Source: Gemmatimonadaceae bacterium (GTDB lineage: Bacteria; Gemmatimonadota; Gemmatimonadetes; Gemmatimonadales; Gemmatimonadaceae). From it: a stretch of DNA of 47,818 nucleotides. Positions 1 through 47,818 of this stretch are shown piece by piece (within the stretch, counting starts at the first letter, position 1; every line of letters begins with the position of its first letter). Made by a program: the position numbers and the translations under genes. Under the pieces are notes generated by a model. It ran no database searches, was not told the DNA's origin, and saw only the letters and a list, made by a program, of their open reading frames with translations. Where the stretch lies: the NCBI GenBank assembly GCA_013817305.1, contig JACDCY010000009.1, positions 1 through 47,818 of the forward strand, in the 5' to 3' direction.

Positions 1-1614
1 GGCCTGCAAGTCCACGCTGCCACCGGTGAGCAGCTGGGCAAGACGCTGGTCAAGCTCGGGTATCTCGACGACGACTCCCTGGTCCGCACGCTGTGCGCGG
101 ACGCGGGGATTCCGTACGTCACGATGCAGGACGTCACGATCGACCCCGCGGCCGTCGCCCTGCTGCCGGAAAACATCGCCGCCAAGTACTCCGCGATTCC
201 GCTCCGGAACGACAACGGGCGACTGCTCGTTGCGATGGCGAACCCGTTCGAGATCGACGCGGTCACCGCCGTTGAGCGTGCCGCCCGGCGCCCGATCCGC
301 GTAGTCGCGGCGCCGCGCGACGGCGTCACCGCGATGATCGCGCGCGCTTACAACGGAAAAAACATAGTCGTGCCCCCGCGTGCGCCCTCGCAGCCGGATC
401 GCCGCGTCGCGCCGCAGGTGCAGGCGACTTACACTGCCGCGCCGGCGCCGTTCACGGAAGCCGAGGCGAGCGGCGACACGGTAAACGCCGCCGCGCTTGC
501 GGACGCGATCATCAAGCGCGGCGTGCAGCTCGGCGCCACCGACGTCCACATCGAGCCTCTCGAGAACGAAACGACCGTCCGCTACCGGGTGGACGGTCTG
601 CTGCAGGCCGCCGGGTCATATCCGAAGAGCATCCAGGCGCCGTTGATGAGCCGCATCAAGATTCTCGCGGGCGTCGACATCGCCGAGACGCGTTTGCCGC
701 AGGACGGCAGAATTCGCACGACAGTCGATTCCACCCAGATCGACATCCGCGTGTCGACCTACCCGACGATTCACGGCGAAGACGTAGTTCTGCGTATTCT
801 CGACCGCGGTCGCACGGCGCTCGACCTCGGCGCGCTCGGGATCGCCGAGGACGACCTCGCGCTCCTGCGTCAAACGATGAAGCGGCCTCACGGATTGATT
901 CCCGTGACGGGGCCGACGGGCTCGGGCAAGACCACCACGCTCTACTCGGCGCTCGCCGAGCTAAACACCAAAGAGCGTTGTATCATCACGCTGGAAGACC
1001 CGGTCGAGTACGAGCTGACGACGATCCGGCAGTCGCAGATCAATATTCGCGCGGGGCTCACGTTCGCGTCGGGACTGCGCTCGATACTGCGCCACGATCC
1101 GGACATCATTCTGGTGGGAGAGATCCGGGACAAGGAAACGCTGCAGATCGCGCTGAGCGCGGCGCTCACGGGTCACCTGGTATTGACCACGCTGCACACC
1201 ACGACCGCCGCCGGGGCGATTCCCCGTCTCATCGACATGGGCGCCGAGCCGTTCGTGCTCGCTTCGTCGATGCATCTCGTCATCTCGCAGCGTCTGGTTC
1301 GCGTGCTGTGTCCCAACTGCAAGGAAGAAGCGGACATTCCGGAAGTCGTTCGCGCGGAGCACAAGCTCGGATCGGAACCGCTGTTCGGACCCAAGGGATG
1401 CACGCACTGCCGGCAGACGGGGTACCGCGGCCGCCTCGGGATCTTTGAATTTTTGCCCGTGGACGAGCGGCTGTCGCGCGTCATTTACGAGCGGCGCCCG
1501 CCGGAGGAGATCCATGCTATCTCCGGGCGTCCGACCATGTTCGACGATGGCCTGACGAAAGTGCGCGCGGGGATTACGAGCCTGGACGAACTGCTCCGCG
1601 TGATCGCGGCCTAG
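1..1614 (+). CDS. gspE: GspE/PilB/MshE-type assembly ATPase (5' end cut by window edge)
   Basis: Cytoplasmic hexameric ATPase that powers pilus or pseudopilus assembly. The reading frame is open from base 1, so the true start lies upstream. The first ~90 visible residues look like an MshEN/GspE N-terminal domain (leucine-rich, then a LLPENIAAKY segment). The ATPase core follows: Walker A GPTGSGKTTT near bases 908-940, Asp-box/Walker B region DPDIILVGEIRD near 1096-1131, and a His-box TTLHTTT near 1189-1206. Two CxxC pairs (bases 1309-1320 and 1399-1410) form the zinc-binding element typical of GspE, PilB and MshE. The next gene starts 10 bases after the stop. The downstream order suggests the MshE branch, but GspE and PilB cannot be excluded by eye. 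Family assignment is certain. Confidence 0.97.
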   Translation, partial: GLQVHAATGEQLGKTLVKLGYLDDDSLVRTLCADAGIPYVTMQDVTIDPAAVALLPENIAAKYSAIPLRNDNGRLLVAMANPFEIDAVTAVERAARRPIRVVAAPRDGVTAMIARAYNGKNIVVPPRAPSQPDRRVAPQVQATYTAAPAPFTEAEASGDTVNAAALADAIIKRGVQLGATDVHIEPLENETTVRYRVDGLLQAAGSYPKSIQAPLMSRIKILAGVDIAETRLPQDGRIRTTVDSTQIDIRVSTYPTIHGEDVVLRILDRGRTALDLGALGIAEDDLALLRQTMKRPHGLIPVTGPTGSGKTTTLYSALAELNTKERCIITLEDPVEYELTTIRQSQINIRAGLTFASGLRSILRHDPDIILVGEIRDKETLQIALSAALTGHLVLTTLHTTTAAGAIPRLIDMGAEPFVLASSMHLVISQRLVRVLCPNCKEEADIPEVVRAEHKLGSEPLFGPKGCTHCRQTGYRGRLGIFEFLPVDERLSRVIYERRPPEEIHAISGRPTMFDDGLTKVRAGITSLDELLRVIAA

Positions 1615-1624
1615 GACACGGACC

Positions 1625-2836
1625 TTGCCCCAATTCTGGTACGAAGCCCTGACCTCGACCGGCCGGGTTGAGACCGCAACGATGGCGGCAACGAACGAAG
1701 AGGACCTCGCCGATCGTCTCCGGGAGAATGGGAGCTTCCTTGTGCGCAGCCGCCCCGCCGAGAAGCCGGCGCCGCCGAAGAAAACCGACGGGAAGATCGA
1801 GAAGAAGCATCTGCTCGCGCTGCTCGAGTACATGGCCGGCTCGGCCCAGGTCGGCATGCCCATCATGACCACGCTGTCGGACGTAGAGCCGCGCCTCGAG
1901 TCCAAGAAGCTGCGGGCGATCGTCGCAGAAATGCGGGACACGATGTCGCTGGAAGGAAAGAGCCTGTCGGAGGCGATGGCCGAGCACCCGAAGTGCTTCG
2001 GCGCGTTCTACGTCAGCACGATCGAAGCCGGCGAGGCCAGCGGCCAGCTCGACTACGTGCTCGCCCAGCTCGTGAAGCACCTCGACTGGCAGCAGGCGAT
2101 CGGCTCGCAGATCAAGCAGGCCACGCTGTACCCGATCATCATCATCGTCGCGATCACAGGCCTCCTGCTCGTGCTCGTGGGGTTCGTCTTTCCGCGGCTC
2201 ATACCGGTACTGACCCAGCGCGGCGCGGAGCTCCCTATGGCGACGCGCGCCGTGATCGCCGCGTCGGAGCTAATCCGCGGCTACTGGATAGCGGGCGTCG
2301 CGCTGGTGGTCGCGTCCGCACTCATCGTCGTGATCGCCCGGAGAAATCCCGACACCCGGGCGAAGATCGACGGGTTGCTGCTGCGGATCCCCGTGTTCGG
2401 CGAGCTGATCTCGCAGGTCAACATGGCGCGGCTCGTCACGTACCTGGCGCTGTTTTACCGTACAGGCGTAGAGATCGTGTACTCGCTGCAGCTGTCGGAG
2501 CGATTGGTCGGCAACCGCGCCGTAGCCGGCGCGGTTGCCGGTGTGCGGGAGGCGATCATCGGAGGCGAGTCCCTGGGCACCGCCTTCGCCGCAAATCCGC
2601 TGTTCCCGCCGATGGTCGTGCGGAGCATCTCGCTGGGAGAGGTGACCGGACACCTGGACGATGCCCTGACCCGGGCGTCGGTCTATTACGAGCGCGAGAT
2701 ACCTGCCGCGGTCCGCAGAATGGTGACGGTGCTGCAGCCCATGCTGATCGCGGTCATGGGCGGCGCCGTTCTGCTGGTAGCGCTGGCGATCATCCTGCCG
2801 ATTCTCGGCATCTACGACTCTATCGGGCGCAGATGA
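1625..2836 (+). CDS. gspF: GspF/PilC/MshG-type inner-membrane platform protein
   Basis: Polytopic inner-membrane platform protein that couples the assembly ATPase to pilin polymerisation. At 403 residues it has the usual family length. The start is TTG at 1625; no ATG lies near it and the N-terminal MPQFWYEAL matches the usual family opening (YxY/F-x-A). Two repeated T2SSF domains occupy about residues 65-185 and 265-390. Hydrophobic segments lie near residues 175-198, 215-235 and 375-397. The second domain carries the usual GTGVEI- and MVVRSISLGE-like stretches. It follows the ATPase gene by 10 bases and overlaps the next gene by 4 bases (ATGA), so the genes are translationally coupled. Confidence 0.96.
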   Translation: MPQFWYEALTSTGRVETATMAATNEEDLADRLRENGSFLVRSRPAEKPAPPKKTDGKIEKKHLLALLEYMAGSAQVGMPIMTTLSDVEPRLESKKLRAIVAEMRDTMSLEGKSLSEAMAEHPKCFGAFYVSTIEAGEASGQLDYVLAQLVKHLDWQQAIGSQIKQATLYPIIIIVAITGLLLVLVGFVFPRLIPVLTQRGAELPMATRAVIAASELIRGYWIAGVALVVASALIVVIARRNPDTRAKIDGLLLRIPVFGELISQVNMARLVTYLALFYRTGVEIVYSLQLSERLVGNRAVAGAVAGVREAIIGGESLGTAFAANPLFPPMVVRSISLGEVTGHLDDALTRASVYYEREIPAAVRRMVTVLQPMLIAVMGGAVLLVALAIILPILGIYDSIGRR

Positions 2837-4344
2837 GCAAGTCGTCGTCCCGGCGATTCGGCGCCCTCATAGATCCCGACCGCATCTACGTCATCGAGTA
2901 TCTTCGCCAGGCCGGCGGCGTCGAGATCACCCACCACTTGAGCGTCGCCCGTAGCATGCCGAGCGTCGAGGAGGCGAGCGACGCGCTCGTGGAGCTGATG
3001 CGACCGTCGGTGGGTCGTGGCGTCGCGCAGCTCACCGCGGCCATTCGCGGGTTCGGCATTTCATACGAGCTCCTGACGCTGCCCCCGGCCGGCGCAGAGT
3101 TGCTCGCGCCGATCATCGACCGGGAGATGCGCAGGCTCTATCCCGACATCGAGGATCCGTTAGTCGGGTTCGCGCTGGGCGGAAACATCGATCGCCGCAC
3201 GGGGAAGCCGGCGCCGGTAACGGCAAAGAAAGGACTGCCGGAGCGGCGCAGCTCCGGAGCGACCGGCGAAATCCTCCCGCTCGAGGTACTAGCTGCTGCC
3301 GCGCCGCGCCATGTGGTGGACACAGTCGCGAGTACGCTGGAGCGTGCTGGCATCCGGCTGGACCATCTCACCGTGGTGCCGCAGGCCATGGCCCGGCTGT
3401 ACCGCGAGGTCAACGGCTCGCCGGATCCGGCGGCGCTCGCGATCATGCTGCAGGGATCGCCCATCATCGGAGTATTCCAGGGCGGAGACGTGCGCTTCAT
3501 TTCCGAGCCTCCGCCCTCGGATGAAGGAACGTCGTCGGCCGACGTTCAGACGGTAATCGACCAGGTCGGACGCGCGCGCATCTACCTGCGGCAGCATTTT
3601 CGCGGTGCAGACATCGGGCGGATTTTCGTTTCTGCGGACCCCGCCGACCAGGCGCACGTGGACGCCGTGCTCAACGCCGCTCTCAACGTCGAGGTGATCC
3701 CCCTCGCTCCGGCCATGGGACCGCCAGCCGCGATCGCCGCGCTTGGTAGCGTCCTCAATGCGGAATCCGGCAGCGAGATGGTGCTGTACCCGTCGCCGCA
3801 GGATCTGCAGCTCGCCGCGGAAAGGAACAGGTTGCGGACGTGGACGATCGGAGCCGCGGCGATCTGCGCGCTGGCGATCCTCGTGGCCGTATTCACGACG
3901 ATCGCGGCCTGGACGGCGGCGGACGAGCTAAAGGCGGAGCGTGCGGCAGCGGATGCTCAAATGGCGAGGATTTCGCCGGCGATGGACGTTATCGGAGAGC
4001 GGCGCGCGAACATGGAGCGCGTGAGCGCGGCGCAGAATCATTACGCCGGGCGGCAGCAGCTCGCGCGGCTGATAAACGGAATCCGGCTGGCGCAGCCGGT
4101 GAATGTGGGCTTGAAGTCGGCGACACTCACGCGCACGGACGGCGGATGGCGCGTCGACATCGAGGGGACGTCCGTAGGAGCCACGGGCGCCGACGTGCTC
4201 GAGGGAGTGGCTGATTTCTCGCGCGAACTGCCCGCAAGAGTTCCGCTCCAGGGTTTCAATCTCGACTCATTCGCATACGCCGGCGAGGGCGACGACATGT
4301 CGGGGAACTTCAAAGTCAGCTTCACTACCACCGGCGCGCAATGA
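2833..4344 (+). CDS. PilM-PilN-like (GspL/MshI-type) assembly protein
   Basis: Component of the inner-membrane alignment complex of a type IV pilus or T2SS. The first ~325 residues look like an actin-fold PilM/GspL cytoplasmic domain. One transmembrane segment lies at about residues 335-358 (WTIGAAAICALAILVAVF), followed by a ~140-residue periplasmic part with a coiled-coil-like stretch and a PilN/GspL-type ferredoxin-like domain. Separate PilM and PilN proteins are the rule in many pili; here they are one 503-residue chain, as in GspL and MshI-like proteins. I chose ATG 2833 because it overlaps the gspF stop by 4 bases; an open extension upstream to 1993 is only gspF read in another frame. 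It overlaps the next gene by ATGA. Sequence similarity is weak in this family, so the assignment also rests on gene order. Confidence 0.85.
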   Translation: MSKSSSRRFGALIDPDRIYVIEYLRQAGGVEITHHLSVARSMPSVEEASDALVELMRPSVGRGVAQLTAAIRGFGISYELLTLPPAGAELLAPIIDREMRRLYPDIEDPLVGFALGGNIDRRTGKPAPVTAKKGLPERRSSGATGEILPLEVLAAAAPRHVVDTVASTLERAGIRLDHLTVVPQAMARLYREVNGSPDPAALAIMLQGSPIIGVFQGGDVRFISEPPPSDEGTSSADVQTVIDQVGRARIYLRQHFRGADIGRIFVSADPADQAHVDAVLNAALNVEVIPLAPAMGPPAAIAALGSVLNAESGSEMVLYPSPQDLQLAAERNRLRTWTIGAAAICALAILVAVFTTIAAWTAADELKAERAAADAQMARISPAMDVIGERRANMERVSAAQNHYAGRQQLARLINGIRLAQPVNVGLKSATLTRTDGGWRVDIEGTSVGATGADVLEGVADFSRELPARVPLQGFNLDSFAYAGEGDDMSGNFKVSFTTTGAQ

Positions 4345-4937
4345 AGGATCTGAAGCTCGCGGAAGCGGGTGCCTTCCTGAAGACCAACCAGCACGCGGCG
4401 AAGCTCCTCGGCGTCACTGTGCTGGTGGTGGCGATGTCGGCGTGGACCTCGTGCGCGGCGCGAGAGACGACGAAAGAAGCCCGCGTGGACACCGCCGAAG
4501 CCCGGGCGATTCGGACGACGGCTACCCGTTTCGCGCAGCAGTTCTCCGCTGCGACCACCGGGGAAACCGATGAATGGGCCCGCACGACCTCAGAAGCGGC
4601 TGAGTTTGGGACGCCGGAAGCGTTGAAGGTGTCGTTGGCGCAGACGGTGTCGCGCATCGCGGAGGGCGCCGGCATGTCACGTGTGAAGGCCAGCTTCACG
4701 CCGGCGGACTCCGTCGGGCTCGCCAACACGCGCACTATGGGAGAGATGACGTTCCAGCCGTCTACGTACGGCTTGCGGCTCGAGGCGACCGGAGGCGTAT
4801 CGGCGGTGTCACGCGTGATTTTGCGGCTACCGCCCGCGACGGAGATCACGGCGTTATCTCTCTCCGGCGATACCGAGCAGCTGACGGCAGCTTTCAATCT
4901 CGCGGTGTATCAGCCCGCGGGAGGGCCGCAAAATTAA
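4341..4937 (+). CDS. PilO/GspM/MshJ-like inner-membrane protein
   Basis: A 198-residue bitopic protein: a short cytoplasmic N-terminus, one membrane segment at about residues 25-42 (LLGVTVLVVAMSAW), then a periplasmic domain. Size, topology and position directly after the PilM-PilN protein match PilO/GspM/MshJ, which dimerise with the PilN part to tie the motor to the secretin. The segment after the membrane span is Ala/Thr/Arg-rich and likely helical; the last ~100 residues could form the ferredoxin-like fold of the family. The ATG overlaps the upstream stop by 4 bases. No catalytic motif is expected. The call depends mostly on topology and gene order. Confidence 0.7.
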   Translation: MKDLKLAEAGAFLKTNQHAAKLLGVTVLVVAMSAWTSCAARETTKEARVDTAEARAIRTTATRFAQQFSAATTGETDEWARTTSEAAEFGTPEALKVSLAQTVSRIAEGAGMSRVKASFTPADSVGLANTRTMGEMTFQPSTYGLRLEATGGVSAVSRVILRLPPATEITALSLSGDTEQLTAAFNLAVYQPAGGPQN

Positions 4938-4989
4938 GGGCGACAGATCGGACCATTCGAATTACATTTGGCTCGCGATAGTTGCGGGC

Positions 4990-5430
4990 GTGATCATCGC
5001 GTTCGGCGGTGCGTGGCGTGCCAACTCGGCGGCAGCAACCGTGGTGAAGGCGCCGAAGAGCTACATCGCTCCGGCGGCGCTCGATTCTCTCGGCCGCTAC
5101 CTGCGCCCCATTGCGCTCACGTCTGGGCGGAGGCCGGCGGAAGCGGCTGAGCTCTTTGCGAGAGAGGATTACTACGCGCAGCCCGAGCGCGCGGAACGGA
5201 GGTTTGCCGGGCCGTCGGCGCGGGCTGGGCCGGCTGGGCCGGCGCGCCCGCGATGGGTGGTGAGCGCGATACTGCTCACGGACGCGCAGCGGATGGCGGT
5301 AGTCAACGACTCGGTGGTGGTGGTTGGCTCCACCTTGCCTGGTGGCGCGCGGATAGTGGAGATCCTATCGGACCGTGTGGTGTTGCAGGAGTCTGGTGGG
5401 GGCAGGAGAATTATCTCTCTGAATCGGTGA
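4990..5430 (+). CDS. MshK/PilP/GspC-like protein
   Basis: Probable periplasmic linker between the inner-membrane assembly complex and the secretin. The C-terminal ~60 residues (VSAILLTDAQRMAVVND, then VVVVGSTL and RVVLQ) show the small beta-domain pattern of MshK/PilP/GspC homology regions. A Pro/Ala/Gly-rich linker precedes it. The given start is the first usual codon (GTG 4990), but it cuts a membrane segment in half. The frame is open upstream, and the residues before 4990 (YIWLAIVAGV) complete a signal anchor. An ATT codon at 4933, overlapping the previous gene's TAA and preceded by GGAGGG at 4920-4925, would give a complete 165-residue protein; see findings. The downstream secretin gene begins 4 bases after the stop. 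Confidence 0.75.
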   Translation: MIIAFGGAWRANSAAATVVKAPKSYIAPAALDSLGRYLRPIALTSGRRPAEAAELFAREDYYAQPERAERRFAGPSARAGPAGPARPRWVVSAILLTDAQRMAVVNDSVVVVGSTLPGGARIVEILSDRVVLQESGGGRRIISLNR

Positions 5431-5434
5431 GGCA

Positions 5435-7120
5435 GTGATGCTTGGGACCAGCTCGACCGGATCGGAACAGGCATTGAGAGCTTCGTTTGCATGCGCGGCC
5501 GTCGTGTTCCTGGCATACGGCTGCGCGAGCACACCCCGGGCGGGCGAGACTCCGCGCACGGCGTCGGAGGTAGCCGGAGTTTCCGGATCCGGCGACCGCA
5601 CCGAATCGCTCCCGGCACTTCCCGTGGCGCAGGTGACCGAGGCAGGAAAGTCCACTCCCCGCATCCAGCGGTTCGACGCAGTCGACCAGGACCTTCGTAC
5701 TGCCTTGCGCGGACTGGCGCAGAGCTTCGCACTCGGTCTGGAGATCGACCCCGACGTGCATGGGTTGGTGAACACGCGGCTCGAGAACGTCACGCTCGAC
5801 GAAGCGTTGGGAAGCCTGCTGGCGAGACACTCGTACGCGTATCAGATCCAGGGCGGAGTGCTCCGCGTTACCGGCTCGCGGATGCAGTCGAAGACGTTCT
5901 CGCTGGACTATGTCTCTCTCAGCAGGTTCGGCTCGACTTCGACTCAGCTCACGACCGGGATTGGAAGCGGCGTCCAGCTCGGAGGTCAGCAGGTTGGCGG
6001 CGCGTCTGCAGGCGCCGGCGGCAGCGTGTCCATTCAGAGCACGACGGCGGCAAACCTTTGGCAGGACATTCGAATCGCGCTGGAAGCCCTGGTGTTCTAT
6101 GACGCGGTGACCGATACGACGACCCGGCAGATCACCAGCGTCGCGAGTACGGAGACGACCGTACCTGTCGCCGGCCAGTTCCAGGGCGGGGCTCCCACCA
6201 ACGTCGCGAACAGCGTGCTTGGCGCAGCGGCCGGAGCGCCTGGCGCCACAGCCAAAACGTCAAGCGACGGGCGGAGGCTGATCATAAATCCGCTCGCGGG
6301 CAGCGTGTTCGTAACCGCGCCTCCGTCGACTCTGGCACTGGTCGAGTCGTACATCAGCTCCTTCCAGGCGTCGGTGCAGCGGCAGGTGCTCGTCGAGGCG
6401 AAGATCGTGCGCGTATCACTGAACCGGGAGTTTCGGTTCGGGATCAACTGGCAGCTCCTGACGAGCCGGGCCAAGCTGAACCTTGGCCCCGCTCCGACGT
6501 CCACCAACACCGTGTCACTGACGTTCGGGGGCGGTAGCTCGAAGGTGACCGTCGCGCTGGAAGCGCTCGAATCGCAGGGGGACGTGGCCGTGCTGTCGAG
6601 CCCGATGATAACGGCGCTCAACAATCAGATCGCGGTATTCGACGCCACGGACGCGGAAGTGTTCTTCGCGGTGACCTCCACGCCCATCATTGGCCCCAAC
6701 GGCGGAATCGTGGCGGTGAACACACAGGCAGTGCCTCAGCAGATATCGGTCGGGATCGTGCTCAACATCCTCGCCCAGATCGGCGCGGACGGCATCATCA
6801 CCATGCAGGTCCGGCCGCAGCTCAGCGAGGTGGCGCGCATCGACTCGTTCGTCACGGCCGAAGGGACAAAGATTACCGCACCGATCATCACGCGCCGCGA
6901 GACCGATACGATGGCGCGCGTGCGCGGCGGGGAGACGATAGTGATCGGCGGCCTGACGCAGACGCGCCGCGACAAAAGCTCGTCGGGCGTGCCCGGGCTG
7001 CGCCGACTCCCTGGGATAGGCGGACTCTTCGGAGGGCGATCCGACGTTGATGAAAAGGACGAGCTGGTGATCTTCCTCACGCCCACGATTATCGTGGGAG
7101 CCCGGACCGGCAGCCCCTAG
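5435..7120 (+). CDS. Secretin (PilQ/GspD/MshL family) outer-membrane channel
   Basis: Forms the outer-membrane ring through which the pilus or substrate passes. Residues ~1-32 form a lipoprotein-type signal with Cys after AYG, so it may not need a separate pilotin. An STN/N0 domain lies at about residues 70-145, then a Gly/Ser-rich low-complexity insert near 175-205. The secretin core at about 320-555 includes VLSSPMITALNNQ, the conserved GGETIVIGGL, the VPGLRRLPGIGGLFG turn and the closing DELVIFLTPTII. At 561 residues it is close to MshL size and shorter than GspD, consistent with few N-domains. GTG 5435 and ATG 5438 are both possible starts, differing by one residue. The next gene starts 3 bases after the stop. 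Confidence 0.96.
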   Translation: MMLGTSSTGSEQALRASFACAAVVFLAYGCASTPRAGETPRTASEVAGVSGSGDRTESLPALPVAQVTEAGKSTPRIQRFDAVDQDLRTALRGLAQSFALGLEIDPDVHGLVNTRLENVTLDEALGSLLARHSYAYQIQGGVLRVTGSRMQSKTFSLDYVSLSRFGSTSTQLTTGIGSGVQLGGQQVGGASAGAGGSVSIQSTTAANLWQDIRIALEALVFYDAVTDTTTRQITSVASTETTVPVAGQFQGGAPTNVANSVLGAAAGAPGATAKTSSDGRRLIINPLAGSVFVTAPPSTLALVESYISSFQASVQRQVLVEAKIVRVSLNREFRFGINWQLLTSRAKLNLGPAPTSTNTVSLTFGGGSSKVTVALEALESQGDVAVLSSPMITALNNQIAVFDATDAEVFFAVTSTPIIGPNGGIVAVNTQAVPQQISVGIVLNILAQIGADGIITMQVRPQLSEVARIDSFVTAEGTKITAPIITRRETDTMARVRGGETIVIGGLTQTRRDKSSSGVPGLRRLPGIGGLFGGRSDVDEKDELVIFLTPTIIVGARTGSP

Positions 7121-7123
7121 AGG

Positions 7124-8086
7124 ATGTACGAACAGTTCTACGGGCTCACCGAGCGACCCTTTTCACTTACTCCGAACCCGAAGTACGTCTTCTACTCGGA
7201 TCGCTATAGAACGGCGCTCGACGAGATCACGTACGGCATAGACCGCAAAGAGGGCTTCATGCTCCTCACAGGTATGCCGGGGACGGGCAAGACGACGCTC
7301 TCGCGCGATTTGCTCGAGAAGCTGGACCCCGACAAACATCGCTCCGCATTGATCTTCAATCCGTTTCTCAGCGGACCGGAGATGCTGCAGTCGCTGCTTA
7401 CCGAGTTCGGCGTGGCGTATCAGGAGAACGCGCCGCGGAACGAGCTGCTGAGCCGGCTCAACAAGTTCTTTCTGGAACAGCTCACCGGCGGCCGCACGTG
7501 CGTTGCCATCTTCGACGAGGCGCAGCACCTCTCCTCCGAATTTCTCGAGCAGATCCGGGTCCTCTCGAACCTCGAGACCGCGGAAGAGAAGCTGATTCAG
7601 ATTGTCCTGGTGGGCCAGCCCGAGCTCAGCCAGCGACTCAGGATGCCGGGCATGGCTCAACTGAGCCAACGCGTATCAGTCCGCTCCGCGCTTACCTTCC
7701 TCAACCTCGAGGAGACGAAGCGGTACATCTATCACCGGCTGAACGTGGCCGGCGCGCGCGGAAGCCTTGAGTTCACCGGGCCGGCGATCGCCGCGGTCTA
7801 TAAGGCGACGCAGGGCATACCGCGCCGAATCAACGCGATCTGCGACCAGGCGCTGCTCGCTGGATTCGTGGCACAGACGCAGAAGATCGGAGTTCCCGAA
7901 GTGAAGCAGGCAGTAACATCGCTACGGGGCGACGAGGCCGACCCGACGCCGCAGCGAAGGCAGCGCCGCATGAAGCTGATGGTCATTATCGGGTTGGTGT
8001 TATTCCTTCTCGCACTGGTCGCCGTGTCGCTCCTGGCATTGCACGGCGCCGGACTGATAGTCGTCCCGGGCCTGCCGCCGACATGA
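7124..8086 (+). CDS. ExeA/GspA/MshM-type AAA ATPase with C-terminal membrane anchor
   Basis: Cytoplasmic P-loop ATPase tethered to the inner membrane. In ExeA/GspA systems it helps insert or multimerise the secretin at the cell wall; MshM is the MSHA counterpart. The N-terminus MYEQFYGLTERPFSLTPNP is the diagnostic opening of this family. Walker A GMPGTGKTT lies at residues 50-58, Walker B-like CVAIFDEAQH near 126-135, and a sensor region QRVSVRSAL near 185-193. One hydrophobic segment at about 284-303 is followed by a short tail. No peptidoglycan-binding domain is present after it, unlike full-length ExeA. It overlaps the next gene by ATGA, which is the usual pairing with GspB or MshN. Confidence 0.92.
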   Translation: MYEQFYGLTERPFSLTPNPKYVFYSDRYRTALDEITYGIDRKEGFMLLTGMPGTGKTTLSRDLLEKLDPDKHRSALIFNPFLSGPEMLQSLLTEFGVAYQENAPRNELLSRLNKFFLEQLTGGRTCVAIFDEAQHLSSEFLEQIRVLSNLETAEEKLIQIVLVGQPELSQRLRMPGMAQLSQRVSVRSALTFLNLEETKRYIYHRLNVAGARGSLEFTGPAIAAVYKATQGIPRRINAICDQALLAGFVAQTQKIGVPEVKQAVTSLRGDEADPTPQRRQRRMKLMVIIGLVLFLLALVAVSLLALHGAGLIVVPGLPPT

Positions 8087-9225
8087 GCCTGATCGCCGAC
8101 GCGCTGAAAGCGGCGCAGAAAGAGAAGGCCCGGCGAGTGCCACCGCAGCGTACTCCGCAGCAGCAGGGATATTTTCCCTTTCGGTTTGGTACGCGTTCCT
8201 CCGGCGAGCCGATCGTTTCCCCGCTCGTCATCGGCATCGGTGTGGCGACGGCGGCTATCGCGCTGACGGCACTGGTGCTGATCTTCGCGCCAACGCGCAA
8301 GCCCGACACGCAGCCGGCCGCGGTCGCACAGTTTCTCGATTCGGTTCCGACGACGATGGTGCTCGAAACGCCGGGAGACCTCGGCCAACTTGCGCTGCTC
8401 GACAGCACGGCCGAGGATCTCACGGTGCCGATGGGCCTCGAAGAGTACGTGGACGAGCCTCCAGCGCGGTCGGTCTCCCGGCCGCCGGCGGGGAGTGCGC
8501 GCAGTGCGCGCAGCCGCAGTGCACCGAGGACGCCGGTGGAGGACGTCGAAGGTAGCAACGAGCTGCCGTCGATCGCCGCCGCTCCGCGCGTGCGCTCCGG
8601 AAGTGAGACCGGAGGACGGCTGCAGATCACGGTGGAGCGCCCGGGCCAGGGGTCGGAAGGTGGCGGCGGTCTGTTCGAACAGGGATTGGCCGCGCAACGT
8701 CGAGGTGATTACCCCGCAGCGAAGAACTACTACCTGCAGGCGACGTTCGCGTCATCGCGAAATCCGGAGGTGTATAACAACCTAGGTACCGTGTACCGCG
8801 CGCTGAGAGACTTGCCGGCAGCGGAAGCGGCTTACAGGCATGCGACGGAAGTGGACAGCAGGTTCGCTCCCGCGTGGAGCAACCTCGGAATGGTTCTCGC
8901 CCAGGAAGGGCGCGCGCAGGAAGCGATGGCCGCCCTGCAGGAGGCCGTGCGCCTTGATCCATCTAACTCGGGTGCGAAGGTAAACCTCGCGATACAGCTG
9001 CACGCCGCCGGCTCCCTCGCCGACGCCCGGAGATTGCTGGAGGACGCGCTGCGCGTCGATCCCGCGATGCCCGAAGCGCATTACGAGCTCGCGCGCGTCA
9101 TGGAAAAGCAGAACGACCGCGCGGGAGCTGTCCGCGAGTATAGAATCTTTCTCTCTACTGCGGGCGGCCGGTTCGCCACGCTCGAGCAAGCCGTGCGGAG
9201 CCGCCTGGTGAGGCTCGAGCAGTGA
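8083..9225 (+). CDS. MshN/GspB-like membrane protein with periplasmic TPRs
   Basis: The N-terminus MSLIADALKAAQKEK matches the short conserved cytoplasmic helix found at the start of GspB and MshN proteins. A membrane segment follows at about residues 46-70, then a disordered Pro/Ser/Arg-rich linker to ~185. At least four TPR units fill residues ~195-375 (RNPEVYNNLGTVYRAL, FAPAWSNLGMVLAQEG and MPEAHYELARVMEKQ mark helices). GspB/MshN proteins work with the ExeA/MshM ATPase in secretin assembly or pilus function; the TPR part resembles MshN more than GspB. It overlaps both neighbours (ATGA upstream, GTGA downstream), which argues for a stoichiometric complex. Confidence 0.85.
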   Translation: MSLIADALKAAQKEKARRVPPQRTPQQQGYFPFRFGTRSSGEPIVSPLVIGIGVATAAIALTALVLIFAPTRKPDTQPAAVAQFLDSVPTTMVLETPGDLGQLALLDSTAEDLTVPMGLEEYVDEPPARSVSRPPAGSARSARSRSAPRTPVEDVEGSNELPSIAAAPRVRSGSETGGRLQITVERPGQGSEGGGGLFEQGLAAQRRGDYPAAKNYYLQATFASSRNPEVYNNLGTVYRALRDLPAAEAAYRHATEVDSRFAPAWSNLGMVLAQEGRAQEAMAALQEAVRLDPSNSGAKVNLAIQLHAAGSLADARRLLEDALRVDPAMPEAHYELARVMEKQNDRAGAVREYRIFLSTAGGRFATLEQAVRSRLVRLEQ

Positions 9226-9725
9226 GAATCGCCGTCGCTTTCACTCTGGTGGTCGTCGGCTGTGCGCCGACCATCAAGCCCCTTCCCCGCGCCGCCGACG
9301 AGCTCCCGCCGCTCCCCGTGGAGGAAGTGAGTATCATCACCACTCCTCCCCCGGCCGGCGAGCCGGCGGGCGCGCAGCCGCGCGTAACTTTGAATGCGTC
9401 CCGTGCGGACGTCCGGGTGCTGATAGACGCGCTGGCCCAGATCGCCGGAGTGAGCGTCGTCATGGACCGCAGCGTGCGTGGAACGGTGGCCGTGCGCTTT
9501 GATAACCTGCCCGCCATCGAAGCTCTGCACGCGGTGATTGATGCAGCCGGACTCGCCATTGAGCGAGGCGTGGAGAAGCCGTGGTCCGAATCGGTGTTCT
9601 ATCAGCCGCCGGTGAACGTCAACACCGCTCCGGCAGGTGTCATCAGCGCCCGGTTCGGCGTGAGCGGGAAGCTGGCGGACTGGATCGTGAAGTCGAGGCC
9701 CGTGCTGTTCATCACCGACCCCTGA
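9222..9725 (+). CDS. Small STN/secretin-N0-domain lipoprotein
   Basis: A 167-residue lipoprotein: an N-terminal hydrophobic signal ends at VVVGC with Cys at residue 14, then a Pro-rich linker and one STN-like (secretin and TonB N-terminus) domain at about residues 55-105 (ITLNAS-like start, VLIDALAQIAGVSVVMD, AIEALHAVIDAAGLAIE). That fold resembles the N0 domain of the secretin encoded earlier in the operon. The C-terminal ~50 residues carry no motif I know. It starts with GTG inside the previous gene's stop (GTGA) and is the last gene before the terminator at 9748. It could be a pilotin-like or accessory protein of the channel; a specific function is not shown. Confidence 0.7.
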   Translation: MRIAVAFTLVVVGCAPTIKPLPRAADELPPLPVEEVSIITTPPPAGEPAGAQPRVTLNASRADVRVLIDALAQIAGVSVVMDRSVRGTVAVRFDNLPAIEALHAVIDAAGLAIERGVEKPWSESVFYQPPVNVNTAPAGVISARFGVSGKLADWIVKSRPVLFITDP

Positions 9726-9747
9726 CGGCAGGGTGGGAATATAAAAA

Positions 9748-9771
9748 AAAGAGCCGCGCTCGCGGCTCTTT
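9748..9771. terminator. Bidirectional intrinsic terminator
   Basis: A perfect 10-bp stem AAAGAGCCGC / GCGGCTCTTT with a 4-base loop, preceded by an A-run (9743-9750) and followed by a T-rich tract. It can therefore end transcription on both strands. It lies between the convergent assembly operon (ending 9725) and the minus-strand pilin genes (ending 9796). Confidence 0.88.
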
Positions 9772-9795
9772 CCTTTTCTCTCCTGCACCAACCGG

Positions 9796-10335
9796 CTACT
9801 GAACCGGAGTCGCCAGGAAAGATGTCGTGTTGGAGGCGTTATATCTCAGCAATCCTGTCGAGGAGTTTGCCACCTCGTCGATGATCTCGTCCAGCTTGTT
9901 GAAGTCCGTCAGAGACATCCCGGCGATCTGCACACCCAGGAAAGTGGCACCGTCATCCAGGATTTGAGTAAACTGGCCTTTTATGTCGCCACCCAGGGTC
10001 GTCTTGAGATCGCCGTTGGTCAGTCGTTTAGATAGGTACGGACCCTTCCACTTCGCGACCAGGTTGCCGGGGTAGGTCGAGCTGACCAGATCGAAATCAG
10101 TGGTGCTCACCGCCGACGTGAGATGGTCCAACTCGCTCGGGTATCTCCTGACGTCGGATACGAATGCCGTTATGCCGGTCTGGACGGCGAGCAGATCTTC
10201 GGCGGCGCGAGCAGAATCGCCCTTTCCTACCTGACCGATAAGCGCGGGCAGGAGCACCGCGGCGAGGGTCGCTATAATCGCGACCGTGACCAAAACTTCT
10301 GGAAGGGTGAAGCCGAGCCGCTTGCGGTGTTTCAT
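9796..10335 (-). CDS. GspG-like pseudopilin/pilin, minus-strand copy 1
   Basis: Prepilin with a short basic leader and a class III cleavage site, RLG|FTLPEV, carrying the usual Glu at +5, then a ~20-residue hydrophobic helix. The body has the GspG signature: RRYPSELDHL and KWKGPYL. ATG 10335 is chosen because AAGGA sits 8 bases before it and because it gives a normal leader; a longer frame to 10386 adds an unlikely N-terminus. The C-terminus ends in TPVQ and there are no cysteines in the mature part. It lies 31 bases after the paralogous gene at 10367-10915 and is probably co-transcribed with it. Either could be the main fibre subunit. Confidence 0.93.
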   Translation of the reverse strand: MKHRKRLGFTLPEVLVTVAIIATLAAVLLPALIGQVGKGDSARAAEDLLAVQTGITAFVSDVRRYPSELDHLTSAVSTTDFDLVSSTYPGNLVAKWKGPYLSKRLTNGDLKTTLGGDIKGQFTQILDDGATFLGVQIAGMSLTDFNKLDEIIDEVANSSTGLLRYNASNTTSFLATPVQ

Positions 10336-10366
10336 GAGAGTGATCCTTGAAGGGACGTGAGCTTGC

Positions 10367-10915
10367 TTACTGGATGGGCACGGCATAGAAAGTGGCGCTG
10401 GACGACGCGCTCACATATCGCAGCTGCCCACTGGACGAGTTTGCGACGTCGTCGATTATCTGGTCCAAACTCGTGAAATCTTCGATCGGAATCGGCAGGG
10501 CGATAACTTGAACGTAATTAATGCCGTTGTACGAGGCCTGGGCAAAAGCACTTTGGACCTCGGCGCCGAAGCCAGTTATCAATGTGCTGCTGGCCGTCAG
10601 TTCCTTGGCGAGATACGGTCCCTTCCATCTGGCGACGAGCGGCGCCGGATAAACGAGTCCCTTGATATCCAGGGCGCCCGGCGTCGTGATCCCCGTCGTC
10701 AATTGATTCAGGGAGCGGGGATACCGCCGTACGTCGGACACGAAAGTATTTATCGCCGTCTGCACGGCGAGGAGATCGTTCGACGCCCGGCTCGCTTCGC
10801 CCTTGGTGAGTTGACTGTTGAGCGCGGGGAGAAGCACGGCGGCCAGCGTCGCTACAATCGCGATCGTGACCAGAACCTCTGGCAGCGTGAACCCGCTGCG
10901 GGCGCCTCTCTTCAT
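10367..10915 (-). CDS. GspG-like pseudopilin/pilin, minus-strand copy 2
   Basis: Close paralogue of the downstream gene (shared GFTLPEVLVT, ATLAAVLLPAL, DLLAVQT, VSDVRRYP, RWKGPYL, and a C-terminus ending VPIQ), so the pair looks like a tandem duplication. Prepilin peptidase should cut at SG|FTLPEV. ATG 10915 is chosen because GGAGAG lies 5 bases upstream; a start at 10936 would add seven residues. The mature protein has no Cys. It is first in its transcription unit, divergent from the SARP regulator gene, with which it shares a ~250-base promoter region. Confidence 0.93.
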   Translation of the reverse strand: MKRGARSGFTLPEVLVTIAIVATLAAVLLPALNSQLTKGEASRASNDLLAVQTAINTFVSDVRRYPRSLNQLTTGITTPGALDIKGLVYPAPLVARWKGPYLAKELTASSTLITGFGAEVQSAFAQASYNGINYVQVIALPIPIEDFTSLDQIIDDVANSSSGQLRYVSASSSATFYAVPIQ

Positions 10916-11082
10916 CCAGCTCTCCGGGTTATTCAAACCAGCTTATTCGCTCGTTAACTTCGGTAACTATAGATGGACACCGTCACCATCTCATTACACG
11001 GGCTCCACCCTACGTAACAGGGCGCCAGACGTCCTACGACGACCTGCCTGCGACTACATTCTACTGTCTTTTCAGGAGTTTC

Positions 11083-11101
11083 GCAATAACGAAGTTGTTG
11101 C
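11083..11101. promoter_or_regulatory. Imperfect inverted repeat in the divergent pilin/regulator promoter region
   Basis: Half-sites GCAATAAC and GTTGTTGC flank three bases, with 7 of 8 positions complementary. The site lies 66 bases before the ATG of the SARP/BTAD gene. The surrounding 10916-11167 region also has a TATATT (11150-11155) that could serve as a -10 for the plus strand, and TATAGT in minus-strand reading near 10969-10974 for the pilin pair. It could be an operator for the regulator itself. This is pattern only. Confidence 0.3.
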
Positions 11102-11167
11102 CGTACATGGGCTTGCGCCCCTCCGCCCCCTAGTTCGTCACGGGATCGTTATATTGTCGGCAACGCA

Positions 11168-14100
11168 ATGTCACGATCATATAACACGCCCGAAGGTGGC
11201 CGCTTCAGGCTCTTTCTATTGGGCCCAGCCTCCCTCACGGACGGTGCTGGGGCGCTTCTGCAGGGGATGGGCCCCGGGAAGCCGCTGGCTGTGATCGCGT
11301 ATCTCGTGATTAACGGATCCGCCCAGAGGGAGGAGCTGGTCAGTCTGCTCTGGCCCGAGATACCTGAAGATCGGGCGCGGAACGCCTTCCGTCAGACGCT
11401 GCATCGGCTCCGTAATGCGCTTGGCCAGCAGGTGCTGACTACGGATCGGGAAATCATATCGGTGGCCGCGGACGACCTGCTCTGGTGCGACGCTTTGGAG
11501 TTCCAGCACGCCGCGTCCTCCGACTTCGACCGCGCGATCGGACTGTATCGCGGGGCCTTTCTCGGTGGAATGAACGTCGGATCGGCTGCCTTCGAGCAAT
11601 GGACGGAAACGCAACGAGAGCGCATGGAAGCGCAGTATCGGGGCGCGTTGACCCGCGCGGCGAACGCGGCTCTCGAGGCTGGCGACACGGACGGCGCGAC
11701 AGACTATGCGCGCATGCATTCGCGCGTGGCGCCATTGGACCCGAACGCGGCGGTGCTCGAAGCCAAGACGCTGGTTGCGGCCGGACGGAAGCCCGAAGCG
11801 ATCTCCGTCCTAACGCAACACGCGTCCCTCATCGAGTCCGAGCTGGGCGCAAAGCCCGCGGCAATGGTCAGCTCGATGTTGCAGCGCCTGGTCAACGAGG
11901 TGCCTGCAACCTCGGCCGCATCGACGTTCGCGGGCGGACCGGATCTCCTGCCCGAAGCCGAGTTCCTCGGACGTGATAGAGAGATCGGGAAGCTGCTCGG
12001 CCTCTGGCGCGGGATCGAGCAACGCGGTGCGTTCGCGGTAGTGACGGGATCACCTGGGATTGGTAAGACCCGCCTCCTGAAAGAGCTGACGCAACGGATC
12101 GCGGCGTTCGGACCAGCGCTGCTGCTCTGGGGGCAGGAGCGGCACGGCAACCGGTCGATCCCATACGCCGCGATCGCTGACGCGCTGCGGCCGGCGGTGA
12201 GCGCGCCGGGCGTCGCCGGTGCGAGCCAGCACCTGCTGGCGGAAGCGGCCCGCCTGCTTCCAGAGATCAGGGACCAGTTCAATCTGCCGGAAGCACGCCC
12301 ACTGGAAGACGAAGCCGCGCGGATCAGGTTTTTCGAGGGAATCGCCGCGCTACTCGACGCCGTCGCGTTCGAGCAGCCTGTCTGCGTCGTCCTGGAAGAT
12401 CTCCAGCACGCGTCGCGATCGAGCGCCGATCTGTTGCAGTTCCTTACACAGAGACTGGAGGCGGCGCCAATACTTTTTCTCGCCAGCTACCGGCCCGCTG
12501 ATTCGCCGCGGTACGTGCTCGAGCATTTCGGCGCGCCGGAGCTCCAGCCGGCAGCAAGCGGTTCAGGTGCTGACGCATCCGGATCGAGTCGGGCGGTTCT
12601 TCCGCTCGCACGGCTGGACGTTGACGCGGTCCGGAAGCTCGTAGCATCGGTTACGTCCCCCAACGAGATCGACGCGGGCGCGGCCGCATCCATCGCGGCG
12701 GTGTCCGAGGGGAATCCATTTCGGGCGCTCGATCTGGTGCGGCGTGTACGCCGGGGTGAGCCGGTCGCAAAGCCCCCCGCTGAAATTTCGGCGGTGCTGT
12801 GGGCCCGGCTGCAAAGCTGCACGCCCCACGAACAGCGAATCTTTCTTGCGAGCGCGCTCCTGGGGCGCCCTGCCCCGCTGCGCGTGCTCGCGGCGGCCAC
12901 GCATCTCGCGGAACCGGTGGCATTGGACGCCGCGGTCGTCTTGGAGCAGTGCGGGTTGACGGTTCAGCGCAGTGGCGGAGTCGCACCCGCGCATGACGTG
13001 GTAGCGTTACTGGCGCTCGAAGGAACCGGCTCGGCGGGGCGCGCGCTGCTGGCGGGCTGGACGGCCGATGCGCTCGCCGCCGAGCCGGGAACGTCGAATG
13101 CCGAGCTCGCGCAGTTGTACGCCGCGGCGGGCCAGCCATCGTCGGCGCACAACTATGCCCGGGCGGCGATTCTGGACGCGGCGGTGAATGGGGCTGCGGA
13201 GGAACTGGACAATCTCCTCGTGCTGGCCGCTCAAACGGCGCTCAACAATCGCGACCGGCTCGCGGTCGAGTCTCTGCGCACCACTTTTCGCGGGGGCGCG
13301 TACAGGCTTCGAAGCGGCAGCGCCGCTCCGCCCGTCACGCCGGGGCACAACGAAGAGCAGACACCGGATGACCCGATGCGCATAGAGGGACCAGCTCCCC
13401 TCGGAAGCGCTCGATATGCCTCGGCCGCCAGCGAATCGCCCACATCGTGGGCGAGCATAACGGCGAGGCGTCCAGTGCAGATCGCCGCCGCGGTCATGCT
13501 CGTTGCGGCGGTCTCGGCGGGGCTGGTGCAGCAGCGCATCGGAGCGAGCGGCGCGCGAGGCACGACGCTGTCCGATTCCGTGATGGTGGCGGAGCGCGTG
13601 GGAGCGCGCGGCAGTCGTCTCTACTCGGTGACCGGGTCGATGCTGCCCACTGCGTCACTCGCGTCCGCCTCTCCTCCCGCCCAGCCGGCATGGATGGCGG
13701 AGCTGACGCTGCCGTGGATCAATCCAAGAGTCAGCCCGGAAGGCCGGCTGGTAGCGCTCGAACGGATCACGCCGCGCGGAACGGACATTTACGTCGTGAG
13801 CGCCGACCAGCGCGACACGATTCCTCTCGCGTTGGGGCCGGGTGATGATCTCATCGCCGGCTGGTCACCCGACGAGAGCTGGTTGCTTGTGATCAATGTG
13901 TCCGCCGAGGAGGAGCGATACCGGTCCGTGCTGCACGCTTATTCGGTGGCTCGCCCGGGAGTGAGGGTGGTAATCGATACTGCGTCGGCCAACTCGGTAG
14001 TCGACGCGACGTGGTCGCACACGGGGCTGCACATTGCCTGGACCGCGCGGACCGGCCCTACCCGGCAGCAGGACATATTTGTGGCCGCGAGTGACGGGAC

Positions 14101-15328
14101 GGCTGCGCGAAATGTGACGAAGGGGGAAAGTGAGGAGTACCACCCGGCGTGGTCGCCCAACGGCGACCAGCTGGCGTTTACGAGCGACCGCGACGGGGAC
14201 GCCGAGATTTACTCGGTCGAGTTGGGTACCGACGCGCTCCGGCGGCTCACCTTCAACTCGGCGCAGGACGATCGCGCTGCGTTTTCGCCGGATGGAGACT
14301 TCATCGCGTTCGAATCCACCCGCGAAGGGCGAGTCAGCGTCTATGCTATGCCCCCACTCGGCGGGAGCGCGCGCCGGCTCACGCCGGTGGACAGAAACTT
14401 CGAGCTTCTGGGATGGCGCGGGCGCCGCCCGGCGTACCTGGCCGAGCTTCAAATCTCGGCGCCCGCGACGCTGGCCCCGGGCGCGAGCACGACCGTGACA
14501 GCCATCGCTCTGGATCAATACGGGTCATCGATACCGTTGCCGGCCATCGAATGGGTGACACTGGACGATGCCGCGCATGTTCGTCCGCGGCCCGCCGCCC
14601 GGGGCCAGGATCCACCGTCGCCCCCAACGCTCTTTGCGGAGCGTGCCGGCACAGCGCGCATCGTCGCAAGAGCCGGTGCCTGGAGGGCCGACACGGCGTT
14701 AATCATGATCAGTGTGCCCCTCGGCGTCGTGTCCGAAGACTTCACTGGTGGACTGGCTTCCTCACGTTGGAAGGCCCTCGGTGATCCTAGCCCCGTGGTG
14801 GTTTCCGACGCCGGGATCGGCGGCGGTGCGGGCCTGGTCCTGCGCTCCGACCGGCAATGGGAGAGCGGAGTGCTGGGAACGAATATCTTTCCTCTCCGCC
14901 CCGGCTTGTCGATAAGTGCGCGCGTGCGAGCGCCGTTCTCCTCTACCGGGCAGCCAGGCGGGTTCACGCTGGCGCTGGTAGCCGCGGAAGCTAGTGACGC
15001 AATCGATATATCGGCCCCGCAATTTCTAAAGATGGTAGCTTTGACGTGGCTGCCTGAGGCAGGCCGTTTAGCCTATTCGGCGGATCGCGAATTCTGGTCT
15101 GAAGTTGTTCGCTTTGGCCGTGGTGACGATTGGTACCACTTCCGGATAGAAGTCGAGTCCGATGGCAGGATCTCGTTCTACGTAGAGGGTCGCCTGCGGC
15201 GGCAGTCGAATATCATTGTAGCGGCGAGGCCGGGAGATACACTGGTGCAGCTCTGGATTGCCGGGCGGGGCACGGGAGACGAGGTCGTAGTCGACGATGT
15301 TCGGCTGGGACTGGAGAGCGAGCGATGA
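11168..15328 (+). CDS. Giant membrane-spanning SARP/BTAD-AAA regulator with TolB-type propeller and LamG-like domain
   Basis: A 1386-residue one-component regulator. Residues ~10-100 form a winged-helix (OmpR/SARP-like) domain and ~105-250 a bacterial transcriptional activation domain of TPR type (BTAD). An AAA/STAND-type ATPase follows, with Walker A GSPGIGKT near 294-301 and a CVVLEDLQH Walker B-like strand near 407-415. A single membrane segment lies near 770-790. Beyond it are TolB/PD40-type beta-propeller blades (~840-1080; HPAWSPNGDQLAFTSDRDGD is the clearest), an Ig-like domain (~1095-1185) and a C-terminal jelly-roll resembling LamG/concanavalin folds (~1190-1386). DNA binding is thus in the cytoplasm and ligand sensing probably outside. 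It is divergent from two pilin genes and 13 bases upstream of a four-pilin run, so control of pilin expression is a natural inference. Confidence 0.9.
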   Translation: MSRSYNTPEGGRFRLFLLGPASLTDGAGALLQGMGPGKPLAVIAYLVINGSAQREELVSLLWPEIPEDRARNAFRQTLHRLRNALGQQVLTTDREIISVAADDLLWCDALEFQHAASSDFDRAIGLYRGAFLGGMNVGSAAFEQWTETQRERMEAQYRGALTRAANAALEAGDTDGATDYARMHSRVAPLDPNAAVLEAKTLVAAGRKPEAISVLTQHASLIESELGAKPAAMVSSMLQRLVNEVPATSAASTFAGGPDLLPEAEFLGRDREIGKLLGLWRGIEQRGAFAVVTGSPGIGKTRLLKELTQRIAAFGPALLLWGQERHGNRSIPYAAIADALRPAVSAPGVAGASQHLLAEAARLLPEIRDQFNLPEARPLEDEAARIRFFEGIAALLDAVAFEQPVCVVLEDLQHASRSSADLLQFLTQRLEAAPILFLASYRPADSPRYVLEHFGAPELQPAASGSGADASGSSRAVLPLARLDVDAVRKLVASVTSPNEIDAGAAASIAAVSEGNPFRALDLVRRVRRGEPVAKPPAEISAVLWARLQSCTPHEQRIFLASALLGRPAPLRVLAAATHLAEPVALDAAVVLEQCGLTVQRSGGVAPAHDVVALLALEGTGSAGRALLAGWTADALAAEPGTSNAELAQLYAAAGQPSSAHNYARAAILDAAVNGAAEELDNLLVLAAQTALNNRDRLAVESLRTTFRGGAYRLRSGSAAPPVTPGHNEEQTPDDPMRIEGPAPLGSARYASAASESPTSWASITARRPVQIAAAVMLVAAVSAGLVQQRIGASGARGTTLSDSVMVAERVGARGSRLYSVTGSMLPTASLASASPPAQPAWMAELTLPWINPRVSPEGRLVALERITPRGTDIYVVSADQRDTIPLALGPGDDLIAGWSPDESWLLVINVSAEEERYRSVLHAYSVARPGVRVVIDTASANSVVDATWSHTGLHIAWTARTGPTRQQDIFVAASDGTAARNVTKGESEEYHPAWSPNGDQLAFTSDRDGDAEIYSVELGTDALRRLTFNSAQDDRAAFSPDGDFIAFESTREGRVSVYAMPPLGGSARRLTPVDRNFELLGWRGRRPAYLAELQISAPATLAPGASTTVTAIALDQYGSSIPLPAIEWVTLDDAAHVRPRPAARGQDPPSPPTLFAERAGTARIVARAGAWRADTALIMISVPLGVVSEDFTGGLASSRWKALGDPSPVVVSDAGIGGGAGLVLRSDRQWESGVLGTNIFPLRPGLSISARVRAPFSSTGQPGGFTLALVAAEASDAIDISAPQFLKMVALTWLPEAGRLAYSADREFWSEVVRFGRGDDWYHFRIEVESDGRISFYVEGRLRRQSNIIVAARPGDTLVQLWIAGRGTGDEVVVDDVRLGLESER

Positions 15329-15341
15329 CGGCGTGCAGCGG

Positions 15342-15971
15342 ATGAATTCTCTGGCGTCTGCGCGGAGATCGTGGCAGCTTGGTTGCGTGCTCCGGTTGCG
15401 ACGCGGGCTGACCCTCATTGAGCTGGTGGTTGTAATCGCCATCCTCGGGATCCTCGGTGTCGTGATTGTTTCCACGACGGGCGGATCGTCGGCTGCGCTG
15501 AAGAGCGACCAGGAGCGAATCAACGAGGTAGCGAGCGAGCTCGACCTCCTGTCCCGCGCGATCGCTTTCTTCGAGCCGACGAAAACGGCGATTTCCTTCA
15601 AGCAGACCGTCGGCGTTTACCCGAGTCGCCTGTCACACTTGACCGGGGGGATCACGACGGCCAAACAGAACAGCTGCGGCACGAATTACACGAGCGGCCA
15701 AGTGGCACTCTGGATCGGTGGATACTACACTCGAGAGCTTCCGGGATTCAACCTGGAGGATCTGCTGGTGCGTAGCCCGGTAAATGCGAACGCCCAGCAA
15801 CACGGAACCTTGGCCATCGTCATTCCGAACGTCACGCTGTCGGACGCGCAGCTGCTGGATCAAACGGTGGATCGTGACGCGAGCGCCACGGCGGCCACGG
15901 TTCGATTCGCCCCGGACGACGGAAGCACGCCTGTGACAGTCTCCTACCTCAGCGCGATCGGCGGATGCTGA
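15342..15971 (+). CDS. GspG-like pilin with C-terminal cysteine, run member 1
   Basis: Prepilin of 209 residues. The leader is long and basic; the cleavage site is RRG|LTLIEL with Glu at +5, followed by a hydrophobic helix. The body keeps the YPSRLSHL motif of the locus and LWIGGYY in place of the W-x-GPY motif. Mature cysteines are Cys112 (in NSCG) and Cys209, the last residue, likely disulphide-bonded. ATG 15342 gives a plausible leader; the frame is open to 15297 but that part overlaps the regulator gene. No strong ribosome-binding site is visible. It starts 13 bases after the regulator gene and its Cys-stop codons (TGC TGA) contain the start of the next gene. Confidence 0.9.
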   Translation: MNSLASARRSWQLGCVLRLRRGLTLIELVVVIAILGILGVVIVSTTGGSSAALKSDQERINEVASELDLLSRAIAFFEPTKTAISFKQTVGVYPSRLSHLTGGITTAKQNSCGTNYTSGQVALWIGGYYTRELPGFNLEDLLVRSPVNANAQQHGTLAIVIPNVTLSDAQLLDQTVDRDASATAATVRFAPDDGSTPVTVSYLSAIGGC

Positions 15972-16621
15972 TCCGGCGCGGGGCGACCCTCTTCGAGGTA
16001 ATTGTTACCGTGGCCATCCTGGCCGTGATCGCCGGGGCCGTGTATTTGAACGAGGCGCAGGCCTCCAGGCCTGGTGGCGCGGCGGCCAACGTGGACCAAG
16101 CGGCGCAACTGCTGGCGGAGATAGCCGATGCCGCGGGGCGGACGACCGGAACGGGCGGCGCGACCTCTTTCAACCAGTTCATCGGGAATGCAAACGCGAA
16201 TACGTCCGCCAACGCCGGGAAGCTCTCGCTGCTCACCACCAAGCTCACGAACACCGACCTGAACAGCTGCATGTACCAGTACACGACGGCGGAAGCAAAC
16301 CGCTGGGTGACACCGTTTTTCTATCGAATACTGCCGACCACGGGGTTCCAGCTCTCACCGGGTTATTTCGCGCAGGACAGCCTTATCAGATACAGCCTAG
16401 CCGGAGTGGCGACTACGGTCGCCAACCGGCCCGCCGCCAACGACGCATCGGCCTTTGGAACGCTCGCGATCGTGATGCCGAACACGCAGCTCTCGGACGC
16501 TCTCGCGCTTCTCGCCCGGGTGGAGGGCGACCAGACGGGCCTCGGTGCCGTGCGCTACTACCCAAAAGACGGGAGCACCCCTGTCACGCTGGAGTACCAT
16601 TTTACCATCCGTGGATGTTGA
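15965..16621 (+). CDS. Pilin-like protein with C-terminal cysteine, run member 2
   Basis: Prepilin of 218 residues with a very short leader MLIRRG. Cleavage is expected before ATLFEV, so the first mature residue is Ala rather than Phe, with Glu at +5. The hydrophobic helix follows. The body is the most divergent of the run: the GPY motif is replaced by WVTPFFY, and an Asn/Ala/Thr-rich segment lies near residues 70-85. Cys102 (in NSCM) and the terminal Cys218 match the cysteine pair of its neighbours. The start overlaps the upstream stop by 7 bases. It is probably a minor pilin. Confidence 0.88.
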   Translation: MLIRRGATLFEVIVTVAILAVIAGAVYLNEAQASRPGGAAANVDQAAQLLAEIADAAGRTTGTGGATSFNQFIGNANANTSANAGKLSLLTTKLTNTDLNSCMYQYTTAEANRWVTPFFYRILPTTGFQLSPGYFAQDSLIRYSLAGVATTVANRPAANDASAFGTLAIVMPNTQLSDALALLARVEGDQTGLGAVRYYPKDGSTPVTLEYHFTIRGC

Positions 16622-17235
16622 GACCCGGGAGAGCGAGGCGGGAGAGTTCTCGACAAGCGTCGCACTTGGCGAGACTACGCCGGGGATTCACACTCATGCT
16701 TGCCGTCGTCACAATAGCCGTGATGGCGGTCCTGGCGACCGTGATTTTTGCTTCCCTGAGGACCGGAGGAGTCGATCGTATAATCCTCGCCGCCGACATT
16801 CTCTTCCGGTTCAAGACGGAGATCATCGGAACGGACCCTTCATTTTACGAGCGACTCAAGGTTTATCCCGGCCGGCTGAGCCATCTCGTGTACCCGATCA
16901 CCACGGCCCAACGAAACAGCTGCGGACAGTTCTATAAGGCATCTCCCGACGTCAACAACTGGGGGGGGCCCTACCATCCGGTCCCTTGGGTTCCCGGCGC
17001 ACCGTACGTGCTCGCGCTCGGAATAGCGGCGCAGGACTCCACCATCAGAACCAACTTTTCGCCGCCTGGAAACGCTCTCGCGCTTGCGATTGTGATGAAC
17101 GATGTCCAGCTTGCTGACGCGCAAGCACTGAAGGCAAGGATCGATGGCATTGGTGGAGACACCATCGCGTTTACGCAGAATGGCGACAACCCCGTGGTCG
17201 TCCACTATCGAATACCGATTACGTCACTATGCTGA
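16615..17235 (+). CDS. Minor pilin lacking Glu5, run member 3
   Basis: Prepilin of 206 residues. The basic leader ends RRG, and the mature start is FTLML, so position +5 is Leu instead of the nearly invariant Glu. Minor pilins without Glu5, such as GspK, are known at fibre tips. The body has YPGRLSHL and NWGGPY motifs. Cys103 (in NSCG) and the terminal Cys206 again form a pair. It overlaps both neighbours by 7 bases. The absence of Glu5, normally used for N-methylation and subunit docking, suggests a tip or initiator role. Confidence 0.88.
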   Translation: MLRPGRARRESSRQASHLARLRRGFTLMLAVVTIAVMAVLATVIFASLRTGGVDRIILAADILFRFKTEIIGTDPSFYERLKVYPGRLSHLVYPITTAQRNSCGQFYKASPDVNNWGGPYHPVPWVPGAPYVLALGIAAQDSTIRTNFSPPGNALALAIVMNDVQLADAQALKARIDGIGGDTIAFTQNGDNPVVVHYRIPITSLC

Positions 17236-17804
17236 GACAACGCTCAAGGCAGTCACGGAGCCGGTGGCCCGGGTTTACCGCGGTGGAAATTCTCGTGTCG
17301 CTCGCCATCGTCGCTATTCTTTCGGCGATCGTGGTACCGGAGATAATGGGTAGGATCCGCGAGTCCCGCCGGTCGGCGCTATCTCAGACTTTGTTCGGGC
17401 TTACGCAGGGAATCTCCGAATACAAGAAAGCAACGACGCGCTACCCGTTCCAACTCAGCCTCCTCACGAGGCCACCGATAGCCAACACGGACAAGGATGC
17501 CTGCGGCACCTTCCTGTCGCCCACCAATGCCAATAACTGGCGTGGGCCGTACGTATCTCGGCAGCTGCTGGCCACGGGAATTCCGATGGGTGATGGAACC
17601 ATCATCGATGCGCTCGAAAGGACCTCCAGTACGCCCACGTATCTGCTGATGAACGTGACGAACGTGGATACAGAGATAGCCTTGCTGCTCGAGTCGGAGC
17701 TCGACGGGGCCGTGTCCAATCCGTCGACCGGCACGATCCGCTACACGACTCCCGTCGCGGGCCAGGTCACTCTGTCGTACTCGATTCCGATCTCCGGCTG
17801 CTGA
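17229..17804 (+). CDS. GspG-like pilin with C-terminal cysteine, run member 4
   Basis: Prepilin of 191 residues. The leader contains many Arg and Ser; cleavage is expected at PG|FTAVEI, with Glu at +5. The mature helix continues LVSLAIVAILSAIVVPEI. The body carries RYPFQLSLL, DACG and NWRGPYV. Cys92 and the terminal Cys191 match the other run members. The start overlaps the upstream stop by 7 bases. It is the last gene of the regulator-pilin unit; only 6 bases separate its stop from the convergent Uma2 gene. Confidence 0.92.
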   Translation: MLRQRSRQSRSRWPGFTAVEILVSLAIVAILSAIVVPEIMGRIRESRRSALSQTLFGLTQGISEYKKATTRYPFQLSLLTRPPIANTDKDACGTFLSPTNANNWRGPYVSRQLLATGIPMGDGTIIDALERTSSTPTYLLMNVTNVDTEIALLLESELDGAVSNPSTGTIRYTTPVAGQVTLSYSIPISGC

Positions 17805-17810
17805 CTCTCC

Positions 17811-18377
17811 TCAGTCCCCCGCAATTTCGCTGAACAATTGCGCCAGGTCGATCGCCAGCGGTGGATGCTCCGGATCGGGCTGCCATTCCAACCGCTGGGT
17901 GACGATCTCCGGTCGGTCATCCCCGGGCCGCCACAGCTCCACCAGCCGCGCGTCGAGATCCACGATCCAGTACTGCGGTACTCCCTGCCGTTGATAGAGC
18001 TTCCGTTTCACGGTGCGATCCGCCCTCGCGGTGCTCGGAGACAGAACTTCCACCGCCAGCAGTAGGCGGCCGGCCTCTTGCCAGGAGCGAGGCTTTCTCC
18101 CTTCCCGCAGCGGCAGCGCAAGGATGTCCGGCTCCACCACGGTATGCTCGTCGTACTCCACATCCGCGGGAGCGGCCAAGACGTGTGCGACTCGGTGGGC
18201 GACCGCGTATGAGCGCAGCTGCAGAAAGAGGCTAGCGACCGCATCCTGATGCGGGAAGGACGGCGAGGGGGTCACGAACAGTTCCCCGTCGATGATCTCG
18301 TACCGGTTGCGGTCGTCGGGAAGCGCCCGGAACCGCTCGATGGTCCACCGTTCGGTGTTCGCGATCGCCATGCCCAT
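17811..18377 (-). CDS. Uma2-family (DUF820) putative restriction-type endonuclease
   Basis: A 188-residue protein of the Uma2/DUF820 family, which has a PD-(D/E)xK nuclease-like fold. Visible motifs are RYEIIDGELFVTPSP near the N-terminus, VEPDIL, LAVEVLSPST with acidic active-site candidates, a following Lys-containing stretch DRTVKRKLY, and VPQYWIVD. Substrate and biological role of the family are poorly known; many genomes carry many copies. ATG 18377 and ATG 18371 are both usable starts. It is alone on its strand between pilin genes and the O-antigen ligase-like gene, with no partner visible. Confidence 0.9.
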   Translation of the reverse strand: MGMAIANTERWTIERFRALPDDRNRYEIIDGELFVTPSPSFPHQDAVASLFLQLRSYAVAHRVAHVLAAPADVEYDEHTVVEPDILALPLREGRKPRSWQEAGRLLLAVEVLSPSTARADRTVKRKLYQRQGVPQYWIVDLDARLVELWRPGDDRPEIVTQRLEWQPDPEHPPLAIDLAQLFSEIAGD

Positions 18378-18468
18378 AGCTTAAAAGCCTCGCTGCCGAG
18401 TGGACAAGAGTGCACGCCGGACGCTAGCCGGTACGTCGTTCGACGATGACATCAAAACCTGCCCGGGA

Positions 18469-20868
18469 TCATCCCGGACGTAGCTCATCGCTAATCGAGC
18501 CCCTCTCCTTGTACCAGCTCGTACCAGAGCGCCACGGCTCGTGACAGTCCCCGGCGTCCACCGGCCGGCTCTGGATCGCCGATGCGGCAAGACTAGTAAG
18601 GGGAGCCGCGCGCCGGCATAGCCCCGCTGCCTCGGCTACAACACCACTCGCGGCTGTGCTGTTGCCCCCGCGCGTGAAGAATTCCGCAGCCGTGGTAGCG
18701 AGTCTATAGTCAACGGCGTCACCAGCCGACAGCATCGGCCACATCGAAGCCGGCCCGTACTTGTTGGTTAGGTAATGGCGGAGCAGCTGACCACCGAGCG
18801 CCGGATCTCCCGCGTCGGCAACATCTCTCGCGACTCTCGTCAGAATCGCGCGGTCGAGTTCGTACCCGGCATCCATCGCTCGCTCCAACCAGCGAACCGC
18901 TTCTCCGTGCTGCTGCAGCGAGGCATGTGCGAGTCCGACATACGCCCGTGTTTGGCCGAACGGGGGGTACAGTGCGTACGCCCGATCGAATTCCGCGAGC
19001 GCTTCTCTTGGCCGCTGGACGTTGAGGTACGCCATCCCCAGCGAGAGGCGCGTCGGGACTCTTCGAGGCGCCAGCTCGACGGCGCGCTGCAGACGCCTCA
19101 GCGCCGACTCGTACAGGCGCATGTTCCCATAGTAGTAGGCGCCCAGGATGAGGACCCGGGCATGTTGTACGGTAATGCGCTCGTTCAGCGGGTCCCGCAC
19201 TGCCTGTCGCTCGAACTCCTCGATGGCGAGGATGAACGCGCGGTCGAACAGAGCGGCATTCACGGCACTGCTCTGGATTTCCTCGAAGCGGGGACGGAGC
19301 GACGCGAGGTACGCCGCGTACATGACGAAGACGTGCTGCGATGCGGGCGCCGGCGATCCGAACACTGCCCGGTATCCCTCCAATACCTGCGCTTGTGACA
19401 GCGATGGATTCCTGACTCGATCCAGATTACGCGCCATCCGCAGGGTCTCGAACCCGTGGACGTACAGCACCGCAGCGAGCGTAATCGCCCCCGCCCCGAG
19501 GACGACCGAGCTTTGCCAGCGCTTCTCGTGCGGCGCGCCAAACTCGATCAATGGCTGCGTTGTGGCGCGGGTCGTAACGAACGCGCCGAGCGCGATCCAC
19601 AGCATCGTCGAATTGAGGTCGAAGAACCAGAAGAACAGATAGAACGCGTACGCGGCGGTGAAGCCGAGCGCTACGGACTCCACTGCGACGGACGGGCCAA
19701 GCTCCGGCTTGCCGTCCGCTCGCTGCTCGGCCCGCCGCGCCGCCTCCCGGGCCGACCACCCGAGGGCCAGAAAGACGGCGAGCAGTGACAGGACGCCGAG
19801 GATTCCCGCAGTCGCGAAGGCGTCGAGGAAGGCGTTGTGCGCCCGGTCCCAACGGGAGTCGGCGGTGAAGCGGTACATCTCAGGGTGGTAGTAGCTGCTC
19901 CATACTATCTGATAGTTCTCCGGCCCAACGCCCAGGAGGGGACGGTTGCGAATTCCCTCAAAGGCCGCGCGCCATTGGATGACGCGGCTGGAGTCAACGC
20001 CCGAAGCCAGCTTGGATAGCACCCAGACGCGAGAGGTCACCGGCTGGGTCCAGGAGGCGCGGGCCAGGAGGGGTAAGGCAGCCGCCGCTGCCAGCAGCGC
20101 GATGACCATTGGTATTCGCCAGCCACGCAGCCTGCCCGACCAAATCGTGTAGCAAGCGAGCGCGACGCCGGCCCCGATGAGCAACCCGAGCGTCGAGCCT
20201 CGGTTGCCCGAAACCACGACGGCCGTGACAAGAACAGTTCCGATGGCGCCGTACACTAAGCGACCCGGCTTTTCCGCAAGCAATGCCAGGATCACGCATA
20301 GCGAGAGGCTGGCCAGGAGATACGGCGCGAGCAAACCTGGGTTTCCCACCGTAACGCCTTCTGCAATCCCTCCGATGATGGGTTTGAAGGGGCGAAACCA
20401 TTGCTGCACAAGTCCATATGTCGCGATAAGGGTCGCGACTCCGAGGTTCAGGCGGAAAAACCGGGTCCAGTGACGGGGTCCGAAGAAGGTGCAAAGGAGC
20501 ACGTAGTACGCAACGAGGTGGATCCAGAACCAGACCCCACCCATGCGCTCGTGATCCCCGAAGATGCTGCGTATGGGTGACGCACCGAACGCCGCGGCAA
20601 GCATGTTGGCGGCGACCCACGCCGCCAGTGCCCAGAGTACGAAGTCGCGGCGGTAGTTGACCGTTATCTGGCGACGGACGACGAGATACAGCAGGATCGC
20701 GGTGGCCAGCTGCACCAGCACACGGAAGTAAACGGCGCGGGTCGTGACGTAGGGAAAGAAAAAGCCCGGGATGACGACGGCAGGCACCAGTGCAGTCGCA
20801 TAAAGCAGTCCGCGGGCGATTGACGCCGGAGTGTCGGCGGTGTTGCTATCGATGGAAGGGAGTTTCAC
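18469..20868 (-). CDS. O-antigen ligase/Wzy-like membrane protein with C-terminal TPRs
   Basis: A 799-residue polytopic protein. About a dozen hydrophobic segments fill residues ~20-480. The Wzy_C/WaaL-type region lies at ~300-380, with SRVIQWRAAFEGI, PLLGVGPENY and RAHNAFLDAFATAGILG, including the conserved His-Asn pair. After the last membrane segment (~475) is a soluble part with TPR-like repeats near 640-720 (TRLSLGMAYLNVQRPREALAEF). The family moves lipid-linked glycans to lipid A or proteins; PglL/TfpO members glycosylate pilins. Its position among pilin genes makes pilin glycosylation possible, but polymerase or ligase roles elsewhere are equally open from sequence alone. The start at 20868 gives a short cytoplasmic N-terminus. 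Confidence 0.85.
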   Translation of the reverse strand: MKLPSIDSNTADTPASIARGLLYATALVPAVVIPGFFFPYVTTRAVYFRVLVQLATAILLYLVVRRQITVNYRRDFVLWALAAWVAANMLAAAFGASPIRSIFGDHERMGGVWFWIHLVAYYVLLCTFFGPRHWTRFFRLNLGVATLIATYGLVQQWFRPFKPIIGGIAEGVTVGNPGLLAPYLLASLSLCVILALLAEKPGRLVYGAIGTVLVTAVVVSGNRGSTLGLLIGAGVALACYTIWSGRLRGWRIPMVIALLAAAAALPLLARASWTQPVTSRVWVLSKLASGVDSSRVIQWRAAFEGIRNRPLLGVGPENYQIVWSSYYHPEMYRFTADSRWDRAHNAFLDAFATAGILGVLSLLAVFLALGWSAREAARRAEQRADGKPELGPSVAVESVALGFTAAYAFYLFFWFFDLNSTMLWIALGAFVTTRATTQPLIEFGAPHEKRWQSSVVLGAGAITLAAVLYVHGFETLRMARNLDRVRNPSLSQAQVLEGYRAVFGSPAPASQHVFVMYAAYLASLRPRFEEIQSSAVNAALFDRAFILAIEEFERQAVRDPLNERITVQHARVLILGAYYYGNMRLYESALRRLQRAVELAPRRVPTRLSLGMAYLNVQRPREALAEFDRAYALYPPFGQTRAYVGLAHASLQQHGEAVRWLERAMDAGYELDRAILTRVARDVADAGDPALGGQLLRHYLTNKYGPASMWPMLSAGDAVDYRLATTAAEFFTRGGNSTAASGVVAEAAGLCRRAAPLTSLAASAIQSRPVDAGDCHEPWRSGTSWYKERGSISDELRPG

Positions 20869-20984
20869 CGCAGCAACATGAGGAGACGGTCACGGACTGT
20901 CCAGATCAACAAGGCTACCACGGCATTACCGTGTGATGACATCCCATCGCTTCATCCCGAGGACGAACGGCGAAACTCCAGCAT

Positions 20985-21019
20985 GTGAAAAACGCCGGCT
21001 CCAAGCCGGCGTTTTTCAC
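20985..21019. terminator. Strong hairpin terminator
   Basis: A perfect 16-bp inverted repeat GTGAAAAACGCCGGCT / AGCCGGCGTTTTTCAC around a 3-base CCA core. The stem contains an A-run on one side and a T-run on the other, so it works in either direction. Its main job is probably to end the minus-strand pilin gene (stop at 21051) and insulate the downstream ligase gene. Confidence 0.88.
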
Positions 21020-21050
21020 TTCACGTCCGATCCAATCTCTGGTGCAATAC

Positions 21051-21698
21051 TTACGGCGCGTACGGGATCATGTAATAGAAGCCGGTTGCCGTTCCGCTGA
21101 CGCTGTACCGGAACAACCCGGTCGTGCTGTTCGCCGGGCTGCCGTCGAGCATTACGTCGACGCCATTCGCCTCGGTAACGCTCAAGCCGTTCAGCTGCAC
21201 CGTCACGAAAGCGCCGGGCCCGCCCGTCGCCGCCACCTCCGCGCATAGCGTCGAAGACGTAATGTCGCAGATCTTGAGGTCGTTCTCATAGAAGCCAGCC
21301 GCACCCGCACGCAAAGTCGTGGACCCGCTCAGAGTCGCGCCGGCGGGCAGTGCCTGCGCGAGATAGGGTCCGTTCCACAACGACTGATTGGCGTACTGGA
21401 AGCCATCCAGTGCAAAATCGTCAGTTGTCGATGACGGGGTGGAGGAAACGAATTGGGGTTGGTTCACCAGGTCTTCGAGATCCCCGGGATAATCGGGCCG
21501 CAAATTTTGACTGAATACCTCGACACCCAGCTTGATGTTGTTCAGATCGCTCGCGATACGCGCCGGGTCCGCCGCGCTCGTCTGCTTCGCCAGAGCCGGA
21601 AGCACGACCGCGGCGAGCACGCCGATAACAACGGTCGTCACCAGCACCTCGACGAGGGTGAAACCGAATCTCCGCTTCCTACTCAGACTCCTGAACAT
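21051..21698 (-). CDS. GspG-like pilin, solitary copy
   Basis: Prepilin of 215 residues with cleavage expected at RFG|FTLVEV (Glu at +5). The body carries DYPGDLEDL and LWNGPYL, the GspG-type motifs shared across the locus. It differs from the other pilins by an internal Cys pair in KICDITSSTLC, spaced 9 residues apart. ATG 21698 is chosen because GGGAG lies 7 bases upstream and the leader is normal; the frame is open to 21782 but without a better start. It is monocistronic, ended by the hairpin at 20985. The 21699-21963 gap upstream is non-coding and probably holds its promoter; a GTCAC-N6-GTGAC repeat lies at 21772-21787. Confidence 0.92.
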   Translation of the reverse strand: MFRSLSRKRRFGFTLVEVLVTTVVIGVLAAVVLPALAKQTSAADPARIASDLNNIKLGVEVFSQNLRPDYPGDLEDLVNQPQFVSSTPSSTTDDFALDGFQYANQSLWNGPYLAQALPAGATLSGSTTLRAGAAGFYENDLKICDITSSTLCAEVAATGGPGAFVTVQLNGLSVTEANGVDVMLDGSPANSTTGLFRYSVSGTATGFYYMIPYAP

Positions 21699-21963
21699 TG
21701 AACGCTCCCGCTGGTAAATTGAAAGTGTCGCGAAAATGGATCGCACTACGGGGAGATAGTATCCTGGCCTCGTCACTGGCATGTGACACGTTCATGAGGC
21801 GCCGTTACTCCCCCTGTAGAGCCACTCGAGCGAAGCGGAAGCATGGGCGCCGCCGCAGGCGGGACAATATACGGCCACCACTAGCTTCTGACAAACAAAT
21901 GCCCACCACGCCCCGCGTTACACACTGAAGCCGTTGAAACTCAATGATTTAGCTTCGCAAATC

Positions 21964-22671
21964 CTAAATCCGTTGGCGACCCGGGCGCAGGTCGGCCGCA
22001 ATTGAGGAGAGCACGGTCGCGTCTACATCGTGCCCGCCTTCGTAGCTAACGAACCGGTAGTGCAGCTTGGCAGCGTCCAGCTCCGCCCGGTGAGCCTTGG
22101 TGCGATCCGCATTCGCGATGGGATCCTCACTGCCGACCACGAGCGTAACCCTGGCGCGCGCCAGCCGCTGGCTCAGGGTAGGTTGCAGCACATCGCCGGG
22201 AATGGCGCCGCCCCACGCGACGACGTCATCCGGCGGATTCTCGCTCCTTGCTGCCCAACGGCACACGGCGCCCGCCCCCTGGGAGAATCCAAGCGCGACG
22301 AACCGGACCAGCGTGCGATCCACCGCTTCAAAGATCTCAGCCGTTACCAGTTCCAGATAAGTCACCTGATCCTCGATTTCGGAGTCCCTCCCCTCGCGGG
22401 TCATCCACGAGGCGCCGACCTTCTCATTCATCGCATAAGGCACGGACCCGCCCGACACATAGAATCGGGACAATGCTTCCGGAGCGACTATCAGCCGGCT
22501 CCCGTCGTCGACCGCCGAGAATCTGCGAATGAACCTGTCCGCCAGCTGACCGTAGCCGTGACACACCAGCCACACCTGTTCGACCGCTCGGCCTTCGGGC
22601 CCCATGCGGGCGTACCGCGCCGTGCGAGGTACGATCAGGGAAACAGTGGTAACGTTCGATTCGTGGTCCAT
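21964..22671 (-). CDS. Phospholipase/carboxylesterase-type alpha/beta hydrolase
   Basis: A 235-residue alpha/beta hydrolase of the YpfH/carboxylesterase type. The nucleophile elbow GFSQG (Ser in GxSxG) lies near residues 149-153. An Asp in EDPIAN (~198) and His in GGHDVD (~213) complete a likely catalytic triad, and a HGYGQ oxyanion-region motif lies near residue 38. It has no signal peptide, so it is cytosolic. Substrates in this family are short-chain esters or lysophospholipids; none is specified here. It is divergent from the PAS kinase, 64 bases apart. Confidence 0.88.
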   Translation of the reverse strand: MDHESNVTTVSLIVPRTARYARMGPEGRAVEQVWLVCHGYGQLADRFIRRFSAVDDGSRLIVAPEALSRFYVSGGSVPYAMNEKVGASWMTREGRDSEIEDQVTYLELVTAEIFEAVDRTLVRFVALGFSQGAGAVCRWAARSENPPDDVVAWGGAIPGDVLQPTLSQRLARARVTLVVGSEDPIANADRTKAHRAELDAAKLHYRFVSYEGGHDVDATVLSSIAADLRPGRQRI

Positions 22672-22735
22672 ATGAGTAGTATCGCGCGCACCCGTCCCCT
22701 ACGCCATTTTGGATTCGGCCCCTGAGGAGCATACG

Positions 22736-24274
22736 TTGACGGACGCCCGGCGGGACGATTCTTACCGCGACCGTTTCAACCAGATCATCGACAGCGTGGA
22801 TGTCGTGGTCTGGGAATGGGATGCCCGCACCCGGAAGCTCGACTTCGTCAACAGCCGGGTCGAAGCCATGTTCGGGTTTCCAGCAGAACAATGGCAGGAG
22901 GGCGTGGAATTCTGGGCGAGCCGAATCCACCCCGGCGACCGCGACCGCGTCATCGCGGATTTCAATCGCGTGGCCCGCGATGGCGGGCGTTACAAAACCG
23001 AGTACCGGATCTTCCACGCCGACGGCAGCGAGAAATGCGTGGAAGACACGATCACCGCCGAGACGGACGATCGCGGGGAAGTCGTCTTCGTCCGCGGACT
23101 TACGATGGATGTCACGGAGCGCCGCGCCTCGCAGGAGCAGCTCGAGGAAAGTGAAGAGCGGTTCCGCCTCGTCGCGGACGTCGTCCTCGACGCGGTTTTC
23201 ATCCACGAGAATGGAATAATCATCTACATGAACAACACGGGACTCGCGCTCCTGGGTTACGAGCAGGAGGAGATCGTCGGCAGGAGCGGCGGGATGATCG
23301 TGGCTCCGGAAGACCGCGAGAAAGCCGCGCGGCGAATCGCCAGCCCCGGCGAGGAGCCGATGGAGCTGAAGTTCCTGCGGAAGGACGGCTCGACATTCCC
23401 GGTAGAGATTCGCGGGTGCAACGGAACCCTGCGCGGACGGACCGTGCGCATCGTGGTAGCGCGCGACCTGTCGATGGTCAATCGAGTGCGGATGACGGAA
23501 GCGGAGATCAAGGATCTCACTCAGGCGCTGCACGAGAGCCAACATCAGCTCATTCACTCGCAGAAGCTCGAAGCGATCGGGCGTGTAACGGGCGGCGTCG
23601 CGCACGACTTCAACAATCTGCTGACAGTGATCATGTCCTACACGCAGATCCTGCTCACGGACATCGCCGACAGCGACCCGCGCCGCGAGGACGTGCAGGA
23701 GATTCAGCGCGCCGCGGAGCGCGCCACGACACTGACGCGACAGCTGCTCGCGTTCAGCCGCAAGCAGCCCGTGCAGCCGCACCGGATCGACATGACCGAG
23801 ATCGTGCAGGATACGGAGAAAATGGTGCGGCGGCTGCTGGGAGAGCGGATTGAGCTGTCACTCCTGCCGTCGGCCGAACCCCAGTTCGTCCTTGCGGACC
23901 CCGGACAGATCGAGCAGATCCTGGTCAATCTCGCCGTCAACGCCGCCGACGCGATGCCCAACGGGGGCGTCATGACGATTTCAACGGGCCACATGGAAGT
24001 GACTGACCCGGAGTACGCGAGCCGGCACATGGGTGTGGACGTCCCGACCGGTGTGTATGCCGTGCTGAGCGTGAGCGACACCGGCCACGGTATGACTGAG
24101 GAAACCAAGTCGCACATCTTCGAGCCCTTCTACACTACCAAGCCCAAGGGCAAGGGCACGGGGCTCGGGCTGGCAACCGCGTACGGAATCGTCAAGCAGG
24201 CGCGCGGTTACATCTGGGTCTACAGCAAGCTCGGCACTGGAACCACCTTCAAGATCTACCTGCCGAGAGCGTAG
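22736..24274 (+). CDS. Orphan PAS-PAS histidine kinase
   Basis: A soluble 512-residue sensor kinase without membrane segments. Two PAS domains lie at about residues 12-130 and 140-255; the first ends in the PAC-like MDVTERR. A coiled segment leads to the dimerisation/phosphoacceptor domain with His290 in GVAHDFNNLL. The ATPase domain has the N box (Asn402 in NLAVNAADAM), DTGHGM, a FEPFYTTK F-box and GTGLGLATAYG. No receiver domain is fused and no response regulator is nearby. TTG 22736 is chosen because GAGGAG stands 7 bases before it; a TTG at 22709 would add nine residues without a good site. Confidence 0.93.
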   Translation: MTDARRDDSYRDRFNQIIDSVDVVVWEWDARTRKLDFVNSRVEAMFGFPAEQWQEGVEFWASRIHPGDRDRVIADFNRVARDGGRYKTEYRIFHADGSEKCVEDTITAETDDRGEVVFVRGLTMDVTERRASQEQLEESEERFRLVADVVLDAVFIHENGIIIYMNNTGLALLGYEQEEIVGRSGGMIVAPEDREKAARRIASPGEEPMELKFLRKDGSTFPVEIRGCNGTLRGRTVRIVVARDLSMVNRVRMTEAEIKDLTQALHESQHQLIHSQKLEAIGRVTGGVAHDFNNLLTVIMSYTQILLTDIADSDPRREDVQEIQRAAERATTLTRQLLAFSRKQPVQPHRIDMTEIVQDTEKMVRRLLGERIELSLLPSAEPQFVLADPGQIEQILVNLAVNAADAMPNGGVMTISTGHMEVTDPEYASRHMGVDVPTGVYAVLSVSDTGHGMTEETKSHIFEPFYTTKPKGKGTGLGLATAYGIVKQARGYIWVYSKLGTGTTFKIYLPRA

Positions 24275-24277
24275 CAG

Positions 24278-24366
24278 GTGATCAGTGATCACTGATCAGT
24301 GATCACTGATCGAGAAAAACCGTAACGCTAGATCCCGCTTCCCTGATCACTGATCACTGATCACTG
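24278..24366. repeat. TGATCAC/TGATCAG heptamer palindromic repeats in a convergent junction
   Basis: Two blocks (24278-24311 and 24344-24366) of 7-base units flank a 32-base spacer. The first alternates GTGATCA and CTGATCA; the second is TGATCAC three times. Each unit holds the palindrome TGATCA, and the blocks are largely complementary, so the whole can fold into a stem. It lies between the kinase stop (24274) and the tldD stop (24369). A similar block sits at 41972-41997, also in a convergent junction. Confidence 0.9.
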
Positions 24367-24368
24367 CT

Positions 24369-25973
24369 TTATTGCGACCTGCCGGTGTTAATGACGTTGA
24401 TCTGCTTGTGTCGCGTCGTCGGGCACCCATGGCTGACCGCGTTCGACTGGCTCGGCTGGCCCTTGCCGTCGTTGAATGTGCCCCCCAACTGGTAGTCGCG
24501 CTTCCCCCCGATCATGTCCATGGCGTTCCAGAACTCGGGCGTTCTCATCTGGTAAGCGACGTCCTTCAGCATGCCGACGATCTTGCCGCCGCGGATCTCG
24601 TAGAACACCTGCCCGCCAAACTGGGCGTTGTACCGCTGCTGATCGATCGAGAATGAGCCGCGCCCCTTGATCCCGATCCCGCGATCGGTCGCCGCGACCA
24701 GGTCGTCCCACGTCAGATCCTGCTCGCCGGGCATGAGCGAAACGTTGGGCATCCGCTGGAACTGCACGTCCGACCACGACTCCGCGAACGAGCATCCGTG
24801 CGACCGCGTCGGCTCCCCGTTCCGCTTGTACCACCAGTCCAGCCAGAGTGCCTGCTCGCGCGTGGTCTGGTAGTCGTTGAAGATGCCGTTCTTTACGATC
24901 AGAAAGTCGTCCGGCTTGACCCCCTCGTCGTCCCAGCCGCACTGCGCGAGCGATCCTTCCTGTGACCGGTCGCCCTGCACGTTCATGAAATCCGGGCCGT
25001 ACCTGAACTTGCCGAGAAAATCCGCCGGCGGCGCGATGAAGCTGGTGCCCGCGAAGTTCGCCTCGTAGCCCATCGCCCGGTCCAGTTCCGTGGGATGACC
25101 GATGGACTCATGGATGGTGAGCATCAAGTGCGACGGATGCAGCACGAGATCGTAGCGGCCCACCTCGACCGGCTTGGCGCTCAGCTTCTGCACCGCTTCC
25201 GACGCCCACATCGGCGCGGTCTCGACGAGCTTGCCGTCGAGGACGTGCTCGTACCCGCGCCCCATGGGCTGGATCTCGGTCGAGTCCCGCGTCTGGAAAT
25301 CACCGTCCTTCACGGCCGTCACGGTCATGCTCGGCTGCGACCGAATGAACGTCTGCACGATGAAGCTGCCGTCCGTCGTGGCGAGCGTTTTCTCGTCCTT
25401 CACGAACTGCATGTTGGAGGTGACGAACCGTCCGCCGGCCTTGAGCGCCTCTTCGTTGGCCGCGAGCAGCAGGCCGACCTTGTCGTCGATCGAAACGGTG
25501 AACGGATCGATACGGGCCGGACTGCTCCACTCGACGTCGCCCACCGACGTCGCCGGCGCAAGCTGATGCGGTCGCAACTGCGCGGCCTTGTTGGCCCTCG
25601 CCTGCGACACCGCCGCGCGGGAGACCGTGGCCACTTCATCGCGCGTGAGCCGGCTGCTCGCCGCGAAGCCCCACGCTCCATCCACGAGCGCACGAACCCC
25701 GAAGCCGAAAGTCTCGCTCGACTGCAGCCCCTGCACCCTCCGCTCGCGCGTCGAGATTCCCTGCGACTGCCTGTTCGATATGCGCACGTCCGCGTACTGC
25801 GCGCCCGCGCCCCTGGCCGCATCCAGCGCGACCATCGCCAACTCGCGGAACAGTGGATCCCCGACCCTGGGTTTTCTCGGCTGCCCGACAAGGTTGGCGA
25901 ATGGATCGCCGATCAGCGTGCCGCCGACCGTGATGGCGGACAGGGTCTTCACAAAGTCTCGACGCGTTGTCAT
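24369..25973 (-). CDS. tldD: Tat-exported TldD-like metalloprotease, copy 1
   Basis: TldD family zinc protease that in TldD-TldE pairs digests unfolded peptides (known cases: microcin B17 maturation, CcdA antitoxin decay). The metal site HESIGH (HExxxH) lies near residues 289-294, with a conserved GC-containing stretch near the C-terminus. The N-terminus TTRRDFVKTLSAITVGG is a twin-arginine signal, unlike cytosolic TldD of E. coli, so it should act outside the cytoplasm. At 534 residues it is longer than E. coli TldD. It is the third gene of a minus-strand cluster, with 157 bases between it and the tldE gene, filled by an inverted repeat. The paralogue at 27498-29129 is very similar along the whole length. 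Confidence 0.93.
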   Translation of the reverse strand: MTTRRDFVKTLSAITVGGTLIGDPFANLVGQPRKPRVGDPLFRELAMVALDAARGAGAQYADVRISNRQSQGISTRERRVQGLQSSETFGFGVRALVDGAWGFAASSRLTRDEVATVSRAAVSQARANKAAQLRPHQLAPATSVGDVEWSSPARIDPFTVSIDDKVGLLLAANEEALKAGGRFVTSNMQFVKDEKTLATTDGSFIVQTFIRSQPSMTVTAVKDGDFQTRDSTEIQPMGRGYEHVLDGKLVETAPMWASEAVQKLSAKPVEVGRYDLVLHPSHLMLTIHESIGHPTELDRAMGYEANFAGTSFIAPPADFLGKFRYGPDFMNVQGDRSQEGSLAQCGWDDEGVKPDDFLIVKNGIFNDYQTTREQALWLDWWYKRNGEPTRSHGCSFAESWSDVQFQRMPNVSLMPGEQDLTWDDLVAATDRGIGIKGRGSFSIDQQRYNAQFGGQVFYEIRGGKIVGMLKDVAYQMRTPEFWNAMDMIGGKRDYQLGGTFNDGKGQPSQSNAVSHGCPTTRHKQINVINTGRSQ

Positions 25974-25997
25974 GGAGTGTTGTTCCCCTGAGTGAAA

Positions 25998-26103
25998 CGA
26001 CCGGGGGCAGGCGGGTCTGGTGTCTCATGCAGGGGCGTCCTAGCGAGCGCAGTTTGCTCGCGTAGCGCCGAAATGAGATACCCGACCCGCCGGCCCCCGG
26101 TCG
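25998..26103. repeat. Long imperfect inverted repeat between tldE and downstream tldD
   Basis: Arms at 25998-26028 and 26073-26103 match as reverse complements at 28 of 31 positions. A second, smaller hairpin (GCGAGC 26043-26048 with GCTCGC 26056-26061) lies inside the loop. On the RNA of the minus-strand operon it would form a very stable stem-loop just upstream of the copy-1 tldD. It could attenuate or stabilise the transcript, or be a palindromic mobile repeat. Confidence 0.85.
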
Positions 26104-26130
26104 GCCCGCAATGATGCACGACTCTAAGCT

Positions 26131-27501
26131 CTAAACCGCGTCGCTGAGACTCGTGAAATTGAAGTCGCGTGCCTTGATCGGCGGAACGATCACAGCCCCG
26201 CCGCCCTCCCCGCCCTCGCTCGAGTTCACGCGCATCGGCTTGCCCATCGCCTCGATGTTGTTGAGCATGAAGATCGGAGATTCGTTCCAGCGGAAGTTCT
26301 TGATCGCCTTCGTGATCCTGCCGTTCTCCACCAGGAACGTTCCGTCGCGCGTCAGTCCGGTGAACAGGATCGTCCTCGGGTCCACACCGCGAATGTACCA
26401 GAGGCGCGTGACCAGGATGCCGCGCTCCGTGCTCGCGATCATTTGCTCCACCGACGAGTCGCCGCCACTCATCCGGAGCACATTCGAACCGGCCGTGGGG
26501 CTGACTCCCTGCTTCTGCGCCCAGAACCTGTCGTACTGCAGGTTCTTGATGACCCCGTTCTCCACCCACACGATCCGTTGGGTTGGAAGCCCCTCGCCGG
26601 TGAAAAGTCCTCCGCGGCCCTCCGGGTCCATGGGATCGGACACGATCGTCACGCGCTCATCCACGACCTTCGTTCCGATCTTGGTCCCCCCGCCGGGCTT
26701 GGAGAAGAACGAGCGTCCCTCGTCCGCGCTCCGGGCGTTCAAGGAGCCGACGATCAACTGCACCAGATTCGCCACCGCCGTCGGCTCGAGAATGACCGTG
26801 TACCGGCCCGGCTCGACCGCAACGGGATTGCGCGATCTCACCGCCTTGTCGATCGCCCGGGCGCCGAGCGTCGCGGCGTTGAGATCCTTCCACTCTTCGT
26901 GCGCGCTGCCCGCCCACCCCGAGCCGGTCCCGTCAGGCGTGCGGACCGTGGTAGACATGGCAGCGGAAGCGCCGCGCGCGTAAGCGAACAACCCCTTGTT
27001 GTTGGCGATGGCGAACGATCCGACGTTCGACTGCATGTAGCCGGTGGACACCAATCCGGCCGCCCGCGCCGGCTCGGTCACCGCGCGCACCGCGGCCGCG
27101 CGCTGTTCCGGCGTTGGCGTCTCTCTCTGCGCGGGGTCCGGTCGCGCTGCGTATGTCTGGGGGCCGAGCTCGGGCATGAGTTCGGGATCCTCCGGCGCCA
27201 GCCTCGCCAGCGCCTCTGAAGTCGCAACAAGCGCCGCCAGCGACGCATCGTCAAGCTTGTTGGTGCTCGCATTCGCGACACGTTTTCCGAATACGCTGCG
27301 CACCGTGATCGTGGCATCGTAATTGTCGCCCGACGTCGAGACCTGGTTGTCGGCAAAGCGGGTGTTCGCCCGCGCGCCGCTGCTGACTATAACGCGAGTC
27401 TCGTCGGCCTTCGCCGACGCCAGCGCGCGGCGCGCGATAGCTTCGGATTCCTCGCGGGAAAGAAAGCCCGCGGGAGCGTAAAGTGATCTCGGCTTGCTCA
27501 C
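26131..27501 (-). CDS. tldE: TldE/PmbA-like partner of TldD
   Basis: A 456-residue TldE (PmbA) homologue. TldE has the same fold as TldD but lacks the metal-binding HExxxH, and indeed none is visible; it forms the heterodimeric protease with TldD. Recognisable stretches are FADNQVSTSGDN near residues 48-59, AHEEWKDL, VILEPTAVANL and EGLPTQR. No Tat or other signal peptide is visible, which contrasts with its two exported TldD neighbours; it could be carried through Tat as a bound partner. It starts with GTG inside the stop of the upstream tldD (GTGA), so the two are translationally coupled. Confidence 0.92.
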   Translation of the reverse strand: MSKPRSLYAPAGFLSREESEAIARRALASAKADETRVIVSSGARANTRFADNQVSTSGDNYDATITVRSVFGKRVANASTNKLDDASLAALVATSEALARLAPEDPELMPELGPQTYAARPDPAQRETPTPEQRAAAVRAVTEPARAAGLVSTGYMQSNVGSFAIANNKGLFAYARGASAAMSTTVRTPDGTGSGWAGSAHEEWKDLNAATLGARAIDKAVRSRNPVAVEPGRYTVILEPTAVANLVQLIVGSLNARSADEGRSFFSKPGGGTKIGTKVVDERVTIVSDPMDPEGRGGLFTGEGLPTQRIVWVENGVIKNLQYDRFWAQKQGVSPTAGSNVLRMSGGDSSVEQMIASTERGILVTRLWYIRGVDPRTILFTGLTRDGTFLVENGRITKAIKNFRWNESPIFMLNNIEAMGKPMRVNSSEGGEGGGAVIVPPIKARDFNFTSLSDAV

Positions 27502-29129
27502 GCGGTTCTCCCTGTGTTGATGACGTTGATTTGTTTGTGACGGGTGGGCGGACAGCCATGACTCACCGCGTTCGATTGACTCGGCTGGCCCTTGCCGTCG
27601 TTGAAGGCCCCGCCGAGGATGTACGACTTCTTGCCGCCGATCATGTCCATCGCGTTCCAGAACTCCGGCGTCCGCATCTGATACGCCACGTCCTTGAGCA
27701 TGCCGACGATCTTGCCGCCGCGCACTTCATAGAAAACCTGCCCGCCGAACTGCGCGTTGTAGCGCTGCTGGTCGATCGAGAACGAGCCCTCGCCGACGAT
27801 CGCGATTCCGCGATCGGTCGCGGCGATGATGTCCTCGTACGAGATGTCCTGCTCGCCCGGCAGCAGCGACACGTTGGGCATGCGCTGGAACTGAACGTCC
27901 GACCATGACTGGGAGTACGAGCAGCCGTGCGACCGCGTGGGCTGGTTGTTCTGCTTGTACCACCAGTCGAGCCACATCGCCTGCTCGCGCGTGGTCTGGT
28001 AGTCGTTGAAGATCCCGTTCTTGACGATCATGAAATCGTCCGGCTTGACGCCTTCGTCATCCCAGCCAACCTGCGCGAGCGACCCTTCCTGCGACCGATC
28101 GCCCTGCACGTTCATGAACTCCGGGCCGTACTTGAACTTGCCGAGGAAATCCGCCGGCGGCGCGATGAAGCTCGTGCCGGCGTAGTTCGCCTCGTATCCC
28201 ATCGCCCGATCGAGCTCGGTCGGATGCCCGATGGATTCGTGGATTGTGAGCCAGAGGTGCGTGGGATGGAGAATGAGATCGTACCGACCGACTTCGACCG
28301 GCTTGGCGCTCAGCTTCTGCACCGCTTCTTCCGCCCAGCGCGGCGCGTTCTCGACAAGCTTGCCGTCGAGCACGTGCTCCCAGCCCTTTCCGGCGGGCTG
28401 AATGTCGGTGGACTGTCTCGTCTGAAAATCTCCCCGTGCCTGATCGACCGCAGTAACGGTCATGCTCGGCTGCGAGCGGATGATCGTCTGGACGATGAAG
28501 CTTCCGTCCGTGGTGGCGAGCGTCTTCTCTTCCTTCATGAAGAACATGGAGGAGTTGACGAAGCGCGCACTCGGAACGCGCAGGGCGGCCGCGTTGGCCG
28601 TCAGCAGCAACTGCGCCTTCTCTTCGATCGGGATGGTAAACGGATCGATGCGCGCCGGGCTCTTCCACTCCACATCCCCCACCGATGTCACTGGCGCCAG
28701 CACATGAGGCTTGACCTGCGCGACACGGTTGGCGCGGGCCTGCGCTACTGCCTGGCGCGCCACGGTCGCGACGTCGTCGCGGGTGAGGCGGCTGCTCGCC
28801 GCGAAGCCCCAGGCGCCATTGACCAGAGCACGAACGCCGAACCCAAACGTCTCGCTTGACTGCATTCCCTGCACGCGCGCCTCGCGAGTGAAGATTCCCT
28901 GATCGTTGCGGCTCGAGATGCGAACGTCGGCATACTCGGCGCCGGCGGAGCGCGCCGCGTCCAGGCCGACCATCGCCAGCTCGCGAAAGAGCGGATCTCC
29001 TACGCTGGGTGCTGCAGCCTTGGCGATTCCGCCGAACAGCGTTTCCGGATTGAATCCCTTGCCTATCGCGCCGTTGGCGACGGCGACAGCGGACATCGCC
29101 TTGAGAAAGTCTCTGCGTTTTTGAGTCAC
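27498..29129 (-). CDS. tldD: Tat-exported TldD-like metalloprotease, copy 2
   Basis: First gene of the tldD-tldE-tldD cluster, 543 residues. The twin-arginine leader KRRDFLKAMSAVAVANG is followed by an Ala-rich stretch. The zinc motif HESIGH lies near residues 297-302. Much of the sequence is shared with copy 1, including VGDPLFRELAMV, KLSAKPVEVGRYDL, GTSFIAPPADFLGKF and SIDQQRYNAQFGGQVFYE, so this is a gene duplication. Most changes lie near the N-terminus and in a short insertion around residue 240. It overlaps tldE by 4 bases. Which copy pairs with TldE cannot be told from sequence. Confidence 0.93.
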   Translation of the reverse strand: MTQKRRDFLKAMSAVAVANGAIGKGFNPETLFGGIAKAAAPSVGDPLFRELAMVGLDAARSAGAEYADVRISSRNDQGIFTREARVQGMQSSETFGFGVRALVNGAWGFAASSRLTRDDVATVARQAVAQARANRVAQVKPHVLAPVTSVGDVEWKSPARIDPFTIPIEEKAQLLLTANAAALRVPSARFVNSSMFFMKEEKTLATTDGSFIVQTIIRSQPSMTVTAVDQARGDFQTRQSTDIQPAGKGWEHVLDGKLVENAPRWAEEAVQKLSAKPVEVGRYDLILHPTHLWLTIHESIGHPTELDRAMGYEANYAGTSFIAPPADFLGKFKYGPEFMNVQGDRSQEGSLAQVGWDDEGVKPDDFMIVKNGIFNDYQTTREQAMWLDWWYKQNNQPTRSHGCSYSQSWSDVQFQRMPNVSLLPGEQDISYEDIIAATDRGIAIVGEGSFSIDQQRYNAQFGGQVFYEVRGGKIVGMLKDVAYQMRTPEFWNAMDMIGGKKSYILGGAFNDGKGQPSQSNAVSHGCPPTRHKQINVINTGRTA

Positions 29130-29180
29130 GTGCTGTGTTCTCCGGAGGAAGACGCCATTTGCTGCTCCATCAAAGCAAAA

Positions 29181-30383
29181 TCAGAGGTAGCTCAGCCACC
29201 AGTCCCTGCGGCGCGCTTTGACGCCCGCGAACCAGCGACAGAGTGGATAAAGAAGTAAAGTGCCCGCGATCCACGCCGCATATGTGACACCAAGACCGAA
29301 CCCAAAGTTCGCTGGCGGCGGACCGAAGGTCGGGCCGAGCGTGACCGGCCTGTCCAGGGCGATATGCAGCCCGATCCCGATGAAGTGGGCCGTATACCAC
29401 TGAAGGATATAGAAGAACATCGGAACCCGGCCGAAGGTGATCAGGGCGCGGCCGAAGGCGTTCCGAATGGGGCGCTCGAACCACCACAGAGCGATCATGG
29501 CCGGTCCAAGCGTCATCAGCAGAAACAACAGCGAAGGCGGATACTTGGTGACGTTCAGGAATGACAGCGCCGTGAACAGGCCGGACTTCTGAACGGACCA
29601 TCTCGAAGGATCACCATAGAAGTTCAACGCGCGAACCGCGATGAACGCTGCGGTTACGGCGAGCCCGACCCGAAGCAGGATCCGGCGCCGCCTCACCGGC
29701 TCCAGTTGATACATCGCGCCGAAGGCGTAGCCCGCGGCCATTACCCCGATCCACGGTATCAGCGGATACAGGACGAAGATCACGGGCGAGGGAAAGTCCC
29801 CCACCGGGAACGCGCCGGACTCGTGCAGCACCATGAACAGCTTGGCGGCCGCGCTCGGCACTGGCGACCCCGGCCCCTGCCACTGCTGAACGTCTACCGC
29901 GTCCAGCAAGTTATGCAGCACCATCATCAAGACACCGAAGGCGCCAACGACTTTCAGTGGCAGGTGGATAAGCGCAGCGAGAGCGATCATTGACCAGCCG
30001 AGCGCCCAAATGACCTGCACTGCGCCGAGGAAGGTGTAGTCCAGATTCAGGAGAACGGCGAAGCGGATCACCGTGAACTCGAGCAGGATCAGCCACAGGC
30101 CGCGCGTCCATAAGAAGCGCGATAGCTCCGCCTTCGTCTTTCCGCGCGACAGCTGGAAGTAGGCGCCGGTGCCGGCGAGGAAGACAAAGATGGGCGCGCA
30201 GAAATGCGTGATCCATCGGGTGAGGAAAAGCGCCGGGCTGGTGCGCGCCAGGTCAGTCGGATCGAACTGGAAGACCGCCCAATGCGTGAAGTCGCGCGTG
30301 TGGTCGAGCAACATGATGACCATCACGATGCCGCGGAGCAGGTCCACGGAGTCGATGCGGGCCCTGGGCTCCACCGCACGCAT
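29181..30383 (-). CDS. DUF1624/HGSNAT-type multi-spanning membrane protein
   Basis: A 400-residue protein with about ten hydrophobic segments. The opening RIDSVDLLRGIVMVIMLLDHTRDF, including the LDH motif in the first membrane helix, is typical of the DUF1624 and heparan-alpha-glucosaminide N-acetyltransferase-like acyltransferase families. Members are thought to move acyl groups to envelope sugars across the membrane; the substrate here is unknown. ATG 30383 is chosen because GGGGAG stands 7 bases before it and the family motif begins soon after; the frame is open to 30536, which would add 51 residues of non-family sequence. It is divergent from the M20 peptidase gene. Confidence 0.88.
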   Translation of the reverse strand: MRAVEPRARIDSVDLLRGIVMVIMLLDHTRDFTHWAVFQFDPTDLARTSPALFLTRWITHFCAPIFVFLAGTGAYFQLSRGKTKAELSRFLWTRGLWLILLEFTVIRFAVLLNLDYTFLGAVQVIWALGWSMIALAALIHLPLKVVGAFGVLMMVLHNLLDAVDVQQWQGPGSPVPSAAAKLFMVLHESGAFPVGDFPSPVIFVLYPLIPWIGVMAAGYAFGAMYQLEPVRRRRILLRVGLAVTAAFIAVRALNFYGDPSRWSVQKSGLFTALSFLNVTKYPPSLLFLLMTLGPAMIALWWFERPIRNAFGRALITFGRVPMFFYILQWYTAHFIGIGLHIALDRPVTLGPTFGPPPANFGFGLGVTYAAWIAGTLLLYPLCRWFAGVKARRRDWWLSYL

Positions 30384-30569
30384 GTACGGCTCCCCTTCGA
30401 TCTTTCCCGTGGTGGGGTCTACAGTAGACGTCGGCACAGTGGCGGAAATGATACCTCTTGACGCCCTGTGCGGATATGACGGCGGAGCGCTCTGACGGCG
30501 GAACGCGCCTTTCCCCCAAACCGCCGGCGATTTCATACCTTTCCGGGTAGCTCTCTCGCCCGACTACCC

Positions 30570-32021
30570 ATGATGCCGAAAATGATTCCTCTCCTTCGCT
30601 CGCTCATCGCCGGTTTTTCACTTCTAGCGCTAGCGTGGGCGCCGCTGCCCGCTCAGCGAACTACCCCAGCGCCCGCCCCCGTCGGAGTGCGGCCCATCGA
30701 CTGGCCCGCCCTGGCCGAAGAGACAACGCGGATCATGGCCGGGTACCTCAAAATTGACACGAGCAACTTGCCCGGCAACGAGCTCGCGGGCGCGCTCTAC
30801 CTGAAGGACGTCCTCGAGCGCGAAGGGATCGAAGCGCAGATTCTGGACACCGCAGCGCTCGGCACCGGCCGTGCCAACATCTACGCGCGGATCAAGGGGA
30901 ACGGGTCGAAGAAAGCGATCGCGCTGGTCCATCACATAGATGTAGTGCCGGCAACCCCGTCGTTCTGGACCGTGCCGCCGTTTTCTGGGGAGATTCGTGA
31001 CGGATTTCTCTGGGGGCGTGGCGCGCTGGACATGAAGGGCCATGGGATCGTCCAGCTCATGGCGATGATCGCGCTGAAGCGCAGCGGCGTGCCGCTCAAC
31101 CGGGACATCGTCTTCATCGGCAATGCGGACGAGGAGCTTGGGTCAACTGGCGCCGTGGTATTCGTCCGTGATCATCCCGAGCTGATCCGCGACGTTGAGT
31201 ATCTGCTGACCGAGAAAACTCTGAACGACGTTCGCGACGGCAAGTTGGTGCACTTCAGCATCGGCGTCGCCGAGAAGCGCACCTTCTGGCAGAGGCTGAC
31301 GGTTCAAGGTGTACCGTCCCACGGCTCGATGCCCACCAAACAGAACCCCGTACCGCGGCTCGTCGCAGCGGTGCACCGTCTCGCCACCTTTGAAACGCCG
31401 CTCGAAGTCACGCCGGGCGTCGAGCGATACTTCCGCGACATCGCGCGAACGTACGACGAGCCTCAGCGGAGTTGGCTTTCGGACGTGCGCCGGGCGTTGG
31501 ACGATTCCACAGCGCGCGCGTGGATACTCGACAATTCGACTTGGAACGCGTACCTCCGCGTCACCATCGCACCGACTGTCCTGGCCGGCTCGAACAAGAC
31601 GAACGTGATTCCGCCTGAGGCGAGCGCCGAGGTGGATGTGCGGATACTGCCGCATCACAATCGCGATTCCGTCCTTGCGATGCTCAAGCGGGTAGTCAAC
31701 GATACGGCGGTTCATTTCACTACTCTAATCGAGCCCAAGGCACCTCTGGAGAGCCCGCTCGAAAGCCCGGTAGTGCGCGCGATCGAGCGCGCCGCGCTGG
31801 AGCGGAGGCCCGACCTGTTCGTGACGACGCCTTTGCTCAACGGCGCGACGGACAGGCCGACCTACCAGGCGGCCGGAATCCTGACCTACGCGGTGGACCC
31901 GTTTCTCGTGGACGTGGCCGAAGACCGGATGGGAGTACACGGTAATAACGAACGGATCTCGCTCGAGAACATCGGGTTCGGGGTGAAGTACCTGTACGAC
32001 ATCCTCCGATACGTCCAGTAG
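30570..32021 (+). CDS. Secreted M20-family metallopeptidase
   Basis: A 483-residue zinc peptidase or amidase. Residues 1-28 form a Sec signal ending ...PLPAQ. Catalytic residues visible are His122 and Asp124 in HHIDVVP, Asp in RGALDMKG (~155), the Glu pair in ADEELGS (~189-190), and a C-terminal His in GVHGNNE (~458). The lid domain sits in the middle (~250-380). M20 enzymes cleave dipeptides, carboxypeptidase substrates or N-acyl amino acids; substrate is not evident. It is followed after 13 bases by the kinase-TPR gene, so co-transcription is likely. ATG codons at 30570 and 30573 are both possible starts. Confidence 0.92.
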   Translation: MMPKMIPLLRSLIAGFSLLALAWAPLPAQRTTPAPAPVGVRPIDWPALAEETTRIMAGYLKIDTSNLPGNELAGALYLKDVLEREGIEAQILDTAALGTGRANIYARIKGNGSKKAIALVHHIDVVPATPSFWTVPPFSGEIRDGFLWGRGALDMKGHGIVQLMAMIALKRSGVPLNRDIVFIGNADEELGSTGAVVFVRDHPELIRDVEYLLTEKTLNDVRDGKLVHFSIGVAEKRTFWQRLTVQGVPSHGSMPTKQNPVPRLVAAVHRLATFETPLEVTPGVERYFRDIARTYDEPQRSWLSDVRRALDDSTARAWILDNSTWNAYLRVTIAPTVLAGSNKTNVIPPEASAEVDVRILPHHNRDSVLAMLKRVVNDTAVHFTTLIEPKAPLESPLESPVVRAIERAALERRPDLFVTTPLLNGATDRPTYQAAGILTYAVDPFLVDVAEDRMGVHGNNERISLENIGFGVKYLYDILRYVQ

Positions 32022-32034
32022 TGGGCGTCCGCGC

Positions 32035-34455
32035 ATGACCGAACCTTCTCCGGATCTGCGCGCCAGGTTGGAGGGCGCCCTCGGCTCGACGTACGAGATC
32101 GAGAGGGAGCTGGGCGGCGGGGGAATGTCGCGGGTGTTCCTCGCGCGGGAGACGGCGCTCGGCAGGAAGGTCGTGCTCAAAGTCTTGCCGCCAGAGCTCG
32201 CTGCGTCGGTCAACGCGGACAGGTTCAAGCGCGAAATCCAGATGGCCGCTCAGTTACAGCATTCCTGTATCGTGCCCGTGCTGGCCGCCGGGACCGCAGA
32301 CGGCCTGCCGTACTACGCGATGCCCTTCGTGGAAGGTGAATCGCTTCGCGCGCGGTTGGATCGTGAAGGCGAGTTGCCGCTGGCAGAGGTCATACGCTAC
32401 ATGCGCGACATGCTCGAAGCGCTATCGCACGCGCACGAGCAGGGGCTCGTTCACCGCGACATCAAGCCGGAGAACGTGCTACTCTCCAAACACCACGCGG
32501 TAATAGCCGATTTCGGAGTAGCGAAAGCGTTATCCGCTTCTACCAGTTCGGGGTCTAGCGGACTCACCTCGCTCGGCGTGGCGCTCGGCACACCGGCATA
32601 CATGGCGCCTGAACAGGCCGCAGCCGATCCCGCCGTAGACAGTCGCGCGGACCTGTACGCCGTAGGCGCCGTCGCGTACGAGATGTTGACCGGACAAAAA
32701 ATGTTTTCGGCGCGTTCTCCGGCAGCGATGCTTGCCGCGCAAGCGACGGAGAGTCCCGAGCCGGTCGACAAACGGCGCCCGAGCGTTCCACCGGTTCTGG
32801 CCGCGCTGGTGATGCGTCTGCTGGAGAAGCGGCCGGCTGACCGTCCCCGGAGCGCGGACGAGGCGCTGCACGAATTGGAGAGCATGAGTACACCGACGGG
32901 CGGCCTGGCGCCGACCACCGTGCTTCCATCCGTGCGCTCGACGCGGGCCAGGCTCACGCGCCGCGCTCTCGTGTACGGATTCATCGCCCTCAGCGCCGCC
33001 GGGTTGGTCGCCGCGTGGTTCACGAGTCGTAACGGTGATGCGCCGGCCACAAACGACGAAGCGCTGAAGTCCATAGCTGTATTGCCGTTCGCGAACATCG
33101 GCGGCTCAGCCGACAATGAGTACCTGAGCGACGGCCTGAGCGAGGAGCTGATAGGAGCCTTATCCAAAGTCGAGGGATTACAGGTGGCGGCAAGGAGCTC
33201 GTCCTTCTCGTTCAAGGGAAAGAACGAGGACGTCCGTTCGGTCGGCACCAAGCTCGGCGTCACTGCGGTGCTCGGGGGCAGCGTGCGCCGCGCGGGAAAT
33301 CGGCTGCGCGTGTCGGCGCAGCTCACGAACGTATCTACCGGCTACAACCTCTGGTCGGACACGTACGACCGGGAGATGACGGACGTGTTCGGGCTACAGG
33401 AGGACATTTCGCGCGCCATCGTGGACGCGCTCGAGATTCGGCTGGCGTCCTCGGCGAGCGGCACGCCGATCGTCAAACGCGGAACCGCTGATCCAGAAGC
33501 GTACGAGCTGTATCTGAGGGGCAGATATCTCCTAACTCAACGAGGCGCTTCGCTCGTTCCCGCGCGCGAGCATTTCGAGCGGGCGATCGCCCGGGATGGC
33601 AAGTTCGCCGCGGCCTACGCGGGCCTCGCCGAGACGATTTACGTCGCATCGACATGGGGGTACGGAGCTGCCTTCGAAGCCGTTACCAAGGCGGAATCCA
33701 ACGCGCGACGCGCGTTGGAGCTCGACCCTGCTTCGACTGACGCCTATATCGTGCTCGGGACCGTGCGATGCGTGCGGGGTAAGTTTGCGGAGGCCGAATC
33801 CCTCTTTAACCAAGCCATCTCGATCGATCCGCGATCCGGCCGGTTGCATTACTTCCATGCGTTCTGTCTCAATCGGCAGGGACGACCGGCACCGTCACTG
33901 GCAGCGGCGCGTAAAGCGACCGAGCTCGAACCGCTCAATCCTCAACTGTTCGTCGGGCTCGTTCGCGCTTACACGATGGGGAACCGCCCGCGCGAGGCTC
34001 TGGCAGCACGTCGTCCGGCGCTCGAGCTCGCCCCGAATCTTCTGTCTCTTCATAGCAACGCCGTTTTTGCATACGTGCTACTCCGAGACGCGGCAGCGAT
34101 CGACTCCGTCGCGGAAATGAGCCGCGTTTCCGCTGTCGCAGACTCGAAGGTCCAGGCGGATCTTTTCCGGGCCATTGCTGCGGCGGTGCGCGGGGATAGA
34201 GCCCGGGCGCTTGAGCACGCGCAGCCGTACATTCGCAACCCGCCTCCGGGACGGGAAATGCCGCTCGCCGGAATGTTCAGCATCCTCCGGGACGAAAACG
34301 AAACGCTTCGTTTGATCGACCTGGCCTACTCCCGGCTTGCGGATCAGGGCGCGGAAGTGAATTACCCTACATACAACTGGATTCGATCCAGTCCAAAGTT
34401 TCAAGCCATCGCCAGCAAGTACGGGATCCCGCTTCGGATCGAGCCGCTGGACTAA
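32035..34455 (+). CDS. Membrane Ser/Thr kinase with TolB-like and TPR domains
   Basis: An 806-residue protein kinase. The cytoplasmic catalytic domain (about residues 17-290) has a Gly-rich loop LGGGGMSRVF, VVLKVLP with the ATP-binding Lys, HRDIKPEN (near 140-147), DFGVAK and GTPAYMAPEQ. A membrane helix lies at ~310-330. Outside it is a TolB N-terminal-like domain (~343-480; SIAVLPFANIGG, LSDGLSEEL) and then a run of TPRs to the C-terminus. This architecture is common in Gemmatimonadota and Acidobacteriota. The periplasmic half could sense envelope state; targets are unknown. Confidence 0.93.
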   Translation: MTEPSPDLRARLEGALGSTYEIERELGGGGMSRVFLARETALGRKVVLKVLPPELAASVNADRFKREIQMAAQLQHSCIVPVLAAGTADGLPYYAMPFVEGESLRARLDREGELPLAEVIRYMRDMLEALSHAHEQGLVHRDIKPENVLLSKHHAVIADFGVAKALSASTSSGSSGLTSLGVALGTPAYMAPEQAAADPAVDSRADLYAVGAVAYEMLTGQKMFSARSPAAMLAAQATESPEPVDKRRPSVPPVLAALVMRLLEKRPADRPRSADEALHELESMSTPTGGLAPTTVLPSVRSTRARLTRRALVYGFIALSAAGLVAAWFTSRNGDAPATNDEALKSIAVLPFANIGGSADNEYLSDGLSEELIGALSKVEGLQVAARSSSFSFKGKNEDVRSVGTKLGVTAVLGGSVRRAGNRLRVSAQLTNVSTGYNLWSDTYDREMTDVFGLQEDISRAIVDALEIRLASSASGTPIVKRGTADPEAYELYLRGRYLLTQRGASLVPAREHFERAIARDGKFAAAYAGLAETIYVASTWGYGAAFEAVTKAESNARRALELDPASTDAYIVLGTVRCVRGKFAEAESLFNQAISIDPRSGRLHYFHAFCLNRQGRPAPSLAAARKATELEPLNPQLFVGLVRAYTMGNRPREALAARRPALELAPNLLSLHSNAVFAYVLLRDAAAIDSVAEMSRVSAVADSKVQADLFRAIAAAVRGDRARALEHAQPYIRNPPPGREMPLAGMFSILRDENETLRLIDLAYSRLADQGAEVNYPTYNWIRSSPKFQAIASKYGIPLRIEPLD

Positions 34456-34470
34456 GCACTGCGCGCGAGA

Positions 34471-35382
34471 TCAGCTCAATCGCAGCTCGCCCTCGCTCAC
34501 GATTACCGCATTACCGCCCACGCGAACGGTGTAGACGATCCCGTCCCGCACATCGCTCTCGAGCTCGAGAATGCTGGGGCGGCCCATGTCGAATCCCTGC
34601 TCGACTCGCCAACTATGGCGTCCGTCGGCAAGCCGCTCGCTCGCCGCCAGGTAGCCGGCAAACGCGGCGACAGCGCTGCCGGTCGCAGGATCCTCGGGGA
34701 CGCCGAGTAGGGGCGCGAACATGCGCGCGTGAAAGTTAGAGCCCGGCTGCTCGACGTCGCGGGTGAAGAGAAACAGGTCGGGCGCCCAGAAATCTGCGAG
34801 CGCAGCTCTCCATGCGCCCATGTCGAGGCCAGCCGACGCAAGTGCGGCGCGATCCCGAAGCGGCACGAATAGATAGGGTACGCCGCACGAAAAGGCGGCC
34901 GGCTGCATGGCCGCGTCCAGGTCGGCAGGCTCGAGCGAAATGGCGGCTGCCAGCTCCACGGAGCCGGGCGGTGGCGGTCCGCCTTCCGGGAGCTTCGCCA
35001 CCGTCAGCTGTGCCCAAGTCGGAACGCTACCGGAGAATCCAACCTCCACGGGCACGGCACCGACTCCTTCTTCGAGAACGACCTGCGCTTTTCCGCCTCG
35101 TCTTTTTACTCGACGCAACGAGGCGAGCAATACCGCCGTACCGATCGTCGGATGCCCGGCGAAGGGCAGCTCCGTCGCTGGCGTAAAGATGCGCACGAGT
35201 GCCGTATTAGCCGGATCGACCGGCGGATACACGAACACCGTCTCCGAAAGATTGAACTCCCGGGCAATCGCCTGAAGCTGATTCTCGGGCATCCCCTGTG
35301 CGTCAGGAAATACCGCGAGCTGGTTACCAGCAAATGGAACGTCCGTGAAGACGTCCAGCGTGAAAAATCGATGCTTTACCAT
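34471..35382 (-). CDS. PhzF-family isomerase/epimerase-like protein
   Basis: A 303-residue PhzF/YddE-family protein. The two-domain diaminopimelate-epimerase-like fold is signalled by DVFTDVPFAGNQLAVF at the N-terminus and the catalytic Glu47 in NLSETVFV. Other family marks are TPATELPFAGHPTIG (~65-80) and EDPATGSAVAAFAGYL (~230-245). PhzF itself isomerises a phenazine precursor, but most homologues, like this one, have no phenazine genes around them and unknown substrates. It is convergent with the kinase gene (15 bases) and 29 bases downstream of the DUF885 gene. Confidence 0.93.
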   Translation of the reverse strand: MVKHRFFTLDVFTDVPFAGNQLAVFPDAQGMPENQLQAIAREFNLSETVFVYPPVDPANTALVRIFTPATELPFAGHPTIGTAVLLASLRRVKRRGGKAQVVLEEGVGAVPVEVGFSGSVPTWAQLTVAKLPEGGPPPPGSVELAAAISLEPADLDAAMQPAAFSCGVPYLFVPLRDRAALASAGLDMGAWRAALADFWAPDLFLFTRDVEQPGSNFHARMFAPLLGVPEDPATGSAVAAFAGYLAASERLADGRHSWRVEQGFDMGRPSILELESDVRDGIVYTVRVGGNAVIVSEGELRLS

Positions 35383-35411
35383 CGATCAGCCTGCACGCAG
35401 CGCGTGGGCTC

Positions 35412-37226
35412 TCACCGGCTGCGCGCGATCCACGCGCGAACGTTGGTCTCCAGCAGCTCCAACGGGATCGCCCCGTGCGCCAGCACTTCATCATGGAAGG
35501 CGCGAACGTCGAACTTCGGGCCAAGCTCTCGCTCGGCCTCGGCGCGCAATTGCTTGATCTTCAGCTCGCCCAGCTTGTACGCGAGCGCCTGGCCGGGCCA
35601 CGCGATGTAGCGGTCCACTTCGACAGTGATGTCGTGCTCGGTCTTCGCCGAGTTCTCGCGGAAGAAGTCGATGGCCTGCTGCCGGGTCCAACCCATGGAA
35701 TGGATTCCCGTGTCCAGCACCAGCCGGATCGCGCGCCACATCTCGTACGTCAGCTGACCGAACTTCGAGTAGGGATCCTTATAGAAGCCCAGGTCGGGGC
35801 CGAGACTCTCCGCGTACAGCGCCCACCCTTCAACGAACGCGGTGGGTCCGATATGACGCCGAAACTCTGGAACGTTCTCCATCTCCTGCGCGAGCGCGAT
35901 CTGGAAGTGATGCCCCGGCACGGCCTCGTGCAGCGAAAGGGCTTCCATCTCCCATTTCGGTCTCGAGGTCAGGTCATAGGTGTTCACGTAGTACCACCCG
36001 GGGCGCCCGGCGGCGGGGGATCCCTGGGAGTAGTAGGCAGTCGTCTGCGAGGGAGCCATGAACGACGGAATCGTCGTGACTCCGTACGGCAACCGCGGCA
36101 GCTTTCCGAACAGCTTCACGAGCTCGGGGTCGATCCGCTTGGAGATGTCGCGGTACTCGCGGACGAGGCTGGCGGAATCCGTATGGTAGAAGCGCGTGTC
36201 CGTCCGAAGGAAGCGGACGAACTCCGCGAACGTCCCCGTGAACCCTGTAGAGCGGATCACCGAGTCCATGACGCCGCGGATGCGGCGTACCTCGGAGTGG
36301 CCAAGGGCGTGAATCTCGGCGGGTGACATCCGGGTAGTCGTCTGCTCGCGGACATTGAACGCGTACCAGGCAGCGCCATCGGGCACCGAGCTCCAGCCGA
36401 GCGCCTCGCGGGAGCGGGGTACGTACTGCGACTGCAGATAGTCGTGCAGCCGCTGGAAAGCCGGACGTAGTGAAGTCCGGTACGTCTCGACGGCCGCCTG
36501 GCGGAGCCGCTGCTGCTCGGCGGCGGGGATGGACGAGTGGAAGGTCACGAATGGCTGCAGCAGCGGGCTGGCAAGCGGGTCCTCCACGATTTGCTGCTTC
36601 ACCTGCCCCGGAATGTCGCGCATGGTGATGCGCGCGGGCGTGACTCCGAGCTGCTGACCCCGCTGGAGCAGCGCGATCGTCTGATCGATGAGGGCGGGCG
36701 AAGCGACGAGGCGCGCGAGCATGTCCTCGTAATGCTCCACCTTCGACGCGGGCATGCGCACCATCATCTGCGAGATGTCCTGATGCACGCCGCCCAGCTG
36801 TGTTATCTGCAGCACCTCTCCCGGAAACCTGGCTCCCTCGAGAGATGCTTCCATGTCCCTGCGGAAGAGATCATAGCTCACCTGATCGCTGGCACCCAGC
36901 GCCCCCCGGTCGATCGACCGCAACACGCGCAACGGCACCTCGGGAGCAGTTTTCCTGCGCGCGACAGCCGCAGCGGACATGTCCGTCCACCGATCGTTCT
37001 GGCCCGGAAAGCCCGCGTACGTCGCGAACTCCGGGTACTCGATCATCGTGTGCCGCCAGTTCACGTCGAACAGTTCGCGCAGTCGCGCGCTATCGGGCTT
37101 GGCTCCGCGCGATCCCTCGATAGCGGCATACTCGGCCGCGAACCGGGCCGTCCGCGTGGGCTCCTGCGCAAAGACCGGAACAGACAGGATCGAAAGAACG
37201 AGGCAAAAAGAGAACGTGCGCATCAT
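35412..37226 (-). CDS. Secreted DUF885 putative metallohydrolase
   Basis: A 604-residue protein with a clear Sec signal (residues 1-20, ending VFAQ). The family motif HEAVPGHHFQ (near 433-442) and EGWALYAE (~466-473) resemble zinc-binding gluzincin sites (HExxxGH plus a downstream Glu). DUF885 proteins are predicted peptidases; substrates are mostly unknown. It lies 21 bases downstream of the ABC exporter gene on the same strand, and upstream of phzF, so the three may form one unit. Confidence 0.9.
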   Translation of the reverse strand: MMRTFSFCLVLSILSVPVFAQEPTRTARFAAEYAAIEGSRGAKPDSARLRELFDVNWRHTMIEYPEFATYAGFPGQNDRWTDMSAAAVARRKTAPEVPLRVLRSIDRGALGASDQVSYDLFRRDMEASLEGARFPGEVLQITQLGGVHQDISQMMVRMPASKVEHYEDMLARLVASPALIDQTIALLQRGQQLGVTPARITMRDIPGQVKQQIVEDPLASPLLQPFVTFHSSIPAAEQQRLRQAAVETYRTSLRPAFQRLHDYLQSQYVPRSREALGWSSVPDGAAWYAFNVREQTTTRMSPAEIHALGHSEVRRIRGVMDSVIRSTGFTGTFAEFVRFLRTDTRFYHTDSASLVREYRDISKRIDPELVKLFGKLPRLPYGVTTIPSFMAPSQTTAYYSQGSPAAGRPGWYYVNTYDLTSRPKWEMEALSLHEAVPGHHFQIALAQEMENVPEFRRHIGPTAFVEGWALYAESLGPDLGFYKDPYSKFGQLTYEMWRAIRLVLDTGIHSMGWTRQQAIDFFRENSAKTEHDITVEVDRYIAWPGQALAYKLGELKIKQLRAEAERELGPKFDVRAFHDEVLAHGAIPLELLETNVRAWIARSR

Positions 37227-37247
37227 CGTTGGAATTCCGAGTTGGAG

Positions 37248-39116
37248 TTACAGACCGGTGTTGCTCGAAACGCGTCCCAGGCCGTCCAGAGGCGACGGCG
37301 CCTCCGGCGTGAAATCCTCGCCGGGGTTGATGAAGCGATCGCGCTCGATTCCGTACTGCTTGTCGTACAGCTGCCGATATCGTCCGTCGAGCTTGACGAG
37401 CTCGGCGTGCGTGCCCCGCTCGACGAGCTGGCCGGCATCGAGCACAAGAATCTGGTCGGCACTTTCGATGGTAGATAGACGGTGAGCGATGACGAACGTG
37501 GTGCGCCCGCGGCGGAGCGACCGGAGGCCGTCGCGAATCAACGCTTCGCTCTCGCTGTCCAGGCTCGACGTCGCCTCGTCGAGGATGAGTATCCGCGGAT
37601 TGGCGACTATGGCGCGAGCTATCGCTACGCGCTGCCTCTGACCCCCCGACAGCCTTACTCCGCGCTCGCCGACGATCGTCTCGTACTTGAGCTCGAATTC
37701 CTCGACGAACTCGTCGCAGTGCGCGATCCGCCCTGCGGCGCGAATCTCGTCATCCGTTGCATCGGGCTTGGAGAACGCGATGTTCTCCCTGATCGTTCCG
37801 TCAAAAAGGAAATTGTCCTGCAGGACCACGCCGAGGTGCGCCCGATAATCCAGCAGACGCACGCCGGCGAGGTCGCGTCCGTCCACCAGAACGCGACCGC
37901 GGTCGGGGCGATTGAACGCCATTACGAGATTGATCAGCGTGCTCTTGCCGGATCCGCTGGGCCCGACGAGCGCGGTGGTGTAGCCGGCTGGCGTTACGAA
38001 CGAAATGTCCTTGAGCACCGGGCGTCCCGGCACGTACCCGAAGAACACGTTCTCGAACGCGACCTCCCCGCTCAGCTCCGGCAGCTGGGTGCGCGAAGAG
38101 TCCTCCGCCTGCTCGCTCGCCATCTGTCGCAGCTCGCGAATTCGGTCCAGCCCGGCGAAAGCTTCGGTGATCTGGGTGCCGATGGATGCGATCTGAATGA
38201 GCGGCGCAGCCACCAGCCCGACGAAGAAGATGTACATCACGAAGTCGCCGAGCGTCATCGTTCCGCCAAGGATCGCGCGTCCGCCCACGACGATCATCAA
38301 CACGCCGATCGCGCCGACGATCACGGTCGCGCCGGCGCCAACCGCGGACGTGCCGGTGATCGTGCGAGCGATGTTTCTGAACAGTTTCTCCACCGCTTCG
38401 GAGAAAATTCTTTCTTCACGCTCCTCGGCGACGTACACCTTGACGATCCGGATTCCCCCGAGTGACTCGGCGAGGCGGCCCGTGGCATCCGCGTTGAGCT
38501 CACCGCGCTCGCGAAAGAGCGGTCGGATCCGGCCGAACGCCACGGCCATCATGCCGCCGAACGCGCCCAGGATGATCAGCATCGCGAGCGTCAGCTTCCA
38601 GTTGAGACTGAACAGCACGACCAACCCGACAATCGCCGTCACGAGGCCACCCGTCAACTGGACCAGGCCGGTCCCGACAAGGTTTCGAATGCCCTCGGCG
38701 TCGCTCATCACGCGGGAAATCAAGATCCCGGTCTTCGTCGAGTCGAAGAACGACACGGGAAGCCGCAACACGTGGGCGTGGACCGTACGGCGCATGTCGG
38801 TGATGGCGCGCTGCGCGGTGACGCTGACCACCTGCGAGAGCGCGAAGCCTGTCACTGCCTGTATGAGCGTGGCCACGCCCGCGGCCAGCGCAATCGGCAT
38901 GAGCAGCTCGACGTTGCGGTTGCCGATAACGTCGTCGATCAGGTACTTGGAGCTTGCCGGCAGGACTAGCCCGGCGAACCTGTTGACGAGCATGAGAGCC
39001 AAACCAATGGCCAGCGGCCGGCGGTGGCTCCAGATTAGCTCGCGCGCTTCGCTCCACGCCCGCGAATAATCGATCGGCTTTTTTTCCGGCTTGGCGGGAC
39101 GGGGCTGTGTGGCCAC
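37248..39116 (-). CDS. MsbA-type ABC exporter (fused membrane and ATPase domains)
   Basis: A 622-residue half-transporter. Six membrane helices fill residues ~30-340; the nucleotide-binding domain lies at ~375-610 with Walker A GPSGSGKST, Q-loop VVLQDNFLFDGT, signature LSGGQRQRVAIARA, Walker B ILILDEATSSLDSES and the H-loop His in VIAHRLST. It resembles lipid A/lipid or multidrug exporters (MsbA/LmrA class), working as a homodimer. GTG 39116 is chosen because the family-like sequence begins right after it; the frame is open to another GTG at 39281, which would add an Arg-rich 55-residue extension. Neither has a strong ribosome-binding site, so the start is uncertain. Confidence 0.93.
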   Translation of the reverse strand: MATQPRPAKPEKKPIDYSRAWSEARELIWSHRRPLAIGLALMLVNRFAGLVLPASSKYLIDDVIGNRNVELLMPIALAAGVATLIQAVTGFALSQVVSVTAQRAITDMRRTVHAHVLRLPVSFFDSTKTGILISRVMSDAEGIRNLVGTGLVQLTGGLVTAIVGLVVLFSLNWKLTLAMLIILGAFGGMMAVAFGRIRPLFRERGELNADATGRLAESLGGIRIVKVYVAEEREERIFSEAVEKLFRNIARTITGTSAVGAGATVIVGAIGVLMIVVGGRAILGGTMTLGDFVMYIFFVGLVAAPLIQIASIGTQITEAFAGLDRIRELRQMASEQAEDSSRTQLPELSGEVAFENVFFGYVPGRPVLKDISFVTPAGYTTALVGPSGSGKSTLINLVMAFNRPDRGRVLVDGRDLAGVRLLDYRAHLGVVLQDNFLFDGTIRENIAFSKPDATDDEIRAAGRIAHCDEFVEEFELKYETIVGERGVRLSGGQRQRVAIARAIVANPRILILDEATSSLDSESEALIRDGLRSLRRGRTTFVIAHRLSTIESADQILVLDAGQLVERGTHAELVKLDGRYRQLYDKQYGIERDRFINPGEDFTPEAPSPLDGLGRVSSNTGL

Positions 39117-39299
39117 TTGGCGGATGAAAGGGATTCGGTCGGCGCGGGAGGCGCGTACAGAAGCTACGCGGATGCGACAGCCGCCGAAACCGACTTCGCG
39201 TAGCGGACGTACGTTGGTCCATACCTTCAGTGAGCTAGTTTTCGAGCGGGAACGCCGAGCGCGGCGAGCTTTCTTCAACACTCCGGACAGCCCTACTAC

Positions 39300-41963
39300 A
39301 TGCTTCGCACCGCAGTTTTTGCTTTGTTCGCCGCCGTCCCGTCATGGGCGCAGCAAACTTCGCCTCCGGCACCGGCCGCCAATGAACGGCCGCGCCCCGT
39401 TGCCCATGCCACGCACTTGGAGGGGGAGATCCGCATCGACGGCAAGCTCGACGACGCTGCGTGGGCGTCGGCACCAGCGTATCAGGAGTTCACACAGCTC
39501 GATCCCGATGAGGGTCAAGCGAGCTCGGAAAAAACCGAGCTGCGTGTCCTGTATGACGGAACCGCTCTATACATCGGGCTGCGCATGTACGATTCCGAGC
39601 CTGCCGGAATCCGTTCGAGGCTCGCTCGCAGGGACGAGCCTATTTTCGGTGCGGATCTCGTGGAAGTGTACCTCGACACCTACCTCGACCGGCTGACCGG
39701 GTTCGTTTTTCGGATTACCCCTGCCGGCGCCATTCGCGACGCCGCTTGGCTGGCCCCGGGGAGCGGCGGCTTCGGGCAGGACAACTCTTGGGATGCTGTC
39801 TGGGAATCAGGAGCGACGATCGATTCCGCCGGTTGGTCCGCCGAGATGCGAATCCCGTTCTCGCAACTCCGGTACAGCAACGGCGCGGCCGATACCACCT
39901 GGGGAATTCAGGTTCGCCGCGATATTGCTCGCAAAGGCGAGACAATGTTGTTCGCGTTCACGCCGAAGCGGCTCCCCGGCGGCGCACAGGCGTGGGGAAA
40001 CCTCACAGGCCTTCGCGGGTTGCCGAAAACTCGAAATCTGGAGCTCATGCCGTACATGACGGCGCGCGCCGAGTATCTCGATGTAGCGCAGGGGAATCCC
40101 TTTCGGGGAGGGAGCGAGTATCGCACCAAGGTTGGCGGAGATCTCAAGTATTCCCTCACGACCAGCATGCGGTTGAGCGCGACGGTAAATCCCGACTTTG
40201 GCCAGGTTGAAGTCGATCCCGCTCGTGTCAACCTCTCGGCGAACGAGCTGTTTTTTCCCGAGCGTAGGCCCTTTTTCATCGAAGGGGCGGACATTTTCCA
40301 CTACGGGCGTATCCGGTCGTTTAATTCGTTTGCCTTTCCGACGTTTTTTCATTCGCGGCGCATCGGCCGCGCGCCTCAACGTGCTGTTAGCGGACAGCGT
40401 TTCGTTGATTCCCCGGACGAAGCCACGATAGCCGGGGCCGCCAAAATTACCGGCAAGACGTCCAGGGGGCTGTCGCTGGGAGTCCTGGACGCTGTGACGT
40501 TGCGCGAAACCGCAAGGATTGAAAGCAGCACCGGTCAGCGAAACAACGAGCCCGTCGAGCCGATGACGAATTATTTCGCGGGGCGGGTACGGCAGGATTA
40601 CAACCAGGGCAATAGCACGATCGGTGCGTTGCTGACCGCCGCGAACCGCGATCTCACGGACGCACCGCTTGCCGCGCTGCTGCGCCGCGACGCGTATTTC
40701 GCCGGACTGGATTTCAATCAAAGCTGGAAGCAACGCGAGTGGACTCTGGACGGTTCTGTCTCACGAAGCGCCGTGTACGGCACGCCGGACGCGCTGGCGC
40801 TGACACAACGCTCGTCCGTGCACTACTTCCAGCGACCTGATCTCGAGTCAGCCCGCTTTGATCCCACCCGGCGATCGCTTCAGGGCAATGCGTGGCAGCT
40901 GTCTGCGGCTAAGAATTCAGGGAAGCACTGGCTAGGGAGTGCCACGTATCAAAGCGTGAGCCCCGGCTTCGAAATCAACGATGTCGGCTTTCATTCTCTG
41001 ACTGCGTACCGCGCGCTATCAGGGGTTTTTGTTTACAAGGACGACCAGCCGGGAAAATTCTTCAGGCATTATTTGGTGGGCAATTTCTCCGGGTACAACA
41101 GCAATTCTGACGGAGATAAGATCAGCCAGTACTACGGCTTCGCAGCGGAAGGCCGCCTGACCAATTTTTGGTTTATTAGATCACGAGCCATCGTCAGCGC
41201 CCAGAAGTACGACGATCGCCTGACCCGGGGCGGGCCGATCATGGTTCAGCCTGCGGCGCGGTCAATGGAGCTTCAGGTTCGTAGCGATGATCGTCGCGTC
41301 TATTTATTCAACGCGGAGTACGAGTACTACGGCGACAGGGCGAACAGCAGGGAAGACGAATTCTCGCTGGAGTTCGCCGTGCGACCCAGCTCCGCGTTGC
41401 GCCTCAGTTTTTCCCCGCGGTACGAGAAGGCGAGCCTGGCGACGCAATATGTCAGTCAGGCCTCTGACGCATCAGCGACCGAGACATACGGACGTCGCTA
41501 CGTGTTTGGCAGCCTGCGGTACAACGAGCTTTCCCTCGTCACGCGCGTCGACTGGACGTTTACTCCGGCACTGTCGCTGCAGCTGTTCGCGCAGCCGCTC
41601 GTGGCGACCGGCGCCTACTCGGACTTCCGCAGCCTTCGTCGCCCGAGAACGCAGGAGTTCGACCGGTTCTCCCAGGCCGACGGTTCACTCACCCGCGCCG
41701 ATGGGAGCTATACTGCTCGCCCCGCACCGGGAAGCTCGATTTCGTTTCGGGACCCCGATTTTCACGCACGTTCACTGCTTGGGAACGCGGTCGTGCGGTG
41801 GGAATATCGGCCTGGATCCGCGCTCTTTTTCGTGTGGCAGCAGCGGAGAGCGGGAGAGGGACCGGCCGGCGATTTCGAGATCGGGCGCGACGTGTCCGGG
41901 CTGTTTCGCACTTCACCGGAGAACGTGTTCGCCATTAAGGCGACTTACTGGATCGGACGGTAG
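39300..41963 (+). CDS. CBM9-like/DUF5916 outer-membrane beta-barrel protein
   Basis: An 887-residue outer-membrane protein. A signal peptide (residues 1-18, SWAQ) precedes a CBM9-like beta-sandwich (about 40-230; IRIDGKLDDAAWASAP is the usual opening). A DUF5916-type barrel then runs to the C-terminus, with the family motif NPDFGQVEVDPARVNLS and FFPERRPFFIEGADIF (near 300-340) and many alternating aromatic strands. The family is common in Bacteroidota and Gemmatimonadota; function is unknown, perhaps glycan or peptide handling at the surface. It is divergent from the ABC exporter and shares a ~180-base promoter region with it. Confidence 0.93.
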   Translation: MLRTAVFALFAAVPSWAQQTSPPAPAANERPRPVAHATHLEGEIRIDGKLDDAAWASAPAYQEFTQLDPDEGQASSEKTELRVLYDGTALYIGLRMYDSEPAGIRSRLARRDEPIFGADLVEVYLDTYLDRLTGFVFRITPAGAIRDAAWLAPGSGGFGQDNSWDAVWESGATIDSAGWSAEMRIPFSQLRYSNGAADTTWGIQVRRDIARKGETMLFAFTPKRLPGGAQAWGNLTGLRGLPKTRNLELMPYMTARAEYLDVAQGNPFRGGSEYRTKVGGDLKYSLTTSMRLSATVNPDFGQVEVDPARVNLSANELFFPERRPFFIEGADIFHYGRIRSFNSFAFPTFFHSRRIGRAPQRAVSGQRFVDSPDEATIAGAAKITGKTSRGLSLGVLDAVTLRETARIESSTGQRNNEPVEPMTNYFAGRVRQDYNQGNSTIGALLTAANRDLTDAPLAALLRRDAYFAGLDFNQSWKQREWTLDGSVSRSAVYGTPDALALTQRSSVHYFQRPDLESARFDPTRRSLQGNAWQLSAAKNSGKHWLGSATYQSVSPGFEINDVGFHSLTAYRALSGVFVYKDDQPGKFFRHYLVGNFSGYNSNSDGDKISQYYGFAAEGRLTNFWFIRSRAIVSAQKYDDRLTRGGPIMVQPAARSMELQVRSDDRRVYLFNAEYEYYGDRANSREDEFSLEFAVRPSSALRLSFSPRYEKASLATQYVSQASDASATETYGRRYVFGSLRYNELSLVTRVDWTFTPALSLQLFAQPLVATGAYSDFRSLRRPRTQEFDRFSQADGSLTRADGSYTARPAPGSSISFRDPDFHARSLLGNAVVRWEYRPGSALFFVWQQRRAGEGPAGDFEIGRDVSGLFRTSPENVFAIKATYWIGR

Positions 41964-41971
41964 GCTACGCT

Positions 41972-41997
41972 AGTGATCAGTGATCAGTGATTAGTGA
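41972..41997. repeat. GTGATCA heptamer repeats in a second convergent junction
   Basis: AGTGATC-type 7-base units are repeated about three and a half times, the last with a T for C change. The block is nearly identical to the reverse complement of 24344-24366. It occupies the short gap between the DUF5916 gene (stop 41963) and the convergent His-motif protein gene (stop 42005). Confidence 0.88.
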
Positions 41998-42004
41998 GAA
42001 GCGA

Positions 42005-43534
42005 CTAGTTCACTTCTGCATCGAACGCTCCCGTAACCACGCTGCCATTCCGCTTCACCTGCACCCAGATCCGGTAGTTGCCCGCGCTGGGAAAGGCGTA
42101 GGGAAAGGACACGAAATTTCCCATGGTCATTCCCGCGTGCGCGGCAGACGCGGCGGAATCCGTCGCGGTCACGCGGCGAGACAGTGTGCCCGCCACGGTG
42201 TCTGAAGCACTACGCAGATCAAAGCTGCGCTTCGCCGCCATCGGGACGGTGCCCGATGGATGCAAATGGATGAATACAGATCGATCATCACGCATCACGA
42301 CTGCGTGCGCAGCCATCCCCATGTAGGGCTCCAGCGCGACCGGACTTCCCGTGAGATCGGTCACGGTAAACCGCAGGCGCGCCGGAGCGCCGGCAACGAG
42401 CTGCGCGCTGCCGCGATCCCATCTGATCATCGTCTCCCGGTCGGACGACGCAGCGCTCGTAACAGGCACCACGCTCACATGCCACGAATCATCGCCGCGC
42501 GAGCCCGAGCTCGGCTCGGCCGTCCGAGCCGGGAGCGGGAGCGGCGAGGTCAGAGTTTGAGCGAAGCCGCTCTCGTGAACCACGTCGCCATAGACGTGAT
42601 ACGCTCCACCCGGTAGCGGCGGCCGCCATGCGCTGAAACGCACGGTGTCCGACGTGGACGGGTGCAGGTGCGCGAATGCACGCAGATCGTCGCTGATTAC
42701 GAACATGTGCATCAGCTTGCCGTGGTCCGGTATCATCGGCGTGTACCCGGACCGTCGCGATCCCGGCCCATGCGCTTCGTTTCTGCTGGCGACCCATCCG
42801 CTGTCGGTTATTCGCAGGTCGATCGCGTTCGGCGCAGCGGAGTCGTCGACGCTCGCGACCGCCGTCATCGGCCGGAAGATCGAGCGGCGATAAGAAGCAT
42901 CTTCCGCTTTCCACCATAGCCTCCCGCCCACAATCGCCGACGCAAGCACGACTGAGGCGATTGCCATGGCGAGCCTGCCGCGCTTGCGACGCGCGGCATC
43001 GACCGTGGCGCCCGGCGCGAGCGACGCCTCGCTGGCCGCAGCGCCGGCGATGCTGACGATGCCGGCAAAAAGAACCAGCCCGACCAGAGCCAGAGCCACG
43101 GCGAAAGGGCCGTCGAGAGCGAGCCGCCGATAGGCGACGAACGCTGCCGGGACGACAACGCTCCCGGATCCCTTCGCGCCCGCGACGTTGATCTTCACGC
43201 TGTTCGATCCGCCGGACATCACCCACAGCGAGACCGTGTGGAGCTCAGGGTCTCCCTGCACGGGACCAGCGGCCTCGGGGGGAGGCGGCGTGCCCGCGGC
43301 GTCGAATTTGTTTACGCTGGCCGAGACCGCGACGGGCGGAGTTTCCTGCGCCGATTCGTAGACTCGAACCGAAATGTCGGTGACAGCGGGGATCACGCCG
43401 GGAGACCTGACGTGCACGAGCACGCGGTACGGTCCCGCACTTCCCTCGAACCAGGTGTCGGGACTACCGATGTGGGCAGCCCCGACCACGATGAATCCGA
43501 CGGCCATGAGCGCGCGCAACGCAACGCGCCTCAT
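42005..43534 (-). CDS. Membrane protein with two His-rich HxxV-DD-F-HLHP domains
   Basis: A 509-residue protein of unknown family. A signal or first membrane segment (residues ~5-22), an Ig-like beta-rich domain, and two more membrane segments (~140-160 and ~190-210) are followed by two extracytoplasmic beta domains. Each carries the same motif: H-x2-V-x2-DD-x3-F-x-HLHPS, near residues 273-290 (HMFVISDDLRAFAHLHPS) and 415-432 (HAVVMRDDRSVFIHLHPS). Clustered His and nearby Met suggest metal, possibly copper, binding; this is inference. ATG 43534 overlaps the upstream stop by 4 bases (ATGA), so it forms a module with the gene at 43531-44691. The frame is open to 43813 but that is the upstream gene in another frame. 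Confidence 0.75.
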   Translation of the reverse strand: MRRVALRALMAVGFIVVGAAHIGSPDTWFEGSAGPYRVLVHVRSPGVIPAVTDISVRVYESAQETPPVAVSASVNKFDAAGTPPPPEAAGPVQGDPELHTVSLWVMSGGSNSVKINVAGAKGSGSVVVPAAFVAYRRLALDGPFAVALALVGLVLFAGIVSIAGAAASEASLAPGATVDAARRKRGRLAMAIASVVLASAIVGGRLWWKAEDASYRRSIFRPMTAVASVDDSAAPNAIDLRITDSGWVASRNEAHGPGSRRSGYTPMIPDHGKLMHMFVISDDLRAFAHLHPSTSDTVRFSAWRPPLPGGAYHVYGDVVHESGFAQTLTSPLPLPARTAEPSSGSRGDDSWHVSVVPVTSAASSDRETMIRWDRGSAQLVAGAPARLRFTVTDLTGSPVALEPYMGMAAHAVVMRDDRSVFIHLHPSGTVPMAAKRSFDLRSASDTVAGTLSRRVTATDSAASAAHAGMTMGNFVSFPYAFPSAGNYRIWVQVKRNGSVVTGAFDAEVN

Positions 43535-44691
43535 CGCTGTACCCGCGCCATGACTTTTCCGGCCCAGAGACCCAGCCTGCTGGAAATCGTCGCCGCCAGA
43601 AAGGTCCACAGCAGCGCGAGCGTGAAGGCAGCGGCGGGCACGGTGTTCCAGTACTCGTAGCGCCACGGTCCGAGCCGCTCCGTGTAATCCCATTGATCGG
43701 CGGCAAAGAACCAGTTGCGCGCGGCGGGCGACATCAGGAAGCTCGACCAGTACCAGTGCACCGCGAGCATCGCGAGGACGAAGCCGACTCCGATCAGCGG
43801 AGCCAGCAGCCAATCATTGACGCGCCTGGCTCGCGGAAGCGCGAGATCGAGCAGAATCGCCGGAATGATCAGCAGCAGCGGGAATGGAGCCGGCACCATG
43901 TGCGTCACCGCGTTGTAGATAGGCGCCAGAAGGGGCGTTGCAGGGACTAGCTGCAGCACCCAGATGATCACGAGCTGAATCGCCGTGTATATCGCGGCCA
44001 CGGTCGTTGCCGGGAATCGCAGCCGGCTCGCGCGAGCCGCGCTCAGCAGCGCAATCGGGATGACGATGGCGACCATGCGATAGAACATCGGAGACCGCAT
44101 GTCGTTCGCGATGCCCGCGTCTTCCATTATCACCGTGGCCATCATCGTAAGCAGGATGCCGGCGCTCGCCGCGTAGATGGACCTGAGGCGCCGGTCGTGG
44201 CCTACGCGGTTCTGTGCCGCGACCGCCATGACCATCGCTCCCACCTGGATCGCGATCATCCCCCACGCCAGCACCATGTGAGGGGGGCTGATGATCTTGA
44301 CGTCCAGTCCGTATGCGTTGTGCCACCAGTTGTCGAAGGGCGCCGACGCGATCATCATCGCCGTTCCCCAGATGCAGATCCAGGCGCCCAGTGGCCCGTA
44401 GAATCCCCACACCCGCACGCCGCCCTGCTTCGCCGCCGGATCTCCGCCAAAAGTCGCTCGGAGCACGAGCCAGCCGCAGCTCAGTCCCGCGACGATCGCA
44501 GCCAGCTGCTCGAGCACGTGGGGAGGACTCCAGAAAGTGTCCCGGCCGATTGTGCGATGCCACGAGATGTCCCAGATGAGGCCGACTACGATCGCCGCCG
44601 ACGCAAAGAGCGTCGCGTAGAGCGGCCAATACGCGACCTCGCCCGTTTGCGGCAGCTGGCTGTCGGCGATCGGCAGAGCTGTGGCAGCCAT
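43531..44691 (-). CDS. Multi-spanning membrane protein with duplicated DxxWH...SPPH motif
   Basis: A 386-residue protein with about nine membrane helices and no family I recognise. Two copies of a motif D-x2-WH-x3-G-x-D-x3/4-SPPH lie near residues 40-57 (DISWH...SPPH) and 120-140 (DNWWH...SPPH), each just before a membrane helix. This implies an internal duplication. The conserved His pairs could bind metal or haem near the membrane surface. ATG 44691 is chosen because AAAGGGA stands shortly before it; the frame is open to 45072 but that part would overlap the divergent peroxiredoxin gene. It is first in a two-gene unit with the HLHP-motif protein. Confidence 0.8.
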   Translation of the reverse strand: MAATALPIADSQLPQTGEVAYWPLYATLFASAAIVVGLIWDISWHRTIGRDTFWSPPHVLEQLAAIVAGLSCGWLVLRATFGGDPAAKQGGVRVWGFYGPLGAWICIWGTAMMIASAPFDNWWHNAYGLDVKIISPPHMVLAWGMIAIQVGAMVMAVAAQNRVGHDRRLRSIYAASAGILLTMMATVIMEDAGIANDMRSPMFYRMVAIVIPIALLSAARASRLRFPATTVAAIYTAIQLVIIWVLQLVPATPLLAPIYNAVTHMVPAPFPLLLIIPAILLDLALPRARRVNDWLLAPLIGVGFVLAMLAVHWYWSSFLMSPAARNWFFAADQWDYTERLGPWRYEYWNTVPAAAFTLALLWTFLAATISSRLGLWAGKVMARVQR

Positions 44692-44816
44692 TGAGTTCCC
44701 TTTCGGAGGTGGGCAAAAAATAGCATGCCCGGCCCGAGCCGGCTGCGAGATAAGCGCTCTGGCCGACGGGAGCGCTGCCCCGTAGTATTTGATTGTCGCA
44801 TTATCGGAGACCCCGC

Positions 44817-45452
44817 ATGCGCGAGCGCTTGAACCGAAGCAGACTGCCCCTGTTCGCAGCCGCGTCCACGATGCTCGCGTGCGCTCCAACGACGGGGCCA
44901 GCGCAGCAGCCGCCAGCTTCGCCTCCTGCCGCGGCGGCTCCCGCTCCGCGTCCGGGGCCAACGATCGGATCGGTCGCGCCTGACTTTTCACTCCCGGCCG
45001 CGACCAGGTACGGCAGGATGAGCGACCAGTTCCGGCTCTCGCAATTCCGCGGACAGACCATAGTGCTCGCATTCTTCAGCCAAGCTCGAACTCGCGGCTG
45101 AACCATTCAAATGGAGGCGTACCGTGATCAGTACGCCACGATCTTCAACAACGGCCGCGGAATCGTCCTGGTCGGAATCAGTGCTGACGCCGACACGACG
45201 CTCGAAGCCTGGGCTCGCGAGAAATCGTTTCCCATGCTGTTCGCCAGCGACACCGGCGGGCTCGTCGGATCGCTGTACGGGGCCTATGACCCCGCGCGCC
45301 GGATAGAGGACCGTTCGCTGTACGTGATCGATCCAGCGGGGAAGGTCGCGTACACCGCGCGTCCGTTCCGCGCTCTCTCGGCGGCGTCATACAAGGAGCT
45401 GGAGGACGCGCTGGACCGAATCGCGCCCCTCCCCGCCGATACTACGAACTAG
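44817..45452 (+). CDS. Lipoprotein peroxiredoxin-like selenoprotein (TGA-encoded Sec95)
   Basis: A 211-residue AhpC/TSA-type thioredoxin-fold protein, read through an in-frame TGA at 45099-45101. Residues 1-20 form a lipoprotein signal with the lipobox MLAC, then a Pro/Ala linker. The fold opens with GSVAPDFSLPA (~residue 58), LSQFRGQTIVLAFFS, and the active site ARTRG-U-TIQMEAYRDQY, where U (residue 95) is where peroxiredoxins have the peroxidatic Cys after a T-x-G. Both halves are in one frame and complete one domain. No other Cys occurs in the mature part beyond the lipidated one. A hairpin at 45116-45137 fits a bSECIS. ATG 44817 has GGAGA 8 bases upstream. The alternative is a nonsense mutation or sequencing error of a Cys codon. 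Confidence 0.83.
45099..45137 (+). promoter_or_regulatory. Putative bSECIS element after the in-frame TGA
   Basis: A perfect 7-bp stem GGCGTAC (45116-45122) / GTACGCC (45131-45137) encloses the loop CGTGATCA. Its first G (45124) is 22 bases after the TGA, within the spacing usual for bacterial selenocysteine insertion elements, which carry a conserved G in a small apical loop. Folding was done by eye. Confidence 0.65.
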
Positions 45453-45455
45453 CGG

Positions 45456-45944
45456 TTACAGCGCCTTGCGCACGGCGGCGACGAGGTCCTGATCGCCGCC
45501 GACTCCGGTGTATACGATTCTGCCGCGCCGGTCCAGAACGACCACGTACGAAGTTGCAGGCACGTTGAACCGGTCCACGGCCTCGCCGGTCGCGTCATAC
45601 AGCACCGGATGGGTGAACTTGTGCGCAGCCGAATACCGGCGAACCCGCTCGAGTGATTCGTTTGCCGACACGGCCACTGCCACGAAGTTGACGCGCGAGC
45701 CATACAGCCGTTGCGCGCGTTGGAACGAGGGCATCAGCTCGCGGCAGGTCGAGCACCACGCCGCCCAGAACTGGATGAGGACTGGTCCCTTCCCCACGTA
45801 TCGCGAGAGGGAGACCGTGCTACCATCCAGTGCCTGAACCGCAGCGACGGGCGCGATCGATCCTACGGGGAGCCCGAAATCCTGCGCGCGCGCGCTGGCA
45901 GCAGCGGCGCAGACGGCGAACGCGAGAATGAGAGTCTTTTTCAC
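45456..45944 (-). CDS. TlpA/ResA-like periplasmic thioredoxin
   Basis: A 162-residue secreted thioredoxin-fold protein. A Sec signal covers residues 1-20 (ASARAQ). The redox site WCSTC has Cys64 and Cys67. A cis-Pro in VPATS follows near residue 129. TlpA-type proteins take electrons from CcdA/DsbD and reduce periplasmic targets. The gene lies 37 bases downstream of the ccdA-like gene on the same strand, and is convergent with the peroxiredoxin-like gene (3 bases between stops). It could reduce the selenoprotein. Confidence 0.93.
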   Translation of the reverse strand: MKKTLILAFAVCAAAASARAQDFGLPVGSIAPVAAVQALDGSTVSLSRYVGKGPVLIQFWAAWCSTCRELMPSFQRAQRLYGSRVNFVAVAVSANESLERVRRYSAAHKFTHPVLYDATGEAVDRFNVPATSYVVVLDRRGRIVYTGVGGDQDLVAAVRKAL

Positions 45945-45981
45945 AGGCCGATTATAGTAGAAGGACGGATGCGCGGATCGA

Positions 45982-46698
45982 TCAGATGAGAAGCCGGCCC
46001 ATCTGTATCAGATAATACTCCGCAACGCCCAGCATGATCACCGCGAACGCCCGCTTGACCCATATCATCCAGGCGCCGGCCCTCGGCAGGCGCACCGCGT
46101 GCCCGCTCGAAAGCCCCACCACAATCAGCAGCGCGCACATGCCCAGCGAGAACGCGAAAAGATAGACGAACCCCAGCCCCCCGCTCCGCGTGACACCGAC
46201 CCAGGTGAGCACCGCCGCCATGACCGGCGCAGAGCACGGCGCCGCGACCAGTCCGGACGCGGCACCCATCCCGAACGCGGCGGGATAGCGGCCGCTCCCC
46301 CCGACCCCGGCAGCGCGGGCAATCAGCGACCTCGGGATCGGCAGAGGCACCACGTCCAGCATCAGCAGCGCGGCATACACGAGCAGGTTCGCCATGGCAA
46401 AGTACAGCCATGGATTGGTGCTGATGGAGCCGAACAGCGAGCCCGTCAGTCCCGCGATCGTACCCAAGCCTGCGTATACGAGAGCGAGCCCAATGACGTA
46501 TGCGAACGTCAGGCCCGCAGCAGTGAGGCGGGATGTAGGCGCTCCGCTCACGGAGCTGCCGCCGACGATCGCAGCGGTGATGGGGATCATCGGGTACACG
46601 CACGGCGTGAGGCTGGTCATCACGCCCGCGAAGAAAAGCAGCGGAATGGCAAAAGCCGGATTGGTAGAGAGCTGCGCAGCTATCGCCGAGACATCCAT
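45982..46698 (-). CDS. ccdA: CcdA/DsbD-type transmembrane electron transporter
   Basis: A 238-residue protein with six or more membrane helices. The two redox cysteines lie in SLTPCVYPM (~residue 34) and VAAPCSAPV (~155), the pattern of CcdA and the central domain of DsbD. It carries electrons from cytoplasmic thioredoxin to periplasmic thioredoxin-like proteins; the linked TlpA-like gene is the obvious acceptor. ATG 46698 gives a typical short N-terminus; the frame is open to 46770 without support. It is divergent from the sensory-type gene by 65 bases. Confidence 0.93.
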   Translation of the reverse strand: MDVSAIAAQLSTNPAFAIPLLFFAGVMTSLTPCVYPMIPITAAIVGGSSVSGAPTSRLTAAGLTFAYVIGLALVYAGLGTIAGLTGSLFGSISTNPWLYFAMANLLVYAALLMLDVVPLPIPRSLIARAAGVGGSGRYPAAFGMGAASGLVAAPCSAPVMAAVLTWVGVTRSGGLGFVYLFAFSLGMCALLIVVGLSSGHAVRLPRAGAWMIWVKRAFAVIMLGVAEYYLIQMGRLLI

Positions 46699-46763
46699 GC
46701 TCGATAATACTTCCCAGCCCGCGGGAATGGACCGTAATCGGCTAAACCCCTTACCTTGTGCGC

Positions 46764-47489
46764 ATGGCATCCAATCTTGCTGGGTTCGGCCTGCCCGAGC
46801 GCCTCCGGTGCAGCTCGGGGGTGAGAGCGGCCTGCGAGGGCACGCAATCCGTTGAAGAGGCCGCTCAGAGCCTCTGTGAGTTTTTCTACGACGAGCTCAT
46901 CGACCCGGAGGGGAAACGGGCCTGCGCGCTGGTCAGATTCTACGTCACGCAGCCCTTCGCGCGATTGCCGCGCGAGCTGAAGGAGTTCGCGCGATCGGCC
47001 GCAGGCGGGCTTCCCATCGGCGAAGAAAGTCGCTGCCTGACGCTGCTCGCAACGGTCGGCGACGAGCGAGAATGGAATTCACGCTTTGAATCGAGAGGGC
47101 ATCAAGCCATCCCTCTCCTGAACGCGGAGATGGTCGAGAAAGCTCCGATGATCGCCGAGCTGCTGAAGGCGTTTGGACTCAACACGAAAGACGTGGTTGG
47201 AAATCTCGGGCCTATCGTCCCCGATCTTGGCGGTAAGTCTTACGGCGTTTTCTACGTTCCGGACGCGAAAGGCAGCGAGTACATCCCCGCGCAGACCGAT
47301 TTCGTGGTGCCGCATGGAATCAAATCGGTCGTGGGATGCGGCAGCGCGCTGTCATCGGGCGAGCTGTTCGCGATGATCATCTTCGCCAAAATCCCTGTGA
47401 CTGCCGAGTCGGCGGATCGCTTCCGCCCGCTGGCCCTGGACGCGAAGGCTTCACTGCTGCGTTTTTCCGCCGACGATATTTTCGAGTAG
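46764..47489 (+). CDS. Stand-alone sensory-type protein of unknown function
   Basis: A 241-residue soluble protein. The stretches ALVRFYVTQPFARLP, CLTLLATVGDEREWNSR, SRGHQAIPLLN and YIPAQTDFVVPHGIKSVVGCG resemble, as I recall it, an uncharacterised domain found at the N-terminus of some bacterial PAS histidine kinases. Here no kinase or PAS domain follows. It has no signal peptide or membrane segment, and several His/Cys residues could bind a cofactor, but nothing proves it. ATG 46764 and GTG 46758 are both possible starts. Family recall is from memory and not checked. Confidence 0.7.
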   Translation: MASNLAGFGLPERLRCSSGVRAACEGTQSVEEAAQSLCEFFYDELIDPEGKRACALVRFYVTQPFARLPRELKEFARSAAGGLPIGEESRCLTLLATVGDEREWNSRFESRGHQAIPLLNAEMVEKAPMIAELLKAFGLNTKDVVGNLGPIVPDLGGKSYGVFYVPDAKGSEYIPAQTDFVVPHGIKSVVGCGSALSSGELFAMIIFAKIPVTAESADRFRPLALDAKASLLRFSADDIFE

Positions 47490-47492
47490 CGA

Positions 47493-47818
47493 TCAGCCGT
47501 TTCGCTTCTCCGTATCGAGCAGCGTTTTTTTGCGCTCGATGCCGAAGCCGTAACCGCCGAGCGAGCCGTCGTTGCGCACCACCCGGTGGCATGGGATCGC
47601 CAGGGCGACGGGGTTGGTAGCGCACGCTCTGGCCACCGCACGCGCCGCGTGAGGTGCCCCGATCGACTCCGCGACTTCGCTGTACGAGCGTGTCTCGCCG
47701 TAGGGGATCTGCTTGAGCGCGCGCCACACGCGCAGCTGAAACGCAGTCGCCCGTATGTCGAGCGGCAGCTCGATCTCCGGCCGGTCGCCCGTGACGTGTT
47801 CGAGCATCGCCGCCGCGA
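47493..47818 (-). CDS. O6-alkylguanine-DNA alkyltransferase domain (5' end cut by window edge)
   Basis: The visible 107 C-terminal residues hold the whole catalytic core of an Ogt/Ada alkyltransferase: the DNA-binding wing FQLRVWRALKQIPYGET, SYSEVAESIG, and the acceptor Cys in IPCHRVV. The Cys takes alkyl groups from O6-alkylguanine in a suicide reaction. The frame is open through the window edge, so the N-terminus, and whether this is Ogt alone or an Ada-type fusion with an AraC regulator, cannot be seen. The LPLDIRATAF opening is more like Ada proteins. Confidence 0.93.
   Translation of the reverse strand, partial: AAAMLEHVTGDRPEIELPLDIRATAFQLRVWRALKQIPYGETRSYSEVAESIGAPHAARAVARACATNPVALAIPCHRVVRNDGSLGGYGFGIERKKTLLDTEKRNG

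Follow-up and report, generated by a model that had tools for sequence, protein, structure and literature searches.

The window, a stretch of 47,818 nucleotides of Gemmatimonadaceae DNA, carries at 11168..15328 (+) a gene that probably encodes an AfsR-like large SARP turned transmembrane transcription regulator, which would activate pilin operons in response to a periplasmic or surface signal; we put the probability of this reading at roughly 0.74. The gene is a single intact ORF (1386 aa) with orthologues, those named here being from Gemmatimonadaceae MAGs. Such a protein would join SARP-NOD activators of the antibiotic type with one-piece transmembrane regulators, and would probably couple events outside the cell to pilus production.

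Read from the N-terminus, the chain contains a SARP domain (11204..11887, +) composed of a winged helix at approximately residues 13-104 and a BTAD at 113-240 (Pfam, E 2.5e-10); an AAA_16 or NOD-type ATPase at 265-437 (11960..12478, +; alignment and Pfam, E 7.3e-21); and a helical arm or TPR-like region at approximately 485-708 (12620..13291, +), seen as helices in an N-terminal structure model of low confidence (mean pLDDT 61.5). A profile built from residues 1-260 of ten relatives has AfsR (3e-13) and EmbR (1.2e-9) among its matches, and we therefore regard this as a true SARP domain, winged helix included; Pfam finds Trans_reg_C in 8 of 16 relatives. Both the Walker A (GSPGIGKT) and Walker B (VVLED) motifs of the ATPase are intact in the alignment, and ATP binding is predicted. 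The intact ORF and these matches bear out an earlier note on this DNA, which had placed DNA-binding, BTAD and ATPase parts in one 1386-residue chain. The best reading of their predicted order is that of a large SARP with the layout of AfsR from Streptomyces coelicolor, in which winged helix and BTAD, NOD ATPase and helical sensor or arm follow one another identically.

A single membrane helix is predicted at residues 769-789 (13472..13534, +) from hydropathy and from conservation of its position, where the earlier note had expected one near 770-790. Residues 769-787 are the hydrophobic maximum of the chain, with a Kyte-Doolittle value of 2.08 against 1.72 for the runner-up. On this hydropathy prediction one chain holds both a DNA-binding domain and at least one membrane segment, the combination that defines a transmembrane transcription regulator, and we infer from the sequence that the protein spans the membrane with its N-terminus in the cytoplasm and its C-terminal half exported.

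The half beyond the helix comprises three parts. A TolB or S9-peptidase-type beta-propeller occupies approximately residues 800-1088 (13565..14431, +), with PD40 repeats at 2.1e-17 (Pfam), a TolB propeller match at 940-1072 (NCBIfam) and, in a fold search of the sensor model, TolB and S9 peptidases at Z 19-22. It is followed by an Ig-like (Big_2) domain at approximately 1090-1184 (14435..14719, +), where a profile of the Ig part matches Leptospira LigA/LigB at 6.5e-9 and Pfam reports Big_2 in 6 of 16 members; the propeller and Ig-like domain proposed earlier after the membrane segment are thus both recovered. The C-terminal domain, residues 1185-1386 (14720..15325, +), had been called LamG-like or jelly-roll, of which the beta character stands, its approximately 200 residues being modelled as all beta. 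It is possibly LamG/ConA-like, but a LamG identity is weakly supported: the window protein has no LamG family match, Laminin_G_2 appears in one relative only (8.7e-4, under the curated cut-off), and when the domain was included in the fold search the match list was filled by propeller folds. Folds like the TolB/S9 propellers and the Big_2 domains of Leptospira Lig proteins form, in this case, the predicted outer part of a transcription regulator.

These features set the protein apart from both of its nearest models. AfsR ends in a cytoplasmic TPR sensor, whereas this chain continues into a membrane helix and a predicted exported sensor of 590 residues, and its predicted targets are pilin genes, in Gemmatimonadaceae. 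The likeness to ToxR and CadC lies in the predicted plan of a winged helix inside, a single membrane pass and a sensor outside; the difference is that BTAD, NOD ATPase and arm stand between the DNA-binding domain and the membrane and that the sensor has other folds (propeller-Ig-beta), which places the protein outside the ToxR/CadC family.

In AfsR the NOD and TPR parts inhibit the SARP domain, and ATP binding lifts the inhibition (PMC10936776). That the same parts stand here in AfsR order, together with a membrane helix and an exported sensor, suggests that the NOD ATPase takes its state from the sensor and would act as a nucleotide switch relaying to the SARP domain. The one helix would anchor the SARP-NOD part in the cytoplasm while holding the propeller-Ig-beta-sandwich sensor in the periplasm; once active, the SARP domains would bind three direct repeats that cover the -35 region of pilin promoters and would bring in RNA polymerase, in the manner of AfsR at the afs box. 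Activation rather than repression is favoured because the site overlies the -35 region. The targets would be the pilin operons of the regulator's own MSHA-like pilus cluster and possibly its own promoter, and a STAND ATPase would then serve as relay from an exported sensor to promoter binding. Candidate signals are pilin or pilus status and an envelope or surface glycan; the occurrence of the same sensor beside other neighbours in relatives suggests that a general ligand of the latter kind is as likely as a pilus subunit.

The protein may instead be anchored in the membrane only until regulated proteolysis frees the SARP-NOD part as a soluble activator, which we consider unlikely. Membrane-bound transcription factors of other families are known to undergo regulated proteolysis, a tether would sit awkwardly with a DNA-binding part of approximately 80 kDa that has several promoters to face, and the linker before the helix (approximately 710-765) is modelled with very low confidence, as is usual for disorder in a linker. 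Against release, the length and sequence of this linker differ widely among relatives, and regulators acting from the membrane are common, a survey having counted 50,302 transmembrane transcription regulators with more than 100 kinds of DNA-binding domain (PMC10269533). The main text of that survey makes no mention of BTAD or SARP, and the literature searched held nothing relevant on a SARP or BTAD joined to a transmembrane regulator; large SARPs and transmembrane regulators are each known, and their union appears new within that literature.

The regulator gene lies within a pilus cluster. Upstream, at 124..9725 (+), are MSHA-like pilus or type II secretion assembly genes encoding a T2SSE protein with MshEN, T2SSF, an MshL-like secretin, an ExeA-like ATPase, a TPR protein and a GspD N0 protein. 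The cluster resembles that of MSHA in its T2SSE with MshEN, secretin, ExeA-type ATPase, TPR protein and several pilins, and differs from it in having its own SARP regulator and in a secretin whose best model, TIGR02519 (MshL, 2.3e-60), scores 204 bits against a curated cut-off of 250, so that we call it MSHA-like only. Pilin genes flank the regulator on both sides: two form a divergent operon at 9796..10386 (-) and 10367..10915 (-), and four pilin-like genes, three of them with a prepilin domain, follow just downstream at 15342..17804 (+). A further pilin gene at 21051..21698 (-) has downstream of it a Wzy_C O-antigen-ligase-like gene with TPR (18469..20868, -).

The pilin neighbours described in the earlier note are therefore present, while the co-transcription it proposed has a narrower range. 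Since the downstream pilin-like genes of the window's genus are co-directional and nearly overlapping (a gap of approximately 13 bp after the regulator, then overlapping genes), co-transcription is plausible there; outside that genus the downstream pilins are convergent (in the G016, L091 and L092 loci and G067) or missing from that side. Upstream pilins, by contrast, are divergent from the regulator in every locus compared, and the feature conserved across genera is this divergent pilin promoter.

The link to the pilins goes beyond adjacency, for pilin promoters carry a candidate operator of SARP type, a conserved block within divergent intergenic regions that otherwise align poorly. Read toward the pilins, it consists of a repeat (approximately GTAACG), 21 bp, a repeat, 11 bp, a repeat, 9 bp and a -10 box (TATAGT or GATAAT), where the distances between repeats are periods. 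Operator 1 (10966..11018, -) has repeats at 10981-10986, 10992-10997 and 11013-11018 and its -10 box at 10966-10971, and reads toward the pilins at 10915 and 10386; operator 2 (21756..21808, -), with repeats at 21771-21776, 21782-21787 and 21803-21808, lies upstream of the pilin starting at 21698. Eight orthologous loci, spread over three genera, have the candidate operator. When six loci were scanned de novo with each of the 4096 hexamers at 21 spacing pairs, the choice fell on CGTTAC with 11 and 21 bp, which scored 91 of 108 matches where 100 dinucleotide shuffles gave 73.4 +/- 1.25; because loci within a genus are related this score overstates significance, and the fairer figure is that for one locus from each of the three genera, 47 of 54 matches against a maximum of 41 in 200 shuffles. 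Published SARP sites, including those of AfsR, have direct repeats 11 or 22 bp apart near the -10 box, the 3' repeat being 8 bp from it (PMC10936776). The geometry at all eight loci falls within one base of these figures (21 rather than 22 bp, and a -10 gap of 9 rather than 8 bp). It is likely, judging from the promoters themselves, that this is a SARP-style operator, and binding by a SARP domain is predicted.

The strict operator pattern gives one site in the window's genome; of 179 family genomes 7 contain it, each with a single site that is on the regulator's contig, and a reversed control has none. Six of the seven sites had served in deriving the pattern; the seventh, in G119, was absent from the derivation set and still precedes a pilin gene in a regulator-bearing cluster. 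When pilus loci were scanned at up to 4 mismatches, all matches preceded a pilin gene in the correct orientation, usually two to a cluster, at the divergent pilin promoter and at a distal pilin operon, while regulators of the same architecture without pilins (L115, L116) had no match at that threshold. The bare triple repeat, at up to 3 mismatches, occurs in exactly two places in the whole genome of the window, both of them pilin promoters. Five other genomes (G016, G264, G067, G003, G001) have triple-repeat matches away from the pilus cluster also, mostly with 3 mismatches and at a frequency near that of the control.

The regulator (E up to 1e-80) was found in 9 of 179 family genomes and the secretin (E up to 1e-40) in 10, and all nine are among the ten; regulator and secretin genomes fall in 3 of 35 genera. 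The tenth secretin genome (G429) is 80% complete, and the contig with its secretin is cut. All eight full-length pilus-linked regulators group together in a single clade (support 100/100), twelve others of the same architecture falling outside it. This co-occurrence and the single clade indicate that the regulator travels with the pilus. A genuine operator might also be the target of a different SARP-type protein, this regulator controlling something else. The genome does encode further BTAD proteins (G000:C135, C17). Yet other BTAD-AAA proteins are widespread among genomes without this secretin, whereas at eight loci the operator is placed between the regulator gene and the pilin genes, and across genomes it follows the regulator; we judge a different binder very improbable.

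The architecture recurs in Gemmatimonadota, where the earlier note had suggested looking for it. The matching layout is present in 20 proteins from three families of the order, and the order-level relatives are 1328-1389 residues long with their parts in identical order. All 20 are encoded in a single frame, which rules out the explanation that a frameshift has fused two genes that are separate in relatives. Each of the 20, the window's protein included, has a hydrophobic segment at the matching junction, starting between residues 713 and 772, and in 18 of them basic residues are commoner on its N-terminal than on its C-terminal side, favouring an N-in orientation; the window's protein is tied at 2/2 and L091 is reversed at 2/4. 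Alternatively, the hydrophobic stretch may be no membrane helix and the protein a large SARP that is soluble throughout, its beta-rich C-terminus being an unusual one in the cytoplasm. In favour are the moderate hydrophobicity of the segment in a few relatives (1.2-1.6, for example in L115, L056 and L091) and its slightly positive apparent insertion energy in the window's protein (on a crude biological scale). We find this the least credible alternative given a segment that tops the chain of the window's protein and, preceded by basic residues, recurs at one junction in 20 proteins, and given TolB-type propellers and Big_2 domains, which are typically exported.

Of 395 genomes from across the phylum, at least 58, among them members of other families of the class, encode a match to most of the length of the sensor-half profile; this is a lower bound, as three candidates were scored per genome, and N-terminal halves were examined within the order only. 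A search of genome contigs with the single protein returned no relatives, while one with a five-member alignment did. Plasmid records match in the N-terminal half only, the best places covering 38-51% and none reaching 80%. One candidate relative (L059, from G013) lacks the propeller in the alignment and was left out of the sensor alignment. The architecture is thus common in Gemmatimonadota rather than unique, and its presence in dozens of genomes opens a class rather than a single gene. Same-architecture relatives with other neighbours (L054, L056, L057, L058, L064, L084-L087, L089, L115, L116) indicate that the pilin link belongs to a single clade rather than to the architecture as such. 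We lean, if only a little, toward the broader view that the membrane-spanning SARP-NOD regulators of Gemmatimonadota make up a large and undescribed class. In its members a propeller-Ig-beta-sandwich ectodomain would drive a STAND ATPase switch from across the membrane, and each member would control its own operon by way of SARP-type direct repeats; the pilus-linked clade would be the first with an assignable regulon. The operator makes the regulator directly testable, and would provide a pilus regulon in a phylum that is known mostly through uncultured members.

A tentative third operator (CGTCAC / CGTTAT / TGTCAC; 11136..11174, +) overlaps the regulator's own -10 box (TATATT, 11150-11155) and start codon, with spacings of 11 and 22 bp. 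It is present in three species of the genus at equal offset, the first repeat being CGTCAC, TGTGAC or CGTGAC and followed by CGTTAT and TGTCAC, and single-sequence shuffles give frequencies of 0.003-0.03. It could reflect autoregulation, which we offer as a lead only. The ATGTCAC conserved in L051 does not start the gene there, that frame stopping after eight codons, which speaks for a binding site, rather than coding, as the reason for its conservation.

The long pilin operon of three of the compared loci, L052, L092 and L091, contains, between its pilin genes and downstream of the second operator (a predicted SARP-style triple-repeat site), a gene for a large protein of 935-989 aa (L052:2722-5691; L092:15392-18199; L091:6985-9834) that is apparently exported and is a candidate pilus-tip adhesin. 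Adjoining the pilin genes of the window is a gene (18469-20868) for a TPR-containing membrane protein that is Wzy_C O-antigen-ligase-like and may serve as a ligase for pilin glycosylation; long membrane proteins resembling it occur in L051, L113 and L114. The window also encodes a stand-alone GspD N0/STN-domain protein (9222-9725; 167 aa) with a lipoprotein-like N-terminal start, and similar small proteins are found in the pilus clusters of L050, L051, L052 and L092.

Two family f3 loci with same-architecture regulators carry a small gene (L054:4525-4896; L085:4904-5209) that overlaps the 3' end of the regulator gene, as if translationally coupled to it; its product, of about 100-123 aa with the pattern MKL(I/F)DR..AGL.T.GK.ANQALDEGKLRV, is a possible partner protein. 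Genome G003 encodes a second copy of the regulator's sensor half (L053, G003:C232), cut by a contig end and 46% identical to the window regulator; this copy is a paralogue of the regulator. Reading by eye also identified an apparent serine/threonine kinase in the window (32035-34455), which has a single membrane segment and a tail resembling TPRs; like the regulator it would be a one-piece membrane signalling protein, but of different design.

Follow-up and report, generated by a model that had tools for sequence, protein, structure and literature searches.

An in-frame TGA in a Gemmatimonadota gene almost certainly specifies the active-site selenocysteine of an exported peroxiredoxin

Selenocysteine (Sec)-containing peroxiredoxins with a TxxU motif are an established family (PMC9312934, PMC13188914, PMC1088965). 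PrxU of Eubacterium acidaminophilum (NCBIfam NF040737) combines a PF00578 domain with a peroxidatic Sec and a Thr three residues before it (PMC9312934, PMC13188914), three features that it shares with the protein described here. A PF00578 domain and a Sec are also common to this protein, the UxxC Prx-like thiol:disulfide oxidoreductase selenoproteins and the UGC Prx-like selenoproteins (PMC9312934). Published limits for the bSECIS hairpin are an apical loop of 3-9 nt with a G at loop position 1 or 2, a stem of 4-16 bp, a loop located 16-37 nt after the UGA and a minimum free energy (MFE) of at most -7.5 (PMC13188914). Here, we analysed a 47,818-nucleotide stretch of DNA (the window) from a Gemmatimonadaceae bacterium, in which one gene has an in-frame stop codon that, as judged from comparative sequence analysis, almost certainly stands for the active-site Sec of an exported enzyme that destroys peroxides.

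The gene occupies positions 44817-45452 of the forward strand; GGAG precedes its ATG at a normal distance and a TAG ends it. The initial annotation had joined two same-frame segments across a single TGA and had placed this codon at the peroxidatic Cys position of an AhpC/TSA-like protein, with no other Cys in the mature chain, and our analysis agrees on each point. Residues 50-179 of the joined 211-residue protein match Pfam AhpC-TSA (E 1.7e-24, 86.6 bits for a curated cut-off of 26), and its AlphaFold model has a mean pLDDT of 89.8, with the residue encoded by the TGA (45099-45101), residue 95, starting helix 93-104. The nearest solved folds found by Foldseek are peroxiredoxins, 1-Cys AhpE among them. 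The sole Cys of the protein is Cys22, at a possible lipobox, and since the mature domain holds no other, the enzyme should act as a 1-Sec peroxiredoxin. The signal peptide (44817-44882, forward strand) carries this possible lipobox (TMLA-C22) by a PROSITE-type pattern. The same pattern is found only in the 4 proteins of the genus of the window and is absent from the other 135 proteins examined, which have ordinary signal peptides of the AxA-Q type; the lipoprotein status proposed in the initial annotation is thus possible for this genus only. A signal peptidase I site is a possible alternative in the window protein, and all members, judged by eye from their N-termini, appear exported.

We followed the peroxidatic column over 160 homologous loci of Gemmatimonadota, collected by searching genome contigs and whole genomes of the family and the phylum. 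The codon is TGA in 113 loci, TGC in 43 and TGT in 4, so that Cys is the only alternative to TGA; as the loci were taken largely from matches known to contain TGA, it is the absence of a third residue that counts, and the ratio of TGA to Cys is no census. The TGA form is present in at least five families, and the Sec form is widespread in the phylum, with the cysteine form instead in several lineages. Independent assemblies of relatives keep the TGA, which is therefore genuine and not a read error. Within the genus, the codons 3' of the TGA, computed without the hairpin region, show dN of 0.09-0.15 and dS of 0.70-0.97 (dN/dS 0.09-0.19), that is, purifying selection, indicating that the part downstream of the TGA is translated and selected.

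The 7-bp hairpin that had been put forward as a bSECIS lies at 45116-45137 on the forward strand, where GGCGUAC (45116-45122) pairs with GUACGCC (45131-45137) around the loop CGUGAUCA (45123-45130). It falls within the published limits, with an 8-nt loop, a G at loop position 2, an apical loop that begins 21 nt after the TGA and an MFE of -11.8 kcal/mol. All seven pairs form in 97 of 100 distinct TGA genes, as against 2 of 38 distinct Cys genes. The outer pair covaries: it is GC in 75 of the TGA genes, CG in 13, UA in 9 and AU in 1, and hence complementary in 98 of the 100 (shuffles: mean 59.7, maximum 72). Synonymous sites are frozen in the TGA genes only; the codons TAC CGT GAT CAG TAC are almost invariant there, whereas Cys genes freely use TAT, CGC, GAC and others. 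Across the window, 1.5% of TGA triplets are followed by a comparable 7-bp hairpin, so the hairpin alone is weak evidence and the argument is carried by its conservation in relatives, which is far beyond chance. Fold energy is not significant for the 60-nt stretch alone (z -0.85); it is significant for the 42-nt element (z -3.07), owing partly to a small CCAU/AUGG stem that is absent in relatives. Rfam and tRNA scans of the window returned no matches.

The machinery that the initial annotation had proposed to look for is complete: the genome of the window encodes tRNA-Sec (selC; 68.6 bits, cut-off 47), selA (555.9 bits), selB (340.7 bits) and selD (369.6 bits). The selD gene (L033; contig C126 of this genome, G000, 2062-2985, reverse strand) adjoins the tRNA-Sec gene and itself has an in-frame TGA at the catalytic position (RCAGUASK), followed by a hairpin-like GGUCC-AGG-GGACC. 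Of the genomes in the family for which matches were listed, 101 carry a TGA copy, and tRNA-Sec and/or selA were found in 99 of these; the corresponding figure for genomes that have nothing but Cys copies is 3 of 31 (Fisher p 5e-23, with kinship not corrected for; selA was looked for only in TGA genomes lacking tRNA-Sec and in most Cys-only genomes). Neither tRNA-Sec nor selA turned up in G081 or G124, two incomplete genomes that carry TGA copies. Seven genomes (G001, G008, G009, G014, G073, G156 and G173) have tRNA-Sec and no TGA copy among the matches listed; other selenoproteins may maintain the Sec trait there. In the genus of the window, molybdopterin genes of the formate dehydrogenase type contain no in-frame TGA.

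Two readings of the TGA other than Sec were weighed against these results. A young pseudogene, in which a nonsense mutation or a sequencing error had interrupted a former Cys gene, would likewise show a single in-frame stop, but it would hardly recur in several families of the phylum, at 113 of the 160 loci, nor would selection continue 3' of the codon and the hairpin be kept; we consider this origin extremely improbable. The frame is also open with TGA read as any residue, as would follow from a code 4/25-type reassignment or from near-cognate read-through. Against this, 10 of the 20 large ORFs selected from the window end in TGA, Cys is the sole alternative at the column, and tRNA-Sec, selA, selB and selD are all present, leaving decoding as another residue with a negligible probability. 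Column conservation, downstream selection and the use of TGA as a normal stop in the window thus led us to reject both.

The best protein tree (built with the site masked) requires at least nine exchanges between Cys and Sec, four of them on well-supported branches. Several genera have tandem Cys and TGA copies, in the same orientation and about 550-620 bases apart (L038, L039, L042, L044, L049-L052, L054 and L060); two tandem TGA copies are found at L096, and two tandem Cys copies at L047, L048, L063, L064 and L144. None of 139 proteins has a further Cys downstream of the site or within 50 residues upstream of it. Within the PxxxTxx[C/U] motif, the window protein has the T at -3 and the Sec, and the Pro at -7 is replaced by Ser88 (45078-45080). 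All 38 distinct Cys genes retain this Pro, as against 39 of 100 distinct Sec genes; most Sec members have F, Y, I, V or S in its place, and no Cys member examined does. A test of the association between Sec and Pro loss on independent pairs had too few pairs for proof.

Downstream of the gene and convergent with it lies a ResA/TlpA-like exported thioredoxin with a WCSTC motif (45456-45944, reverse strand; Pfam Redoxin 1.7e-20), a candidate reductant, and next to it a CcdA-like protein with a DsbD transmembrane domain (45982-46770, reverse strand; Pfam DsbD_TM 2.5e-44), a candidate transmembrane electron carrier. The adjacency of these two genes is kept in relatives within the genus. A convergent thioredoxin-like gene follows 26 of 95 TGA copies and none of 38 Cys copies (Fisher p 6e-5, with kinship not corrected for and most flanks about 500 bases long). 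No such gene was found in the short flank examined for most of the family, which makes the identity of the reductant a guess; our best candidate for the electron donor is the TlpA-like WCSTC protein. On the other side of the gene, an apparent membrane protein gene without a Pfam match occupies 43531-44694 (reverse strand), and the listed ORF 43814-44716 (reverse strand), which appears to be in the wrong reading frame, was discarded. A small protein encoded at 47493-47807 (reverse strand) matches in Pfam only DNA_binding_1, the DNA-binding domain of 6-O-methylguanine DNA methyltransferase.

We propose that SelB and tRNA-Sec decode the UGA at 45099-45101, guided by the hairpin, as its conservation suggests. 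Outside the cytoplasmic membrane, the selenolate, positioned where helix 93-104 begins, would then attack and reduce H2O2 or organic hydroperoxides. Since the enzyme has no resolving Cys, reduction of the selenenic acid would call for an outside thiol, most likely, to judge from the neighbourhood, that of the ResA/TlpA-like neighbour, recharged by the DsbD-type protein. The thioredoxin-like and DsbD-type genes nearby, together with the replacement of the active-site Pro in many Sec members (by F, Y, I, V or S), could instead point to a Sec protein that serves mainly in thiol-disulfide exchange or as a sensor. The T at -3 and Arg166 are, however, conserved as in peroxiredoxins, there is neither a CxxC nor a second Cys, and the nearest folds are peroxiredoxins, so that we find a non-peroxidase role unlikely. 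An exported Sec peroxiredoxin, decoded by SelB and tRNA-Sec and reduced by an external thiol, is as a whole very probably the correct explanation, and the selection after the TGA, the SECIS-like conservation, the Sec machinery and the peroxiredoxin fold computed here all support it.

In a very large number of Gemmatimonadota genomes, gene calling that takes TGA as a stop would break this enzyme into two pieces. Its recognition brings selenium chemistry to the cell envelope of this phylum, and the abundance of Cys and Sec versions, some of them paired in tandem within a single genome, provides a natural test of what a peroxiredoxin gains from Sec. The chances seem to us evenly balanced that these proteins constitute a subfamily of exported 1-Sec peroxiredoxins that spans the phylum and is new to the literature, with Sec tied to the loss of the Pro and to a dedicated TlpA/DsbD electron path, Cys and Sec repeatedly exchanged, and tandem copies possibly acting as selenium-dependent alternates.

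A search of the literature outside subscription journals and preprints returned no study of Gemmatimonad selenoproteins and no description of this protein. Compared with the systems already described, AhpE, a 1-Cys peroxiredoxin of Mycobacterium tuberculosis (1xvw, 1xxu), resembles the window protein in its fold (TM-score 0.86 on target) and its single peroxidatic chalcogen, but it uses Cys, is not described as a selenoprotein and is only 24% identical. The BCP/PrxQ thiol peroxidase model (PRK09437) is, besides PrxU, among the closest general peroxiredoxin models; the window protein scores below its cut-off and, unlike BCP/PrxQ, lacks a resolving Cys at +5. The motifs of the UxxC and UGC Prx-like selenoproteins are both absent from it. 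Against the PrxU model itself it reaches 54.3 bits, far from the cut-off of 270, and it differs from PrxU in being exported, in having Ser for Pro in PxxxTxxU and in a mature domain without other Cys. Because of the failed PrxU model and the missing Pro, we file it as a variant of the Sec-peroxiredoxins: an exported subfamily that falls below the PrxU cut-off, often has another residue in place of the Pro and looks like an undescribed branch of this established family.
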